The notes under the pieces: generated by a model
What the model saw: only the letters and a program-made list of their open reading frames with translations
Database searches by the model: none
What the model was told of the DNA's origin: nothing
Made by a program: the position numbers and the translations under genes
Shown: piece by piece, positions 1 through 64,000 of the stretch
Layout of the letters: each line of letters begins with the position of its first letter
Position numbering within the stretch: position 1 is the stretch's first letter
From: Rhizophagus irregularis
Taxonomy: Eukaryota; Glomeromycota; Glomeromycetes; Glomerales; Glomeraceae
Assembly: GCF_026210795.1 (NCBI RefSeq)
Contig: NC_089437.1
Span: 1,860,001 to 1,924,000, forward strand
Reading direction: 5' to 3'
DNA length: 64,000 nucleotides

Positions 1-1753
1 TGGCTAAAAACAATTACATTTTTTTAGGAGGAATTTTAGAACGAAAAAAATAAAATTTCTTCTTCGCAATTCAACCCAATACCAAAATTATTACTATTAC
101 TTACATTTTCCTTATTTTCTTTAAGTGAATTCAAATATTCTCTTGTGTTATTTTGTAATAGCCTAAAGCTTTCAATTATTTCGTTAGATTCAGAATCCAT
201 CTTTTCACTTAAAGTCTATTGTTGTTATTATTGTGAATGTGGTGATAGAAAATTAAAACATATTTTCAACATTCAAAAAAACCATTAAAATATTATTATA
301 TGTCTTATTACATTGAGTTGTTCAGACTGTGCTCCATCTGCTAAACCAAGATTAATTAAAAGAGTTTGTCTAAGTGCATTCAATTCAGCGCGTAATACGT
401 CATCATCTTCCTTCAATTTTTGCTCGTTTTTTTCCATAAGAGCATTTGTTCTATAATAATAATAATAATGTATGTTTAAATATAAATATATAACATAAAG
501 GTCAATCCTAATTCAACAACTTGATGAAAATGATATACATACAATTGTAATTCACGTCTTGTCTCTTCCAATTTAGCTTCAACTTCTCTCTTTTCTAGAC
601 GCATCGTACTTAGGGCTTCTTCACTTGCCATGTGTGATCTTGTTAATTCCAGCTAAATTTAAAGAATCATTTTTTCTAATTTAATATCACTAATTAACTT
701 CTTTTTTTATGGTTATTATTATTAGTGAAGAATTTTCATTAAAATATACCTGAAGCTCTTCTTTCTTTTTCTCTAATTCGGATATATTAGATTGAAGGAC
801 ATTAACATGTTGAGTGTATAAACTGTTAACTTCATAAAGTTCTTTATGCAATTTTTCTGTAATATAATAAAATATGAATAAAATAAAATAAATATTTTTA
901 ACTTTTTTTTTTTTTAAAAAAAAAAATGAGATGCAAAAATGTACCATTTTCTTCAATCTTTCGTGTTAAATCAATGGATCTAGCATCAAGGGAAGCTTTT
1001 AACTTTTCAATTTCTTTTTTTGTTGAACCCAATAACCAACCAGTTGATAGTTTCTAATTGATTAACAAAAAAGGAATGAGCAACATTCGCACCAATCATT
1101 TTACATAATATTCAAGCTAAAAAAAATCAATTCTCTTTACCGCATTTCCTGAATCTTGTAAACTCTGAATACGTTTGGTTAAACGTTCATTGTGAAAATT
1201 CAAAAGATCAAGTTGTTGATGCGACTAGATAATTTTTTAATTAAAAAACAGATATATATAAAATATTTTTTTATTTTTTAGTTATATTTTTCATAATTAA
1301 TTGTAATAAACATACCGCTCGCAACTCTTGTTCTTTTGCTTTGCAATCTTCCTGTAACGATGCATTCGTGACTTGTTCCTATACAAAATCCAGTGTATTA
1401 GATTTTAAAAATTTGAAAAAATCATTTTAATTATTGAATGCGACAAACCTTTCTAACAGCCTTTTTAAGAACAGAATGCTGTGCTTTTATTCTAATATTA
1501 AGATAAATAATGTTTAAAAAAATGAATTAAATGAATTCTAAATAATTATGAAAGTTTTGATGCTTTTACCGAGAAAATTCTGAGAATAATTTTTGATATT
1601 TTTCTGCCAGTTCTTCAGCAGAAGTAACTCCTACTATATGGGGAAGAAAAAACTTGTTAAAAGAAAAGAAAGGAAAATAAAAAATTGAGATAAATTAAAA
1701 GTAGAACCTGAAGACTGAAGCGATGCAGAAGCGGAGATTCGGCCTTCACTCAT
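1..1753 (-). CDS. PPP1R21-like (KLRAQ domain) coiled-coil protein, 3' part cut by window edge
   Basis: Predicted exons, in gene order: 1708-1753, 1570-1633, 1449-1491, 1316-1378, 1141-1224, 945-1053, 750-856, 543-652, 312-450, 105-215, then a further exon from about 3 outward. All junctions keep frame and give about 293 residues. The protein starts MSEGRISASAS. The region AEKYQKLFSEF...RIKAQHSVLKKAV...EQVTNASLQED...NFHNERLTKRIQSLQDS follows the KLRAQ domain of human PPP1R21 (KLRAQ replaced by RIKAQ). The rest is heptad-rich coiled coil (for example LEKKKEELQ, EAKLEETRREL). In animals PPP1R21 is a subunit of the endosomal FERRY complex and a proposed PP1 regulator; such a role here is inferred from family only. 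The start is the first ATG before the conserved block. The C-terminal part lies outside the window. Family assignment is good, function uncertain. Confidence 0.82.
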
Positions 1754-3239
1754 TTTTGATAAATTATTAATATTTTTAATAAAATAAATAAAAATAAAAA
1801 ATAAAAATAAAAAAATTGTAGAAAAAAAAATATTAAGAGAAATATTTTATTTACCGGGTAACAAAGGGTTTGAGACAACCGATAACATCATGTGTTCTAA
1901 GATAATAACTCACATGAACTACGTAGCTTACTTGTATGTAAACTAGTTTTGAATAATTTTGGGACCCTGCATCAGATTTACTATAAAAATGTGGGGAATA
2001 TAGAACAATCAGAAATTATTTTACAAAGAAAAAAAAAAATAAACAGGTAATTATAGTTTGTTTTTTCAGCCTATTCAAACAAAGAGGATTAAGTCAATTC
2101 TTTTCACGAGCTTTAAAACAATGGTTGATTTTGTTCTAAAAGAGGTGTTACAAAAAAAGTATTGTGCAATCTGTTAAATTTTGTGGAGTTAAATTGGCAA
2201 CGGAAAAATGAAGTAGATTGGCTTTTAAAAATATTTTTTTAAAAAAAATTACGAGATTAATTCAATATTGATAGCTGTCATTTTTTATTGTGTTAAGAAG
2301 CATGGCACCGGAATAATAAAAATCTACAAGGAATCTCAAAAAAAGAAAACAAAATTATGAAATCTTTTATCATCAATGACAATGTATTTTAAAAGAACGA
2401 TTTTGTAAAATTTGAACAATTCTAAATGCAAAAGCAAAGCAAGATTATTCTTAAATTTTTTTACTATTTTACATTATTCCATTGTTTCAACTGCATTGAT
2501 ACAATACCATTTCAGAACCTATTTTATGTATTTAACGCAGTAATAGATCCAAAATAATTTTGATTTTGATCAATTCTGGGGAATTAAAAAAAGATCCATT
2601 CATGTAAAAGACGAAGCGATCATGTTCACCGTCATCTAATTTGTTAATGTCCCACTCCAGCGTATGATACTGCATATATCGGGTAAATTACTTTCCGGCT
2701 TCCAATAATAAAAGCAATTTAAAGTGATATAAATGGAGGTCGAAATTTTTTAATATACAAATATGAAATTAATACAAAGATTTGAAATTTGAAATTTGGA
2801 ATTTGGAAATTTGGGATTCGGGATTTCCTAAGAAATTAATTCCTCAGAGTGTATTATTATTATTATTTGTATATCGGATATTTTATTTAAAATTTTTTCC
2901 CCTTTCGGCCTTTCGGATATTTTCACCATAATAAAAAATAACGATCATAATATATAGCAAATCATGTAAAGTACGGTAAAATTATGATAATTTCGTGAAG
3001 AATATCGGAAAAACTTGCAATTTGCGATTCACAAAAAAAACCGATTCTAAAAGTTTGATGATTTTTTTTTTTAAAAAAAAAATGATCAATATCATAATGG
3101 TGATACGAATTACAAAAAAAAAAATAATAATTGTCTCATCGATCTACCGATAAAATCTTCATCATCATTAGCTATATATCATCTCTATCTCCTTTTTAAC
3201 GAAAAAACTATTTACTTTGGCTCATAATTTCGTAGAATA
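1754..3239. other. Divergent intergenic region, PPP1R21-like / PMP47
   Basis: No coding sequence seen. It separates two divergently transcribed genes and so should hold both promoters. It is AT-rich and contains a short degenerate run of GAAATTTG/GGAATTTGG units around 2780-2826 and a T9A9 self-complementary tract near 3062-3082. I recognise no specific factor site. Confidence 0.6.
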
Positions 3240-4749
3240 ATGTCTGAAAACGTTGCTCACGCTCTTAGTGGTTTGTAAAAATTCTAATTTAAAATAAGCT
3301 TTTATTTTACTTTATTTGACTAATTCTTTAATTTAGGTGCTGGTGGAGGTATCATATCAATGGTTTTAACTTATCCATTGATTACTGTTAGTTCTCGTCT
3401 TCAAGTGCAAAAAGATACAAAGGGAGCCGATGCTTACAAAGTGATAATATTATAATTAATGTCCAAAGAAAAATTTCATTTCATATTGATGTTAATAAAT
3501 TATGGTTCATTAGGGAGGAAAAGATACTATTGTCAAGATTTTGAAAAATGAGGGCTTTAGAGGATTATACTCGTAAGAATTAAAATTATAAAATTATTTC
3601 ATCAAAATTTAATCCAAGCAGATCATATTAAAATGGTTGAAAGGGACTTAAATTTAAATATAATCAATTTAACTTGAAGACACCGTATGTTGTTCCTTAT
3701 ATATACATTATTTTTTATTAAAAAAATACAGAGGTTTAAATTCGGCCATATTCGGAATTGCGTTGACAAATGGTACGTTCGTTTTATGTTATAATTTGAA
3801 AATTATCGTAGAAACTTTGAGAAAAATTAGTTACTAACTTTGGTGAATTTCAAATTAGGCGTTTACTATTATTTTTATGAGTCTATAAAGGCCGTTTTTG
3901 AAAAAATTGAACGTCCAATATCAGTCATAGAATCCATGATCGCTGGAGCAATAGCTGGTTCAGCTACAGTTTTAGTTACAAACCCAATTTGGGTGGTAAA
4001 TGTAAGTCTTAAAGGAAGATCTTTTTTTTTTAAAAAAAAAATTAACATAAATAAATTCATTTAAAAGACTCGAATGACAACACGTAAAGAACCTTTGGAT
4101 GAGAATGAGAAGCAAAAACATAAAAAATTAGGAACCATCAAAACGATCTCGAAAATCATTAATGAAGATGGAATTAAAAGTTTATGGCAAGGAGTTGTCC
4201 CAGCTCTTATTCTAGTTATTAATCCAATTATTCAATATACCGTATATGAACAAATTAAGGCTCGTATAGAAAAATTTAAAGAATTAGGGAATTTGGATTT
4301 TTTTTTATTAGGAGCCATTAGTAAACTTGTTGCTACCGGTTCTACTTATCCTTACATGTAAGTATAATTTTTTTTCTAATACATATATCTTTAAATATAT
4401 AATATATAATATATATATATTAATATAATATATATATTTTTTTTCATCTATTTTCAGTGTTATTAAATCACGTATGCAGTTACGTCAAACTGATGATGCA
4501 CGTTATAAAAATACATGGGATGGACTTCAGAAAATCATCGCAAATGAAGGTTACAGTGGCCTTTATAAGGGAATTGCATCAAAATTACTTCAATCAGTTT
4601 TGACTGCCGCATTTTTATTCATGTATAAGGAAGCTTTATTCAAGTTATCCGTTAAAATTTTATCATTAATGAAAATCAAAAATGTTGAAGCTTTATTCAA
4701 GTTATCCGTTAAAAAATTATCATTAATGAAAATCAAAAATGTTCAATGA
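3240..4749 (+). CDS. Peroxisomal adenine nucleotide carrier, PMP47/SLC25A17 type
   Basis: Seven exons: 3240-3270, 3337-3440, 3514-3572, 3732-3772, 3859-4001, 4068-4357, 4458-4749 (319 aa, frame intact). Mitochondrial-carrier fold with three repeats. Px[DE]xx[KR]-like motifs appear as YPLITVSSRLQVQ (repeat 1), NPIWVVNTRM (repeat 2) and YPYIVIKSRMQLR (repeat 3), and each repeat is followed by a GxxGLYxG/SLWQG-type motif. The YPLITxSxR form in place of PxD is typical of fungal PMP47/Ant1, which imports ATP into peroxisomes in exchange for AMP/ADP to support fatty-acid activation. The start ATG directly precedes ENVAHALSGAGGG, matching the short N-terminus of the family. The C-terminus is odd: the last 19-residue segment is tandemly duplicated (see repeat at 4630-4743). 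Confidence 0.93.
4630..4743 (+). repeat. In-frame 57-bp tandem duplication at the carrier C-terminus
   Basis: Two consecutive 57-bp units, 4630-4686 and 4687-4743, differ at two bases (ATT versus AAA codon). They encode EALFKLSVKILSLMKIKNV and the same with KKL. The stop follows two codons after the second copy. The duplication adds 19 residues after the sixth transmembrane helix. Confidence 0.97.
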
Positions 4750-7700
4750 TAAATTATGAAATTAATTTTTGGCCAAAATTAAGAAAAAAAAAAAAGACAA
4801 TTTTCGTTTTTTCCTCGTGATTATAATTAATAATTTATTTAATAATCAGATAATTTACATTGTAGATGAGATATAGTTTATCCGTTTATGTATTGATTAG
4901 TATTAATTAAGAATAAATTAAAACTATAATGAAATTCGCGAAACTGTTGGGGAACACTTAATGTTTATGGAAAAGATTTTACTTTACATTCCCTAATTTA
5001 TAAATTCCATTGTTCTGCTAATAATCTTTAAGGTACATTCAAAAATGTACACGGACTTTGGAAAATCTATTTGATGATTGAAAGTTTACTTTTTTTAAAA
5101 AAAAAATGGGCGGGGAAGATGATGAAAAAAAAAAATATGTTTGATAATATAAGCGCGTGATCAAATTAAAGTTTACTCATTAAAATCAATTTTCAACTGG
5201 AATTTACATAAAGTTATAATACATATATGGTATGGATCAACTGTACGAACAAAATATTGCGTTATATCTTCGTTTTTTCATGTAATTTACATACGTTTTA
5301 CTTTTTACTCACGATAAAAAGAATTGTACCACAGGAATTTATACATATACAGATAAAACTAGTAATTATTTATCATTTATATAAAAACTTTTATCAAATT
5401 TTTTAAAAAAAAAGGAATAAAAAGCAAATTTCAAAAAAAGCAAACCAAACCCACAAGATCGTGCATTAAAAGCATTTGATAATTTTTTTCTCGATCACAA
5501 ATTCTATGCCGTGTAACTTTACAGGTATTTGGCTTTCTTTTATTATTTTATTAAGGTAAAGAGCCGCTTAAATAGCGGAGAAACCGTTGATTTTAGTGAG
5601 CCAACTTGAAAAAGTCAAGAATTTAGATGAACGACAAAACAACACCAACAAGGGTAGTTACGGGGGAAGTCCTGAGTCATGAAATGATAACTCACGATAA
5701 AATTAAAGATTTCTTTAATATATTGAATCTCTCCATTTAGTAATCAACACTCCGAAAATGTTTACCAAATATTTATTGTAGATAAAAACAAGAAAAAAGA
5801 ATTTTTCATGCGGGATAAAATGTTTGTGCATAATTGTCATAATTATGTTCGAAAGACTCGCATATAATCGCACAGACAAATCGATGAATGCTAGACTTTT
5901 TTTACGATGCTTAGAGATTTCAAAAAAAAAAATATATATATATATATTCGGTTCCTTTTAATTATATATATTATATATACAGTATACGCCTACAAACTGA
6001 ATAAATCATTCTTTGGAATGAAAAGGGTTGAAAAAGTTCAAATTTTTTATAACTTTTCTGTCAATTAAATTTTAAGATTCATCTATGACCCGAAATGCGA
6101 ATCCTTACCGTTCTAATCATTTTTTCTTGCCCGGTAACTGTGAGATTAAAAATCTAGATTTTTTCTCTCGATATAAACGTATATAGTAAATATTTATGAA
6201 GATAACAGCAGGTTTCTTTTGATTTGGTGAGATGTTTGACAGAGTTTCAGTTTGTGTTGTGCGGGATTTGTGGCGCATTGCATAAAATTTACTAAATTTA
6301 TAATTTATTATTAAAACAAATTATATATTATTACGTAAAATATATTTATGTATTATAAAAAATGTACTTCGGCTATTTTATGAAGAATTTTACCGGTAAA
6401 CCCAAAATTACTGAAAAAATAAAAACTTTTGCAATTTAAGGTCTTTCAACCGTTCACGCATTCACGCATAAAACTCATACATTATTCCACAATCAGGTTC
6501 TTTACAACTGATGTAATGTTACATAAAAAACTTTAATCAATTAAAAATTTCGTTTACCTAATTTTTTTTTATTCATACTATTTATCGATTAAAAAACTCA
6601 TGTTCCCCTTCTTATCTGATATCATTAAAAGAAATTCTACGGAATACGGATATTATGTCGGACGAATGTAAATTATTTTGATTAATTTGGCTGAATTAAT
6701 TCAAGTTCACCTTCCTATTAAAATATTAAGATTTAGTTACACGTGATGTAAAATAAATTACTTTGTTTACAGGAAAAAGAATAGATTTCCTCTCCTACCT
6801 TTTACCTTTTCGGTAAAAATTTTCAATAGACGTTGCACCTTTTTTTGAAATATTTCTCCGATAGTTCAATGCATATGGGAGTGAAATCATTTATTTATAT
6901 TTCTGTTTCCTATATTAAAAAACATCAAGATTTATATCAGTAATACGATAATATAAAAATCTTTTTTAAATAATGAATATTATTTATTCATTGAACCCAG
7001 AAAAAGCAATGAATCAAAAATTTTTTTTTTTTTTTTTATAACTATTACTTTAGAACTCTTGTGTTGCAGGAGACAACAAAAAAAACCAGTAGTTTTATGC
7101 ATATATCATCGTGTAACCTTGCTTTTCTTTTCGTTACCCCACAGGCATCTGTTTAATTATTAAACGTTAAAGATAAGTAAAATTTTTAAAGATATTTCAT
7201 GTAAAGTAATAATCCTCAAGTGAGAATTTTGAGTTATGTCTTTGTTATGATTTGGCTTTTGTTTTTTCATTCCTTCGCTTCTTTGTTTTTATTCAGTTCT
7301 GTTAATTATCTGCGTCTTATCGCCCAAACCAGTACACAATTATAACTCTTCCAGGTATAGTAAATCAAAAAAACCTGTTTAATCTTATTTGTCAGTTCAT
7401 TTTATTTGTGTTCGTAAAAGCAAAAAAAAAACACAACAAAAAAAATTAATAAAAGGACCAACATCTCACATCCCCCTCCTCCCGCGCTCTTTGCAGCACT
7501 TTCTTAACTGTTTGTGTCGCCTAATTTTTTTCAAAAAAATCATTTTCTCTTGAAAATCCTAAGTAAAAAAAATTTTTTTTTATACATAGCTTATAGTGTA
7601 TTACATCCAGGTGTTTAAAAAAAAAAAAAAAAAAAGAGTAATACATCTTTTTTTTATATTATATTATTGTATTTTCTTTTACTGCTCTGTGAGACAAATT

Positions 7701-8479
7701 TTTTTCCAGCGTTAGTCTCATAAAAGAACCCAAAAAATAATTTTTTTTTTTACGTTATCGCAGACCATTACTTATTTAATATATTATTTACATTATTACA
7801 TATATAGTATAAGCTGATTAAACTCCACGTACAAACTATTAGAGTACTACGCATACAACTGAAATAACAACAAAAACATTCGTCATCAATAACAACACAA
7901 TAAATTTACTCCATCATTATCCGAATCAATAACAATTCATTTTTTCCTTTTCTCGACTTGCTAGTTATAAATACTTCACTTAGTTGTCGTATCTTAAGGT
8001 TTGTGTTGTTCTCTTTTTGAATCCGAGTTTACAAAGTTGTTAATGTCGCCGGTTTGGTTAAAGTAAAATATATATATACATAAAAGTATAAAGGTAAGTT
8101 GAATTTTTTTTTTTATTAAAATACATGTGAACTTGGGAAAAGATTATTAATTATTCTTCTTTTTAAAATTAATTGATTTGAATCTTTTCGGTTTTTATCT
8201 GCTGTTGTTTATCTTTACTTTAAATTGAATTTATTATAAACACACTTTATTTTTAAACTACCATATTCTTTAAAAACCCGTTGTTTATTCATTCGAAATT
8301 TGTCTTTTTTTGTTATTTATATAACTCTCAAAAAAAAAAAAAAACGATATAAACAAACGTTTTATTTTTCTTATTTTTTATTTTTATTTTTTTCAACTCA
8401 ACAAAAACCGTTTCACTTTTTCCTATTTTGTTTTTTTTTTTATTTATTATTCGAATTTTCGGTTTCGCTTTTTCTCATT
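4750..8479. other. Long gene-free region upstream of the C2H2 gene
   Basis: 3.7 kb with no supportable ORF. It is very AT-rich with many homopolymer A and T runs and short (TA)n tracts (for example 5932-5950). It should include the PMP47 3' UTR and a long promoter/leader for the zinc-finger gene. A GTAAGT-type donor at about 8094 (AAAGGTAAGTT) could belong to a 5' UTR intron, but I see no convincing matching acceptor. Confidence 0.5.
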
Positions 8480-10171
8480 ATGAATTCTCTTTACAACTTA
8501 ACGTCTTTTGATTCTTTATATAACTGTTCACCGTCTCAATATCAATTAAATCAATATCAATTACAATATCAACAAGCTATACCATCAACTATATTGACCT
8601 CTAATCTTTTTGACCAATCTCCACCTTCTCCCTCTTCTCCTACAGAAGCAGTTGCTATAGCTTACGCTCAACAACACGCTTGCAACAATAATAGTTCACC
8701 GCATCATAAAGTTTTTCAATCACAACAGGAACAAATTCATCAATCAGATATTTATATTCCTGCAACTGATTATCCTTCTCCTCGCATAGACCCTTACGAT
8801 TCGACTAACTTAGACGGAATAATGACAGAAAATTCTCAAGTTACAACTTCTTCTCCCCCTTCATTCTCAAGTGAATTACATGATACCAAACCGGTGACTA
8901 TTAGTGGAGGTCATGGAAGCCACGAAGCATATCCTTCCACTCCTACAACGTATGTATAATATTAATAAGTTACGATTTTGAGATCAATCGATTTTGTTAT
9001 TATTGTTATACCCCATTACAACAATTACTTTCTTCCCCCCCCCTCCCTCTCTTCCCTCTTCTTTCTCCCTCTTTATAACTTATTCAAAAAAAATTATTCG
9101 GTTAGATATGCTTCAGCTTCGTATCCCGCATCTACAGCACCCACCACTACGGCCTACCTTACTCCTGGAAATGGTAAGCATCTTATAAATATATTTTTTT
9201 TTTCCTCTTCAATATGTTCTTTAATTATTCATTTTCTCATAAATTTTTTTTTAAAAAAAATTTATATAGAAACTACTACAGGTGATGCAAATTCCGAAAA
9301 TTGGAATGGGTCACCCCCATTCTCTTCTTATCAATCCGGAAAACAACCTAAAGGTTTTGATGAAAGGGCTATAGATCCCACTTTCTTTAGTGATCCTTCA
9401 ATGATAAAACCTAACGGTCCAACTACTTCTTCGATGACTTATTACGGACAAGGATCTGTAGGTTATGATCGAAATGGCATGCAGCATCACGGGACCGGCT
9501 TTCCGCCAGGATTGCCACCAACGCCACAAGATTATCCTATCTCGATGGGAAGGTACTCCAATGGTAATAACTTGGGATTGCCACCTAGCTCAAATGGGAA
9601 CACTCCAAAGTCATCACCAGGACAACAAAGGCCTTCAGCCGTCCCAACGCCTCAAGCCATGATGACCACCTTCAGTTCGAAGACCGTTTCCTCAACTCCA
9701 AAAAGGTACAAGTGTAATATTTGTCAAAAAAGGTTCACTAGACCAAGTTCTTTGCAGACACATATGTATAGTCACACTGGAGAAAAACGTAAGTTTGTTT
9801 AAATCGTATAATCTTCTCAAATGCATTTTGTCATCTTTCTAATTGGGATTTTGTTTTGATCATCTTTTTTTCCTTTTCTGTATGCGTTCCACAAACGACT
9901 GATGATTTAATTATAAAACGCATGATTTAAATTATTGTTCATAATTGACTTTCTTATCATCATCATTTAACTTTTTTAAAATCAATTCAGCCTTTAAATG
10001 TCCAATTGAGGGATGTGGTCGTCATTTCTCAGTTGTTAGTAATCTTCGCCGCCATCAGAAAATTCACACGAGTAATGTGAGTCCCGTTTTCATATTGTTA
10101 AATTTTTTTTTCTTATGTTTTTCACAAATATTAGTTTCAAAAAAAAAAATGATTTTTTACTTTTATAGTAA
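8480..10171 (+). CDS. Two-finger C2H2 transcription factor (FlbC/Azf1-like finger pair)
   Basis: Exons 8480-8949, 9106-9173, 9270-9788, 9991-10076, then a stop formed at 10169-10171 after the last splice (381 aa). The long N-terminal part is low-complexity, rich in Ser, Pro, Gln, Asn and Tyr, typical of a disordered activation region. Near the C-terminus are two fingers: YKCNICQKRFTRPSSLQTH (C-x2-C-x12-H-x3-H) and, joined by the linker TGEKP, CPIEGCGRHFSVVSNLRRH (C-x4-C-x12-H-x3-H). The second finger begins in exon 4, so TGEKP is split by an intron. This pair resembles the DNA-binding pair of fungal developmental regulators such as FlbC/Azf1. Nuclear DNA binding is expected, target unknown. 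The start follows a long in-frame stretch of low-complexity sequence; I chose MNSLYNLTSFDS because upstream codons are homopolymer-derived. If the last intron is retained, the C-terminus extends to about 10307. Confidence 0.85.
9031..9078 (+). repeat. Polypyrimidine tract in intron 1 of the C2H2 gene
   Basis: An almost pure C/T run inside the first intron, much longer than the usual acceptor tract. It is simple sequence with the potential for purine-strand structure. Confidence 0.85.
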
Positions 10172-11661
10172 TGAACAATCGACCTCCTCTTTGTATTTAG
10201 CGTTAGGAATTTTCCTAGCAAACATAACACACACCAAGCATTACATGAAAAAAAAAAACCTAAAGATCATTTCAAACCGCGAATTTTTACCAAATACCAT
10301 TTTGTAACTTGATTTATTATTGCACAAGACGAAATAATGATGATAGTCCCGTAATTATTCAAAATATAACGTAACCATCCAACCTTTGCGGTTTATTTTT
10401 CTTTTTTTTTCCTTTTCTTTTTTTTCTTTACTTTTCATATTCTACTAACCTCTTTGTATATGAGTTGTACGTAATTCGTCTAAAAAAAAAAACAAAATAG
10501 AGAGAAAGATTTGTCGATTTCAACAAAAAAAAAACAAAAAAAAAGCCAAAAAAAAAAACAAAAGTTAGCAAGCAATTTCGCGTTTTTTTTTCTCGTTTTT
10601 TTAACATTCATCAATTATTGCTTGACCTACAAAAAAATTATGTTTTCTTTATATTTTTTTTTTAATCCGTGTAAATTTTGATAATTTTCGAATATGATTT
10701 TACTTTCATGGTATATTATTAGTCATTTACATAAAATGGATTGATTCCCTTTCTCTATTATATGAAATTTTTTCCTTTTTTTGTACAGTTGTTTTTACTT
10801 ATTACATTTTATTAGTTTAAATTATTCTCTCTTTTTTTTTAAAAAAAAAAAAAAGAAATACGCAAAATCAGTTTTTTTAGTTTGAGAGACTTATCATAGT
10901 TTTATATAAATAACGGTTAATTACGGAAATATATAGTATATATTACATTAAAAAAAAATATATATATATTAATTTATGAAAAAAAAACCTATATTTTCCT
11001 TTGTATTGTATATACTAGGATTTGGATTAGGTATATAAAATGATGTTTTTTAGGGTTTATTGTGTTAGGTATTTTTATAACATATGCTGTATATATTATA
11101 TGGTAAATAAAAAAGAAATAATTTTTCGAAGTTGATTATACATCTTTAATGATATAACGGAATAAAACTTTTTTTTTTAAAAAAAAGAAAAACTATTAAC
11201 TTTATTTTTTTTTTGTAAAAATGATAAAAACATAAAATATAAAAATATTGTGAGAGAAAAAAAAATAAGGAAGGTTTAAAAATATCAATTAAAAAAGAAA
11301 CGAATAAAAAAATCTATATATATATATATATATTATATATCATTACTGAAAAAGAAAGAAAAAAAACGTTACCGAATTAATAGTTTATACTTTTACTACA
11401 GAGTAAAAAAGAAAAAAAAGAAAAAAGAAAAAGCTTGCCCTATTTTTTAATATACATATGGTATAAATTAATTTATATGTTGAGCAAAAAACTTTTTTTA
11501 TATCGTGTTTTTTGGGTTTTTTTTTTTAAAAAAAAAGAAAATGTGAATCATTTCAAATTCTTTGCAAAATAATATATAATATCTACAACAATAAAATTTT
11601 CAACAAATATTTTTTTTTTTTAAAAAAAAAAGTCTTTTAATAAATGTAAACAACTACATGA
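10172..11661. other. Convergent intergenic region with TnAn tracts
   Basis: No gene seen between two convergent genes. It holds both 3' UTRs. It has repeated T8-10A8-12 self-complementary tracts (about 10832-10853, 11170-11187, 11521-11537, 11610-11631) and (TA)n runs at 10957-10970 and 11316-11338. Confidence 0.6.
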
Positions 11662-14600
11662 TCAATCCCATCTTGATTTTTTTACAGTTTCACGATAATG
11701 TTCTTCATCTCTATCTGCACTAAATTGTTCTCTTTCCCGTTTTTTACCAGATGAAGGATTTGATGGAGATGATATTTCATTTCTTTGACTACTATGATTA
11801 TCATTGGTTGAATCTGTGTTCTGTGGTGAATTTTGATCTGCAGATTGTAACGGATTTTCAGGAGAATATTTCTGATCCGCCAAATTCTGCCCTTTTTCCG
11901 ACCAATTTCGAGAAGGTGAATAAGGGCGTCTCACAGGCGAAGCTGAACCTTCCCATGATGCATCGGAAAATTTTCTTGATTCTGACGAACGACGTGAACT
12001 ATCATCTAAATCATAACCATCCCGATCCCGATCTCTTCTATTGCGATGTCCTGGACTTTCAAATAATGGTCCTATTTTCTTATTGGCTGATCCGCTCGAA
12101 AATCCTTCCCCAATAACTATATCAGGTTCTTCAACGACAACTCCACCTACCACAGGTCTACCTCCTGTACCACCACATTTGCTTGTGATCAACCACTTCC
12201 TATCCGTTTCTGTTAGTCTACTAAGTGGAATTGAAGATTCTCCTGACGGAAAATCAAAACAATCTTTTGGTCCGAATCCTACACCCCATCGTACCTAAAA
12301 AAAAAGAAAAATTAACGTTAATAAAATATGAATAAAATCAATTTATTAGATAACAATTGAGATTAGGTTTATGATAATTTTGATAAACCTTTAAGGAGGA
12401 TCTCACTTTCATCCGAACACCTCGAAGTGCTCTTGCAGCAGCTGCCCGTGTATCCATCTTCACGAATCCATGATTTTTATCGTAGTTGAGCTATTTATTA
12501 AAAAAAAAAGTATGAAGCATTCATTTATAATGTTCATAATGTAATTTATTTAAATAAAAAAAAATATTTTCCAGTTTAGACAATTCATACCGTAACAGTT
12601 GATACTGGTCCATGTTTAGCAAATATATCTTCGATATACTGTTTAGTCATATGTTCCATAACACTTCCAACATAAAGCGTTCGACTCAATACTATAAAAA
12701 AAGTTATTTCGTTCAAAAAAATAAATTATTGGACTTTAATAAAAGTGTCACAACAAACAAATTATTATTTCTTGTCTATTGTACCTTTAATTACATCTCT
12801 TCCAACGTTTTGGTCTTCATATACAACGCAGACATCCACACCATGTTGTTGTGATTGTTGAGGTTGTGTTTGTACAGTTTGATTTGGAAGAATTTGTTGT
12901 TGATTTGGACCAGTTTGTCCCTGTGGTTGAGTAATATGGTGCCCAGGTGGAGGTAATTGATGCCCCGGAGGTGGTAAAGGCTGTCCAGATTGTGATCCTG
13001 GTATAACTGGTTGACCTTGTTGCGGCATCGGGTGACCTATTGGTGGTTGATTTTGGAGACCTGGGGGAGGTTGTGCTGGGTGACCAGGAGGTGGCACGTG
13101 ATGTCCCGGAGGAGGTAATGGCTGCCCTGGCGGTGGTACTTGGTGTCCTGGAGGTTGGGCCGGAAAACCTGGAGGTGGTGGATTACTTTGGAAAGGAGGT
13201 TGTTGTTGACCGGAAGCCTGATTCATAGGAATTTGATATTGTGATCCATTCGATTGCGGCGGTGGTGGACCGTTAGGATTCCATTGTTGAGGTGGAGGAA
13301 TATTTTGATTTGTCCATGGAGGAATTGGAAATGGTGGAGGTTGAGGCTGATAATGTTCTGGAGGTGGTGGCATACTACCGGGAGGGATTTGCTGTGGTTG
13401 ACCGGGAGCAGCCCAATTTTGTGGTGGCGGTTGATATTGAAAAGATGGTACTGAAGGCATGCTCGTATTTGGTACCACTGAAGGCTGCTGAATTTGTTGT
13501 GGTTGACCGGGCGGGATTTGTGGTTGTGCTACAGAAATTGGTGGTATATTTTGCGATGGTGCAAATAATTGATTTGCCATCAAATTGAATTGATCCTGAT
13601 TAAATTGTGCGGTTGAAGCCGCGCTTGTTGCCGCTTGAGCTCTAAAATAAACCCGTAAAAACAATAAATAATAAAGAATAAAAAAGATGTTGGTATTTAA
13701 TATAAATTCTTATTATCATATTTAATAAAGGGTAAATGATGCTATATAGTTTTTATTGTTCATCGCTCGAACCAGGAAAAAAATCAGGATCACGTGCAAC
13801 TTAAAAGAGAGCTGGTTTTGAAGGACCTTTTTTTTTTTAAGAATTTAATCGTATTTATGAATTATAAAGTAGAATACTCAAATTAACTCTGTATAAGAAT
13901 TGATAAATGTTTATTAACGATTAATTTTTTTTTTTAAAAAAAAAGAAAAATTTACTGGAGAGAGTTCGTGTATATATTATTGATGCAGGCATTTTAATGT
14001 TTTGATTTTTTTTCTTTTTTTCTTTTTTCTTTTTGGAAAGAAACTTTCTTGTATTAACATAAAAAAGTTGCAAATTATATACAAGTGAAGGGTAAAAAGA
14101 TGTCAAGGGAAATTAAATAAAAAAGAAGTCTCGAAAAAAAACTCAAATGTTAATTAACCAACGAGCAATCAAAAACCATATAACATCATTTAAATATTTC
14201 AATAATTTACTTACGCGTTAACAGATAGAGCATTATTAATCAACGATTTCTCTGCATTATTTTTATCACTATTTTGATCATCCGCTTCATCCATATCTCC
14301 ATAATCGAATTCAAGAGGATCATGCGATGTTGAACTATTTCCTTTCAAATTAACATTTGGATTATATGGCTGCATATAACCATTGTTCATTGTAGGTTGA
14401 TGATTTAATGTACTTGTGGGTGGCAAATTAACATTATTATTATAAGGAATTGTTGTATTTGGTTGCATAGGGGCAGAATTTATCGCCTGAGAAGATAAAA
14501 ATGATGGAATATTTAAAGTTCCTTGCGTAAGGTTATTTAAAGTAGCCAATAACGCTGAAGAATCAAGTGTCGCCGGATTTAAAGTTGTTTGATCTAAAGG

Positions 14601-15974
14601 GTTGTCTAAAAAAAAAAAATTAAAATTAAAGATTTTTCATTTCTTTTGATGGATCAATATTATAATTTATAATACACATACATGGCGTGTGATGATCGCC
14701 TCCATTCGCATCATTCGTCATTGTTCTTTGTTGAAAATGGGCCTCTTTTATTTTTTGTAACACTTCTCTACTATAAATACCACCATCTTTGCTAATCCAT
14801 ATATCTAGAACACGTTTCACTTTATCCTGTATTTTATTATATTATACGAGTTAATATCATGATCATGGCCAACGCGATAACATTTATAATTATCAACATT
14901 GATTAATGAAATATAATGTTTTTTTTTATTCTCAAGAAGAAACTGACAACGAAAGGAATCAAAACTTCAAATAATTCACGTAAATTGAGATTTCAGAACT
15001 CCCAATTAATAAAAGACATTAAAGAACTACGCGAACTATTCAAGATCTGCATTTTGTTTCTTTTCGTGCTATTTAATGAAAAAAGAAAGAAAATTAAAAT
15101 AACATCTTCACGTGATTCATACCTTATCATATTCTGGACATTGCATTATGTTTGAAAACATTTCTTCCAATACTTTTTCGAATCTCTCTAGATATTCAGC
15201 GCCCGACCAACCAGAAGAATTAATATCATCTTTTTCTGCTACTGCAGTTTTTTGTCTTGCTGCCGCCTGTGATATTGAATCTAGAACATATAATGCACCC
15301 AATTTGTAATCGACCGAGCATCTCTGAATGAATTTCTGTACGCTGTATACAATATTTTTATATTGCTGAAAATGTTTCAGCGATATTTTGTTGTATCGGG
15401 TGCAGAGAATAAGGAAGACAGAAAGGACAAAATTTTAGGATTTATTTAGAGGTTTTTATGATGTTAGATGTTAATTAATGTATTTATGTTATTTTAATTT
15501 ATCTTCTTAGGTAACACAATATTATTACACTTGAGAGTTAAATTTATACTGAAGTTAAATGTATTTACGATCTTAGTGAGAATAATAATATATTTTTTAT
15601 TTCAAATAAAGAGTCAATAAACGACTCACTAAAACTCTTGCACCATAGAGTACAGGAGTTTTGATCTTTGAAAACTATTCGTGAATGTTTTTACAATCCG
15701 AACAAATGTTTTTTTTTTACTATATAATTATACTCTCATCTGTGGTTTTCTTTTACTTTACTTTGTTGTTAACTATAATAACTTTTTTCCCCTTGAGCTT
15801 TTTTTGAAAAAGTTATAAAAAACTCTCCCACCAACTGATAATATTTCTCACCTTTGGGCTAGTCATCGCTATTCTCGTTAGATCTTTAATTTTCGACGCA
15901 CTAATCCCAGGAGGTTTCCTCTCCAGGAGCTCATGTAACTTTCTTTCAAATTCTAAAACTTCTTTAGTTGTCAT
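11662..15974 (-). CDS. Seb1/Nrd1/SCAF-type CTD-interacting RNA-binding termination factor
   Basis: Eight exons in gene order: 15852-15974, 15123-15365, 14682-14826, 14215-14605, 12785-13641, 12591-12691, 12407-12490, 11662-12294 (858 aa, every junction in frame). N-terminal CID (about residues 5-150: FERKLHELLERKPPGIS, LDIWISKDGGIY) binds Ser-phosphorylated RNA polymerase II CTD. A linker with DPLEFDYGD is followed by about 285 residues rich in Pro, Gln and Gly (many PPPGH-type repeats). An RRM then follows with RNP2 LYVGSV and RNP1 KNHGFVKM. The block VRWGVGFGPKDCFDF ... GGTGGRP ... EEPDI is diagnostic of Nrd1/Seb1. The C-tail is SR/RD-like and ends KKSRWD. The family couples transcription termination, 3'-end processing and RNA surveillance in the nucleus. 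Two introns are long (13642-14214 and 15366-15851). Confidence 0.93.
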
Positions 15975-16710
15975 ATTTTTTTTTATATATAAAACTGGAT
16001 AAAGAAAAAAAAATTTTTATTTCAAAAAAGAAGCGTTTTTTTTTTAAGGTTTAAGAAGAATTTGTGAGGCTTTCTCACTTTATTTGTCCTAAAAATGACG
16101 AATCAGTTGACTAATCACACGAAATATGTGCTACCGAAAGTTACTATATAGTTTAGCGGTGGCAATCAATAAAGACAATCCAACTGCGACCTAAAGTATT
16201 ACAAATTTGAAGCGTCTCATGCTTTATTACGATTTTAGTTATTAAGTAATTATCAATCAGAAATCTCAAAATTAAAATATTGGAATATATCATGTGATTA
16301 TTAATTCTATTATTAAAATTATTTAGTAATAAAATAATCTAGTTAATTGAGATGGAGATTTGTATATAATATTGGTTTAAACCAATATGTTTTGGAAAAA
16401 TATTTACTAAGTAAATTCTTCTCTTTTATTATAAAGGCAGTGATATTTATTATATAATATCCATTTGTTATAAGTTTTAATCTCTCCACTTTTACATAAT
16501 ATATGTAATAGTTATTTCACAAGGAGTCATGAATATCAATGATTTTTATGGTGCACTGGTGACAAACTAATAAACATGAAATAAAAATAATTAATAGTCT
16601 CTGTAAAAAAAGTTAATCCATTTTTTATATTCTGTTTTTTCCTATAAAAGGCTCATATTTCTGGAATTAATAACCTTATATTACAGAATTTAGGCTGAAC
16701 TAAGCAAATA
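15975..16710. other. Intergenic, promoter side of the Seb1/Nrd1-like gene
   Basis: No gene seen. AT-rich. A perfect 20-bp palindrome centred on GGTTTAAACC lies at about 16370-16389. It marks the start of the transposon-rich island. Confidence 0.5.
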
Positions 16711-16915
16711 GTTTGTTTAACATAACCCTTCCCTCTTTTTTATCTTCAAAATAATTCTTGAACAACACCTATTGATAAATTTAATTGGATAAAATTATAA
16801 AAAATCATATAACTGTTCAAAAGTTATCATATTATTATATTTCAGCCAATCAAAAATCTTTGTTTAAGCTATCCTTCCCTCATTTTTTTAACTTTACATA
16901 TTATGTTAAACAAAC
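16711..16915. repeat. Small TIR element (MITE-like), ends GTTTGTTTAACATA
   Basis: The 14-bp GTTTGTTTAACATA at the left end is matched by its reverse complement at 16902-16915, giving a 205-bp unit with no ORF. The same terminal motif (TATGTTAAACAAAC) recurs near 40898-40911 as a fragment. No clear target duplication found. Confidence 0.55.
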
Positions 16916-17410
16916 TTTTTGATTGGTTTGGTCTTATCAAATCATTTACATTTTTCATAAATAAATTTATAAAAGGCTTATTTTTACAGAATTTTTACAG
17001 AATTTTTATAGAAATAACAGATAAAATTTTTTATAAAAAGTATATTTCATAGAATTAAAACAGTTGTTGTTGCAAATAAAAATAGAATTTATTATTAAAT
17101 TTTTATTTAAATTAATGAATAAAGATACAATATAAATATTAAAGTTTTATTTTTATATATAAGTTATTTCATTTTAAAAAGTAGTCAAATAATTTTGAAC
17201 ATCATCAGGATTTTATGATTCTGCTTCCTAATATAATTATTTTAACTTCTACTGGCTCTTCAAATGATAATAATGAAATTTTTCATGCAGATGTCAGTAA
17301 AATGGGTGAATACCTGATCTCTATTACGCTAGTGCATATAGTAAGCATATAGATTTAATAACTTGATAATAAAATTCTTAACGCAAAAATTATAAATATT
17401 ACTATAAAAA
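16916..17410. other. AT-rich gene-free stretch
   Basis: No ORF or recognisable element. Short direct repeats of CAGAATTTTTA near 16988-17012. Confidence 0.4.
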
Positions 17411-17592
17411 ATTAGCCTATTTTTACCTTACTTTTTTTTAAATTCTATTGGTTAATTAATTAAAAAGGAAAAAAAATCATAACAATATAACATAAAATTT
17501 CCTTTTATAGTAGAATTTGCAAAAAATTTTATATATGATTTTTATCTTAGGCCTAAAGGTGACCTATCTTATAAATAAGTGAGGTTCTACAC
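17411..17592. mobile_element. MITE family A, left-truncated copy
   Basis: Carries the family A core (TTCTATTGGTTAATTAATTA, CATAAAATTTCCTTTTATAG) and the right end with GGTGACCTATCTTATAA. The left TIR is eroded. Intact relatives are at 27647, 29828 and 33329. Confidence 0.8.
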
Positions 17593-19119
17593 TATCTGTA
17601 AATAGTTTGTATTGAAATGTATTTCCTTAATTATACAAATTAAAAATGATCTGAAATGGTAAATATAATTCTAGAATTAATACCTATTTTTTTAAATAAC
17701 ATTATTAGAATCCATCTAATATTTCATTTTTTATAATTATAGAAGTTAATAATTCTTGACTTGAAATAATTATTAATGAAGATTAAATAAAAAATTAATA
17801 TATTATAACGAAATGCAAGAATTAGTTTGAAAAAATTAACAGTTAATTAAATAAAAGTAAATATTAATATTAATATTTGTATTATTATAGTTTTTTTAAT
17901 TCTTAATAATTATTGTTAATTTCAAATCATTTAGTTCTTTTGAATAATTTATTTGATTATTAAACAGATTTAGTGTTTCTCACAAGTCAAGTCAAGTCAA
18001 GTTTTGAATTAATTTTTTATATGATAAATTTGTCCTATACTAATTTTTATAATACTTTAACTAAATTTAAATTAGTAATTATTGTTATAAAAAAATTATA
18101 TAAATTTTGAATAGAGAGAAACAGTAATACTAAAAAAATTTATTTGAAAAAAAAAGTATCTATATAACTATATAATTTGTATTTATTATCAAATTTCTTG
18201 TTTTTCATCAATATTAAATATTTAGAGATTTGGTATATTTATTTTACATCATTTTTTAGTTTAAAAACTTTGAAATAAAATTTTTAGAAGAAAAAATTTA
18301 TTTTTGTAAATAAAAGTATAACAAATATATTAATTTGTATAGTAATAATCTATAATAATGTAAATAATTTGAATAATTTTATTAAATATAAGTGTGTATT
18401 AAAAATTACTATTTATACATTAAAGTATTTTATATACTAATATACTGTATATTAAAAAATTATCATTAAATAAAAGTAATAATAAATAGTTATTAAATAA
18501 AAGATTATATCAATTATAAAACCAAATAATTATTAGTTTTATGTAATCACTGCAGAAAACTACCTTACAATCAACCAGAATATCATCATAACACTATAGA
18601 TAATTATAATGCAACTAGTATAGGTAATAACTTATAAAGATCATGAAAGCCTTCATGCAAAAATAAATCACAGTTAAATTACAAAGATTATAAAAGCAAT
18701 AAAACTTAAAAAGACTGCTACCAATTTATACCTTCATTAGTCACATTCTAATTATATGACTAGAATAAGTAGATGAAAATATAAGTAAATGAAAATATAG
18801 GTGAAAATATAATTTAGGATAAGTAAATAAAAACTCAATTTGCAGTCTTTAATCTGCAGTTTTAAAGACTGCAAATTGAGTTTTTATCTACTAATATTAA
18901 GTAATATTTTATTATAACTATAAAAAAAAAGAAAAATAAAATGTGAAGTAACATTTCATTATAATTTCATTTTTTTTCACATTTTGTTATATAATAATTA
19001 ATAAAAAAAACTTTTTTAAAAATTAAAAATAAAAGAATATTTACATATTTCAGAAACTAGAATAGTAAGACATATTATATAAAAAAAAAGAAATATCAGT
19101 AAATATTTCATTGTATAAT
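17593..19119. other. AT-rich gene-free stretch left of the MULE
   Basis: No coding sequence. Extremely AT-rich. Contains the 26-bp-arm hairpin at 18827-18887 and otherwise nothing I can name. Confidence 0.5.
18827..18887. repeat. Perfect 26-bp inverted repeat with 9-nt loop
   Basis: Arms 18827-18852 and 18862-18887 are exact reverse complements (core CTCAATTTGCAGTCTTTAA), separated by TCTGCAGTT. It could be a terminator-like or fold-back remnant. No adjacent gene uses it. Confidence 0.95.
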
Positions 19120-19399
19120 TATTAAAAAGGGTTTTGTTTTTTATCGCACCCGCGACATGTCGTATGGTCAGCGCCGCAGAATATTATTGGTGCAAATTTT
19201 GTGTCCTGATTTTGTGGCGCGGAAAATTTGCGAAATGTAACGCAAATTTATCCATCTTTTTTTATCCAATAACAGGTGATCGAAGAAAAAAAATTTTTTT
19301 TTTTTTTTTTTTTGATTTCGTACTGATCAGTTTCGTTCCGTCTTGACCTCAAAAACAAAAACGTAAATTTTCATTTTTGTTTTTTTTTTGTTTTGGTTT

Positions 19400-20215
19400 T
19401 TCTTTTGATTTAGGAACGTCAGCTTACGTTCCTTGCCTTCACAGGACGGCCTTCTTGAATGTAGACTTCGGGTTGAACGCGAAATTGTGATAGGAGCTTT
19501 CCTTTGCTTTTTTTTCCCTTTGATTTAGGAACGAATACTCATGTTCCTTTCTTTTTTTTTAGGGACGAACCTTGAATATTTTATCAACTTGGTTTGGACT
19601 TCAAAATCGAAAAAAAAGGTAAAGTTTTCAGTTTTGTTAAGAACTTTGATTTAGAAACGCTACTCACGTTCCTTTTTTCTTCTTTTCTAGAGACGAACCT
19701 TGGATATTATATCGATCTCAGATATTATATCGGCCTGGGCTTCAAAACAAGAAAGAAGTAAGAAGTAAGTTCTTGTTTTGTTTTTTTTTCTTTTTAATTT
19801 AGGAACGCTACTCACGTTCCTTTTTTTCTTCTTTTCTAGATACGGACCTTGGATATTATATCGGCCTGGACTTCAAACAAGAAAGAAGTAAGTTCTTGTT
19901 TGTTTTTTCTTCGTTTTAATTTAAGAACGCTACTCACGTTCCTTTTTTTCTTCTTTTTTTTAGTTTTTTTTAGGATGGACTTCTCAGAATGTAGACAATG
20001 GCTCGGACTTCGAAATTGTAAGTAGGAATATTTGATTTTTTTTTCCCTTGATTTACGAATGATATTCATGTTCTTTTTCTTTCTTCTTTATAGAAATGGA
20101 CCTCGGACATTGTAGATTATTCTTGGGTTTCAAATCGTAAGTGGGACAGTGTTTTTTTTTCAATTGAGGAATGCTTTAACGTTCTTTTTCTTCTTCTTTT
20201 ATAGGGATAGACCCT
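19400..20215 (+). repeat. Micro-exon/intron tandem array 1, left TIR copy
   Basis: Units of about 113-150 bp, read on the plus strand (inward from the left end). The inverted repeat AGGAACG...CGTTCCT encloses CTACTCA, so CTCAC can act as a branchpoint. It is followed by a pyrimidine tract, TTTCTAG, an exon-like segment of about 48 nt (core GACCTTGGATATTATATCGG), then GTAAGT. Hairpins lie near 19411, 19527, 19651, 19800, 19924, 20053 and 20166, the last two decayed. No open frame runs through the exon-like parts. Confidence 0.8.
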
Positions 20216-20551
20216 AGGTGTTAATTTCCTTCCTAAATTGAATGTGTGAATAATTATGATGTATATGTCTGCATTTCGAATTCTAAAATCTGGAATCATG
20301 TAAAAAATTAAAAATACACTTTTCATTTACGCTTTATATTGACGTATCTCATTATTGAAATCGTAAACTAACTTCTAAAGAATAGTTTAATAAAGGTCCT
20401 ATTGTAATGTATGTTACAAGTATGTAGATAAAATTACCAAAATTAAAAAGAATTTCTTTGTTGATTTCACTATCTTTATTTTGGTTTTATAATTATAATG
20501 TTTATTATAGATCATTGTTTCTTTAAACATTAATTAAAGTCAATATAATGA

Positions 20552-23059
20552 TTATTTCCTGCTACAATTTCGTTTATTATGACCCATACTACCACATTGA
20601 CTACATTTGTATTGTTTACTAATTACCGATGATGAATTTTTTTCATGACTTGCTTTAATTCTTTTTGTACCTTTAGGACATCCTTTAGATTTCGTTTGTT
20701 TATTTGGATTGTTGAGAATAAAAGAATGATTTTCATGATTTTCTTTGTTGTCATCAAATTCATCATCCAATTCATCATCCAATTTTTCACCATCCAATTC
20801 ATTATCATCATCCAATTCACTATCACCACCTACATTTTCATTTTGCTCTTCATCTTTTAAATAATCCTCTAAAATAGATATTATACGCATATCTTTTTTT
20901 TTTAGTGCTTTTATGGTAGCTTTATGTGTTAAACCAGTAATTTTACCATATAATTGTATATCAGTAAGACGTTCATGCAGAGTGATAGAATTTTGCGATA
21001 TTTGATGAATTACAGTTAAAAATGGAACATTGTGTTGTGGAATAATAGGTGGAGTATCAGATTCAAATTTACTAGCAACCAGAAATGGTTCTTTATTGGC
21101 ATCCTTATTTCTATAATACCATCTTGAAGGAATAAGTTTTAAGTGAAATTTGGCTGTAGGACTACAAAGCATTATTTGAAAATAATGTCTGCAAATGATT
21201 CCCTTATTAATAAGAGATAAACAAGAACAATAATGTGATCCATTTGTTAATAAAATAACAAAATGTTTCTCAACAAGTTTGTTTTCAACAGCTACAGTCC
21301 ACATAGACATAATTTGATTTTTATTAACATCAGAAATCATACAAGATGCAGTAATTTGACGAGCATCAGGTATATCTTCTAAATGTTGATTGGTAGGCAA
21401 TTGATACTAAAAAATACAATGTTAAGTTAAATGTAATTAAAAATGCATCTTACTATAATAAATGTACTATACCTCTTCAAATTCACTAATAACTTCTTGA
21501 TTGACTTGTAAAGCACTATAAAAAACACACTGCCTAATTTCATTTCTTTGAAGATCCAATATAGCAGGAGGCAAATATTCTTCAAGTTTCTTATCAATAG
21601 AAGTGAACATAAAGGATGGGATGGAAATCTGAGTAGATATACAAGGGATTGCAGCTTTCTATAGTATAAGCTGATGTTTTTTATCTTCAGATATTTGCCT
21701 TTTATCAATTACTTCAGCAAGTTCACACAAAGAAATATTTGAATTAAAAATATAATTTTTTATCCAAGCATTTATACTTTTGATGGGAGATGATGCATGA
21801 AGCCCTGCTGTAAATTTCCTACATGTCCAAGGGTGAGCCCATGCTTCTTTAGTATTATAAAGAGTATTAGTTAAATACTGCTTTGCTTCGGGATATTGAT
21901 TGATTAAAGTTTGCCATTTTGATTCAAAAATTGGTTTGTGCAATGTATTACGTGTTGCATAAAATTGTGTGGAAAATTCATAAAATCTTTTTCCAAGTAG
22001 TTTTTGAAGTTTTTTAATTAAATTTTGATTTATATGAAACGTACAATGCATTGGATATGTAGTATGAAATGTAGATCTGATTGCAGCATAAACAGCCGGA
22101 TCTGCATCTGTCATCATTACTTGTGGATGAATATTATTTGTTGCTAAATTAATTTGTTTAAATGCCCATTCATGTGATTCTTTTGTTTTATCAATTAATA
22201 AAACTTGAGCAACAAGTCTTATATTCCGATTTTCATCAAGAATCACAAATAAACTTAAAGCCATATCATACCTATTAGTTTTACAAGTTACATCCTGTAT
22301 TACAATATCAGAATACTGATACCAAAGCTCTATTTGTGATGGTGCCATCTAGAATAAATGGGTGAGAGTATTTTTATCATCAAATTTAATAGCTACTTTC
22401 CAAAGTGGATTATTCTGTGAAGATTCAAGCAATTTTGCATATAATTTAGCAGCATCATTGCTATCATTTCTACTAGTTTGAGGACGAAAATATTGGATGG
22501 CTTGATACAAGTCATTATTGTAAATTAATTGTCCTGAAAACTTTGCCTCAAGATATTGCCTTTGAGAAGTAGCTCCCATTTTACACTGAACAGTAAGAAA
22601 CTCAATTTCTTTCATAATCTCAGAAAGTATTTGCTTGTTATCTCCAAATTGAATAATATCAGGATTAAGATTATGTGAATGAGTATTATTAAATGTAGTA
22701 ATATAAACATGTTTAAAGGGATTATTAGAAAATGGTTCTAAAAGATTAATATGCCAAGTACAACCTATACGCTTTGTTTTTGTTTGTTTGCCATTAGATT
22801 TTGTATTGTAATCACCTTGATGTTCACATTGTATAGTGCGTTTACGTAAAGTTCTATCAGGGTTTCATTCAACACGATTATATATGATATTAAAGCCTTG
22901 TTGCTTCGCCCAACTCTCAATAATGTAGAAAGCTTGATCCCAGGAAGTAAATACTCTTCCTTTATACAAAAGTGTTTCGGTTGACTGGCTTGAATTGCTT
23001 TCATTTTGTGGTGAAGAATCTGTAGTGTCAAGAGAAGGTAATTCACTTTCGTGAGACAT
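20552..23059 (-). pseudogene. MULE transposase (FAR1-type, DDE, SWIM, CCHC knuckle), three premature stops
   Basis: One reading frame runs from ATG 23059 to the stop at 20552 with a 66-nt intron (21407-21472): 813 codons if stops are ignored. It is broken only by TGA at 22865-22867, TAG at 22349-22351 and TAG at 21659-21661. Order of domains: FAR1-like N-terminus (SWDQAFYIIESWAKQQGF ... GCTWHI ... HSHNL); MULE DDE core with D in VIQDVTCKTNRYD and D in MMTDADPAVYA; the third acidic position appears as Lys in SSPIKSINAWIK where relatives usually have Glu; SWIM finger CSCLSLINKGIICRH; acidic stretch; CCHC knuckle CSQCGSMGHNKRNC. Without these lesions it would cut and paste the surrounding element. 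The upstream TIR supplies its presumed leader. Confidence 0.9.
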
Positions 23060-23539
23060 AATATTTTATGTTTAAAGAAAAAAATTATTTACTTCGTGTT
23101 GCGCGATTAAATTATTAATAGTTATAACACAAAAATTTATTGGCAGTGATACAAAAATTTATTGGATTTGCGGTAATACAAAGAAAAATTTACATGTAGA
23201 TTGTCCTGCATTCTATTTAGAAATCTAGCAAAAGTGCAGACATTTTTACAAGTCACAATCAAAATCCGATATCATAAAAAGGTAACAAAAGAATGTTGGT
23301 AACATCCTAGATCAAAAATGCTAACGAAAACTCTACTTACAATTTGAAGTTCAAGGATGACATTTACCAACATCTTATGGCACCTCCTTCTTTTGAAGAA
23401 TGAAATAATATTGTCTCTTCTATACCTAATAACAAAGTTCAGGACAACAATAAATCCAATACGAAGTGCTTAAACATCTTAAAATATTCCAAATTGATAC
23501 AAATCTGCATTCAAGAAATCCAGTTTTAGAAAAAAAAGA

Positions 23540-24375
23540 AAAAAGTAAGCAGCGTCCCAAGTTAAAAGAAAACATCAAGATACGAATACCAAAACTACTT
23601 ACGATTTAAAAATGGACTCTACATATAACATCCAAGATCCCTCCCTATAATAAAAGAAAGAAACACGCTCTAAAAAAAGAAGAAAAAAAGAACGTGAGTA
23701 GCGTTCTTAAATTAAAACGAAGAAAAAACAAACAAGAACTTACTTCTTTCTTGTTTGAAGTCCAGGCCGATATAATATCCAAAGTCCGTATCTAGAAAAG
23801 AAGAAAAAAAGAACGTGAATAGCGTTCTTAAATTAAAATGAAGAAAAAACAACAAAGAACTTACTTCTTTTCTTGTTTAAAGTTCAGACCGATATAATAT
23901 CCAAGGTCGATATAATATCCAAGGTCTATCTCTAGAAAAGAAGAAAAAAAGGAACGTGAGTAGTGTTCCTAAATTAAAAAGAAAAAAAAACAAAACAAGA
24001 ACTTACTTCTTACTTCTTTCTTGTTTTGAAGCCCAGGCCGATATAATATCTGAGATCGATATAATATCCAAGGTCCGTTTCTAGAAAAGAAGAAAAAAGA
24101 AACGTGAGTAGCGTTCCTAAATCAAAGTTCTTAACAAAACCGAAAACTTTACCTTTTTTTTTCGATTTTGAAGTCCAAACCAAGTCGATAAAATATTCAA
24201 GGTTCATCCCTAAAAAAAAAGAAAGGAACATGAGTATTCGTTCCTAAATCAAAAGGAAAAAAAAAGCAAAGGAAACTCTTCCTACTCACAATTTTGAAGT
24301 CCAACCTGAAGTCTACATTCCAAGAAGTCCGTCCTAGAAAGAAGGAAGGAACGTAAGTGACGTTCCTAAATCAAA
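23540..24375 (-). repeat. Micro-exon/intron tandem array 1, right TIR copy (upstream of transposase)
   Basis: Inverted copy of the left array, reading on the minus strand toward the transposase start. Each unit shows GTAAGT-type donor, hairpin GAACG...CGTTC and TTTCTAG acceptor in the sense of the gene. Hairpins are at about 23690-23711, 23811-23831, 23952-23971, 24105-24120, 24226-24246 and 24345-24368. Further decayed units continue toward 23225. The placement makes it a candidate multi-intron 5' leader of the transposase mRNA. Confidence 0.8.
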
Positions 24376-24652
24376 AGAAAAACCAAAACAAAAAAAAAAC
24401 AAAAATGAAAATTTACGTTTTTGTTTTTGAGGTCAAGACAGAATGAAACTGATCAGTACGAAATCGAAAAAAAAAAAAATTTTTTTTCTTCGATCACCTG
24501 TTATTGAATAAAAAAGATGGATAAATTTGCGTTAGATTTCGCAAATTTTCCACGCCACAAAATCAGGACACAAAATTTGCATCAATAATATTCTGCGGCG
24601 CTGACCATGCGACATGTCGCGGGTACGATAAAAAACAAAACCCTATTAAAAA

Positions 24653-26019
24653 ATGTTAAAAATAAAGTTTTATTAAAAAAATTTGATAAAATGTATATAA
24701 ACATTTTGTTAAAAAAAAAAAATTTTTTTTTAAAGGAAAAATAAAATGTTAATAAAGTTTCATTATATAATTATTTTAAAAAAAAAGAAATGCCAAGTAT
24801 TTTGTTAAAAAAAAGAAATATTTCAGAAGTATATATATACTTTCAAAATGCCATTTTAAAGTTTAATCAGTTATAAACTTATAGCTGATCATCTTAATGA
24901 TTGAACAACTGCAAATGCTATATCTTTAAAGTTTAAATCTTTATTTTCTTCACTTTATTTCTAGAAATATAAGCTATGATAATTATTTTTAATTAAAAAA
25001 AAAACTTGACAGCTTAGTTGTTAAATTATAAGACATAATAATTATTAACATTATGTATTTAGTATATGGATGTTAATTATCATGTTAAAGAATTAACTAG
25101 TATTGATTAATATGTATACTGGTATTAATTAACACTTATAAAACTTATTGATACTTTATATTTTTTATAAGTATCAGTATTATATTGTATTCTAAGTAAT
25201 ATTAAATTAAACTTTCTGTATAAAATACATTTCCATTATAAGAAAATCATTTAACTCTTTAATTATATATAGAAAAATTCATTCTAATGCTAATATTACT
25301 AAAGTATTTATTTAAGATAATAACTTAATTCAATCTTAGTATTCTACTTTATTCTTAAATCCTTTAGAAAATTTAACCAAATTGTTTTTTTTAGATTAAC
25401 TGTTATGCATTTATTAAAAAAAAAATCAGGCTATATAAAAATACAAAGAGAACAACCTAGACTAAAGTAACAAAATAAACTACTCATCATCCTAATTAAA
25501 ACCCTACAAATGTATAATCAAATAGTTTAAAGCTATATAGATGTAATTTTATTTAGAAACAAACTTTATCTTAACCTTTTGCAGATCCTGTAGTCTTAAC
25601 TTAACAAACTACAAACTAATACTACTATAGACTGTATTACCATTATAAAAATATCAAAAACAAAAAAAACAAGAAAAGGTTAAACCCCCTTATAAATTAT
25701 GATCCTCATAAGATTCTCCCACCCATCAGCAAAATGGTATAATCAAATCTATTTAAATAGCCTAAAAAGATCTTAGATCTTATCTATTAACGAATATAAT
25801 TGTGACTTATAATTGTACAAATACAAAATGCAAACATGTCATATTTCAGAGTTGACATGTTTTGGAACAGAAACTCATAGTCATAAGAAAATTTACAGAA
25901 CTCTTCTAATATCTAAAACAGTAATACAGCAACATTTTTTATCTAATTTCAAGTAGATACACAGGATCCCGCCTACTACTAATAAGATATGTTACCAGTA
26001 AAAATTTCACTTTCATATG
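24653..26019. other. AT-rich gene-free stretch right of the MULE
   Basis: No coding sequence or intact element recognised. TnAn tract near 24710-24735. Confidence 0.5.
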
Positions 26020-26175
26020 AAACCTTACCTTAGGATTTGCTTAAATTCTATTGGTTAATTGACTAAAAAGAAAAAAAATCATAACAATGTAACATAAAAT
26101 TTCCTTTTATAGTAGGATCTTTAAAGAGTTTTATATGTAAACCTTACCTTAGACTACAAGGTAATCTATTTTAAT
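26020..26175. mobile_element. MITE family A, degraded copy
   Basis: Retains the core (TTCTATTGGTTAATTGACTA, CATAAAATTTCCTTTTATAG) but both TIRs are eroded. Confidence 0.7.
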
Positions 26176-27646
26176 AATAGGCAAGGTCTTAGATATACTA
26201 GATCTAACCAATTTTTTTATTTAAGTAATCTAATATTTTTAATTTTAATAATTACTCTGCTGATTAACTTAAATTAATAAAAATTAAAAACTAAAATCCA
26301 TTAATCCCATCAGCCTCTTAAAATGACCGATCTACATAAATTTAAAAAAGTTATCTTCAGTCCAGCAGATGATCAACATTTCAGTACTTCTAGCTTTTCA
26401 AAAAAAAACAAAAGTAAAAACGCTAAAATTCTAAGAAAAAAGAAAAAACTAAAAAAACAAAAAGGAAAGTCATAACCTCAAAAATTTCTAGAGAAAAAAT
26501 TGAATAAAGAAGATAATAAATATCAAGCCTCTGTCTATTACTTTAATATTACAAATAACAATTGATAATAAAAAAAATACCTGGTTCATAAATAACTACT
26601 TTAACTTCAACTTGCATTTCAAGGAAAAACCTTTGAAATACTTCTAAAAATAAAGAAACTAACAGAAAGACTTTATACTAGTGCAGAGTTCAAAGCTCAG
26701 CTATCCAGTATATAACTATTACAACTTTCAGAAATCTAGTAGAAAAAAAGCTTTGCAGAAGTAAAATTATCTTTAGTGAAAACTGCTTTATAATTTTGTA
26801 ATTCTATTAAAACTTTGAGTTAAAGATTCATTTAAATCTTGAAAGAATGACTGAGAAATTTAAAAACATATTAAAAGCACTTTATAACCGCTTAAATGAA
26901 AAAAACAAGTTTTTTCTTTAGCAATTTCTACTAGAAAAATGGTCAAGTGATTAGTAGGTAAAAAATATAGTTAATTCTAATTATATTTGACCAAATTGTT
27001 TTGTAAATTTATATATTTTTTTATGATACTATTAATTCCTTTAACATATTAAGTTCTACAGTAAAATATTATAAGTAATTTTATAAGTTATGTAGATTTA
27101 CTAAAATAAAATATAAAATAAATCTAATATAAATCTTTACTTACTATATAAATAAAAACTTTTTCTTATAATTCTTTGATTTTACTTATTTAAATTCTTA
27201 TTAAATACTAATTACTAGTATAAGGGAATGTTTTATTTAACTAATTCAATTTAATATTAAATGTAATCTTATTTAAACAATTAGTACATATAAAATAAAA
27301 TTAAAATAAAAAAGAATTGTAATGTTCTTCTAAAGATCTTTATATATAATGGTTTGCATTTAAATAGTATCTAAACAAATTACTAAAACAATTCAAATTT
27401 ATATAACTAAAATTTTAAAATAAATCAATATTACATCTAAAAAGATGGATTATATATCAAAATATTTGTTTTATTGAGATAAATTTAACAAGTCAAAGAT
27501 CATTAAAATTTAATTACTGGATTCTAAAATAGCAAAATTTAAAGTTAAAACTTTATATATTTAAAACAAAAATTAAATATAAGATTTATATAAATTTAAA
27601 TCTAAGTTTTTTTAATAATCTTTGAAATTCTATCTAGGTCTATATA
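26176..27646. other. AT-rich gene-free stretch
   Basis: No ORF above background and no recognisable TIR. Probably decayed repeat sequence. Confidence 0.4.
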
Positions 27647-27870
27647 GGACCCCACTTACTTATAAGATAGGTCACCCCTAGGCCTAAGATAAAAATCATA
27701 TATAAAATTCTTTGCAGATCCTACTATAAAAGGAAATTTTATGTTACATTATTATGATTTTTTTCCTTTTTAGCTAATTAACCAATAGAATTTAAGAAAA
27801 AAGTAAGGTAAAAACTATTAGTAAAGGGCTAATTTTCTATGATGATCTTTATTATAAGTAAGCAAGGTCC
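27647..27870. mobile_element. MITE family A, full copy (inverted orientation)
   Basis: TIRs: GGACCCCACTTACTTATAA on the left, reverse complement of GGACCTTGCTTACTTATAA on the right, 224 bp. The core CATAAAATTTCCTTTTATAG is in reverse orientation relative to the copies at 29828 and 33329. Confidence 0.88.
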
Positions 27871-28507
27871 GTAGAGTGGCTTCGTTACTGACTGTTTCCT
27901 TGTTTTTATATATTTGTTTTTATGTTTTCGTTTTTATACAAGGGGTTTTTTTTTGCTATTTTTTTTTCTATTTTCTTTTTGATTTGAAGGTACATTTGTA
28001 TTAGGTTTATTATTGCCATTTTCAAAATTACTAACAAATTCTGATTTGCGAGGTTTAATATATGATTTTTCGTATAACAAAAGTGAATCACATTTTTACA
28101 CGAATTTTTAATATTTTCATGTTAAATTTTTTTTGTGAATCACCAAATTCAAGATAAAATATGTATCAATGTAAAATTTCAGTATCTTTTAGAATTATTT
28201 GTATATTATTACATAATTATGCTACTTTCTATACCTTAGAATAAAGCTACTAATTATGTAATATTTTTATAGATAATCTTAGGGTACGTATATCTTACAT
28301 TTCAATATATATGCTTGATATCTTTAATACTATCCACTGATAAAGTAAAAAATAATTCAGTTCTAAATCTTTAATTTTTCAATTTAGTATAAAGATCTTT
28401 ATTTCTTGAAAACTATAATAATATTCCTATCTGAAATGCAATTCAGCATTACAAATAGAATAATTTTTACAAAACTAATAATTCAGATAATAATGCATTT
28501 CCATTAC
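27871..28507. other. Gene-free stretch between two elements
   Basis: AT-rich. One short minus-strand ORF (27906-28091) looks like chance. Nothing else seen. Confidence 0.4.
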
Positions 28508-28510
28508 TTA

Positions 28511-29036
28511 CACAGGTCGAAAAGTGAAAAATCAGGCACCAATCAGTCACCAATCAGGTAGCTGATTGGTGACTGATTGGTGACTGATTGGCATTTTCGC
28601 CAAATCTTGCGTCGCAATCAGGCAGTTTGCTAACTTTTGATCCAGTGATCAGAAAAAGATGAAATATAGCTCATTGGAATCGTCTCAACATAACGAATCT
28701 AATGGTAGTAAAATCGCATTTCTAGGATTAATACTTGATGAGAAATTAAGTAAAATATAAAAATAAAAATGTATCATTTATATTTTATTTAATTTTTTAT
28801 TAACTATCAATCCTAGAGATGTGATTTTACTACCATTAGATTTGTCTTGTTGAGACGATTCCAATGAGCTATATTTCATTCTTTTCTGATCACTGGATCA
28901 AAAGTTAGTAAATGCCTGATTGGTGACGATATTTGGCGAAAATGCCAATCAGTCACCAATCAGTCACCAATCAGGTACCTGATTGGTGACCGATTGGTGA
29001 CTGATTGATGCCTGATTTTTCACTTTTCGACCTGTG
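28511..29036. mobile_element. Fold-back element B, copy 1 (ends CACAGGTCG, 3-bp TSD TTA)
   Basis: A 526-bp near-complete palindrome. Both ends read CACAGGTCGAAAAGTGAAAA inward, and the arms extend to a short AT-rich centre near 28765. Flanked by TTA (28508-28510 and 29037-29039). The arms contain CCAATCAGTCACCAATCAG-type short repeats (7-10-bp units). No ORF. A second copy lies at 36591-37127. Three-bp TSD plus CAC-starting ends would fit a CACTA/CMC-type or Harbinger-type mover; the superfamily is inference. Confidence 0.93.
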
Positions 29037-29039
29037 TTA

Positions 29040-29827
29040 AAAAACTTAAAAATTGTTAAAAATAGAATTTGAAAATATTTATTATTACTAAAAAACTAAA
29101 ATAAAAAGATTATTTCACATTTTTTGAATAGACTTTAGATAGCAAAATTTATATTAACAAATAATATATTAGAAATAATTGGACAAGTAAATATTGCATG
29201 ACTCTTTGTTTTTTATAGATATAATATATTAATAATTAAAATCATACATAAATATATATTTTCATAAATATTATTTTCAAATAGTATTTCGCACAAATTG
29301 AATTTTTTTTTAATATTTAATTTGATTTACTAGACTTGACTTAAAGTCTCAAACTCAATTTGAATTTCAAAAAAATATCTTATAATCTAGTAAGAGGATA
29401 GGAATTATATAATATTATGTGATATTCAGTTTAACTTCTTCTTTTCAGATTTAATAATCAATCAAATTGTATTATATAATTTTATTAAATATAAAATAAG
29501 ATTTTAGTTACCTCTTTCCCCTCTTTAATAATTATGTAATATCTGTAAACTCTTTAATTTAATTTTAATAATTTTTTTAATCAATAACTTTCATTACCCT
29601 AATTAAAATAAAAAATTGTTAAAATCAGACTACTAGATTAAAAGTTATTTGAAAAAATATTTTTACTCTCAGAATTAATTAAAATTACATATATTATAAA
29701 TCAATTTATACAGAACATTACTTTTAAATAAAACATCAGCATCATACATATAAATTTTAAAACAATCTTAATGAGATAAATAATGGAATATCACCATTTG
29801 TTATTATTAGTAATACTGATATAGATA
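29040..29827. other. AT-rich gene-free stretch
   Basis: No coding sequence. A relic resembling the repeat at 37320-37400 (GTTACCTCTTTCCCCTC ... TATGTAATATCTGT) lies near 29508-29548. Confidence 0.4.
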
Positions 29828-30049
29828 GGATCCCACTTACTTATAATAAAGGTCACCATAGAAAATTGGCCCTTTACTAATAATTTTTACCTTACTTTTT
29901 TCTTAAATTCTATTGGTTAATTAGCTAAAAAGGAAAAAATAATAACAATGTAACATAAAATTTCCTTTTATAGTAAGATCTGCAAAGAATTTTATATATG
30001 ATTTTTACCTTAGGCTTAGAAGTGACCTATCTTATAAGTAAGTGGCATC
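29828..30049. mobile_element. MITE family A, full copy
   Basis: TIRs GGATCCCACTTACTTATAA on the left and the reverse complement of GATGCCACTTACTTATAA on the right, same core as other copies. About 222 bp. No convincing target duplication. Confidence 0.88.
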
Positions 30050-30283
30050 ATACTACAACTACACTCCTAAAATTAAGACTATCAGAACATTCTTTTGAAC
30101 TTATCAAGATGCTTCTAGCTTTTTAAGCATTAACCTTATTTCTGTTAATATAGTTAGCTTATCAATACCGCCTAAGGTCTTAATCTATATTCTTGATTTC
30201 TTTAGTTACCTTTTGCTTCTTACTCAACTGATTGTTAGAATTAGTTGTTCGTAAAACTCTGAATTTAACCTAACTGATCAGAT

Positions 30284-31941
30284 TAGAGGTGTGCTCTGGT
30301 GAAATCCGTTCAATCCGTCATCTGATCCGATCAAAAAATGGATCACCCGGATTAAGAATGAACGGATTGCGGATAATCTGGATGGATCTGTTGGATAACA
30401 TCAGATTGATCGGATATTACACGGATGACTGGATTGACCGGATTGATCAGATAATCTGGTCAAATTCATAACTTTTTTTTTTTTTTTTAACATAAATGTT
30501 TTTTTTTAAAAAAAAAAACACCTTTTTTTCTTTAGGACAGACTTGGACTTGGACTTCGGAACGACTTGGACTGCTTGAATTTCAAAAAGTAAGTGTAAAT
30601 TTCTTTTTCTTTTATCTTGGGAACGTCACTAAATGTTCCTTTACTTCATTTCTTTAGGGGATGCCTGCCTGGAACTTAATTTCGGCTTGGGCTATAAAGG
30701 TAAGTTGGGGGAGGGTAATTTTGATTTTTTGTTTGTCTTTGGGAACGTCATTAACGTTCCTTTTGCTTTTTTTCTTTAGGAAACGCCCTCCCGGATTTGA
30801 ATTTCATAAAGGTAAGTTGGGAAGGGTATTTTCGGGGTTTTTTTTATCTTTGGGAATGTCATTAACGTTCCTTTTGCTTTTTTTCTTTAGGAGACGCCCT
30901 CCCAGATTTGGATTTCATAAAGGTAAGTTGGGAAGGTTATTTTTGAGTTTTTTTTGTCTTTGGGAACGTAATTAACGTTCTTTTTGCTTCTTTTCTTTAG
31001 GTGACGCCCTCCCAGATTTGGATTTCATAAAGGTAAGTTGGGGAAATTATTTTTGAGTTTTTTTTATCTTTAAGAACGTAATTAACGTTCCTTTTGCTTC
31101 TTTTCTTTAGGTGATGCCCTTCCTAGACCTGGATTTTGGCTTGGGCTATTAAAGTAAGTTGGGAGGGTGTTTTATCTTTTTTTTTTGTCTTTAGAAACGT
31201 CATTAACGTTCCTTTTGCTTCTTTTCTTTAGGAGACGTCCTCCCGGATTTGGATTTCATAAAGGTAAGTTGGTGAGGTTATTTTTGAGTTTTTTTTGTTT
31301 TTGGGAACATAATTAACGTTCCTTTTGCTTCTTTTCTTTAGGTGATGCCCTTCCTGGACCTGGATTTCGGCTTGGGCTATTAAAGTAAGTTGGGGAAGGG
31401 TTTTTTATCTTTTTTTTTTGTCTTTAGGAATGTAACTAACGTTCCTTTTGCTTCTTTCTTTAGAAGGACGCCTCTTGGACCTAGATTTCGGCATGGGTTA
31501 TAAAGGTAAGTTGGGGGAAAAGTATTTTTGTTTTTTTGTTTTTAGGAACGTAATTAACGTTCCTTTTGCTTCTTTTTTTTAGGGAGACACCTTCTTGGAC
31601 CTCTAAATCTTAAACTTTTTATAAATATTGTGTCAACTAATTTGTTAAAAATCATTTGTAATAACGTAAAAATAAATACTATGTTTATTATTATAAAATT
31701 CTAATTGTTAATTAATATTAATAAAAAGTATTAAGTAGAAAAAACTGAATTCGGATTCATTGGATTCACTGGATTGACCAGATTATTCAGATATCCCGGT
31801 CAAATTGGTGAGCAAGTATTGACTGGATATCCGATAATCCATTCGGTCAATCCGATGAATTATTCGGATCAATCTGAATCTAGTCAAATTTCAGATGGAT
31901 GACTGGATATCCGGATTGACCGGATTCAGAGCATACCTCTA
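30284..31941. mobile_element. Non-autonomous element C with 8-bp TSD GATCAGAT (hAT-like ends)
   Basis: Ends read inward TAGAGGTGTGCTCTG and TAGAGGTATGCTCTG. Exact 8-bp flanking repeats GATCAGAT are at 30276-30283 and 31942-31949. Length 1658 bp. Subterminal regions (30300-30470 and 31750-31925) are dense in GGATTGACCGGAT/ATCCGGAT motifs in both orientations, the kind of cluster transposases bind. The interior is micro-exon/intron array 2. No transposase, so non-autonomous. 8-bp TSD and TAGAG ends fit hAT; superfamily is inference. Confidence 0.9.
30530..31600 (+). repeat. Micro-exon/intron tandem array 2
   Basis: Nine successive intron-like segments of about 69-82 nt, each GTAAGT(TGGG)...TTTCTTTAG, alternate with 'exons' of 32 nt (for example 30780-30811) or 42-43 nt (for example 30658-30699). 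Each intron has GAACGTAATTAACGTTC or a close variant 25-30 nt before its 3' end; TTAAC is a plausible branchpoint. Exon cores (GACCTGGATTTCGGCTTGGG) are related to those of array 1. Exon lengths are not multiples of three and no frame is conserved, so a protein-coding role is unlikely. Confidence 0.85.
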
Positions 31942-31949
31942 GATCAGAT

Positions 31950-33328
31950 GACCTGATAGGTTAACCTGAAAAATTTGGATCAGGTATAGTGGCTGTCACC
32001 TATAAACCACACTAATATTAAGTGACTTCAAATTTTTATAAATTGTAAATTGAATAGTAAAAAAAAGAAACTAAACCGATAAAATGATAGAGCAACATGT
32101 ACTGAACATTTCTATCAGATTATTTTATAGAATTTATTAAGAATTTTAATTAATATTATGGGTTAAAGTTAGATAATTTTAATAAGTAGCAATAATAAAA
32201 ATAATAAAAATATAAAATTTTGGACTAGTTTTCATGTAATTTTTATGGATTTTACAAAAATTTTATGGAAATCCACAAGAATTCCATGTAATATGGCAAA
32301 AAAAATTAATATTTTGACAAAGTACTTTAAAACATAAGTTACACAATATAAATAAATAAAGGATAAATCTAATTGTAACAGCCTGTTACGCATCTTATTT
32401 GTAACAACCCCAATTTTATCCAATTAAAATTTAAGATTAGGCATAATGTAAACAAAAACAAAAGATCAGTTAGTAAGACAAAAGAATTTTTTAAAAAATT
32501 TCAAGAAACTGCTTATAACTTAAAATTTTGTCTATGAAACTGTCTTAAGTACATTAAGTAAAAGTTTTCCAAATTAAATTTTGCATATAAAAATTTTATT
32601 TGTGAAACACATATTAAATTTATTATTAAAAAAAAATAAAAAAAGGATATTACAAATAAGATATGTAACAGGCTATTACAAATACATTTTTTCATAAATA
32701 AATTTTAAAATTTTGGACTATTGTTATTTATAGATGACAGTTACTATAGCAAATTTAATAACCTGATCTCAGGTCAGGTCAGTTACAGTCAGGTACCCAA
32801 CCTGACCTGTTAACCTGATATATTTTGTATCAAAAAAAAAAACATTTTAGCATTTTTTATAGCCAAAATCTGAATCTAACATTTTTTTATTAAAAATAAT
32901 AATAAAACACATCTTCTTTTAATAAAATAATTTTTTTTTAATTAAAAATATCAAACCTAACATTTTTCATTAAATTAAACAAAAACGTCAGATCTGATGT
33001 TATTCATTAAAAGATATATAAAAAAACTTTTTTTTTAGTTAAAAATGTTAAATCTGACATTTTTCATTAAACTAAATAAAAAAAAAGTTTTTTTAATGAA
33101 AAAATGTAAAATCTGACGTTTTTCATTAAAAGAAATATAAAAAACATTTTTTTTTAGTTAAAAATATCTCATTTCTAATATAAGATTTTTATTTTTTGAA
33201 ATCTAACAATATCTAAACGATTATATTAAAAAAGAAGAATTTAGTCAAAGTGAAATAGCATTACTAATACTTCAAAAAATTGATTAATACTGGAAAGTAG
33301 TGGATTTATCTATCTTAGTGTTTAGCTA
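31950..33328. repeat. Remains of an older element with AACCTGA subterminal repeats, interrupted by element C
   Basis: AACCTGA/CAGGT motifs cluster at 31950-31990 and again, partly inverted, at 32757-32822 (CAGGTCAGGTC...GTCAGGTACC). Left of element C there is a trace (TTTAACCTAACTGATCAG near 30265). Element C therefore seems to have inserted into this older element. A roughly 80-bp tandem repeat with AAATCTGACATTTTTCATTA occupies about 32870-33170. No gene. Confidence 0.55.
32374..32680. mobile_element. MITE D, 307 bp, TIR TGTAACAGCCTGTTAC
   Basis: The left end TGTAACAGCCTGTTACGCAT and the reverse complement of the right end TGTAATAGCCTGTTACATAT match over about 30 bp. Flanked by AAT at 32371-32373 and 32681-32683. 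No ORF. It lies within the older repeat block. Confidence 0.75.
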
Positions 33329-33551
33329 GAATCCCGCTTACTTATAATAAAGGTCACTGTAGAAAATTAGCCTTTTACTAATAGTTTTTACTTTACTTTT
33401 TTTTTAAATTCTATTGGTCAATTATCTAAAAAAGAAAAAAATCATAATAATGTAACATAAAATTTCCTTTTATAGTAGAATCTGTAAAGAATTTTATATA
33501 TGATTTTTACCTTAGGCCTGGGGTGACTTATCTTATAAGTAAGCGGAGTCC
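33329..33551. mobile_element. MITE family A, full copy
   Basis: TIRs GAATCCCGCTTACTTATAA and the reverse complement of GGACTCCGCTTACTTATAA, same core as the other copies, same orientation as the copy at 29828. It directly abuts the transposase remnant that follows. Confidence 0.88.
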
Positions 33552-33559
33552 TGTTTAAT

Positions 33560-34941
33560 TACAGTTAAAGATAGCGCTGCAAATAGGCAATTGCAGAATA
33601 ATTGTAATTTGTGGTATTGCAGAACATTGCGAATTTTGAAGTTTAAATATCTGCTGAAGCGCAAAAAAATAGCGAACATCAAATATAAAGTTCGTGGGCT
33701 TGCAGAAACTTATCTTATTGGAAATCTGAACTTAAAATTAGATATTTCAAATTCTATTTCTTATTTAACGGAGCAGGGATATCATATTAAAAAGTATTGC
33801 ATCTCTTAATGGTCTACCAGAGGTATTGTATTTGTGCATCCGGAACAATTAAAGAAGCTTGAGCATCATGAATGGTTGACACTTATAGATTCAACACATA
33901 AAACAAATCGGTATGATTGGCATCTATTTACTCTTTACGTCTGTAATACCTATAAATGTTAGAACATAAATGCCTATTTTTTTGTAAATAATAAAGATGC
34001 AGATACAGTTGCAGAAACTTTAATAATAATCTGCAATAAGTATTGTTGTTATTCTTCCTGTTACATACTTTCAGATCATAGTAATATCAAAGCTAAGAGC
34101 ATTAAAAAGACATTTCCTGGCATGACCGCTGGTGAACAAGAGTGCCAAGTTCTCCTTTGCATTGTCCATATTATGAGAATGTGGATGCAAAAAATTCATG
34201 AAAAAAAACTTGAGACATTATGATCGCGGTGATGCATAAAAGAACAAAGATTGGATGCGAAAGTCTTATTCAAGATGCTATTAATTTTTGTCCCGTTCCT
34301 TCTATACAAAGTTATATTAAAAGGAACTATATGAAAAATACTGAGAAATAAGGCTTATGGGGGAACCGCAACATTCTATGCTTTTACGAAGTTTTACAAT
34401 CATTTTAACGAATTTGCTAAAATCTTTTCATAGTGAATTAAAGAAACAACATTTTTATCACATGAATTGATTTGTACATGATGATTTTTATTTGGCTATT
34501 TTGCCCGTATGCCCAACTCAAAACTCTTATATTTTAGGTGCTGCTCATAAAGTTGTCAATGTTGATTGCAAAAAAAGATCTGAAGCCAAAAGTGCATCTT
34601 TTGATTTTTGTATCAAGAAAATATCTGCGTATGGTGTTGATATTGATATTCTTGAAGAAATCCAAAAGTTCCCATTCCTGTTTCAACAATTAATCATTAG
34701 AGAAGCCTGTGCTGTGATGAATAGACTTAAAAAAAGAAAAAGTACGACAGGTCTTACTTCTCTTGATTATTTCTGCTTGTTTCACTATCGATATTTATTG
34801 CCCTGCAAGCATATTTTTCACGAATACATGTACAGCAATAAATTGTTAACTACCGATGTATGGCAAATATTTTGTGAAATTTTTGAAGAAAGTGGGTTTG
34901 AAGTGTATGAAAGTCAAAAATCATTTATAGAATATGTTTAG
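33560..34941 (+). pseudogene. Degraded MULE transposase of a second lineage
   Basis: Fragments in changing frames give recognisable MULE pieces. Around 33830-33960 the segment LEHHEWLTLIDSTHKTNRYD contains the first catalytic Asp in its usual D-x-T-x-K-T-N setting; later a segment reads ILSDHSNIKAKSIKKTFPG (second Asp region), then VLLCIVHIMRMW. The longest open part is 34492-34941 (149 codons) and contains a SWIM-like CLFHYRYLLPCKHIFHEY near its end. Several stops and frameshifts separate the parts, so it is long dead. It differs from the transposase at 20552-23059. Confidence 0.8.
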
Positions 34942-35530
34942 ACAGAGCAACAGAAAAATGCTAAAAATTGAAGAATTACTATGGAAAAATTAACCAAAAG
35001 AATGTGTGATAGGTATTGGCGTGTTGAAAAGATGGGTGATGTTAATCTTTTATTTCTATATTAGAAGCCTCTGTCGGTGAATCTGATTATTTTGCAATTT
35101 GATAATAATTCAAGTGGAAAAACTTAGAAATTAGAATTACTTATTAGTATTTTGATACTAATAAATGTACAAGGTTGTATTGGGTTCTGATTATTGTGCG
35201 GGCTTGGTTTCTTAAATTATTACAAATTTTTTTTTATGTAGATAAAACTATGAATTTTTTTTACGAATTTTTATTAGAAATTTTTACGAATTTTTTATAA
35301 GAAAAATTACATTTTAAATTCAAATAAAACAATAAAATCAATAAATACTAGGATGGGCCTTTTTTATTTTAATTAATTTTTTTAAAAATTTTTAATTTTT
35401 TTATTAATAATTTATTGATATATTGATATTTTTAAGAAATTTTACTTTGCTGGAATACATTTTTTTAGCCAATTATCATTTTGTATTCTAACAAAAAATC
35501 ATGTGATCCTTCCGGTTAATCGCCACTTCA
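34942..35530. other. Gene-free stretch
   Basis: AT-rich. May include the decayed 3' part of the preceding element. Nothing else recognised. Confidence 0.4.
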
Positions 35531-36543
35531 CCAGTAACACCACTAAAGCTGCCACCCGAAATTATTTCCTAATTCTGAAATAATTTCAGCCAGAATTTTG
35601 TTTCCGAAACTAATTCCAAAATCCCGAAATTCTTCTGAAATCCCGAAATCTTTCCAAAACTCCTAAAATTGTCCGAAAACTTCTGATTGGCCTATTATAC
35701 AATCACATGACTTTATAAATTTGCTAAAATTTTATCTGTATTCTAATTCCATAATTCTGGCTCCGTAGCGATCTTTCTGACACGTGTAGTTTCATTTTAA
35801 GCCTATGTTCACTTTGTGTAATATCGGTGCATAAAGACGCATAATTTCCTTATATGGGGGCCTGTTAAAGCAGGGTGATTTAAAATTATTATGATTTGAT
35901 AAATTTTTTATAAACTAAAATTAAAGTGAACTTGAAAATCATTAAATAAGTGTATTTTGGCCTGCTCCACAAGTTTACTTAGGGAGAAAAAGTGGAAAAA
36001 GAACAATGTTTTTGACTTTACATATGAGCAAACGAATTTTGCTGATCATACCCAAAAAAGGATGGATCAATTTAACGAAATTGAAAAAGTTGAATAAATC
36101 GAAAACGGTGTTCTAAATCTCATTTTGTGCTCTAAGTAAACTTGCAGAATAGGTCAAAATGCACTTAATATATATTTATTTGGAAGGTTTTATATATAAT
36201 AAAGAGTTTTATTTAAAAAAAGAAAAATTTCAAAAGTCACGTGATTCTACTTGCTTTAACGGTCCCTTATATGGTATATACATTACACAAAGCGAACATA
36301 GGCTTAAATCGAAGCTATACATGCCAGGAAGATCGCTACGGAGCCAGAATTATGGTATTAGAATACAGTTATAATTTTGGTAAAAATTTTAATTTTGGTC
36401 ACGTGATATTATAACAGCCAATTAGAATTTCAGAATAGTTTCGGCATTTCAGAATTAAGTATTTTTCCTAAATTAATTTTACCATTTCAGTTTCGGCAAA
36501 TGGTAAAATTCCCTAATTTCAGGCGGCAGCTTTAAACACCACC
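35531..36543. mobile_element. Fold-back element E, about 1 kb
   Basis: Imperfect arms of about 330 bp. The left end has AACACCACTAAAGCTGCC, the right end the reverse complement of GGTGTTTAAAGCTGCC. Further in, CTGGCTCCGTAGCGATCTT pairs with AAGATCGCTACGGAGCCAG (about 35758-35777 and 36330-36348), as do GCCTATGTTC/GAACATAGGC. The centre is near 36040. An outer copy of the end motif (GTGGTGTTAC, 37250-37259) suggests a composite or nested structure with the element at 36591. No ORF of note. Confidence 0.75.
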
Positions 36544-36590
36544 AAATTTTTCACCCCACATGACCTCATAATATTCATTACTGGTATTAT

Positions 36591-37127
36591 CACAGGTCGA
36601 AAAGTGAAAAATCAGGCATCAATCAGTCACCAATCGGTCACCAATCAGATACCTGATTGGTGACCGATTGGTGATTGATTGGCATTTTCGCCAAATACTG
36701 TCACCAATCAGGCAGTTTGCTAACTTTTGATCCAGTGATCAGAAAAGAATGAAATATAGCTCATTGGAATCGTCTCAACAAGACGAATCTAATGGTGGTA
36801 AAATCGCATCTCTAGGATTAATAGTTAATAAAAAATTAAATAAAATATAAATAATACATTTTTATTTTTATATTTTACTTAATTTCTCATCAAGTATTAA
36901 TTCTGGAAATGAGATTTTACTACCATTAGATTCGTCATGTTGAGACGATTTCAATGAGCTATATTTCATCCTTTTCTGATTACTGGATCAAAAATTAGCA
37001 AACTGCCTGATTGGTGACGGTATTTGGCGAAAATGCCAATCAGGCACCAATTGGTTACTAATCAGATACCAATCAGCTACCTGATTGGTGACCGATTGGT
37101 GCCTGATTTTTCACTTTTCGACCTGTG
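36591..37127. mobile_element. Fold-back element B, copy 2 (3-bp TSD TAT)
   Basis: Same ends (CACAGGTCG) and same palindromic body as 28511-29036, 537 bp, flanked by TAT at 36588-36590 and 37128-37130. The arms contain the same CCAATCAG/ACCAATC clusters. It apparently inserted next to or into element E. Confidence 0.93.
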
Positions 37128-37319
37128 TATGCCCTACCACATTTTCACTGTTTATATTTATCTGAGGGACTTAGTTTTTTTTGTTATTTTTTTCACAACC
37201 TCTTAAATGTCACCGGTCATGTGGGAGTAAAATTTTAATTATAAAATTGGTGGTGTTACTACGGTAAATGGTTAATCACAATCATGTCATGTGATTTGCC
37301 TCCGCTTTAGACGACCTTT

Positions 37320-37400
37320 TTATATAGTATATATGTAACCTAAGATTTTCAATTACCTCCTTCCTTTTAGAATATTAGGTAATATTTGTCACTACCCTTA
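37320..37400. repeat. Partial copy of MITE F
   Basis: The segment TATATAGTATATATGTAACC ... ATATTAGGTAATATTTGTCA ... CCCTTA matches 53593-53676 over about 80 bp, but the left TIR is absent. Confidence 0.75.
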
Positions 37401-37857
37401 TCACTCAATGCATTTTTATTAAAAATACATCTTAGTTTATTACAGATAATACAATTAATAAGTTTACGTATATTACTTTTATTAATTATACCAGGACTCT
37501 GGACATCTCATAACTGACTTTTTGCCAAAAAAAACCTAATTTGCTTTTTTTTTATTTTCCATTTTTTGTGATTATTTTGGTATTCAGTAATCCGATTCAT
37601 GCAAAATTTTTTTATTTTGTAGAGCTTGATGAGAGCTACAAAACAAAAAAAGGTTTGTACAAATTAGATTACTGGATGCTGAGATAATCGCAAAAAACTG
37701 ATTTTTTTTTGTGAAATTTAGCTCAATCTGCGAAAAAGTTGCTACTGAGTTGTATATGTAATGTTTGGGTCCTATTATACCACTAGAAATATTTTCTTTG
37801 GTAAATTCAAATGCACTGGAAAGAAATTCTTTTAAATATTATACAGATCAGTGATGT
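37401..37857. other. Gene-free stretch
   Basis: AT-rich with a local inverted repeat (GATTACTG...CAGTAATC type, about 37580-37690). No gene. Confidence 0.4.
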
Positions 37858-40844
37858 TATCATCAGTAAATTTTTTAGAACATGGATCCTTAAAGATTTC
37901 TTAAATTGTTTTGGAATCCTTAAGGATCCAGTAATTTACAGAATCCTTAAAAATCCTTAGATAAATTATAAAGATCTTTAAGGATTCTATGAATTGCTGG
38001 ATTTCTAAGAATTCCTAAAAAAAAATCTTTAAGGAATCCAAATTTAAATCAATAACTATTAATATAAAATTCAGTTATATATCACATGTATCATGTGATA
38101 TATACATTATCCAGCTGATCATTTTTTTTTTAAAACTTTTGTCTCCCTCTTATCTCTAATAATATTCCTCTTTCCTCTCTCACCTTTCCCTTTCCCGCCC
38201 TTTCTCTTCATCCCATTATTTCCCTTCTCTACAAAATCTATAACAAAATATGATTTTTTTTTAGTTGGCAGTTAGATTCCGCCATTTCGGTAAGATTTTT
38301 ATTTATTTTTAAATATTTAATTAACTCTTCTAACAATTTCATTTTCTTTGTTTTTTTTTAGACAGTTCTTTTAGATTTCTTTGAAGGTGATATTCTGATA
38401 AGTTTTAAACTTTTTTTTCTTCTTTTAACGAACAGTTTCTAATAATTCGTTTCTTTTTTTTTTTAGGGATTTTTTTACAGTAAGTTGTTTTTTTTATAAT
38501 TTTTTTTTACTTCTTTAACAAAACATTAACTAATGTTTTATTTTCATTTTCTATTTTTTTAGGCGGTCGGGCCTTTTCTTTTTAAGTTCTTTCAGGTTTC
38601 TTTAGTATGCAGCATTTCAGTAAAGTTTACATTGGTTTTAATTTTTTTATTTTATTTTAACAATATGTTGCCTTAACTAATATTTCGTTTTATTCTTTTT
38701 TTTTAAACACCTTTTTTTCAGATGCTTGAACATAAATTTCGGCAAGTAATAGGACTTTTGGCAAGTAAACAAAAACAAAATTTCATTTTTTTTTATATTA
38801 ACGAACATTACTAACTGTTCGTTTTCCTTTTTTTTAGGTGGTTTTAAGCCTTTTTGGATGTGAAATACTGGCAAGTAAGAAAAAAAAACTTTTTTTCTTT
38901 TGTTTATATTAACGAATATTACTAACTATTCGTTTTTCTTTTTTTAGGTAGTTTTGAGCCTTTTTGGACGCAAAATACTGGCAAGTAAAAAAAAAAAACT
39001 TATTTTTTTTCTTTTTGTTTATATTAACGAACATTACTAACTGTTTGTTTTCTTTTTTTAGGTGGTTTTGAGCCTTTCAAGACGCAGAATATTGGTACGT
39101 AAGAAAAAAAACCTTTTTTTCTCTTTTTATTTATTTTAACGAACATTACTAACTGTTCGTTTCTTTTTTTAGGTGGTTTTGAGCTTTTCCAGAAGTGGAA
39201 TACCAGTGCATAAAAAAAAATTTCTTTTTTTATTTTAACGAATATTACTAATTGTTTGTTTCTTCTTCTTTTTATAGTTTGTTTTAAGTCTCTAAGCTTA
39301 GGATATTAGTAAGTAAAAAAAGTTTTTTTTCCTGTTTATTTTAACAAATATTACTAACTGTCTGCTATATATATTTTCTTTTTTTAGATGATTTTTCAAG
39401 TCTCTCTTAACATAGGACTGATATAAGACTGATTCACAAATCACATTTATCGATTAGATATTATTAATGATTATAACATTTTTCAATCTTTTGAATGAGA
39501 CATCCATTCTACAAGATTCTAAAGAAGAAATAATGCATCACTTTTTACATTAAATACAGTCTCAAGAAGGGTTGAAAAATTATCAAGATCAATTTTGAAA
39601 ATATTATAAGATAGAATATGTGGAATGGAGGTTAGATTACGATAAATAAAATTTTTTTTTTAATTTTTTTTATATTAATGAACATTATTAACTATTCATT
39701 TTGTTTTCTTTTTTTTTAGATAGATTTTCAAATCTCTTTTAACATAAGACCAGTAAGTAAAAAAAACAATTTTTTCTCTTTTTATGTTAATGAACATTAC
39801 TAACTGTTCATTTTTTTCTTTTTTTAGGCAGTTTATTCAAGTCTTTCTGGATTTTAGATATCGGTAATTAAGAAAAAGATTTTTTTTTTCTTTCGTTTAT
39901 TTTAACGAACACTACTAACTGTTTGTTTTATTCTTTTTTTTAGGCTTTTTTAAGGTTTTTTTTGACGTGGGATATTAATAAAGTAAAAGAAAAAATTATT
40001 TAAATTTTTTTATTTTAATGAACATTATTAACTGTTCGTTTTTTATTTCTTTTTTAGATGGGTTTTTATATCTCTGGACATTATAGAGTAAATGTTGTGT
40101 TTATAACGAAAGTAGCAGAATATTCTCACATTATTTTTGCGACATAAAAGGTGAACATTAAACACGTGTTTGGAATTATGTTGCGATCTGCCAATCTGCC
40201 CCACGTTTCAATTCTGCAATTTGATCTTTAATAGGATTGTGATGGTCATGAATACTGGCAGGTAAAAATAAAATTATTTTAATTTTTTTTAATTTAACGA
40301 ACACTTCTAACTGTTCGTTATTTTTTTCTTCTTTCTTTAAATGTTTTTTTCAGACTGATAGTGTTTAAATTACAGTATCTCAATTATGATTTGTAAAGAT
40401 TCCTATTAATTATTTCCACAAAAATACCAAGCTAAGGTTTTTTAACAAGAAAAGATAGAAGAAACTATTGAATATTTTATAAGTTATTACAATTTAAAGA
40501 TGATGGGTGTATTTTTTTATTTGAAATTTTTTTGTAATCAAAATAGATTTTTTTTAATTATTTTATATTTTATTTAATTCAGAAAAATGTGTAATTAAAT
40601 AAATAAAAATAAATACATTAAATAAATAAATAAATAAATAATAAACCTATTAATAAATAAATAAATATAACAATAAATATCCTTAAAGATTCCTTATTGT
40701 AAATTTAGGATCCTTAAGGATTCTATAGAATTCTTTTAATAGGAAATCCTCACTGATGGAAAAGGTTTTTTAGAGATCCTCATTAATTACGAGATTTTTT
40801 GGAATCCCTAGAGATCCACACCTTAAAAAATTTACTGATGATTA
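37858..40844. mobile_element. TIR element G, about 3 kb, carrying intron-like array 3
   Basis: Ends read inward TATCATCAGTAAATTTTTTA and TAATCATCAGTAAATTTTTT. Both subterminal regions (37880-38040 and 40678-40820) are rich in ATCCTTAAGGATTC-type palindromic motifs. The interior is array 3. No transposase. I could not find a convincing target duplication, so the exact ends are provisional. Confidence 0.72.
38262..40345 (+). repeat. Micro-exon/intron tandem array 3
   Basis: About a dozen units with a typical period of 95-115 bp. Each has a GTAAG donor, a T-rich segment, the inverted repeat AACGAAC...GTTCGTT enclosing ATTACTAACT (with the canonical branchpoint TACTAAC), a pyrimidine tract and TTTTTTAG, then an exon-like segment (for example GTGGTTTTGAGCC ... 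ATACTGGCAA). The best units lie at about 38790-39300. Units on both sides are decayed, and about 39400-39660 and 40090-40290 hold non-repeat insertions. Confidence 0.8.
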
Positions 40845-42324
40845 CAATAAGTCACATGATATAACATATGTTTGTTTATTTTAAAACGAGGGGGTGGGTA
40901 TGTTAAACAAACTATTAAATTGGAGTAGTCTAATCTATAGCTCATAGTAATTTCATCTTATCTGTAATTTTTATTTCTAATTGTTAATAAACCAATAGTT
41001 CTTTAGATGAAATTACGATTTATATTTAACCATCTATACTTTTTGGTTACAATTAAAAAGTAATGATCTATAGCTTGTAATGATTCTATTCTAACTCTAG
41101 TTTTATGCCACTTTTCAAAAAGTACTGTTTTATTTTAACTATTACTAATATCATCATACCATTTAATACATTGAAAAGAAATCATAACTAATTAAAGATT
41201 TTTAAAAAAATGCTATTTTATTACAAAAATGAAAAGTTATGGTAATATATAAATGAACTGCTTTAAATCTTTAATAGTATGGAATGAAGCATTTGATGCT
41301 ATTATGTTAAGATATATAGAAACACAACATGTTCATTACCTTTCTGTTGTTACAGAAAAAACATATTACAGAATTGCAAATTCAGCTTAAGGAGTATCTT
41401 TAACAAGATTTATAGCTCAAGATAAAGATTTCTAATTTTGTTCTTTCTATTAAAGATCCAATACATGATTTTCCCTCACTTTAAATGATCTCTAAACAGG
41501 AAATAAAATTCTGGCTAATATTATCAAATTTGTCAAAAAAAAGAAAGATTTATATGATTATTTTGGCCTATTCTATGCATTCTCTCTTTTTACCTATTTC
41601 AGAATCCTAAATATGCTGCTTTATTGATTACTGAAGCAATCTTTAATGCCAAAAATCTATACTTAAAAATTGTTTCAAAGTCATATAACTAGAAATCAGC
41701 CAATAAAAATTTAGATAAAGTATTGTAATGTTGTATTTTGAATAAATAAAATTAAATACTTTAGTAAAAAAATGATAATTAATAGCTATTTAAACCAAAA
41801 TATTTTCGTATATATGTAATAATTAATTATTTTTCTTAAAATAATTCATGGTAATTTTGGCCGGAGTTAAGATACTATTATAATATTGGCCTAAATTATA
41901 AAAAATTTTGGCGTATTATATATGTTTTCATTAAAGAACTTAGTTTTTTAGAATTTTTTTAAGGTAGTGAAAATTTTTTGAGTATACAGCATATACGTTA
42001 TATATAATGATTCGTGTAACCTTAAAAAGCTGGCGACAATATTCATTGCGCGAAAACCAAAATATAAATTAATCATTATTTGTTAAAGGAATAATAAGGA
42101 ATAATTTCGACTTATTTTCCAATGCATTTGCGGAGTAATGTTTTATACATTGTTATTTTCATATTGTCCATAAAGTTCTGAACCGAGACTTAGTAATGCC
42201 TTAGAGGGGTTGTAAAAAAGAAGTGTGACGGTGCTGCTTGTGTAACAGATGATGGACGGTTTTTTTTTCTTTCAACTGGTTTATTCTTAAAGTTCATAAG
42301 AAATAATACATTAGATCAATAAAA
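40845..42324. other. Gene-free region upstream of DCTN4
   Basis: No supportable ORF. A fragment of the small TIR element of 16711-16915 occurs at about 40865-40912. The last 200 bp should contain the DCTN4 promoter. Confidence 0.5.
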
Positions 42325-44281
42325 ATGTCTAGTCCTTCACAAACAGAAATAAGACATATACGACCTTATGTACACTATAATTGTAGTTGTCCTGATGTAA
42401 ATATTAGTTTAGAGTCGGAAAATGAAGAGACTTTTAATATTGATTCTCCTAGAATACAATTTTCTACTTTTTCTATATCTAAACTCTATTTTTGTAACGA
42501 TTGTCATCAAATAAGATGCCCTAGATGCGTGCAAGAAGAAATTGTTAGTTATTATTGTCCTAATTGCTTATTTGAAGTTCCCACAGCTAGTGTGAAAAGC
42601 GAGAGAAATAGGTGTGCACGTAATTGTTTTCAATGTCCAATTTGTCAAAATACACTTTCAGTTCTACCTAGCAGTGAGCCACAACCGCCTCCATCTCCTA
42701 TCTCACCTACTACTGTACCTGTACCTACTGTTTCTGCCACTGGTGCACCATATTATCTTTCATGTGGTGTTTGTCGTTGGGATTCACAAGAAATAGGCAT
42801 GACTTTCGAAAAAGCTACTGGTTTAGCTTGTAAATATATAAATAGTTTTTTAATTATAAATATTTATAAGTATATTTTTTCTAAATTAAAAAACTTTTAC
42901 CCTAGTACAACTTCAAAGAACTGAAGATGAAAGACCAGATGTTAAAGAATTTGATCATCTTAAAGACCATTTTGAAAAACATATGCGCCTTAATACACCT
43001 TCGACTGCTCTTCCCTCTTCTTTACTATCTATTCCGGGAATGAGTAGTTTTAGTAACAGATATGGTGGTATGGTGTCTAATAATCAGCAAAAGTCGGATG
43101 ATATTGTACCATATGAAGCTGTTGCAAAAGTTGAAATTGAAAGCGGATTAGTTGATGATTTGGTTCAGTTAAAAGATGTTAACCAAAGTATAAAGATTCT
43201 TTGATCTGTTTTTATAGTAGGAGAAAAAATCTGATTTTTAATTTTTAATTATAGTTACTACATTAACTCAAAGAATTAATCAACTTAGTGATCAACCTTA
43301 CAAAGTGGAGTGAGTGACAATTCATTAATGTATTTATTTTACTTCCCAAATTTTTATTTTAATGATAATTGCTTTTAGGCGTCTTCAGCCACAACGTATT
43401 CATCTTCGCACTAAACGCGTAAAAAGATGTCGTTCATGTCGGCATATTCTTATTAAACCAGAGCAAAAAGCTCAATCAACTAAATTCAAGATTAAACTTG
43501 TTGCGTTGTAAGACTAAATTTTATTTATTTTGATTTCTAAGTTAAGATTAAGAGTTTTTTTAATTGAATTTTCCTCTCATAGAAATAACATACCGAAGAT
43601 TTCTATTGCAAGTTTACCAAAACTTATTCTTAATCAACGTACACAAATTGTTCTTAAATTTTCAAACCCATTAGACGAAGAAATTTCAGTGGATTTAACT
43701 ACACAAGAGGAAACTAATGAATGTGGAAAGGTTGACATTCTTGCTCCACACTTTAATATTACACCGTATGATGGTTTATGGGAATACGAGGAACCAGATT
43801 TAATTGCTTCAAAATCACGTACTGCACCTAATTCTATTGGTATTTATGAAAGACGTGGTGACTCTACAAGTATCATTGTTGAAATTACTCCGTTATCCGA
43901 AGTTGAAGAATTCAGAGTACGTTTATTATTGAAAAATTCTTTTTTTTAAATAATCTTTTTATTATTATTAATTTTACTATAATTTAAATTTTGTAGTTTC
44001 CTCTTCTGGTTACGTACACTTGTAAAAACAATGAGAATGATGGCGCTGTAACCGAAGAAAAGACATTAGATGAGACTAGTTCTTTGAAAGCTACAGGTGG
44101 TGATTCTACTGCTGATGAAAGTACAAGAACTTTATCTTTCTGGACCGTAATAGGTTTAGGTCCTGTTATTAAACCACCTTCGGGAGTAAGCGGTACATTA
44201 GTTTCGGGACCAAGATCAGAACCTTCTGGGTCTAAAGGAGTGACCTCAAGAGGCTCTAGTGGTAATTCGAACCGCAAGTAA
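42325..44281 (+). CDS. DCTN4: Dynactin subunit 4 (p62)
   Basis: Six exons: 42325-42829, 42906-43187, 43255-43309, 43379-43507, 43583-43916, 43997-44281 (529 aa, all junctions in frame). Cys-rich N-terminus: LYFCNDCHQIRCPRC, YYCPNC, RCARNCFQCPICQN, then YYLSCGVCRWDSQEIGMTFE, all diagnostic of the p62 family. A later zinc ribbon-like part follows, RTKRVKRCRSCRHILIKPEQ. The C-terminal beta-rich part (NPLDEEISVDL...) ends in a Ser/Gly-rich tail. p62 sits at the pointed end of the Arp1 filament in dynactin and helps cargo and cortical attachment of dynein; this role is expected from the family. The start ATG precedes SSPSQTEIRHIRPYVHY. Confidence 0.95.
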
Positions 44282-44918
44282 CTTAGAATTCGTAATTAAA
44301 TTATAAGTAATTTAAAAAATGATTTTACACGTTTTCTTGTTTTGAATTTGAGTTTTGTCTATTTATTATTCATTAAATCAAATGTTAAAATTTACTTGAT
44401 AGTGAATTTATTTTCCACATCACATCGTAGGTTACACGAATAAAAAAAGTGTTAAAAATGCATAAAATTTTAATTAAATTGATTTTTTTTTAAAAAAAAG
44501 TAAAGGCTCTATGTACAAAAGAAGAAAAGTATATTAAGAAACGTAATTTTTTTTTATAAATATCCCTTCTTTTTGTAAAGAAAGAAAAGAATTAATAAGA
44601 GTTTGAAAAGGAAGGGAATATTAAGCTACTAATACACAATAATAAATAATAAATAAAATTCAACCTTTTCTTCAGGATAAAATCCATTTAAAAATAAGTT
44701 TACATAATATAATAATAATCATCCCACTTTTACCAATTTCCCATTTCTACAAAATATCAGCCTACTATTTATTAAACCCTAAAAGAAAATAATGTAGTTT
44801 AAGGAAATATAAATATCTACAAGATTTTTTTTTTTTAAAAAAAAAAAGTCATTAAAGAAGAAAATCAAAATAATAATGTTAATAAAAATGTTTTTTAACA
44901 GCAACATAAGAATGTCTT
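44282..44918. other. Convergent intergenic region
   Basis: Holds both 3' UTRs. TnAn tracts at about 44484-44500 and 44826-44848. No gene. Confidence 0.6.
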
Positions 44919-46136
44919 TTATATAGTCTGTCTTTGATGTGTAGATCTATCATTTTCATCATTATTTTCACGTGAACTAAAGGATGAATTTAAATTTGTT
45001 GCAGGTTGTATTATTGTAGTGGGAATATTAATTTGCGACGTTGGACCAGCAGCGTACCAGGCAGGTAAGGGCATCCTTATAAAAGCCCCACCATTATTAT
45101 TATTATTTTCTGGATTATGTTGATAAGTATTTTCATCTGAATACAACTCGATTGGAGTATGTGGTAAAGCGTATATTGGTGGAGCTGTCGGTGTATAGGC
45201 TGGTGGAGCTAATAAAGGTGGAGTAGAAAGATTGCTACCACTAATATCAATGTCCAAATCATTATTATCTTCAATTAATTTCTCTGCCGGTGGAGCAGTT
45301 GGTTGTGGAGATAGTTGTTGCTGTATATGAATTTGTATACGTTGTGATTCTGATGTTTCATTATTAACCTTATCACCAACAATCCCAACACCAATTCCGT
45401 TATTAACACCACTCGATGAATTAGGATTAATTACAATTGATTTTTCACTTCTTACTGGAGTAAACAAATCTTCGCTATCATCTCCTATACTCGTTTCACC
45501 ACCACCTACACCACTTCCAGTATCTCCTTTCCCATTTCCGCTTCCATTTCCATTATTGTTATTGTTATTATTGTTATTATTATTATTGTTATTATCATCA
45601 GTATTTCCCTCTCCTCCAACTTTTAATATATCAGATTCGTGAAATCTAACACTTTTCACTAATTTTTGTTGTCTCCTAACTTTCCAATATAACACGGCAA
45701 TAGCAATAGCAACCAATAATAAAGAAGCACCGAGTGAACCCAATACAACAATAACTCTATTAATGGTTTGAGCTTCTTCTTCTAATTTTTTAGCAGTATT
45801 ATTAGCATTTTCAACATTTTGATTTTGAGCATTTTGTGTTTCATCCTCTTTTCCCTTATTATTACCATTAATGGCTTTTGCCTGATTGGTTGGATTTTGT
45901 GATGAATTTGGATGTTTTTTATAATCTTCTCCTTCTTCCCCAGGATTTCTTACTAATATTTTACCCGTATGCCAACGTTTTGTTAATGATATTTCTTCGT
46001 TTTGATTATTAATACTTGATATAGGTAAAGAATTTACTCCTCTTATTCCTTCATTTCCCCATTCTCCTCCTTTAACGGTAAATATTACCGAAATAAATAC
46101 AAGAATAACGAAGCAACAAGGCTTCATTATTATCAC
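44919..46136 (-). CDS. Type I membrane protein with PTAP and PPAY tail motifs
   Basis: Single exon, 405 aa. N-terminal signal peptide (MKPCCFVILVFISVIFTVKG; the true start may be the fourth codon Met). Luminal/extracellular part about residues 24-125 with potential N-glycosylation sites (NSS, NNT). One transmembrane helix about 127-150 (VIVVLGSLGASLLLVAIAIA) is followed by basic KVRRQQK as stop-transfer. The cytoplasmic tail is about 250 residues: an Asn run of about 15 (codons ATT/GTT on the plus strand, near 45558-45600), then acidic and Ser-rich parts, PTAPP near residue 280, APPAYTPTAPPIY near 311-323. PTAP is an ESCRT-I (Tsg101/Vps23) motif and PPxY binds Nedd4/Rsp5 WW domains, so endosomal sorting is a reasonable inference. 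I do not recognise the ectodomain. Confidence 0.85.
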   Translation of the reverse strand: MIIMKPCCFVILVFISVIFTVKGGEWGNEGIRGVNSLPISSINNQNEEISLTKRWHTGKILVRNPGEEGEDYKKHPNSSQNPTNQAKAINGNNKGKEDETQNAQNQNVENANNTAKKLEEEAQTINRVIVVLGSLGASLLLVAIAIAVLYWKVRRQQKLVKSVRFHESDILKVGGEGNTDDNNNNNNNNNNNNNNGNGSGNGKGDTGSGVGGGETSIGDDSEDLFTPVRSEKSIVINPNSSSGVNNGIGVGIVGDKVNNETSESQRIQIHIQQQLSPQPTAPPAEKLIEDNNDLDIDISGSNLSTPPLLAPPAYTPTAPPIYALPHTPIELYSDENTYQHNPENNNNNGGAFIRMPLPAWYAAGPTSQINIPTTIIQPATNLNSSFSSRENNDENDRSTHQRQTI

Positions 46137-47088
46137 ATGAAATATAATTATTCTTTTTTGCCAAGAAAAGTTATATATGATATACTATCCGTTAAAAATA
46201 TTTTATTATTTGTACAAATATATTTCAACGTATTTCTTGGCTTTTTTTTAAAGGGTGAATTGTATGGACAAATAAAGATTAGTTAATTTACTTATAAATT
46301 GGAAATGGAAGAAATGGAAGGTAAATTCTCTTGAACCGTAAAATGAAGGAAATAATTTTTCGTTCGTAAGCAAAAGGTTAAATTATATTTTCAACTATTA
46401 AAAGTTTATTTGTTTTATGGAGTAACTAGAAGAAACGGGACTGAAGAAATAGTTTTATTATAAAAACTGAACCGAACGTTGGTTTCGCAAAAAATATTAT
46501 TGTAACATCTAATTTAAAAAAAAAAATATATATATATATGTATATATGTTATATATAAAGTAAACTGAAGAAAAAAAAGGAACAAGTAAAATGGAATTTT
46601 AATAGATAATTATTCTTTCACCATTTCATTCATTACACATATTTCAACAAATCAAATTTAATAGAAAAATACAAACTTGTTTAATGGTTACCTAATAAAT
46701 GATACTAAACCCAAATAATCAAACTTACAGTATGCAACTATAAATAAAATAAAAAAATCCTTGTCTATCACACTATAAATTAATATTCCCTATTAAGTAA
46801 TGCTGCTAAAATTAATTCAAGAATTATAACAAGATTAATCACTGATCACTGAAAACAATTTTTTAAAAAAGTGATACCCATCAACTTGACTTTATTCATT
46901 AAATTAAAAAGCAAATATATTATTTATAAATCATTCTTGATGATGATTTTAACGGATTGTAGCTTAGTTCTCGGGATCCTGCCGATTAATGAGTAATACC
47001 AGATTAATTTACATTAATTTACGATAATCACGTCACAAAGTAACACAATAATTATCTCTTTTATATATCACATTATTTTTCATATGAA
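46137..47088. other. Intergenic region between two minus-strand genes
   Basis: Promoter side of the membrane protein and 3' side of the helicase. (TA)n run at 46529-46556. No gene seen. Confidence 0.6.
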
Positions 47089-48767
47089 CTATCTTCTGAT
47101 TTTCTTTGCTTTCTTTCCAAGTTTATTATATTGGATAATGTCTCTATCTTCTCTATCTCTAAAATCATCATCATTTCCTTCACTTCTAATTCTTTTGCTT
47201 CCTTTCTTTTGTTGTTGTTCTTCTTTCATTTCCAAGGTAGCGATTCTTTGAGCTTCACTAACTCTCTCTTGTAATAACATAACATCATCTTTACTACCAA
47301 TTGGAAACAAATCCATTTTTTTTCCGATAACATGTTCAATTCTTTGAAGCAATTCTACATCGTATTGTGTTACTAGTGTAATTGATTTACCTGATCTACC
47401 TGCTCTTGCTGTCCTTCCTACTCTATGTATATAATCTTTGCTATTTGCAGGTATATCAAAATTAATCACTACATCCACTAAAGGTATATCAAGCCCTCTA
47501 AATACCACAAAAAAAAAGGTTGTTTAGCGAGAAAGTGAGAGTAAAAAAACAACTCTAAAATACTTTTAACTTACCGTGACGCAACATCTGTTGCTACTAA
47601 GATATTCCGATTTCCTGCCTTAAATTTATTTAATGAACCCAATCTTTTTGTTTGTGACAATTGTCCATGTAACGGAATGGCCGGAAATCCAAGATTCCTT
47701 AGTAACAATGCAAGTCTTTGTGTATCATTACATGTTCTGGTAAATATAATTATTGAATTACCGGCTAATTCATTACACAAATAAACCAGATAGCAATCTT
47801 TATGCTTTAATGGAAAAAATAAATAATATTGTAGTAGAGTTGACACCGTAGAATATCTAAATCAAAAGAAGATTAAAAAGAGTACTAAAGTAAAAAGAAA
47901 TTTCATTATATGTATAATTAGTGAACTTACTTTGAAGAAACTTCAACTTTTACTGGATTCATCAATGAAGCTCTTTGTAATTTTGCTACTTTTGTAGTCA
48001 TAGTGGCCGAAAAAAGAAATGTTTTTCTCTCTTTAGGAATAACCTTTAATATCTTATCAATAACTGGCCCAAAGTCCATATCTAATAATTTATCAGCTTC
48101 GTCCATAACCTTAAAAAGAAAATTATAATTTAATTTTAAAATTAAAATTTTTTTATTATGAAATAATATAGTTACCAAGTATTTTAAATTTCTTAAACTA
48201 AATCCTTTCGTGTTCTCTAAATGGTCTTGAAATCTTCCAGGTGTAGCTACAATAATATGTGGTTTTTTGGATAATGCAATGGCCTGTGACATCATATCCA
48301 TACCACCAACTATAACTGCACATCGAACTCCAATTATGGATCCCAAGGACTCAACCGATTCCGATATTTGATATGCCAATTCTCTAAAAAAAATTGTTAA
48401 ATTTCTTTCGAAGAAAAAATTTTCCTTTTCTGATCAATTACCTGGTTGGTGCTAATATACATGCAAATAGACCTTGTGGTGCTTCCCATAATGCTTGTAA
48501 AATAGGCAAAGCAAATGCTGCTGTTTTACCCGACCCAGTTTGTGCTAACCCAATTATGTCTCTTCCTTGTAATGCCCAAGGAATAGCTTCTGCTTGTATT
48601 TCTGTAGGTGTTTTATACTTACATTGTTCACAAGCTTTACATAAAGGTTCAATAATACCCTGTACTTTCGTTAATACCTATACAAGATTTAAATCATTCA
48701 AGCAAAAAAAATTACTAAAATAATTTTTTACCAGCGATGCAAACGTTTTTTCTTCTGAAGTTGACAT
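47089..48767 (-). CDS. RRP3: DEAD-box RNA helicase, Rrp3/DDX47
   Basis: Six exons in gene order: 48732-48767, 48442-48677, 48176-48383, 47931-48109, 47575-47856, 47089-47497 (449 aa, frame intact). Motifs in order: Q-motif region [15 protein letters not shown], Ia APTREL, GG pair in VIVGG, Ib [46 protein letters not shown]. The basic C-tail ends [11 protein letters not shown]. Size and the short N-terminus before the Q motif fit Rrp3/DDX47, a nucleolar ATPase for early 18S pre-rRNA cleavage in the SSU processome. It shares a short divergent promoter with the SYF2 fusion gene. Confidence 0.95.
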
Positions 48768-48995
48768 GATAATATAGTTTTCAATAATTTTAGATTTTTT
48801 TTGTGATAAAAAAAAAAAAATTTTTTTTCACATGATAATGTTAAAATTTTTGATCTTCCATTCATTAATTAAACATGCGACTACGAAATTCTCCGATTAA
48901 GTTTTTTTTTCCTTTTTTTTGCTAAAAAAAAACTAAAAAAAAAAATTTTTAGAAATTTATATTTTTAATACCGTTTTTTTAATTTAGATTTGAAT
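48768..48995. promoter_or_regulatory. Short divergent promoter, RRP3 / AT-hook-SYF2
   Basis: Only 228 bp separate the two start codons. It contains an A12T10-type tract (about 48808-48828) and long T and A runs near 48901-48950, sequence types known to exclude nucleosomes in fungi. Bidirectional activity is inferred from spacing. Confidence 0.6.
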
Positions 48996-51715
48996 ATGCC
49001 ACCTAGGAAAAATACGAAATCTAATAAATCTAATCAAATTAAACCCGAAAATCCTGTCGACCAAATTATACAAAATGTTCAAGATTTCGTAAGCGAAGCT
49101 ATTCCTACGATTCCACCCTCTACTTCTCCTCCTCAAGAAATATCAACACCAAAGAAAAGAACAAGGAAACCTAGAACTACTAAAAAGAAGGATCTCTCTT
49201 CACAAGAGGAATCTAATATTATTGATCCCAGTACCTCTTCTGTCATAAAAACTGAAACTCAACCACAAGAAGAAGTAGCTCCTACAAAAAAAAGACCCGG
49301 TAGAAAACCTAAAGTTAAACAAGAAGCTGTTACTACAGAGGAGGAACCTCAAGAGCAACAACAGCAGCCAACAACCATTGTTCCTCAGCATCAATTGTTA
49401 TTTATTAATGCAACCCCTGAAGAGCCGGTCAAGAAGAAGCCGGGAAGAAAACCAAAAGCAAGGAAACAAGAGGAGGTCCAACAACATTCACTATCAGAAG
49501 AGAAGATTAGAAATATTCAACCGACGCCTGCAGTTCCTACATCATCATCATCACCAGCAGCTATAAGAAATCTCATTAATTTAGATGAAGATAGCTTTCA
49601 TCCTTATGGTTTTAATAAGGGTCAGATAAATTTACCTGAGCCACAAGGTAATAATAATTATAATTCTCCGGTCGCGCCATCCCCTGTTGTTCAACCAGTC
49701 ATCGCTCCAATTACTACTCCTACTTCTACCTCTACTCTTCCATCTGCTCCTGCACCAAGTAAGCGAGGTCGGCCTAAAAAAGTTAAAGTCGATCCACAAA
49801 CTGCAGCTACAGCAGATATTTCAGAGACTCATGATGCAAAACCTGCTCCGGTAAGAAAAAGGAAATCAAGGAAACAAGAAGTTTCAGCGGAGCCAGATAA
49901 ACAATCGGAAATTATTGTTGGTGAAGATTTTACTCCTCAAGAACAAGTGGGTATAAACCAACAACAGACGGAAGGAGAGATTGAGCAATCATTGATTTCT
50001 GCTAAAGCAGCCAACCCCGTTAAGAAGAGGAGATCTAAAAAACGGGTTGCTATTACTCCGCAAACAACTGCTATTGAAACAACTTCTATTGAACAATCGC
50101 AGAATGAGCAACAGCCAACTATTAAGACTACTAAGAGAGGTAGACCAAAAAAAATAAAACCGGTCAATAAACCAACTGTTGATGAGGAAATTCTTACTAT
50201 AAATACTACAAATATGGAAAAAGTTGATGATACAAAATCCATATCAGTGATAGAATCTCCCATAGTAGAACCACAACAGTCACAACAAAAACCATCTATT
50301 AATGTAGATTCACAAAGTCCCTCTATGCCTTCAGAACAAGAGAATTCTACTGATCCCACAAAGCCTAATGTGGATTCAAAAAATTCTGTTGTACTAAATG
50401 AAGATATAAAAATATCTCATCATGAGAAACCTTCCGATTTTATAACATCGCAAACAGTTGATGGAGAAAAAGATGTTAAATCGACTAAAAATTTTGAGAA
50501 CAATAATACTTCAGTAGTACAACAAGTAGATCAGGATGTTACAATGGATGATGCACAAAATAAAGTAGAAGAAGTTAATTCACTTGTCGGTGAACAGAGC
50601 GTCAAAAGAAAACGTTCTTTGGATAATGATGATAGTTATGATGAGGACAGTGAACAACCTACACCAAAAAAATTATCACGTATTGAGGAATTTAAAGCTA
50701 AAATGGACAAGTTTAATAAACTTCGAAATCGAATGGTGTGTGTTAATTAAATAATAATTATTCATATCTTAAATAAAGATACATTTGGTTATTTTTTTTT
50801 TTTACAGGATGAAGGAGAGTCCGCCAATCGTAAAGAAGTTTATGAGGAACATCAACGTAAGAAAACCAATCCCAGAGAATTAATACGACAAGAAAGAAAA
50901 CGCGAAGAAGCTGAAAAATTGTTGGCTAAGCAAGTAATATTAAAAGCGATTCAATTATTTGCATACATATTGAAGAAACGTACATTATACTAAAATTAAA
51001 TTTGACAAAATTTATAGCAAGCTGAAGAGAGGGGGGAGGATTATGAAAGATCAAGGTTCTGGGAATATTCTATTGAATCAGTTGAAAAATGGGAAAAGAA
51101 ACAAGAAAAGAAAGCAAAGAAATCAGATGTCGCTTTTACTGGTGAGTGAAGCGTTTAGGAAAGAATTTATTTTTAAGATTATTTTTCATTAGATCGTTTG
51201 CTTATTATTTTATATATTATTAGATTACAATCAAGTAGCAACTAAGAAATATAAGAAACAAATTAACGAATTAAAACCAGATTTAGCAGCATATAATGAA
51301 CAAAAGGCAGCAGCAATTGCATCATCAAGTTTAATTAAAGCAGAAGATGGACAAATTGTACCAGTAGATACAGAATCAAGTTTTTACAGAGACGCAAATT
51401 CCTTACAATATGCTAGCGTAGATAATCAACCAAGTCGTGAAGCAATTGATAGAGTTGTTGCAGATGTTAACAAAACAATTGCTAGGCGTGAAAAATCTTC
51501 TAGACAGAAAACTATTAACGAAGAAGATGATATTACTTATATTAATGAACGTAATAGAAGATTCAATGAAAAAATTGGTAGATTTTATGATAAATATACT
51601 AAAGAAATCAAGGAAAATTTTGAACGTGGCACCGCGTATGTATTGATATTTAAAGTCGAGAATACCGATTTTTGTATAATTTTTATTAATTAAATATTTT
51701 TATTTTAGATTGTAA
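48996..51715 (+). CDS. SYF2-type splicing factor with a long AT-hook N-terminal extension
   Basis: Exons 48996-50735, 50808-50933, 51018-51141, 51224-51635, 51709-51715 (802 aa). Residues about 561-802 are SYF2: FKAKMDKFNKLRNRMDEG, EEHQRKKTNPRELIRQERKR, RFWEYSIESVEKWEKK, SDVAFTDYNQVATKKYKKQI, then the conserved C-terminal part. SYF2 belongs to the Prp19/NTC-associated spliceosomal set. The first 560 residues, encoded in the same exon as the start of SYF2, are low-complexity with AT-hook-like motifs: KKRPGRKPK (about 98-106), KKKPGRKPK (146-154), SKRGRPKK (255-262), TKRGRPKK (379-386), plus basic patches KKRTRKPR and KKRRSKKR. Ordinary SYF2 is roughly 215-280 aa, so this is an unusual fusion. 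Confidence 0.9.
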
Positions 51716-52918
51716 ATCCATGATAATATTACATTAAAATGGATTGTTGGATTGTTAGCGGGATAGATGAGTAAATTCGAAATGGTATTTATTATTTCCC
51801 CAATAGTTTTTATCGTAAACAGATCGGATAATCAAAATAATATTTGGTCATTTCCGAATTTTTGTAAATATGATTAACAAACTAGTAAAAAATTTATTTA
51901 TTTCTTTTTTTATAAATACTTTTCCTCCTCACAAATTTAATCTCTTTCATAAATAAATAATTTTTTTGGAATTAATAGATTAGAAAATTTGTTATTATAT
52001 AACGTGTTTGGTTTGAGTTCATATTAAAACTATTGTACTTTACGTGATAAAGTTTAAATTAAACTTTTAATAATACCATAAACCTTTTTTGGGATATCCC
52101 ACATCAAAAAGAATTGGGTATGAACTATGAAATGAATAATTAATACTCGTAAAATTGGTACACACATACACACAGGAATTTTTATGTTTAACTTGATATT
52201 TGTGGCCTACATTAATTTTAATGCTGGTCAAAATGTAAAACTATATGTCTTAGCAGTTGGCAGTTGGTTGTATGCGTAACCCACTAAAATAATAATAATC
52301 GTTATATTATTTATATTATCCAGATATCTAAAGAAATTCTTAATGAGGAATCTATGATCGAATATCGCCCTCCTTTCTTTTCTTTCAAAAATATCAAATT
52401 GCGCTGGAGGCTTGAAAAGTGATCTAAATTATTATAATTTTCCACAATAACACACTTATTGATCAATCACGTTACTTTTTTAGTAGAGGACTTCTCTTAT
52501 TTTATTATTATTATTATTTATTTATTGAACATTCTCTTATTTTACCTTTTTCTCACTTTCTCAAATCGGTAATTATAACATAAAATAATCAGTTAGTATC
52601 AAGTCTAATTTAATATTAGACTATGAGGGACGAGAAAACATTTCACAGGATGCGATACTCCGCCGTCTAACACAGTATATATTATATAACGTATCGGATT
52701 CATGACAAATTTTTATAAAGTATCTTATTTTTATTTGAATTATTAAATAATTATCAATGACAATTGGTAAATATTAAATTTATATTTACAGTCTTTTATT
52801 AATACTGAGAATTTTATTTTTTGAAAAAAAATGAGATTTTGAAATCAATGGGTCGCGTATTCACTTATTCTTTAATGATAATGTGACATTATATGTCTCC
52901 AATACTGTACATTTATAG
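51716..52918. other. Gene-free stretch 3' of the SYF2 gene
   Basis: 3' UTR and AT-rich sequence. No ORF or intact element recognised. Confidence 0.5.
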
Positions 52919-53504
52919 TGATCCGATCCTATTTTTAAAACGTCATCCGGATCCAATCCCAACAATCCGGATCTGAAAATTTACGGATTGATCCTTAATT
53001 TAGGATTAATCAGGATATATCCCAAGTTTGCCGTTAAATTAGGATCTATCAGGATCAATCCTAATAAAGTTTTTTTTCGTATTTCGTTTATAAAGATTTA
53101 TTAATTAATAAAATTATTAATTATAAATAACTTAGTATTAAGGAACTCGTTTCTGTTTCTTACTTTTTAATTAAATTTAATTAGTTGTTTTCCTTTCTGA
53201 AAGATTTTGTTCGATCATTTCATCAACATCATCATCTTGAATATTATTAGAATCAATTTTGTAAAAATGACAATTCTTAACGAAAAAAAATGGATTTAAT
53301 AAAATTGAAGGAAATAAAAAGGGTTATATAACTGTATAACCGTTAATCGTGTAGTCATTATCAACTTCATGAGTAAACGGTAAAATCATTAAAAAAAAAA
53401 TTTATATTCATCCGGATGTTCATCCGGATTATCAACGGAGCGGATATCCGAATTCAATCCGGATTACGGATATATCCGGATTGAGCAAAAATAGGATCGG
53501 ATCA
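52919..53504. mobile_element. TIR element H, 586 bp, ends TGATCCGATCCTATTTTT
   Basis: The left end is matched by its reverse complement at the right (AAAAATAGGATCGGATCA). Subterminal regions are full of ATCCGGAT/GGATCAATCC motifs, reminiscent of elements C and I but with different sequence. No ORF. Target duplication not evident. Confidence 0.75.
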
Positions 53505-53506
53505 TT

Positions 53507-53674
53507 AGGGCAATGACAGATATTACCTAATATCAGTTTATTATTATAAGAGCTTACCCTCCCAGGTAAGATATATTATATATGTAATTTCCTTATATAG
53601 TATATATGTAACCTAAGATTTTCAATTACCCCCCCCCTCCCCCTAGAATATTAGGTAATATCTGTCACTGCCCT
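53507..53674. mobile_element. MITE F, 168 bp, ends AGGGCAATGACAG
   Basis: AGGGCAATGACAGATATTAC at the left is mirrored by GTAATATCTGTCACTGCCCT at the right. The centre contains (TA)-rich sequence and a C-rich run near 53630. It abuts element H directly. A partial copy is at 37320-37400. Confidence 0.82.
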
Positions 53675-54710
53675 TACTGTACAATAGATTAAGATAAATC
53701 ATAACTCAATTATTAATAATCAGTCTATTGATCCCTCAAGTATAAAATTTACAGAAACAATATAGAAATAGACACGATTTTTACAGAAATCATATAGAAA
53801 AAGAAATCAAAATAATTTTCAGAAATCGTATAAAAAAAAAAATTGTTATCCTTTTTAATGGATTACCCTGTTCTCTTAATAAATATTCCAACCTACATTG
53901 GCTAATTTTTTGAGGAACGCAGATTTGTTCGCTATCGGTCTCTTATCAATATTTAAACCTTAGGAGTAATTTTAAGTTGAAATACCAAACAATTTGACTC
54001 TTTGAAAACGTATCGTAAAAAACGCGTTGATCAACCGAACAGGATTCACGATGAAATTTTTGAAAGCCGGTTTAATTTTCACCACATTCTTTATTCCCTT
54101 CTACTCTCATTAGTTTTAAATCTTTATTATTTCAATTGTTATCAAAGCTAGGTATATTTTCGCCATACTTTCTCCAAAATGATTCTAGCTATTTCTGCTA
54201 GTATTATTTAGTTGATGGCGACCAAGTGTAAGTATACCACATCCTGTCCAATACATATCTGTTTCCAAGCTCACATCTTGTCTATTATTATATAACTGTT
54301 TCTAGACTTATTTTGTTCGACATAATAAACACATATCGCAATAATGTGACCAAGAATTTTTCTTTTTAATAGCTAAAACAAATTTTTAATTTTATTTTTT
54401 TTTTCAATTCTAAATCCAGCCATTAAAATTTCTATATAATAATAGACTTATTATCATAAATCATATTATATCCAGATTAAAAACTTGGACAAATCACGTC
54501 TACGCTTACAATTTATATACATCTTATCAAGAAGTACCATATATTTTGAACATCAGTAGTTTCAAAAGTGTACTTATACATAAAATAAAGGAATAATACT
54601 GTATTACGCAATGAACACCGCAGGGCCAACCATGGTGGAATAAATAGTGGAAGAGTAGAAAAGTGGAAAAATGGAAGAGTGGAAGATTGGGAGATTTTAT
54701 AAAAAGTTTG
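53675..54710. other. Gene-free stretch
   Basis: AT-rich. Nothing recognisable apart from short direct repeats of CAGAAATCATATAGAAA-type sequence near 53750-53835. Confidence 0.4.
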
Positions 54711-54716
54711 TGACCG

Positions 54717-57035
54717 TATGAGGCGCCATGCTGTTCAAAAGTCTGGGGTTTAAACCCCAGATCAAATCCCAGATTTATCCGGGGTGAAAATGGATTAATC
54801 CATATTTCATCCCAGATTTTCCTATATTTCACCCCGGATTTGATCCATATTTTATCCGGATCGATACATGTTATCGGATCTGATCCACATTTTACCCCAG
54901 ATTAATTCCTTAAATTTCACCAAAAATTATATCACACCCAATTGTCAAACCCCGGATTAATCCATATTTCATCCCAGATTTGATCCATATTTTATCCCGG
55001 ATTAATCCATATTTTATCCCGGATTTGATCTATATTTTATCCTGGATTTGATTCTATATTTTATCCCGGATTTGATTTATCCCAGATTCAATTTTATCCC
55101 AGATCTGATCTATATTTTATCCGGATTATATCTGAACTATATCACAGGTTTTAAGTCATGTGATCAGATTTTTTTGTTTATGAGATCATTTTGAAACCTC
55201 TCTTATAACTTTAAAATAAAGTAAAATTTCTATTAAAGTTTACATGAGATGTTTTGAATAGAGATAAAGATGACCCTGAAATTAGATTTTCCAAAATTCT
55301 GAACCCATAATCCATAATTTCAAACTTCTGAAATCTGAAATTCCAGCCAAAATTGAAATTAAATATGTAAATTCAGCTGGAATTATGCACTTAATTCCAG
55401 CAGGAAGTATTGAATTTCGATTCTGGCTGGAATTACGGGTTCATTAATTTTAATTATGAATTAATTTTGGCAGAATTTCAGATTTCAGATTTTTGTTAAA
55501 TTAATTTCAAATTTCAGGGCTATCCTTAAATATAGAGATTACATGATTTTAAATTATTACCAGATGTCATACCATTTACGCTTAATTTCAGCCAAGTTGC
55601 CAAGTTTTGTAATGCTGGTTCCATTCTCACGTTATATCATATTTGAACCAAAATTTTAGGTAAGTTTTCAAAAAATATTTTTCAAAAATAAAATAATTTT
55701 TTAATTATTTTTTTCATTTTATAGGACTGACATTACAACTTATTGAAATTTTAGTTCCAATAAAATTGGAGAATTATACATAAGGTTATATGACTTTTTA
55801 AAAGGAAAATTTTCATATCAATCATTTGGTATTATTTATTTTATTTCTCTTATCTAACAATTTTATAATTAGAAGGCAAAAAAAAACCAAGCCCTTTAGA
55901 TAAATATAAACAATAAATATTTTTAGATTATATAGAGGAGAAAATTTGTTGGTATTATTGAAAAAATATTTAGTATTATAATAATCATATATATAATTCA
56001 TATTTAAAGTTTAAACATCCTATATATAAATAGAAACTTTATTATAAAAATTTTTTTTAAATTTTATTTTCAGAATTTTTCTAACTATTACTGGAGATGA
56101 TGATCACCAGGTGAATATAATGCCAGTAAAAATTGATAATTCTGGCTAAATGAAAATAATTACCTGGTAATTTGAAGTAAAAGACTTATTTTCATACATT
56201 TTTTATAAATAAATATGTTGAAAAATATTTTGAGATTTTTTTAAAAATTTATTATTAACCTATTAACAGGCTGATTAAAATAAATCATTTTTATTATTTA
56301 TTCAGTGCAATACCTCTATAATAGGTATCTCTTGTATTTTATATGATGATCTAATAATTAGAATTTTATAAAATTTTATCATTAAATAGTTTTTAATAAA
56401 ATAAATTGATTAAGTAAATAAAAAATTTTCTCAATTTTTTTACTTATATAATATAAAAATTATGATAAATTTGATTGGTTAAAATTATATAATATTGAAA
56501 TTTATATATTTAGTAATCATAATTCTGGCTAAATTTATAATGCTAACTAGAGTTAAGATTAATTATTAAGGTTTTTTTTTTAAATTTTTAAAAAGAGCAG
56601 CGTAAGGAGAATTTAATTTTATTGGTTGATCGGCAAGAATTCTAACTGGCTAAAATCAATAATTGACTTCGTAATGTTGGATTTATATCACCAGGATAAA
56701 ATCAAATATAGATAAAATCAAATCCGGGATAAAATATAAATCAGATCCAGGATAAAATATGGATTAATCCGGGGTAAAATATGGATTAAATCTGGGATGA
56801 AATATGGATTAATCCGGGGTTTGACAATTGGGTGTGATGTAATTTTTGGTGAAATTTAAGGAATTAATCTGGGGTAAAATGTGGATCAGATCCGGGATAA
56901 AATATGGATCAAATCCGGGGTGAAATATAGGAAAATCTGGGATGAAATATGGATTAATCCATTTTCACCCCGGATAAATCTGGGATTTGATCTGGGGTTT
57001 AAACCCCAGACTTTTGATCAGTATGGCGCTTCATA
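54717..57035. mobile_element. TIR element I, 2.3 kb, long arms of GGATTAATCC-type repeats
   Basis: Ends read inward TATGAGGCGCCATGCTG and TATGAAGCGCCATACTG. TGACCG directly flanks both sides (54711-54716 and 57036-57041). The arms are roughly 340-390 bp: each starts with the palindrome CTGGGGTTTAAACCCCAG and continues with many 20-40-bp units of the type CCGGATTAATCCATATTT/CCCAGATTTGATCC. The interior (about 55110-56690) is AT-rich without a transposase and includes smaller inverted motifs (CCAGCCAAAATT, ATTCTGGCTAAA). Non-autonomous. Confidence 0.85.
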
Positions 57036-57735
57036 TGACCGTAATACAGCCACCCTATCAGTTGACATTTTTTCTCAATTTTTGTTTATAGTCAATAGGT
57101 TAAAATGCAAATGTATCGTTCTTGACGCGGTGTTGACTTGACCTGCATAATATATTTTACAATAAGGAGTCAAGATGATGCCACCAGAAGGGTCAAGTCC
57201 GATACTTTTGCGGTTAAAATATCTTTATTGTGATCATCAAATGAGAACTGCACATGTTAGATTAGATAGTCATTAGATAGTTATTGTTTCATATCCAGAA
57301 TTTTTGTTTTGAATATTGATAATTGTTATAAATAAAGCAAATAGTTTATCTATCCAAAAATAATTAATTTTATATTATTAGAGATAGGAAAAAATTGGTC
57401 ATCACTTTCATTCTAAAACCTATCAATCATAAAAAAGGCAAGATTCTTGTTAAAAAAGATATACGAAAAAAGGATAACATGCATCACATTATACATTTTA
57501 TTATATTCGAATTCAGGAGATATAACCTTTCTTCAACAGAAATGACCGATGATGAATATGATTTGCATAACGTGCATTTTAAGAATTATTCATAAAAGAA
57601 ATTTTTTTATTAAATAATGATGATATTTTCCATAAGAAAAAAAAAGCTAAGACATTAAATATTATGTATTAAAAATGAAGTAAGAAATCTCAAAAAAATG
57701 TAAATTTTTTTAATTATATAAATAGTTATAATTAA
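57036..57735. other. Gene-free stretch upstream of the small membrane protein
   Basis: One ORF (57395-57595) without an evident homologue or splice partners. I do not support it as a gene. Nothing else seen. Confidence 0.4.
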
Positions 57736-57900
57736 CAGTCTAACCTCAATATACCGATATTTGATATACCGATATACTATTAAAAACTTGTAAAATTTTA
57801 TTTTCCCACTATATGTGAGGACGTATAAATATCGGGTATAACTTTGATATATCGATATTTCTAAAAATTTCATATATTATCCCGATATATTGTTTGACTG
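57736..57900. mobile_element. MITE J, 165 bp, ends CAGTCTAAC/CAGTCAAAC, TAA flanks
   Basis: Left CAGTCTAACCTCAATATACC and right reverse complement CAGTCAAACAATATATCG. TAA at 57733-57735 and 57901-57903. The interior has repeated CCGATATA/TATCGATAT motifs. The CAGTC ends resemble pogo/Tc1-like MITEs but the 3-bp flank does not settle the superfamily. It ends 60 bp before a start codon. Confidence 0.72.
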
Positions 57901-57959
57901 TAAAGGAAAAAAGATTCCACGAATTAATCTTTCTAATAAAAAAAAAAAAAGTTTTCATT

Positions 57960-58678
57960 ATGTTTTTCTTGATGATTAAAAATGTATTACAAAAATATAT
58001 TTTATCGTTCTTGATCATAATATCATGTTATATAATAAGTTGTAATGCGGAACCTAACATAGAAAATATGAAAAAAGAAATAAAAATTATTGTTGGTGTT
58101 TTATTTGTCTCACTATTAATTTCTTTTATCATTATGTGGCTTAATAAAAATCGAAAAAATTTATTAAAAGGTAAAATAGTTTCAATTATATTCAGTTATG
58201 TTAAATTATATTTTTCTAATAATATGCATTTTTTTTTTCCTTCTTGCGTGAAAATTTATAAGTTCATAGTAGAGAAATGTATGATCTAACTAACTCTTCA
58301 ATGCAAACAGAAACGTCAACTGGACGTTTAGAAAGTATAACATCAAGCTGTAGAAGTTCTTTCTCTTTCCGTAATTCTTTTAATAGTTTTACTTTGAACA
58401 ACATGATAAGACCAACAAGGCCAGCAAACAATACACAAGTATCACAGTCACGTCGTACAACCTCTACAACTGCTACAACTATCGAGAATGTATTAATAGA
58501 AGTAGACGGACAAAATCGAAGATCATTTGCTAGCGTTATAATACCTTTGACTTCTACGAGTAGAAATAATCAAAATCGTAATCACTATAGAAGTGATCCT
58601 ATTTATCCTGAACTTTATCCAAACGATTCTAATCAAGATGTTCTTGAAATGGAACCTCCTCCTATTTATAAACCATAA
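57960..58678 (+). CDS. Small single-pass membrane protein with C-terminal PPPIY motif
   Basis: Two exons, 57960-58170 and 58263-58678 (208 aa). The acceptor TATAAG at 58261-58262 is the one that keeps frame. Signal peptide-like start (MFFLMIKNVLQ, then SFLIIISCYIISCNA), a very short luminal part (about 12 residues), a transmembrane helix (IIVGVLFVSLLISFIIMWL), a basic stop-transfer (NKNRKN), then a Ser/Thr/Asn/Arg-rich cytoplasmic tail ending MEPPPIYKP. PPxY at the extreme C-terminus suggests recruitment of a Rsp5/Nedd4-type ligase, as in yeast Rcr1/Rcr2, which have similar size and layout. Orthology is not shown. The MITE at 57736-57900 lies in its promoter. Confidence 0.72.
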
Positions 58679-59027
58679 TAATATAATTTCGTATGTTATA
58701 TATATAATTAGATTTTATTTAACTTAGTTTATATTTTCGTTATTTATAATTTTTCTATTTAATTTTTTTTATAATAATAATAATTTATGTATATAAATAT
58801 ACAATAATAAATTTCTTGCTTTAGACAAAACCGCTGGAATTGGGAATAAATTATATCATCATGAAGTAATGATTGAATATCGTAGATCATTACGCCAGTA
58901 AAAAAAAAAAAATTCTAAGCCACCCATCTATTTTTCGACTATTTTTCGAGAAATATTGTTTCTATTCTCGTGAAATCCAATTTTTACTATTTATTTATTT
59001 ATTTATTTTTTTAACTGCTTAGTCAAA
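58679..59027. other. Short intergenic region, PPxY protein to GST
   Basis: 3' UTR of the upstream gene and promoter of the GST gene. (TTTA)n run near 58990-59010. Nothing else. Confidence 0.55.
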
Positions 59028-59895
59028 ATGTTAACTTTATATGATTATGGACCTTCGGGAAATTGTTACAAGGTATTTTTTTTTATTGCTTTCCCTTTTT
59101 CCTTTATGTTCTTTTTGAAAAAAACCACTCTTTTTTAGGTTCGATTATTATTCTCATTATTGAGGATACAATGTATTCGAATTGATGTAAATGTAAAAAA
59201 AGGAGAAACACGTACTGAACATTTTTTAAAAAATATTTCGCCAAATGGTCGAGTTCCAGTAGTAATAATTCCATCAGATTATGTTCACAAATTATCAAAT
59301 GTAGAGAATTCATCTACGACTTCAAAAACTCCTACAGATTCTACATCATCATCTTCTTCTAATAATAATTCAACGAATGAACAACAATCAATAATTTTAA
59401 CAGAATCGAACGCGATTTTAACATTCTTTTCGGATGGTACACCATTATATCCATCAAATCCAATAGAAAGAGCGAAAATTATGCAATGGTTATTTTGGGA
59501 ACAATTTTCTCATGAACCAAATTTTTCTTCTTTAAGATTTTGGATAACTTTATTAGATAAAGGTGATGATCCTCAATATTTAGATAAAATTAATGAACGC
59601 CAAATAAAAGGTTATGAAGCTTTAAATGTTATGGAAGATCATTTAAATAAAGAAGATTGGTTAGTGGCTAATAGATTTACTATTGCTGATATTGCTCTTT
59701 ATGCTTATACTCATTGTGCTGAAGAAGGTAAAGAAAAAAATATATATATATATTTTTCTTATTTTATTTTATCAATTTTTTCTAATTTTTCTTTTTCTTT
59801 TTCTAGCTGGATATTCTATCGATAGTTTTCCTAAAATTAAATCATGGTTACGTAGAATTGAAAATATGCCTGGTTATGTCCCAATCGATGATTAA
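59028..59895 (+). CDS. Glutathione S-transferase-like protein
   Basis: Three exons: 59028-59072, 59139-59727, 59807-59895 (240 aa, in frame). Thioredoxin-like N-domain: MLTLYDYGPSGNCYKVRLLF, with Ser or Cys near the usual catalytic position, ISPNGRVPV (cis-Pro loop), then ILTESNAIL (glutathione-contact ES). All-alpha C-domain: WLFWEQFSHEPN, DWLVANRFTIADIALYAYTH (the conserved N-capping Asp motif), RRIENMPGYVP. A run of about 30 residues rich in Ser, Thr and Asn (59304-59385) interrupts the N-domain before ESNAIL. Expected cytosolic conjugation or reduction using glutathione; class uncertain. The sequence style (YDYGPSGNCYKVRLL) is close to bacterial-type GSTs also found in fungi. Confidence 0.9.
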
Positions 59896-60249
59896 CTTAT
59901 TCAATTTGAATTATTTATTTATTCTAGTCTATATTAAGTAATGTTCTTGTTCTATAAATCATTTTAAAATATATGTATATATATAAATATTTTTTTTATA
60001 TACAAATGTCCAATCAAAGTATATTATTATTAATAAAAATCGTAACAACTCAATTAATTTTTTTATCATTACAAATAAGAAATGCTCTATCATTTTAAGT
60101 AAAAAAAAAATATGTATAAAATAATAATAATTTATATATATATATATTTATATATATATATTCAATGTCAAATTGGATATATTATGATATATGATTTTCC
60201 TTTTTCCGCATAAAAATCTCATTATTTTCCTCTTAAATTAAAAATAATT
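59896..60249. other. Convergent intergenic region, GST / permease
   Basis: Both 3' UTRs. (TA)n tracts at 59977-59990 and 60134-60160. No gene. Confidence 0.6.
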
Positions 60250-62315
60250 TTAATGAAAAAATGAAATTATAAAAGTGCCAATTATTGAAATGATAATAGT
60301 TGACCATACGGAATATTTTACCCATGTGCTAAATTCGTGAGGTTGAACTAACGGTGTATCAAATAAATGATCTTTAGCGATTTCTATAAATACGAAATGA
60401 TTTTTTTTAAAAAATTAATAATATTACTTTAATAGACATAATTATATAATAACAAATATACCTGTAACAATAAGACCAGCAGAACTTTTACGGGCTGATA
60501 AATTTCCAACTAGTACAATATTCCAAACTAATAAATATACAGCAAATCTTTCATCCATTCTTCCTGATATATAAGATATTAATAAAAGAGTTGCAGGTAT
60601 AGAAGTCAAAGATAAGGTCAATAAGATTGATATAGATGATAACACGAAAATTGATATTAAAGTTTTCATATCAGTTCCAATAAACACTCCTTCATAATTA
60701 TCCCATAAAAAACTAGGTAATGGAGTTGAATGAAGACCTCTAATAACTCCAAAGATTCCAATTAAGTAAACAATAATTCCCCAATTTATTTTATTAATAA
60801 CATTTGTTGCATTTTTTCCATCAAAAAATAAAAATAATGACGCTAAAGTAACAGCAGTCCATCCCAAACTTTTTCCAAAAAACATTGCAATATACATTCC
60901 AAACATCATTATAATAAAAGATATTTTTAATAAATTTCCATTTCCAAACAAATTTTTTGTACCACTAATAAATTGTTTGGTTTGTTTTTGTATATTTGAT
61001 CCAAGTCCTTGTAAACCACGTGATTCATGTGGCGCATCCCAGGCAAATCTTGTTAAAGCTGGTTGATTTTGTCTTGGACTACAATTAGGATTATCTCTTC
61101 TAATTACCCAAGGGCTTGTATTATCATCATCATAATCATTATCATCCATATAAACTACTTGTTCAAATGCATAATTTCTTTTAGATTGAAGCCGATCTGG
61201 TGAAGAAGAAAATTCATTAACTTGTGGTCTTGAATTAAGTAAACGTTTTCTACGCGCAAGAAGACTTGAATTTTCTCCTTCACTATATTGTGAATCATCA
61301 TCATTATTTTCCGTATCGCTTTCGTCTCTATCATCACTATCACTAACCATTCCTGTCAATATGGCGTCTTCATCGGTATCATACGAGGTTTCAATCGTAC
61401 GTGAATTTGTAATTACATGTAATGACGTTGGAATTAAATTTCTAGGATTCTGATTTGTTGTTGATGTTGAAGAGATAGTTGTGGCTTTTGGTGGGTTGTA
61501 AGATTTAATGGTTTGTCCAATAAATCTTTTACGATAATAAAATATGAGAAATATCGTGTTTAATAAAAGTCCAATTATTGCGAGAGGTGTCATATGAATG
61601 AAGAATTCAAAAAATGAAATTTCAGGAAAGAACTCAATCATAATCATATTTTTCACATTTCCAATCACTATGATGTGATCAAGATCAAAAGTTATGGATC
61701 AAAGTTAAAAAATTAAATTAGACTTTAAAAAATTTAAAAAAAGAAATCATAATTACCTGTAGCAATTGAACCAATATTTGCAGATGTCACCTGAAAAAAA
61801 AGGTATATAAATTAATATACTACATTGTATTATGAAACTGATATTTTAATTACCAAGGCCATCATAAAAGGTTCAATTTCAAGACGATTCTCTTCGCAAA
61901 GTTGAAAAACAAGAGGGCTCAAGAGAGTGGCAGCACCGCTATCCATAATTAGGGCAGCTAAAACACCTGAAAGAAAAGAAACTCTTGCCAACAACCATGA
62001 AGGAGTTGGTTTACCATAAAGTAAAGCGCGTTTTAAAAACTCGATAAGGCCACTTTGTTCTAATTTTAGATGGATTATCATGAAAGCAGCTACCAATAAT
62101 AGGGTTTCCCCACAAATACTACTAAAAGTTTCTTCTGAAGTAATTATATCGAAAAATACCATTATACTACAACCTAATATCGCGATAGTACTGTGACCAA
62201 CTTTTATAGCCGACCAACGTTTTATTAATAGAAGCCATGTTATTATAAATATAATTATGGCTATATATGACCTTTTGTCTTGCCAGTCATAGTGAGATTC
62301 GTCCAGCCTTAACAT
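60250..62315 (-). CDS. ArsB/NhaD-type ion permease (P-protein/CitM superfamily)
   Basis: Four exons in gene order: 61854-62315, 61757-61790, 60462-61667, 60250-60383 (611 aa, all in frame). N-terminal half: several transmembrane helices (IAIIIFIITWLLLI, STIAILGCSIMVFF, TLLLVAAFMIIHLK) and the conserved part LARVSFLSGVLAALIMDSGA ... VTSANIGSIATVIGNVKNMI, which follows the DNxxTxxx/SANIGSxATPIGNPQN pattern of ArsB/NhaD permeases. A hydrophilic, acidic loop of about 200 residues (about 212-410, with DSDDRDESDTENNDDD) separates it from the C-terminal helices. ArsB expels arsenite; NhaD exchanges Na+/H+; related proteins carry anions. Substrate cannot be told here. It starts head to head with the SPX gene. 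Confidence 0.87.
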
Positions 62316-62721
62316 TTTTTTTTTTTTTTTTGGTTTTTGGAGAAATTTTTTTTTAAATAAATTATCAAATAATTCTAGTATTTATTTTATTTATTTATAA
62401 TTGAGATCATGCGATTAATTGGCGGAATTCTTTTCCATTTTAATATTCAAAAAAAAATGATCACAAATTCATTGATGTAATTTGCCATTAGTTGGAGTTT
62501 TTTTTTATGGCTTTTACAAAGATTATGTCATTGATCATCCAAAATAGCTCTTTATCAATAGAAAACTTTGATCCGAATAAGTCTCAATATGTTATATATA
62601 TAACTCTTCAGAATTCCTACGGTTAATGCACTTCCTCTTTTCACAGGAAAAATTTTTAATTTTTTTTTTCTCCCCTTTTCTTTTTACATGATATAAAAAT
62701 ATATATATATACAAATAAGCT
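62316..62721. promoter_or_regulatory. Divergent promoter, permease / SPX gene
   Basis: 406 bp between start codons. Long T run just upstream of the permease start (62316-62330) and a TATA-like ATATAAAAATATATATATAT at about 62692-62711 before the SPX start. Shared regulation is an inference from spacing. I see no clear CACGTG/CACGTT phosphate-response site. Confidence 0.5.
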
Positions 62722-63696
62722 ATGAAATTTGGAAAATATTTATTAGATAATCAAGTTTCAGAATGGTCCCGACAGGTATCTATCTATTCATTAGTATTAA
62801 TATATTTTTCTTTAGTTAAGAATCAAAATATAAAAAAAAATGTATATATAAAAGTGGTTTTTATTCTCTTGTGTTGCAAATAAATAGTATATTGACTATA
62901 AAAAATTGAAAACCCGTTTAAGTCCACTTATCAGGTTAGTTAATTATGATACACAAAAAGAAATACGAAAATATATCCAATTATTTTAACTTTTTTTTTA
63001 TGACCCTCTTTTTTTGCGTTATGTATATCTATAATAAAACAGTCAATATCGAGAATATTCATTAATTACAACAGCAGCTGAAAAATCATTTTTTGAAACC
63101 TTAAAGGATGAAGTAGATAAAGTTGAACTTTTCTACTTGGAATTACTTGATGATCTTAGAACTGATTTTCAAAGTTTAATTTTACAATCATATCGTTTGG
63201 TAAGTATAAAATATCTGTGGAAAAAATAAACAGCTTTTTGGATAATTAATAATTGAGATCATCAATTTTTTCTCCCTGATCAACAGCAACAACATCCATC
63301 CGCAGCACCAACGTTTCATGATTTAAATCAAAAGTTACATGTACTTATAAAAAATTTAGAATTAGTTAAAACTAATTTTATTCCATTAAATAAAGTGGCC
63401 ATTAAAAAAGTCTGTAAAAAACATGCAAAATATGCTGGTGGAAGTGGAAGTTCTGTTGAAATTGAAAATTATCGTATTACTATTACAAAAACTATACAAG
63501 AAGAGCGGGCTTGGTGGAAAAAAGGAAAAACTATTGTTTCTGAATTATTGAAAGAAGCAAAGGTAATTTATCTTGTGAGGATTTGATTTTTTTTTTCAGT
63601 AAGAATAATTTAGATCTAATTTTTTTTTATATTTAGAACTTTCAGTGGGAATTATGTAAAATGACTATTAAACATTATCATGATATGATTCCGTAA
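62722..63696 (+). CDS. SPX-domain protein (stand-alone)
   Basis: Five exons: 62722-62775, 62888-62934, 63043-63199, 63287-63562, 63637-63696 (197 aa, in frame). The N-terminus MKFGKYLLDNQVSEWSRQYI DYKKLK is the classical SPX start (KFGKxL...EW...YIxYKxLKK). Long helices follow, with EKSFFETLKDEVDKVELFY, and the C-terminal SPX helix IPLNKVAIKKVCKKHAKYAG keeps the KxxxKKxxK spacing of the basic surface that binds inositol pyrophosphates. The protein ends soon after, so it is SPX only, with no EXS, RING, VTC or permease domain. Such proteins sense phosphate status through PP-InsPs and regulate partners by binding. The partner here is unknown. Confidence 0.9.
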
Positions 63697-64000
63697 TATG
63701 AGTTTGAAATCATGACATAAGAATGATACCTTTTTTTAGAATAATTATATGAGTGAATAAATAATGTATGACTGTATTAGTAGAGTGTATATGCGAAATA
63801 AGCATTGTACTTTTTTTTTAAAAAAACAAATTGAGGTACCTCGTGATAAAATATGTTGATTTCACGATAGTTTATGGCGTAATTTGATTTACCATTGCAT
63901 GCATTAAATCTTCCTATAATTATAATAAAAATTAACTTTAAAGTCTAGTGATTCTTTCTATACCGTTTTTATTTGAAACCCCACTTTTTCTGATTTATAT
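63697..64000. other. 3' flank of the SPX gene to window end
   Basis: 3' UTR and AT-rich sequence with a T9A6-type tract near 63811-63826. No gene seen. Confidence 0.5.

Follow-up and report, generated by a model that had tools for sequence, protein, structure and literature searches.

Why should a DNA transposon carry, in both of its terminal inverted repeats (TIRs), rows of what look like complete spliceosomal introns? The question is raised by a stretch of 64,000 nucleotides of Rhizophagus irregularis DNA (hereafter the window), in which the initial annotation described the TIRs of a Mutator-like element (MULE) as tandem modules, each consisting of an intron and a following segment of about 48 nt. 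This transposon, element A, and its parts are located as follows.

19,129-24,643, no strand assigned: element A, a MULE DNA transposon of 5,515 bp (ends, target-site duplication, inverted arms and MULE domain)
20,552-23,059, minus strand: MULE transposase gene, a degenerate copy with in-frame stops and its ATG at 23,059 (MULE domain)
21,407-21,472: intron of the transposase coding sequence, without a branch-point hairpin
19,363-20,204, plus strand: left-TIR intron array, pointing inward (profile matches, chain detector)
19,363-19,444; 19,619-19,690; 19,765-19,839; 19,888-19,963; 20,018-20,093; 20,137-20,204 (approximate), plus strand: left-TIR introns
Ending at 19,562, plus strand: left-TIR intron with a broken 5' splice site
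23,670-24,416, minus strand: right-TIR intron array, in sense to the transposase (profile matches, chain detector)
24,334-24,416; 24,210-24,289; 24,081-24,152; 23,932-24,006; 23,792-23,864; 23,670-23,743 (approximate), minus strand: right-TIR introns
23,271-23,605, minus strand: weaker intron-like units extending the leader toward the transposase ATG (model R2)

The termini of the element (GGGTTTTG...CAAAACCC) are flanked by a 9-bp target-site duplication (TSD), TATTAAAAA, at 19,120-19,128 and 24,644-24,652. Its long inverted arms (19,100-19,970 and 23,661-24,672) represent TIRs of about 1.1 kb that are 88-98% complementary in the collinear pieces I1-I5, as expected of a MULE, and a MULE-type transposase is recognised within it (PF10551, E 8.5e-16). 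The 9-bp TSDs of a second copy of A (TTTAAAATA) and of a relative, A' (TATTAATAT), are, like TATTAAAAA, composed of A and T only.

Closer analysis of element A confirmed the tandem intron units in both TIRs. Around six units per TIR, not every one intact, are spaced at 111-149 bp, and each runs from a 5' splice site through a branch-point hairpin and a pyrimidine tract to TAG, with both TIRs pointing inward. Micro-exons are indeed present between the introns, at lengths of about 43-74 nt rather than the 48 nt first given. A splice-chain detector, which ignores hairpins and family sequence and scores chains of consecutive introns on each strand, returned sense chains of 4 introns on the left and 3 on the right, whereas the antisense strand gave 0 and shuffled sequence no more than 2. 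On the left, the 5' splice site that comes first is degraded (GTGATA, against GTGAGT in the other three TIRs), and the left TIR is without one whole unit that the other three keep. On the transposase side, the sequence supports the earlier reading of the splice signals as lying in the sense of the gene and forming a sense-oriented leader. Matches to model R2 (23,271-23,343, E 0.019; 23,524-23,605, E 0.076) carry weaker units as far as 23,271, about 210 nt upstream of the ATG. The exons of this side hold upstream ATGs, a feature that a translation leader would avoid.

The arrays had been taken for a peculiarity of MULE TIRs, a view that their presence in other element types does not support. 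The same grammar recurs in two unrelated elements of the window, B and C.

30,284-31,941, plus strand: element B, a non-autonomous TIR element with an 8-bp TSD, GATCAGAT, and ends TAGAGGTGTGC
30,589-31,582, plus strand: B intron array of nine introns (profile matches, chain detector)
30,589-30,657; 30,700-30,779; 30,812-30,890; 30,923-31,000; 31,033-31,110, plus strand: B introns 1-5
31,154-31,231; 31,264-31,341; 31,385-31,463; 31,506-31,582, plus strand: B introns 6-9
37,860-40,841, plus strand: element C, a TIR element with ends CATCAGTAAATTTTTT (end matches)
38,290-40,329, plus strand: C intron array of about 12 units (hairpin AACGAACA-TTACTAAC-TGTTCGTT)

The ends of B resemble those of hAT elements. 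They have 41 matches genome-wide, of which 36 were treated as left ends, and a related group, B', has the same ends and units that mostly differ from those of B. Among the five B and B' elements with both ends seen, the 8-bp TSD is exact in three (the window copy, CCTCAGAC in L059 and CCCTAAAA in L060), matches at 7 of 8 positions in L071 and is absent from L058, a B element in which no open frame of at least 100 aa was found. The units belong to these elements: 98 of the 100 listed among 365 B matches fall no more than 4.5 kb inside a B end, and the array has a single orientation at all 20 left ends with listed matches, out of the 36. A possible sign of spread to other species is one weak metagenome protein, P0171, which is 47% identical to a frame running antisense to a B array.

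The array of C in the window likewise has one orientation, and the loop of its hairpin contains the branch-point motif. The strict detector gives chains of only 2 here, no better than background. A DDE_1 transposase fragment in another C-bearing locus, L072, was considered as the transposase of the family and rejected, as it belongs to a separate insertion, nested within an array intron, that has CAGTCAA/TTGACTG ends of its own and a TA on either flank; we take this insertion to be a pogo/Tigger element.

Across the 146.7-Mb genome, surveyed at the level of sequence only, tandem rows of intron-like units occur in several unrelated kinds of transposon. Hairpin patterns match at 365 places for family B, 55 for C, 822 for D and 250 for E, while the reversed patterns of these four families have no match. 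Sense chains found by the hairpin-blind detector run to 3-5 introns in A and in a single TIR of its second copy, and to 4 in each TIR of A'; four B elements have 9-20 and three B' elements 2-6. Antisense chains were 0 in the A, A', B and B' elements scanned, shuffles reached at most 3, and the remainder of the window gave at most 2 across 134 tile-strands. In a systematic sample of nine genome-wide signals, six sites lie inside sense chains of 4-11 introns and three have sense chains of only 0-2. Four more distant MULE loci (at most 51% identity) showed no chain above 2, and three array patterns searched in viral contigs had no match. Identity with a catalogued RNA family was rejected for the units, since the window has no Rfam match at gathering thresholds.

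That each unit is a complete intron with a micro-exon is supported by several sequence tests. U2-type GT-AG ends, a consensus 5' splice site, a branch point, a pyrimidine tract and a 3' splice site follow in order, with a weaker 5' splice site in C. An exact GTAAGT is present in 119 of 132 units in the A-core scan and 128 of 152 in the B-core scan (the scans overlap), compared with 2 of 7 protein-gene introns of the same genome and only 18 of 75 C units. In C, the AA of the branch motif CTAAC is kept in 74 and 75 of 75 units. A model built from C alone matched all nine B introns at E no higher than 0.011, and a model from A and B matched eight C units at E no higher than 0.02; the best match outside the arrays was a real intron, that of RRP3 (E 0.27 and 0.18, respectively).

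Splice signals and hairpins form the columns of highest information, and exons and the spacer behind the 5' splice site those of lowest. The initial annotation had named splice sites that are the least conserved positions as evidence against it; mean information per column at the 5' splice site and 3' end exceeds that of exons in A (1.71 and 1.60 against 0.93-1.28), B (1.91 and 1.80 against 1.21-1.38) and C (1.24 and 1.44 against 0.30-0.51), with the splice-site values inflated because the parser demanded GT and AG and chose the best 5' splice site.

On this evidence, the arrays are probably tandemly amplified spliceosomal introns that are spliced from element RNA and kept by selection. The unit would pair a whole intron with a micro-exon of some 30-75 nt and serve as a structural module of several DNA-transposon families. 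Transcription of the element would traverse the array, in A starting at the TIR ends and heading into the element, as occurs in maize MuDR, and the spliceosome would excise the introns. Coding micro-exons were rejected, since most tested exon lengths break the frame (2 of 9, 2 of 6 and 2 of 5 are divisible by three). One spliced A frame is open for 85 codons, longer than expected (4 of 500 shuffles); the corresponding figures are 31 of 500 shuffles for part of C and 185 of 500 for B. What selection retains would then be either the noncoding RNA that results from splicing or the splicing event itself. Selection appears to act on spliceability, because unit sequences differ between families, even between A and A', which share terminal sequence and 9-bp TSDs and have unlike array exons (their likeness is matched or exceeded by 499 of 500 shuffles). 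The case for shared ancestry of the A and B exons is marginal (9 of 500 shuffles did as well); among the other nine family pairs, likeness is clear for B-B' (0 of 500), weak for A-B' (15 of 500) and reached by 98-499 of 500 shuffles in the remaining seven.

Conservation of this kind could also arise in a neutral satellite, in which an intron trapped in a transposon was multiplied by unequal exchange and slippage; the signals would seem conserved only because the units are young and homogenised, or because copies that cannot be spliced are harmful to the host and vanish. The gain or loss of whole units between A TIRs, the variable length of B chains and the low divergence within family B all fit this account. 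We nevertheless consider it unlikely, since several families have unrelated units with splice signals on one strand, and since in the divergent C family the exons have decayed in information relative to the 3' end while the branch adenines hold 1.9-2.0 bits.

The hairpins suggest a further alternative, namely that the palindromic repeats are DNA binding sites for the transposase or a host factor and the splice-like context is secondary. Perfect stems of at least 7 bp occur in 11 of 44 non-redundant array introns (shuffles: mean 0.2, maximum 1) and in 2 of 29 single intron-like sequences that lie outside arrays; 30 of the 44 have no perfect 6-bp stem, and the hairpins of A' are weak. The branch point is held in a hairpin in most families looked at, not universally. 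For C, no more than 1 of 500 shuffles equalled the observed value on four of five covariation measures, and 60 did so on the fifth, pair types; the shuffle takes no account of relatedness among copies. Among 70 listed sense rows of family E with at most 2 mismatches, pairing survives 36 stem departures (34 of them through G-U) and is lost in 9; of those 34, however, 26 are of a single pair type, and related copies are counted many times over. Elements of the hAT type and some MULEs commonly have subterminal repeats, the conserved block that stands out most in B is its palindrome, repeated many times per element, and the stems of A and B lack covariation (370 of 500 shuffles as high). Binding sites are improbable all the same: A' has the ends of A but not its palindrome, the loop allows C or T one base ahead of the branch motif's TA while the adenosine is kept, and the polarity and pyrimidine tract fit splicing, not palindrome symmetry. 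In the spliced-intron reading, the hairpin probably displays the branch adenosine and shortens the effective length of the intron.

Splicing might also serve as camouflage, allowing host transcripts to remove an inserted element via its array and so making insertions less harmful. Ds and dSpm insertions in maize, and introners, are spliced out of host transcripts in this way; the 5' and 3' splice sites here are strong and redundant, and whichever side a transcript enters A from, the first array it meets is sense-oriented. We give this account little credence, as the arrays of B and of C in the window are one-directional and exons of 30-70 nt would stay behind. Least probable of all is the RNAi route raised initially, in which poorly spliced array transcripts would stall spliceosomes and yield siRNA, by analogy with the link published for Cryptococcus (cited in PMC6643885): the weaker 5' splice sites of C accord with it, an exception that the counter-argument does not cover, but those of A and B are near consensus and stronger than in the seven protein-gene introns, the opposite of stalling signals.

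If the arrays are instead efficiently spliced introns, the benefit to the element can be suggested by inference. Most likely, a heavily and efficiently spliced RNA would be expressed and exported like host mRNA, and it may be less readily caught by fungal RNA surveillance. A leader role fails to explain B and C, since the elements of these families seen showed no gene downstream of their arrays.

Several known systems resemble the arrays in part. Schistosome micro-exon genes are chains of very short exons in protein-coding host genes; they keep a coding role, whereas most array exons break frame. Among Mutator-like elements, A and A' are ordinary in their TIRs, 9-bp TSD and transposase, and differ from others with tandem repeats in the TIRs in that each repeat is a complete, inward-pointing intron and micro-exon. 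Fungal introner-like elements and the symmetrical (stw)introns of Hypoxylaceae are sets of many similar introns with inverted repeats or predicted stable structure (PMC8469720). Multicopy intron sequences with inverted repeats or structure, enriched but not universal here, are common to both. Those introns lie in host-gene exons, in Hypoxylaceae without flanking duplications (PMC8469720), whereas the arrays lie within DNA transposons as tandem units separated by short noncoding exons, and the B units, judged by the 98 of 100 listed matches, cluster inside B elements and are not dispersed in host coding exons. In plants, transcripts that undergo splicing are reported to serve less well as substrates for RDR6-dependent silencing (PMC7488869); this is a functional analogy only, drawn from plant genes and transgenes. 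In Cryptococcus, SCANR ties introns to siRNA and transposon silencing (PMC6643885), with stalled spliceosomes setting off RNAi, unlike the near-consensus signals of A and B.

No earlier description of intron arrays in transposons was found among the papers listed by searches of an open-access library, and no word beginning with "intron" or "splic" occurs in the main texts of two papers on the transposons of R. irregularis. Two-thirds of the transposable elements of this fungus are reportedly unclassified (PMC11075540). Any novelty lies in the array as a form of sequence organisation; its carriers are ordinary MULE and hAT-like transposons. More tentatively, and with some doubt, intron arrays may constitute an unrecognised class of transposon module in arbuscular mycorrhizal fungi, with well above 1,000 hairpin-branch-point units in a single genome, in MULEs, hAT-like elements with 8-bp TSDs and a third TIR type at the least, repeatedly evolved or exchanged, and kept because heavy splicing passes the RNA of the transposon off as host mRNA and shields it from RNA-based silencing.

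If the arrays are spliced, they would represent a trait of transposons on which selection acts via the spliceosome and which recurs across unrelated element types in one genome. They would offer a natural experiment on introns and RNA fate, including expression, export and escape from RNAi, together with a large set of sequence-unrelated introns whose branch point is held in a hairpin. They would also reveal a new route by which intron-like sequence builds up in genomes, and would bear on the annotation of R. irregularis.

Element A, the MULE of the window, carries about six tandem units in each TIR, with their splice signals in order, and the initial annotation had rightly described both TIRs as repeated intron-type modules. 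In each unit, a micro-exon of about 43-74 nt precedes a 5' splice site, for which GTAAGT, GTAAAG and GTGAGT all occur; then come T-rich spacer sequence, an inverted repeat (for example, AGGAACG-CTACTCA-CGTTCCT), a pyrimidine tract and TAG. The exon is thus short, as first described, but not of the single length of about 48 nt given then. Units point inward in both TIRs. Those of the right TIR share the sense of the transposase, in agreement with the earlier description, and weaker units there reach to about 210 nt upstream of its ATG. The best named relatives of the transposase come from Rhizophagus irregularis (at most 91% identity over part) and Diversispora epigaea (81%). In-frame stops in the transposase mark the window copy as degenerate. 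Contig C21 holds a second copy (95% identity over 5.2 kb, with its own 9-bp duplication). The assembly holding the window (contig C9, 1,860,001-1,924,000) comprises 146.7 Mb in 32 contigs, and two exons of an RRP3 helicase gene show 98.6-98.9% identity with the R. irregularis protein. Together with the relatives of the transposase, this identifies the host as R. irregularis or a species very close to it.

Elements and repeats in the window
19,129-24,643: element A, with TIRs, a MULE domain and the 9-bp duplication TATTAAAAA
30,284-31,941: element B, with the 8-bp duplication GATCAGAT and nine predicted introns
37,860-40,841: element C, with about 12 predicted introns
28,509-29,040 and 36,587-37,129: a palindromic, MITE-like element present twice, its subterminal repeats of the CCAATCAGTCA type; complementarity of the arms is 85-96%, both inside each copy and from one copy to the other
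27,676-27,863, 33,336-33,523, 17,420-17,589, 26,000-26,198 and 29,836-30,052: short inverted-repeat family (ACTTACTTATAATAAAGGTCAC...), 76-96% complementary
54,717-57,035: element with inverted arms of 141-199 nt containing 23-45-bp tandem repeats

A degenerate stretch at 33,630-35,120 looks transposase-like by eye; a Pfam search with its ORF at 34,492-34,941 gave no match.

The unit grammar is not limited to A, but is common to B and C, two further TIR elements in the same window. The C hairpin reads AACGAACA-TTACTAAC-TGTTCGTT, with the branch-point motif CTAAC within the loop. A covariance model built from C units only detected 9/9 B introns (E 8.5e-5 to 0.011). Among the A introns, four scored E <0.01 and the others 0.06 to about 5, a range overlapping the best match outside the arrays, a real RRP3 intron (E 0.27). 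Conversely, a model of A and B detected eight C units (E 6e-6 to 0.019), and its best non-array match was the same RRP3 intron (E 0.18).

The arrays were also examined with a detector based on splice signals only (GTAAGT, in which one mismatch was allowed, then YTNAY, a pyrimidine tract and YAG, with introns of 55-100 and exons of 15-90 nt), applied to 15 array regions. The longest sense chains of consecutive predicted introns were 4 and 3 in A, 5 in the left TIR of its second copy, 4 and 4 in the arrays of one copy of A' (a related MULE elsewhere in the genome), 9, 15, 18 and 20 in B regions, 3, 6 and 2 in B' (elements elsewhere with ends like those of B), and 2, 3 and 4 in C regions. Opposite-strand chains were 0 in all regions save window C (1). 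Markov shuffles of the array regions reached 1-3 at most, and among 134 tile-strands of 1.5 kb from the remaining window, 94 had 0, 38 had 1 and 2 had 2. Window C, whose 5' splice sites are weaker than those of A and B, and one B' element do not exceed background in this strict test. As the parameters were set after reading A, B and C, the chains of A', B' and sampled genomic sites are the more independent tests.

Units turn over among relatives. A' shares terminal sequence with A, has a 9-bp duplication and TIRs of 1.24 kb with 98% identity between the two, and occurs in a second copy (99.5% identity over 4.3 kb); at the transposase level, seven loci match with 77-78% identity across most of the query length. 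The A' array itself is unrelated to that of A. Four more distant MULE loci have no chain >2, and the trait is therefore not general to MULEs. The ends of B' are 76-80% identical to those of B, its main unit is different, and one B' exon resembles a B exon (0/500 shuffles as good). B arrays keep one fixed orientation within elements: 20 of 36 B left ends have array matches, among those listed, within 4.5 kb inside, and orientation agrees in 20/20. Of the 365 B hairpin matches, 98 of the 100 listed belong to B elements with such ends.

Genome-wide, hairpin patterns matched 55 places for C (at most two mismatches), and 365 for B, 822 for D and 250 for E (at most three), D and E being further hairpin families; some E places are counted on both strands because E is nearly palindromic. 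The A hairpin pattern plus tract matched 7 (at most three mismatches). Read backwards, every pattern (A-E) had 0 matches in the genome. The hairpin-free chain CTAAC..TTTAG..GTAAGT occurs at 613 places versus 219 backwards. Every twelfth of 100 listed matches gave nine sites, with sense chains of 4, 1, 5, 5, 11, 2, 7, 6 and 0; shuffles reached 3 at the site with 4, and where the sense chain was 1, the other strand carried a chain of 4. Several sites carry stems of distinct sequence (GAACGGTTA/TAACCGTTC, AAAGAAACG/CGTTTCTTT, AAAGAAACAT/ATGTTTCTTT). Sampling covered one genome and 82 loci, many overlapping. At L075 (G000:C1:3,444,900-3,446,700), a four-intron chain lies opposite the sampled signal, with intron-like signals on both strands close by. 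At L072:965-3100, an element with a DDE_1 domain, presumably pogo/Tigger-like, is nested in an intron of a C-type array. A 123-aa metagenome protein (P0171, 2.9-kb contig) shares 47% identity with a frame on the antisense strand of a B array, and may point to a B-like array in some other organism.

Within units, splice sites are not the least conserved positions: the 5' splice site and 3' end exceed the exons in A, B and C. Mean information per column at 5' splice site, hairpin, 3' end, exon and post-5' splice site spacer is 1.71, 1.66, 1.60, 0.93-1.28 and 1.40 in A; 1.91, 1.76, 1.80, 1.21-1.38 and 1.19 in B; and 1.24, 1.52, 1.44, 0.30-0.51 and 0.65 in C, the first three figures being biased upward, since the hairpin served to locate units and only those with GT and AG were accepted. 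The four free 5' splice site positions in C still hold 0.4-1.2. Branch-motif adenines are present in 74/75 and 75/75 C rows and in 70/70 E rows listed. Only a minority of the exon lengths tested (2/9, 2/6 and 2/5 in three sets) are divisible by three.

The hairpin is frequent in array introns, not universal. Perfect stems of at least 7 bp occur in 11/44 non-redundant array introns (shuffle mean 0.2), 10 of them enclosing a branch-point motif, and 30/44 have no perfect 6-bp stem. Stems of at least 6 bp occur in 0/7 protein-gene introns and in 3/29 intron-like singles outside arrays (two of at least 7 bp); A' has weak hairpins only. C stems covary, with seven cells changed on both sides (reached by 1/500 shuffles), and their pair-type count is unexceptional (60/500), the shuffle in both cases ignoring relatedness. 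The covariation test found no such signal in A+B stems.

What might maintain these arrays? A purely 5' leader, in line with the splicing-dependent leader initially proposed, agrees with A and A', but no gene is seen after the array in B and C. The palindrome as a DNA-binding site fits poorly, having been replaced between A and A'. Stalled splicing, suggested earlier as feeding RNAi, also fits poorly, as A and B sites are near consensus. The limits of these three accounts favour efficient splicing as the property that would be selected. In plants, splicing reportedly lowers the suitability of transcripts as substrates for RDR6-dependent silencing (PMC7488869). In R. irregularis, small RNAs are loaded onto AGO, and eight AGO genes have MULEs nearby (PMC8647823); the main texts of PMC8647823 and PMC11075540 contain no word starting with intron- or splic-. 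Judged from sequence, RNA-level selection for being spliced would be the simplest account fitting the families seen, and its likely benefit to these elements would be better expression together with escape from RNA surveillance.

Follow-up and report, generated by a model that had tools for sequence, protein, structure and literature searches.

The stretch of Rhizophagus irregularis DNA analysed here (the window) comprises 64,000 nucleotides and corresponds to C9:1860001-1924000 of the genome that was searched (146.7 Mb, 32 contigs); positions given below without a contig are those of the window. Tandem repeats at 23675-24126, 30606-31602, 38781-39188 and 39667-39945 mark three arrays made of repeated intron/exon modules. 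As claimed in a first-pass annotation, the three arrays display a common layout, since each of them carries a donor, inverted arms of the AACG/CGTT type flanking a yUnAy branchpoint, a T-rich tract and a TAG acceptor. A strict scan of the window for the succession donor-dyad-acceptor yields nine rows (eight distinct dyads) on the plus strand and five rows (four distinct dyads) on the minus strand, whereas the same scan in 10 Markov copies of the window gives a count of 0 nine times and of 1 once. No match to Rfam was obtained at gathering thresholds between 18900 and 41000.

Array 1 is carried by a MULE with long terminal inverted repeats (TIRs) that extends over 19129..24643, as delimited by inverted repeats (I2, I6, I8, I9 and I12), a target site duplication (TSD) and a PF10551 match. 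The 9-bp TSD, TATTAAAAA, is located at 19120-19128 and 24644-24652. Sequence and dyads place modules in the left TIR (19363..20204, plus strand) and, together with a tandem repeat, in the right TIR (23337..24426, minus strand); all of them face inward, those of the right TIR being directed towards the transposase gene. The region of this gene (20552..23060, minus strand), which follows the right-hand array in the downstream direction, spreads over several ORFs, with stops or frame changes and possibly introns between them; one of these ORFs (21659-22348) encodes the MULE transposase domain PF10551 (E 8.5e-16). The host of array 1 thus combines the transposase domain, the long TIRs and the 9-bp TSD of a MULE. 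Among the six MULE copies read, five are flanked by a 9-bp TSD and the sixth, L010, has an unmatched right end. Sister MULEs (L011-L013, of which L011 is the one read) harbour TIR arrays of different sequence, and a short MULE, L014, harbours another kind of module.

Array 2 belongs to a non-autonomous hAT-like element (30284..31941, plus strand) with the TIR TAGAGGTRTGCTCTG and an exact 8-bp TSD, GATCAGAT (30276-30283 and 31942-31949), i.e. the TSD length and short TIR of a hAT. From its first to its last predicted acceptor (30534..31582, plus strand), introns of 77-80 nt alternate with exons mostly of 32, 42 and 43 nt; the array opens with an acceptor, and no clear donor is found ahead of it. 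The introns carry a GTAAGTTG-type donor, a dyad over the branchpoint (for example GGAACGT-AATTA-ACGTTCC), a T-rich tract and TTTAG, and 8 to 23 of them were picked per copy (window, L001). Two further copies were read at both ends, L006 with a TSD that includes one mismatch and L005 with no TSD. Genome-wide, 18 occurrences of the TIR word TAGAGGTRTGCTCTG were counted, and the elements that bear it have two different kinds of modules. The array 2 copies read yielded no hAT transposase. The long copies L007-L009 were considered as an autonomous partner and none qualifies; the gene inside L009 is bounded by a separate pair of inverted ends and was taken as part of a nested element. In the elements L015-L018, which were retrieved through the TIR word only, the modules are of the array 2 kind or of another, and no transposase was recognised. 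A different hAT, L031, encodes a DUF659 transposase and has its own TIR and an 8-bp TSD, AATTACAA. Its array is located at the end opposite the transposase gene and runs towards it; upstream of the gene, no array of this sort is found.

Array 3 (38290..40353, plus strand), delimited by its tandem repeat and dyads, consists of modules with the dyad AACGAACA-ttactaac-TGTTCGTT. Its host (37861..40840, plus strand) carries the TIR CATCAGTAAATTTTTTA at 37861 and 40840 but no clear TSD: a 2-bp match, weak in such AT-rich DNA, was seen in three of the four copies with both ends. This host is a fourth type beside the MULE, hAT-like and CACTA-like ones. The latter, the hosts of the L047 and L048 arrays, are the two copies with ends read among six CACTA-like loci; they display the 3-bp TSDs (GTA and TCT) and CAC.. 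TIRs of CACTA/EnSpm elements, with CACAGGTCGAA ends, and no transposase was seen in them.

The earlier view that arrays 1 and 2 lie in different hosts, with TSDs of 9 and 8 bp and unrelated termini, and that the window contains three different host transposons is therefore borne out, these being a MULE, a hAT-like element and a third TIR element. The design even extends far beyond these three hosts, since related arrays are present in other MULEs, in a different hAT that bears a TIR of its own and in a CACTA-like element with 3-bp TSDs. With TSDs of 9 bp (MULE), 8 bp (hAT-like) and 3 bp (CACTA-like) and a fourth type of host, the carriers do not form one transposon family with a variable TSD.

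The modules are abundant. Genome counts of the exact dyad/branchpoint words GAAACGTACTAACGTTTC and GAACGTNATTAACGTTC reach 197 and 408, against 0 for the reversed words, and the module queries of arrays 2 and 3 have at least 342 and at least 83 genome matches, respectively. Among the matches listed, 20 places with an isolated-looking dyad were picked by hand, by eye, and 1.1 kb was fetched for each. A YAG lies 9-19 nt downstream of the dyad in 18 of them and an AAG in the other two; in 12 of these isolated-looking places, the 1.1-kb piece contains at least two introns with a hairpin. No array copy in a host gene was found among these 20 places.

Introns were chosen by splice grammar alone, and only then examined for a hairpin around a branchpoint motif, with a stem of 6 bp or more in which two or more pairs are G-C and no more than one is G-U. 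Such a hairpin is found in 202 of 311 array introns versus 11 of 1555 shuffles, and in 2 of 55 putative ordinary introns outside the arrays (Fisher p 4e-19 against array introns). The controls are predicted introns, each lying between two open frames that it would connect, and some belong to transposon genes; the raw count was 3/56, from which an array-2 intron of L007 missed by the filter was taken out. The dyad that the first-pass annotation placed in every array is thus frequent but not universal, with 22/32 in the array 1 MULE and a near copy, 85/105 in the array 2 hAT copies and 17/49 in the array 3 group. Elsewhere, the hairpin is present in 3/5 introns of the short MULE L014, 3/18 of the sister MULEs, 17/28 of a second hAT module, 12/14 of the hAT L031, 29/43 of the CACTA-like elements and 14/17 of L034/L035. 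Several unrelated arm sequences surround the branchpoint in the different families.

A further hairpin involves the 5' splice site. In the CACTA-like loci L041-L046, this site lies within a stem, for example GTAAGTTTCGCAAC...GTTGCGAAACTTA. When 52 donors were picked by the donor alone (51 anchored, 22 distinct arm pairs), pairs 11-14 were Watson-Crick in 87.5% of cases, as compared with a mean of 54.5% and a maximum of 73.9% in shuffles, none of 5000 being as good. However, only about five types of stem can be distinguished among the arms, so that few of the covariation events are independent, and palindrome correction could be another way to matched arms. An intron-internal donor hairpin is found in 34/42 CACTA-like introns (shuffles 11/420), 6/29 introns of the array 3 group (shuffles 33/290), 7/66 control introns (shuffles 40/660) and no intron of the other seven sets, which rules it out as a universal feature. 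In two other families, the stem spans the donor, with the end of the exon paired to the beginning of the intron, in 9/17 cases for array 1 (shuffles 2/170) and 7/10 for the GTAAGTTCG type (shuffles 3/100), as against none in the other five sets; in all, the 5' splice site is paired in three different ways among families. Folding of seven stretches gave z values of -6.6 for the CACTA-like module, -2.6 for array 1 and for the second hAT module, -2.5 for array 3, -2.4 for the hAT L031 and -1.3 for L014 (a partial intron), while a single array-2 intron folds no better than its shuffles (z -0.69).

G-U pairs show no excess over A.C in the branchpoint stems of array 3 (20 versus 18) or, with the outermost pair left out, of array 2 (23 versus 25), and a slight one in the CACTA-like donor hairpin (13 versus 8). 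Proof of an RNA hairpin by G-U excess was thus abandoned, and both an RNA hairpin and a DNA palindrome remain readings of the arms. Covariation of the array 3 arms is modest (14/1000 shuffles are equally good). A covariance model, R1, is devoid of base pairs, as the centre of the dyad varies in position from one family to another. Hairpins had served to select its rows (41 of 71 candidates), and no statistic was built on it.

The splice signals are conserved better than their surroundings. Over 162 array-2 module matches recovered by a sequence profile, GT, AG and the branch A diverge by 3.5% on average versus 12.2% in the other columns, or 11.2% when CpG-like columns are left out; divergence reaches 15.3% in exons and 11.0% in the remaining intron. 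In array 3, where columns were read by eye, the donor GT is kept at 92 and 98% and the acceptor AG at 97 and 94%. In 90 CACTA-like matches from six loci, the first eight intron columns are kept at 91-100%, the branchpoint T and A at 100% and the acceptor A and G at 87 and 89%, most inner stem columns being kept at 48-71%. The exons appear non-coding in the one array in which they were joined: the 22 joined exons of the L001 array have a longest frame of 71 aa versus a shuffled mean of 90, and their lengths cover all three phases, so that they do not keep reading frames as Pack-MULE or captured-gene exons do.

Similarity between hosts was assessed with one representative intron per family and 16 control introns. 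Representatives against controls gave 128 scores with a maximum of 35, and controls against each other 120 scores with a maximum of 47. Among the 11 intron pairs across MULE, hAT and CACTA-like elements, 10 score above 35, i.e. above all 128 representative-control scores, and 5 above 47, the top pair being the MULE L014 and the hAT L031 (63); in these pairs, similarity is therefore mostly higher than between random introns. Arrays 1 and 2 score 41, a value exceeded by one of the 120 control pairs. The array 3 intron scores 31 and 25 against arrays 1 and 2, inside the control range (4 and 16 of 128 are as high). The L014 module also matches C13:4145868-4146018 (72%, E 1.5e-8), a place that, by its coordinates, also matches the hAT module array. 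The relationship once perceived between the exon cores of arrays 1 and 2 is not confirmed, since 55/1000 shuffles match as well (one representative each). Over all 28 exon pairs, five have at most 13/1000 shuffles as good, the best being again L014 and L031 (6/1000); likeness between exons across hosts is weak yet perhaps not nil. Although the tandem unit includes the exon, the intron is the better conserved part across hosts, and the common element would be mainly the intron, above all its 3' half, with exons only weakly alike. Of the two origins initially put forward for the module, transfer between transposon families is favoured for the intron in most hosts, because intron similarity between superfamilies exceeds that of controls. 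This does not extend to array 3, whose likeness to arrays 1 and 2 may stem from convergence or from old divergence.

These sequence data suggest that the arrays, carried by DNA transposons of several superfamilies, string together spliceosomal introns and short exons without coding capacity. They would be transcribed and spliced and would probably serve against silencing or for expression, a reading that we consider about as likely to be right as wrong. They would most likely be spliced leader or non-coding RNA units whose introns have spread between transposons, and would perhaps shield these from silencing. Transcription of each array would begin at the end of the element where the array itself begins, the TIR arrays of the MULEs and the L031 array being oriented inward. 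Splicing would turn the transcript into a short non-coding RNA or, in the MULE of the window, into a leader of the transposase gene; a leader role in every host was rejected, since it fits this MULE but fails in L031, where the array converges on the gene. Dense splicing would mark the RNA of the element as gene-like and would hinder co-transcriptional silencing or aid expression, and the hairpins would modulate how splice signals are used or set their order. An anti-silencing use is favoured because, in the available part of the source (Akay 2017, PMC5554785), introns are described as impeding nuclear RNAi in C. elegans, and transgenes that contain introns as protected in plants. The excess of branchpoint hairpins, the constraint on splice signals, the donor-hairpin covariation, the absence of reversed dyad words, the intron similarity across superfamilies and the YAG downstream of 18/20 isolated dyads argue for this explanation. 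The lack of G-U excess in branchpoint stems, the modest array 3 covariation, the folding of the array-2 intron, the scarcity of hairpins in the sister MULEs and the fact that arrays fill non-autonomous elements, movable without expression of their own, argue against it.

A rival explanation is passive amplification: a few units would have entered transposons and multiplied by tandem duplication, spread by nesting or recombination and had their arms matched by palindrome correction, without any function. The very variable number of modules between copies, the frequency of nested elements, the arms devoid of G-U excess and the donor hairpin with just about five stem types all agree with this, but splice signals that diverge less than other positions, three different pairings of the 5' splice site and several unrelated branchpoint arm sequences make it unlikely. 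Alternatively, its splice sites could let an inserted element be removed from a host transcript or joined to it, and insertions within genes would then be tolerated. Such a role would account for strong donors and acceptors throughout and for the acceptor that opens array 2; it is nevertheless quite improbable, since it works in a single orientation and leaves long exon chains in the message, and none of the isolated copies in the small hand-picked sample of 20 joins two open frames of at least 100 nt. Transposases of hAT and MULE elements bind subterminal repeats, and dyad arms without G-U excess would suit sites that recur along the element and are recognised, directly or as cruciforms, by a transposase or a factor of the host, the splice-like context being secondary. 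However, one donor/branchpoint/acceptor grammar flanks the dyads in hosts with different transposases, and the intron arrays of the MULEs L011-L013 are mostly devoid of dyads, which renders this DNA-level role very unlikely. That the arrays are captured pieces of host genes with repeated exons is scarcely credible: the available part of PMC11333574 does report tandem protein repeats in SP7-like effectors of R. irregularis, but with one conserved intron ahead of the first repeat rather than one in each repeat, whereas here the exons are more divergent than the introns and, in L001, occupy all three phases and are no more open than shuffles once joined.

Besides the reading of the arrays as spliced chains, a bolder one can be put forward tentatively, with clearly less than even confidence: they would represent a distinct mobile splicing module, with a hairpin-set branchpoint and, in some families, a hairpin-set 5' splice site, spread across unrelated DNA transposons and multiplied there, together with short exons, in arrays of up to more than 20 units and probably thousands of copies in one genome, and would serve the mobilome as an all-purpose cassette for expression or against silencing.

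Known systems resemble the arrays in part. Fungal introner-like elements were reportedly described by van der Burgt in 2012. Like these elements and the sister (stw)introns of Hypoxylaceae, as presented in the accessible part of PMC8469720, the arrays involve multi-copy related spliceosomal introns with inverted repeats or stable predicted structures. However, introner-like elements and sister (stw)introns are described there as single, seamless insertions in exons of unrelated genes, without an exon of their own, whereas the repeat unit here, whose introns are predicted from sequence, includes an exon and lies in tandem inside DNA transposons; none of the 20 isolated-looking places joins long open frames, as a single copy inside a coding exon of an unrelated gene would. 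The effect proposed for the arrays is akin to the intron-hindered silencing of Akay 2017 which, as far as the consulted part of PMC5554785 goes, was demonstrated in C. elegans with ordinary introns, unlike these fungal arrays. The hosts resemble ordinary MULE, hAT and CACTA-like transposons by their TSDs and TIRs and, in the window MULE and the hAT L031, by a transposase domain, but differ from them by end repeats made of intron/exon modules and by introns related across superfamilies. No description of such arrays was found by title in the open-licence literature on SP7 and tandem repeats, intron or microexon arrays of transposons, Rhizophagus transposons and introners, and the words intron, splic- and tandem are absent from the main text of the curation of R. 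irregularis transposons (PMC11075540). Because the comparisons above do not place them among introner-like elements or captured genes, we call the arrays a categorically new kind, provided that they are spliced.

If so, they would constitute a splicing-based accessory common to several transposon superfamilies, tying together intron multiplication, transposon survival and small-RNA silencing in a fungus rich in transposons. They offer hundreds of naturally occurring intron variants whose splice signals are paired, and they allow one to ask directly whether transposons are protected by introns against silencing. Furthermore, roughly two thirds of R. irregularis transposons are reported as unclassified in the available part of PMC11075540, and the arrays may aid in classing some of them.

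A palindromic element with the ends CACAGGTCGAAAAGTG/CACTTTTCGACCTGTG and 11-bp repeats, together with an inverted relative, occupies positions 36593-37131 and 28509-29040 of the window. Elsewhere in the genome, at locus L028, an array resembling array 3 starts right after a transposase of the Tc1/mariner type (L028:81-1290), which carries the domains HTH_Tnp_Tc3_2 and DDE_3. In L031, a hAT element with a DUF659 transposase, the array-side end includes a run of palindromic ACGTAATTACGT-like units (L031:688-930).

In L009, a long copy of the array-2 element, a segment with inverted AGGACCCCGAAGA ends encloses a gene of several ORFs (L009:2449-7666) for which no Pfam match was found; this segment is apparently nested inside the array-2 element. 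At locus L048, the CACTA-like element that carries the array is followed, immediately outside its right end, by an ORF (L048:6157-6558) with a Cas12f1-like TNB domain (E 1.3e-20), a domain also present in TnpB/Fanzor proteins.

Among the exact dyad/branchpoint words of the array introns, three occur at C3:3811378-3811482 with a spacing of only 44 bp, which is shorter than usual modules permit. On contig C2, dyad words at 1768844 and 1773916 lie 5.1 kb apart on opposite strands, an arrangement that another TIR-borne array pair would be expected to show.
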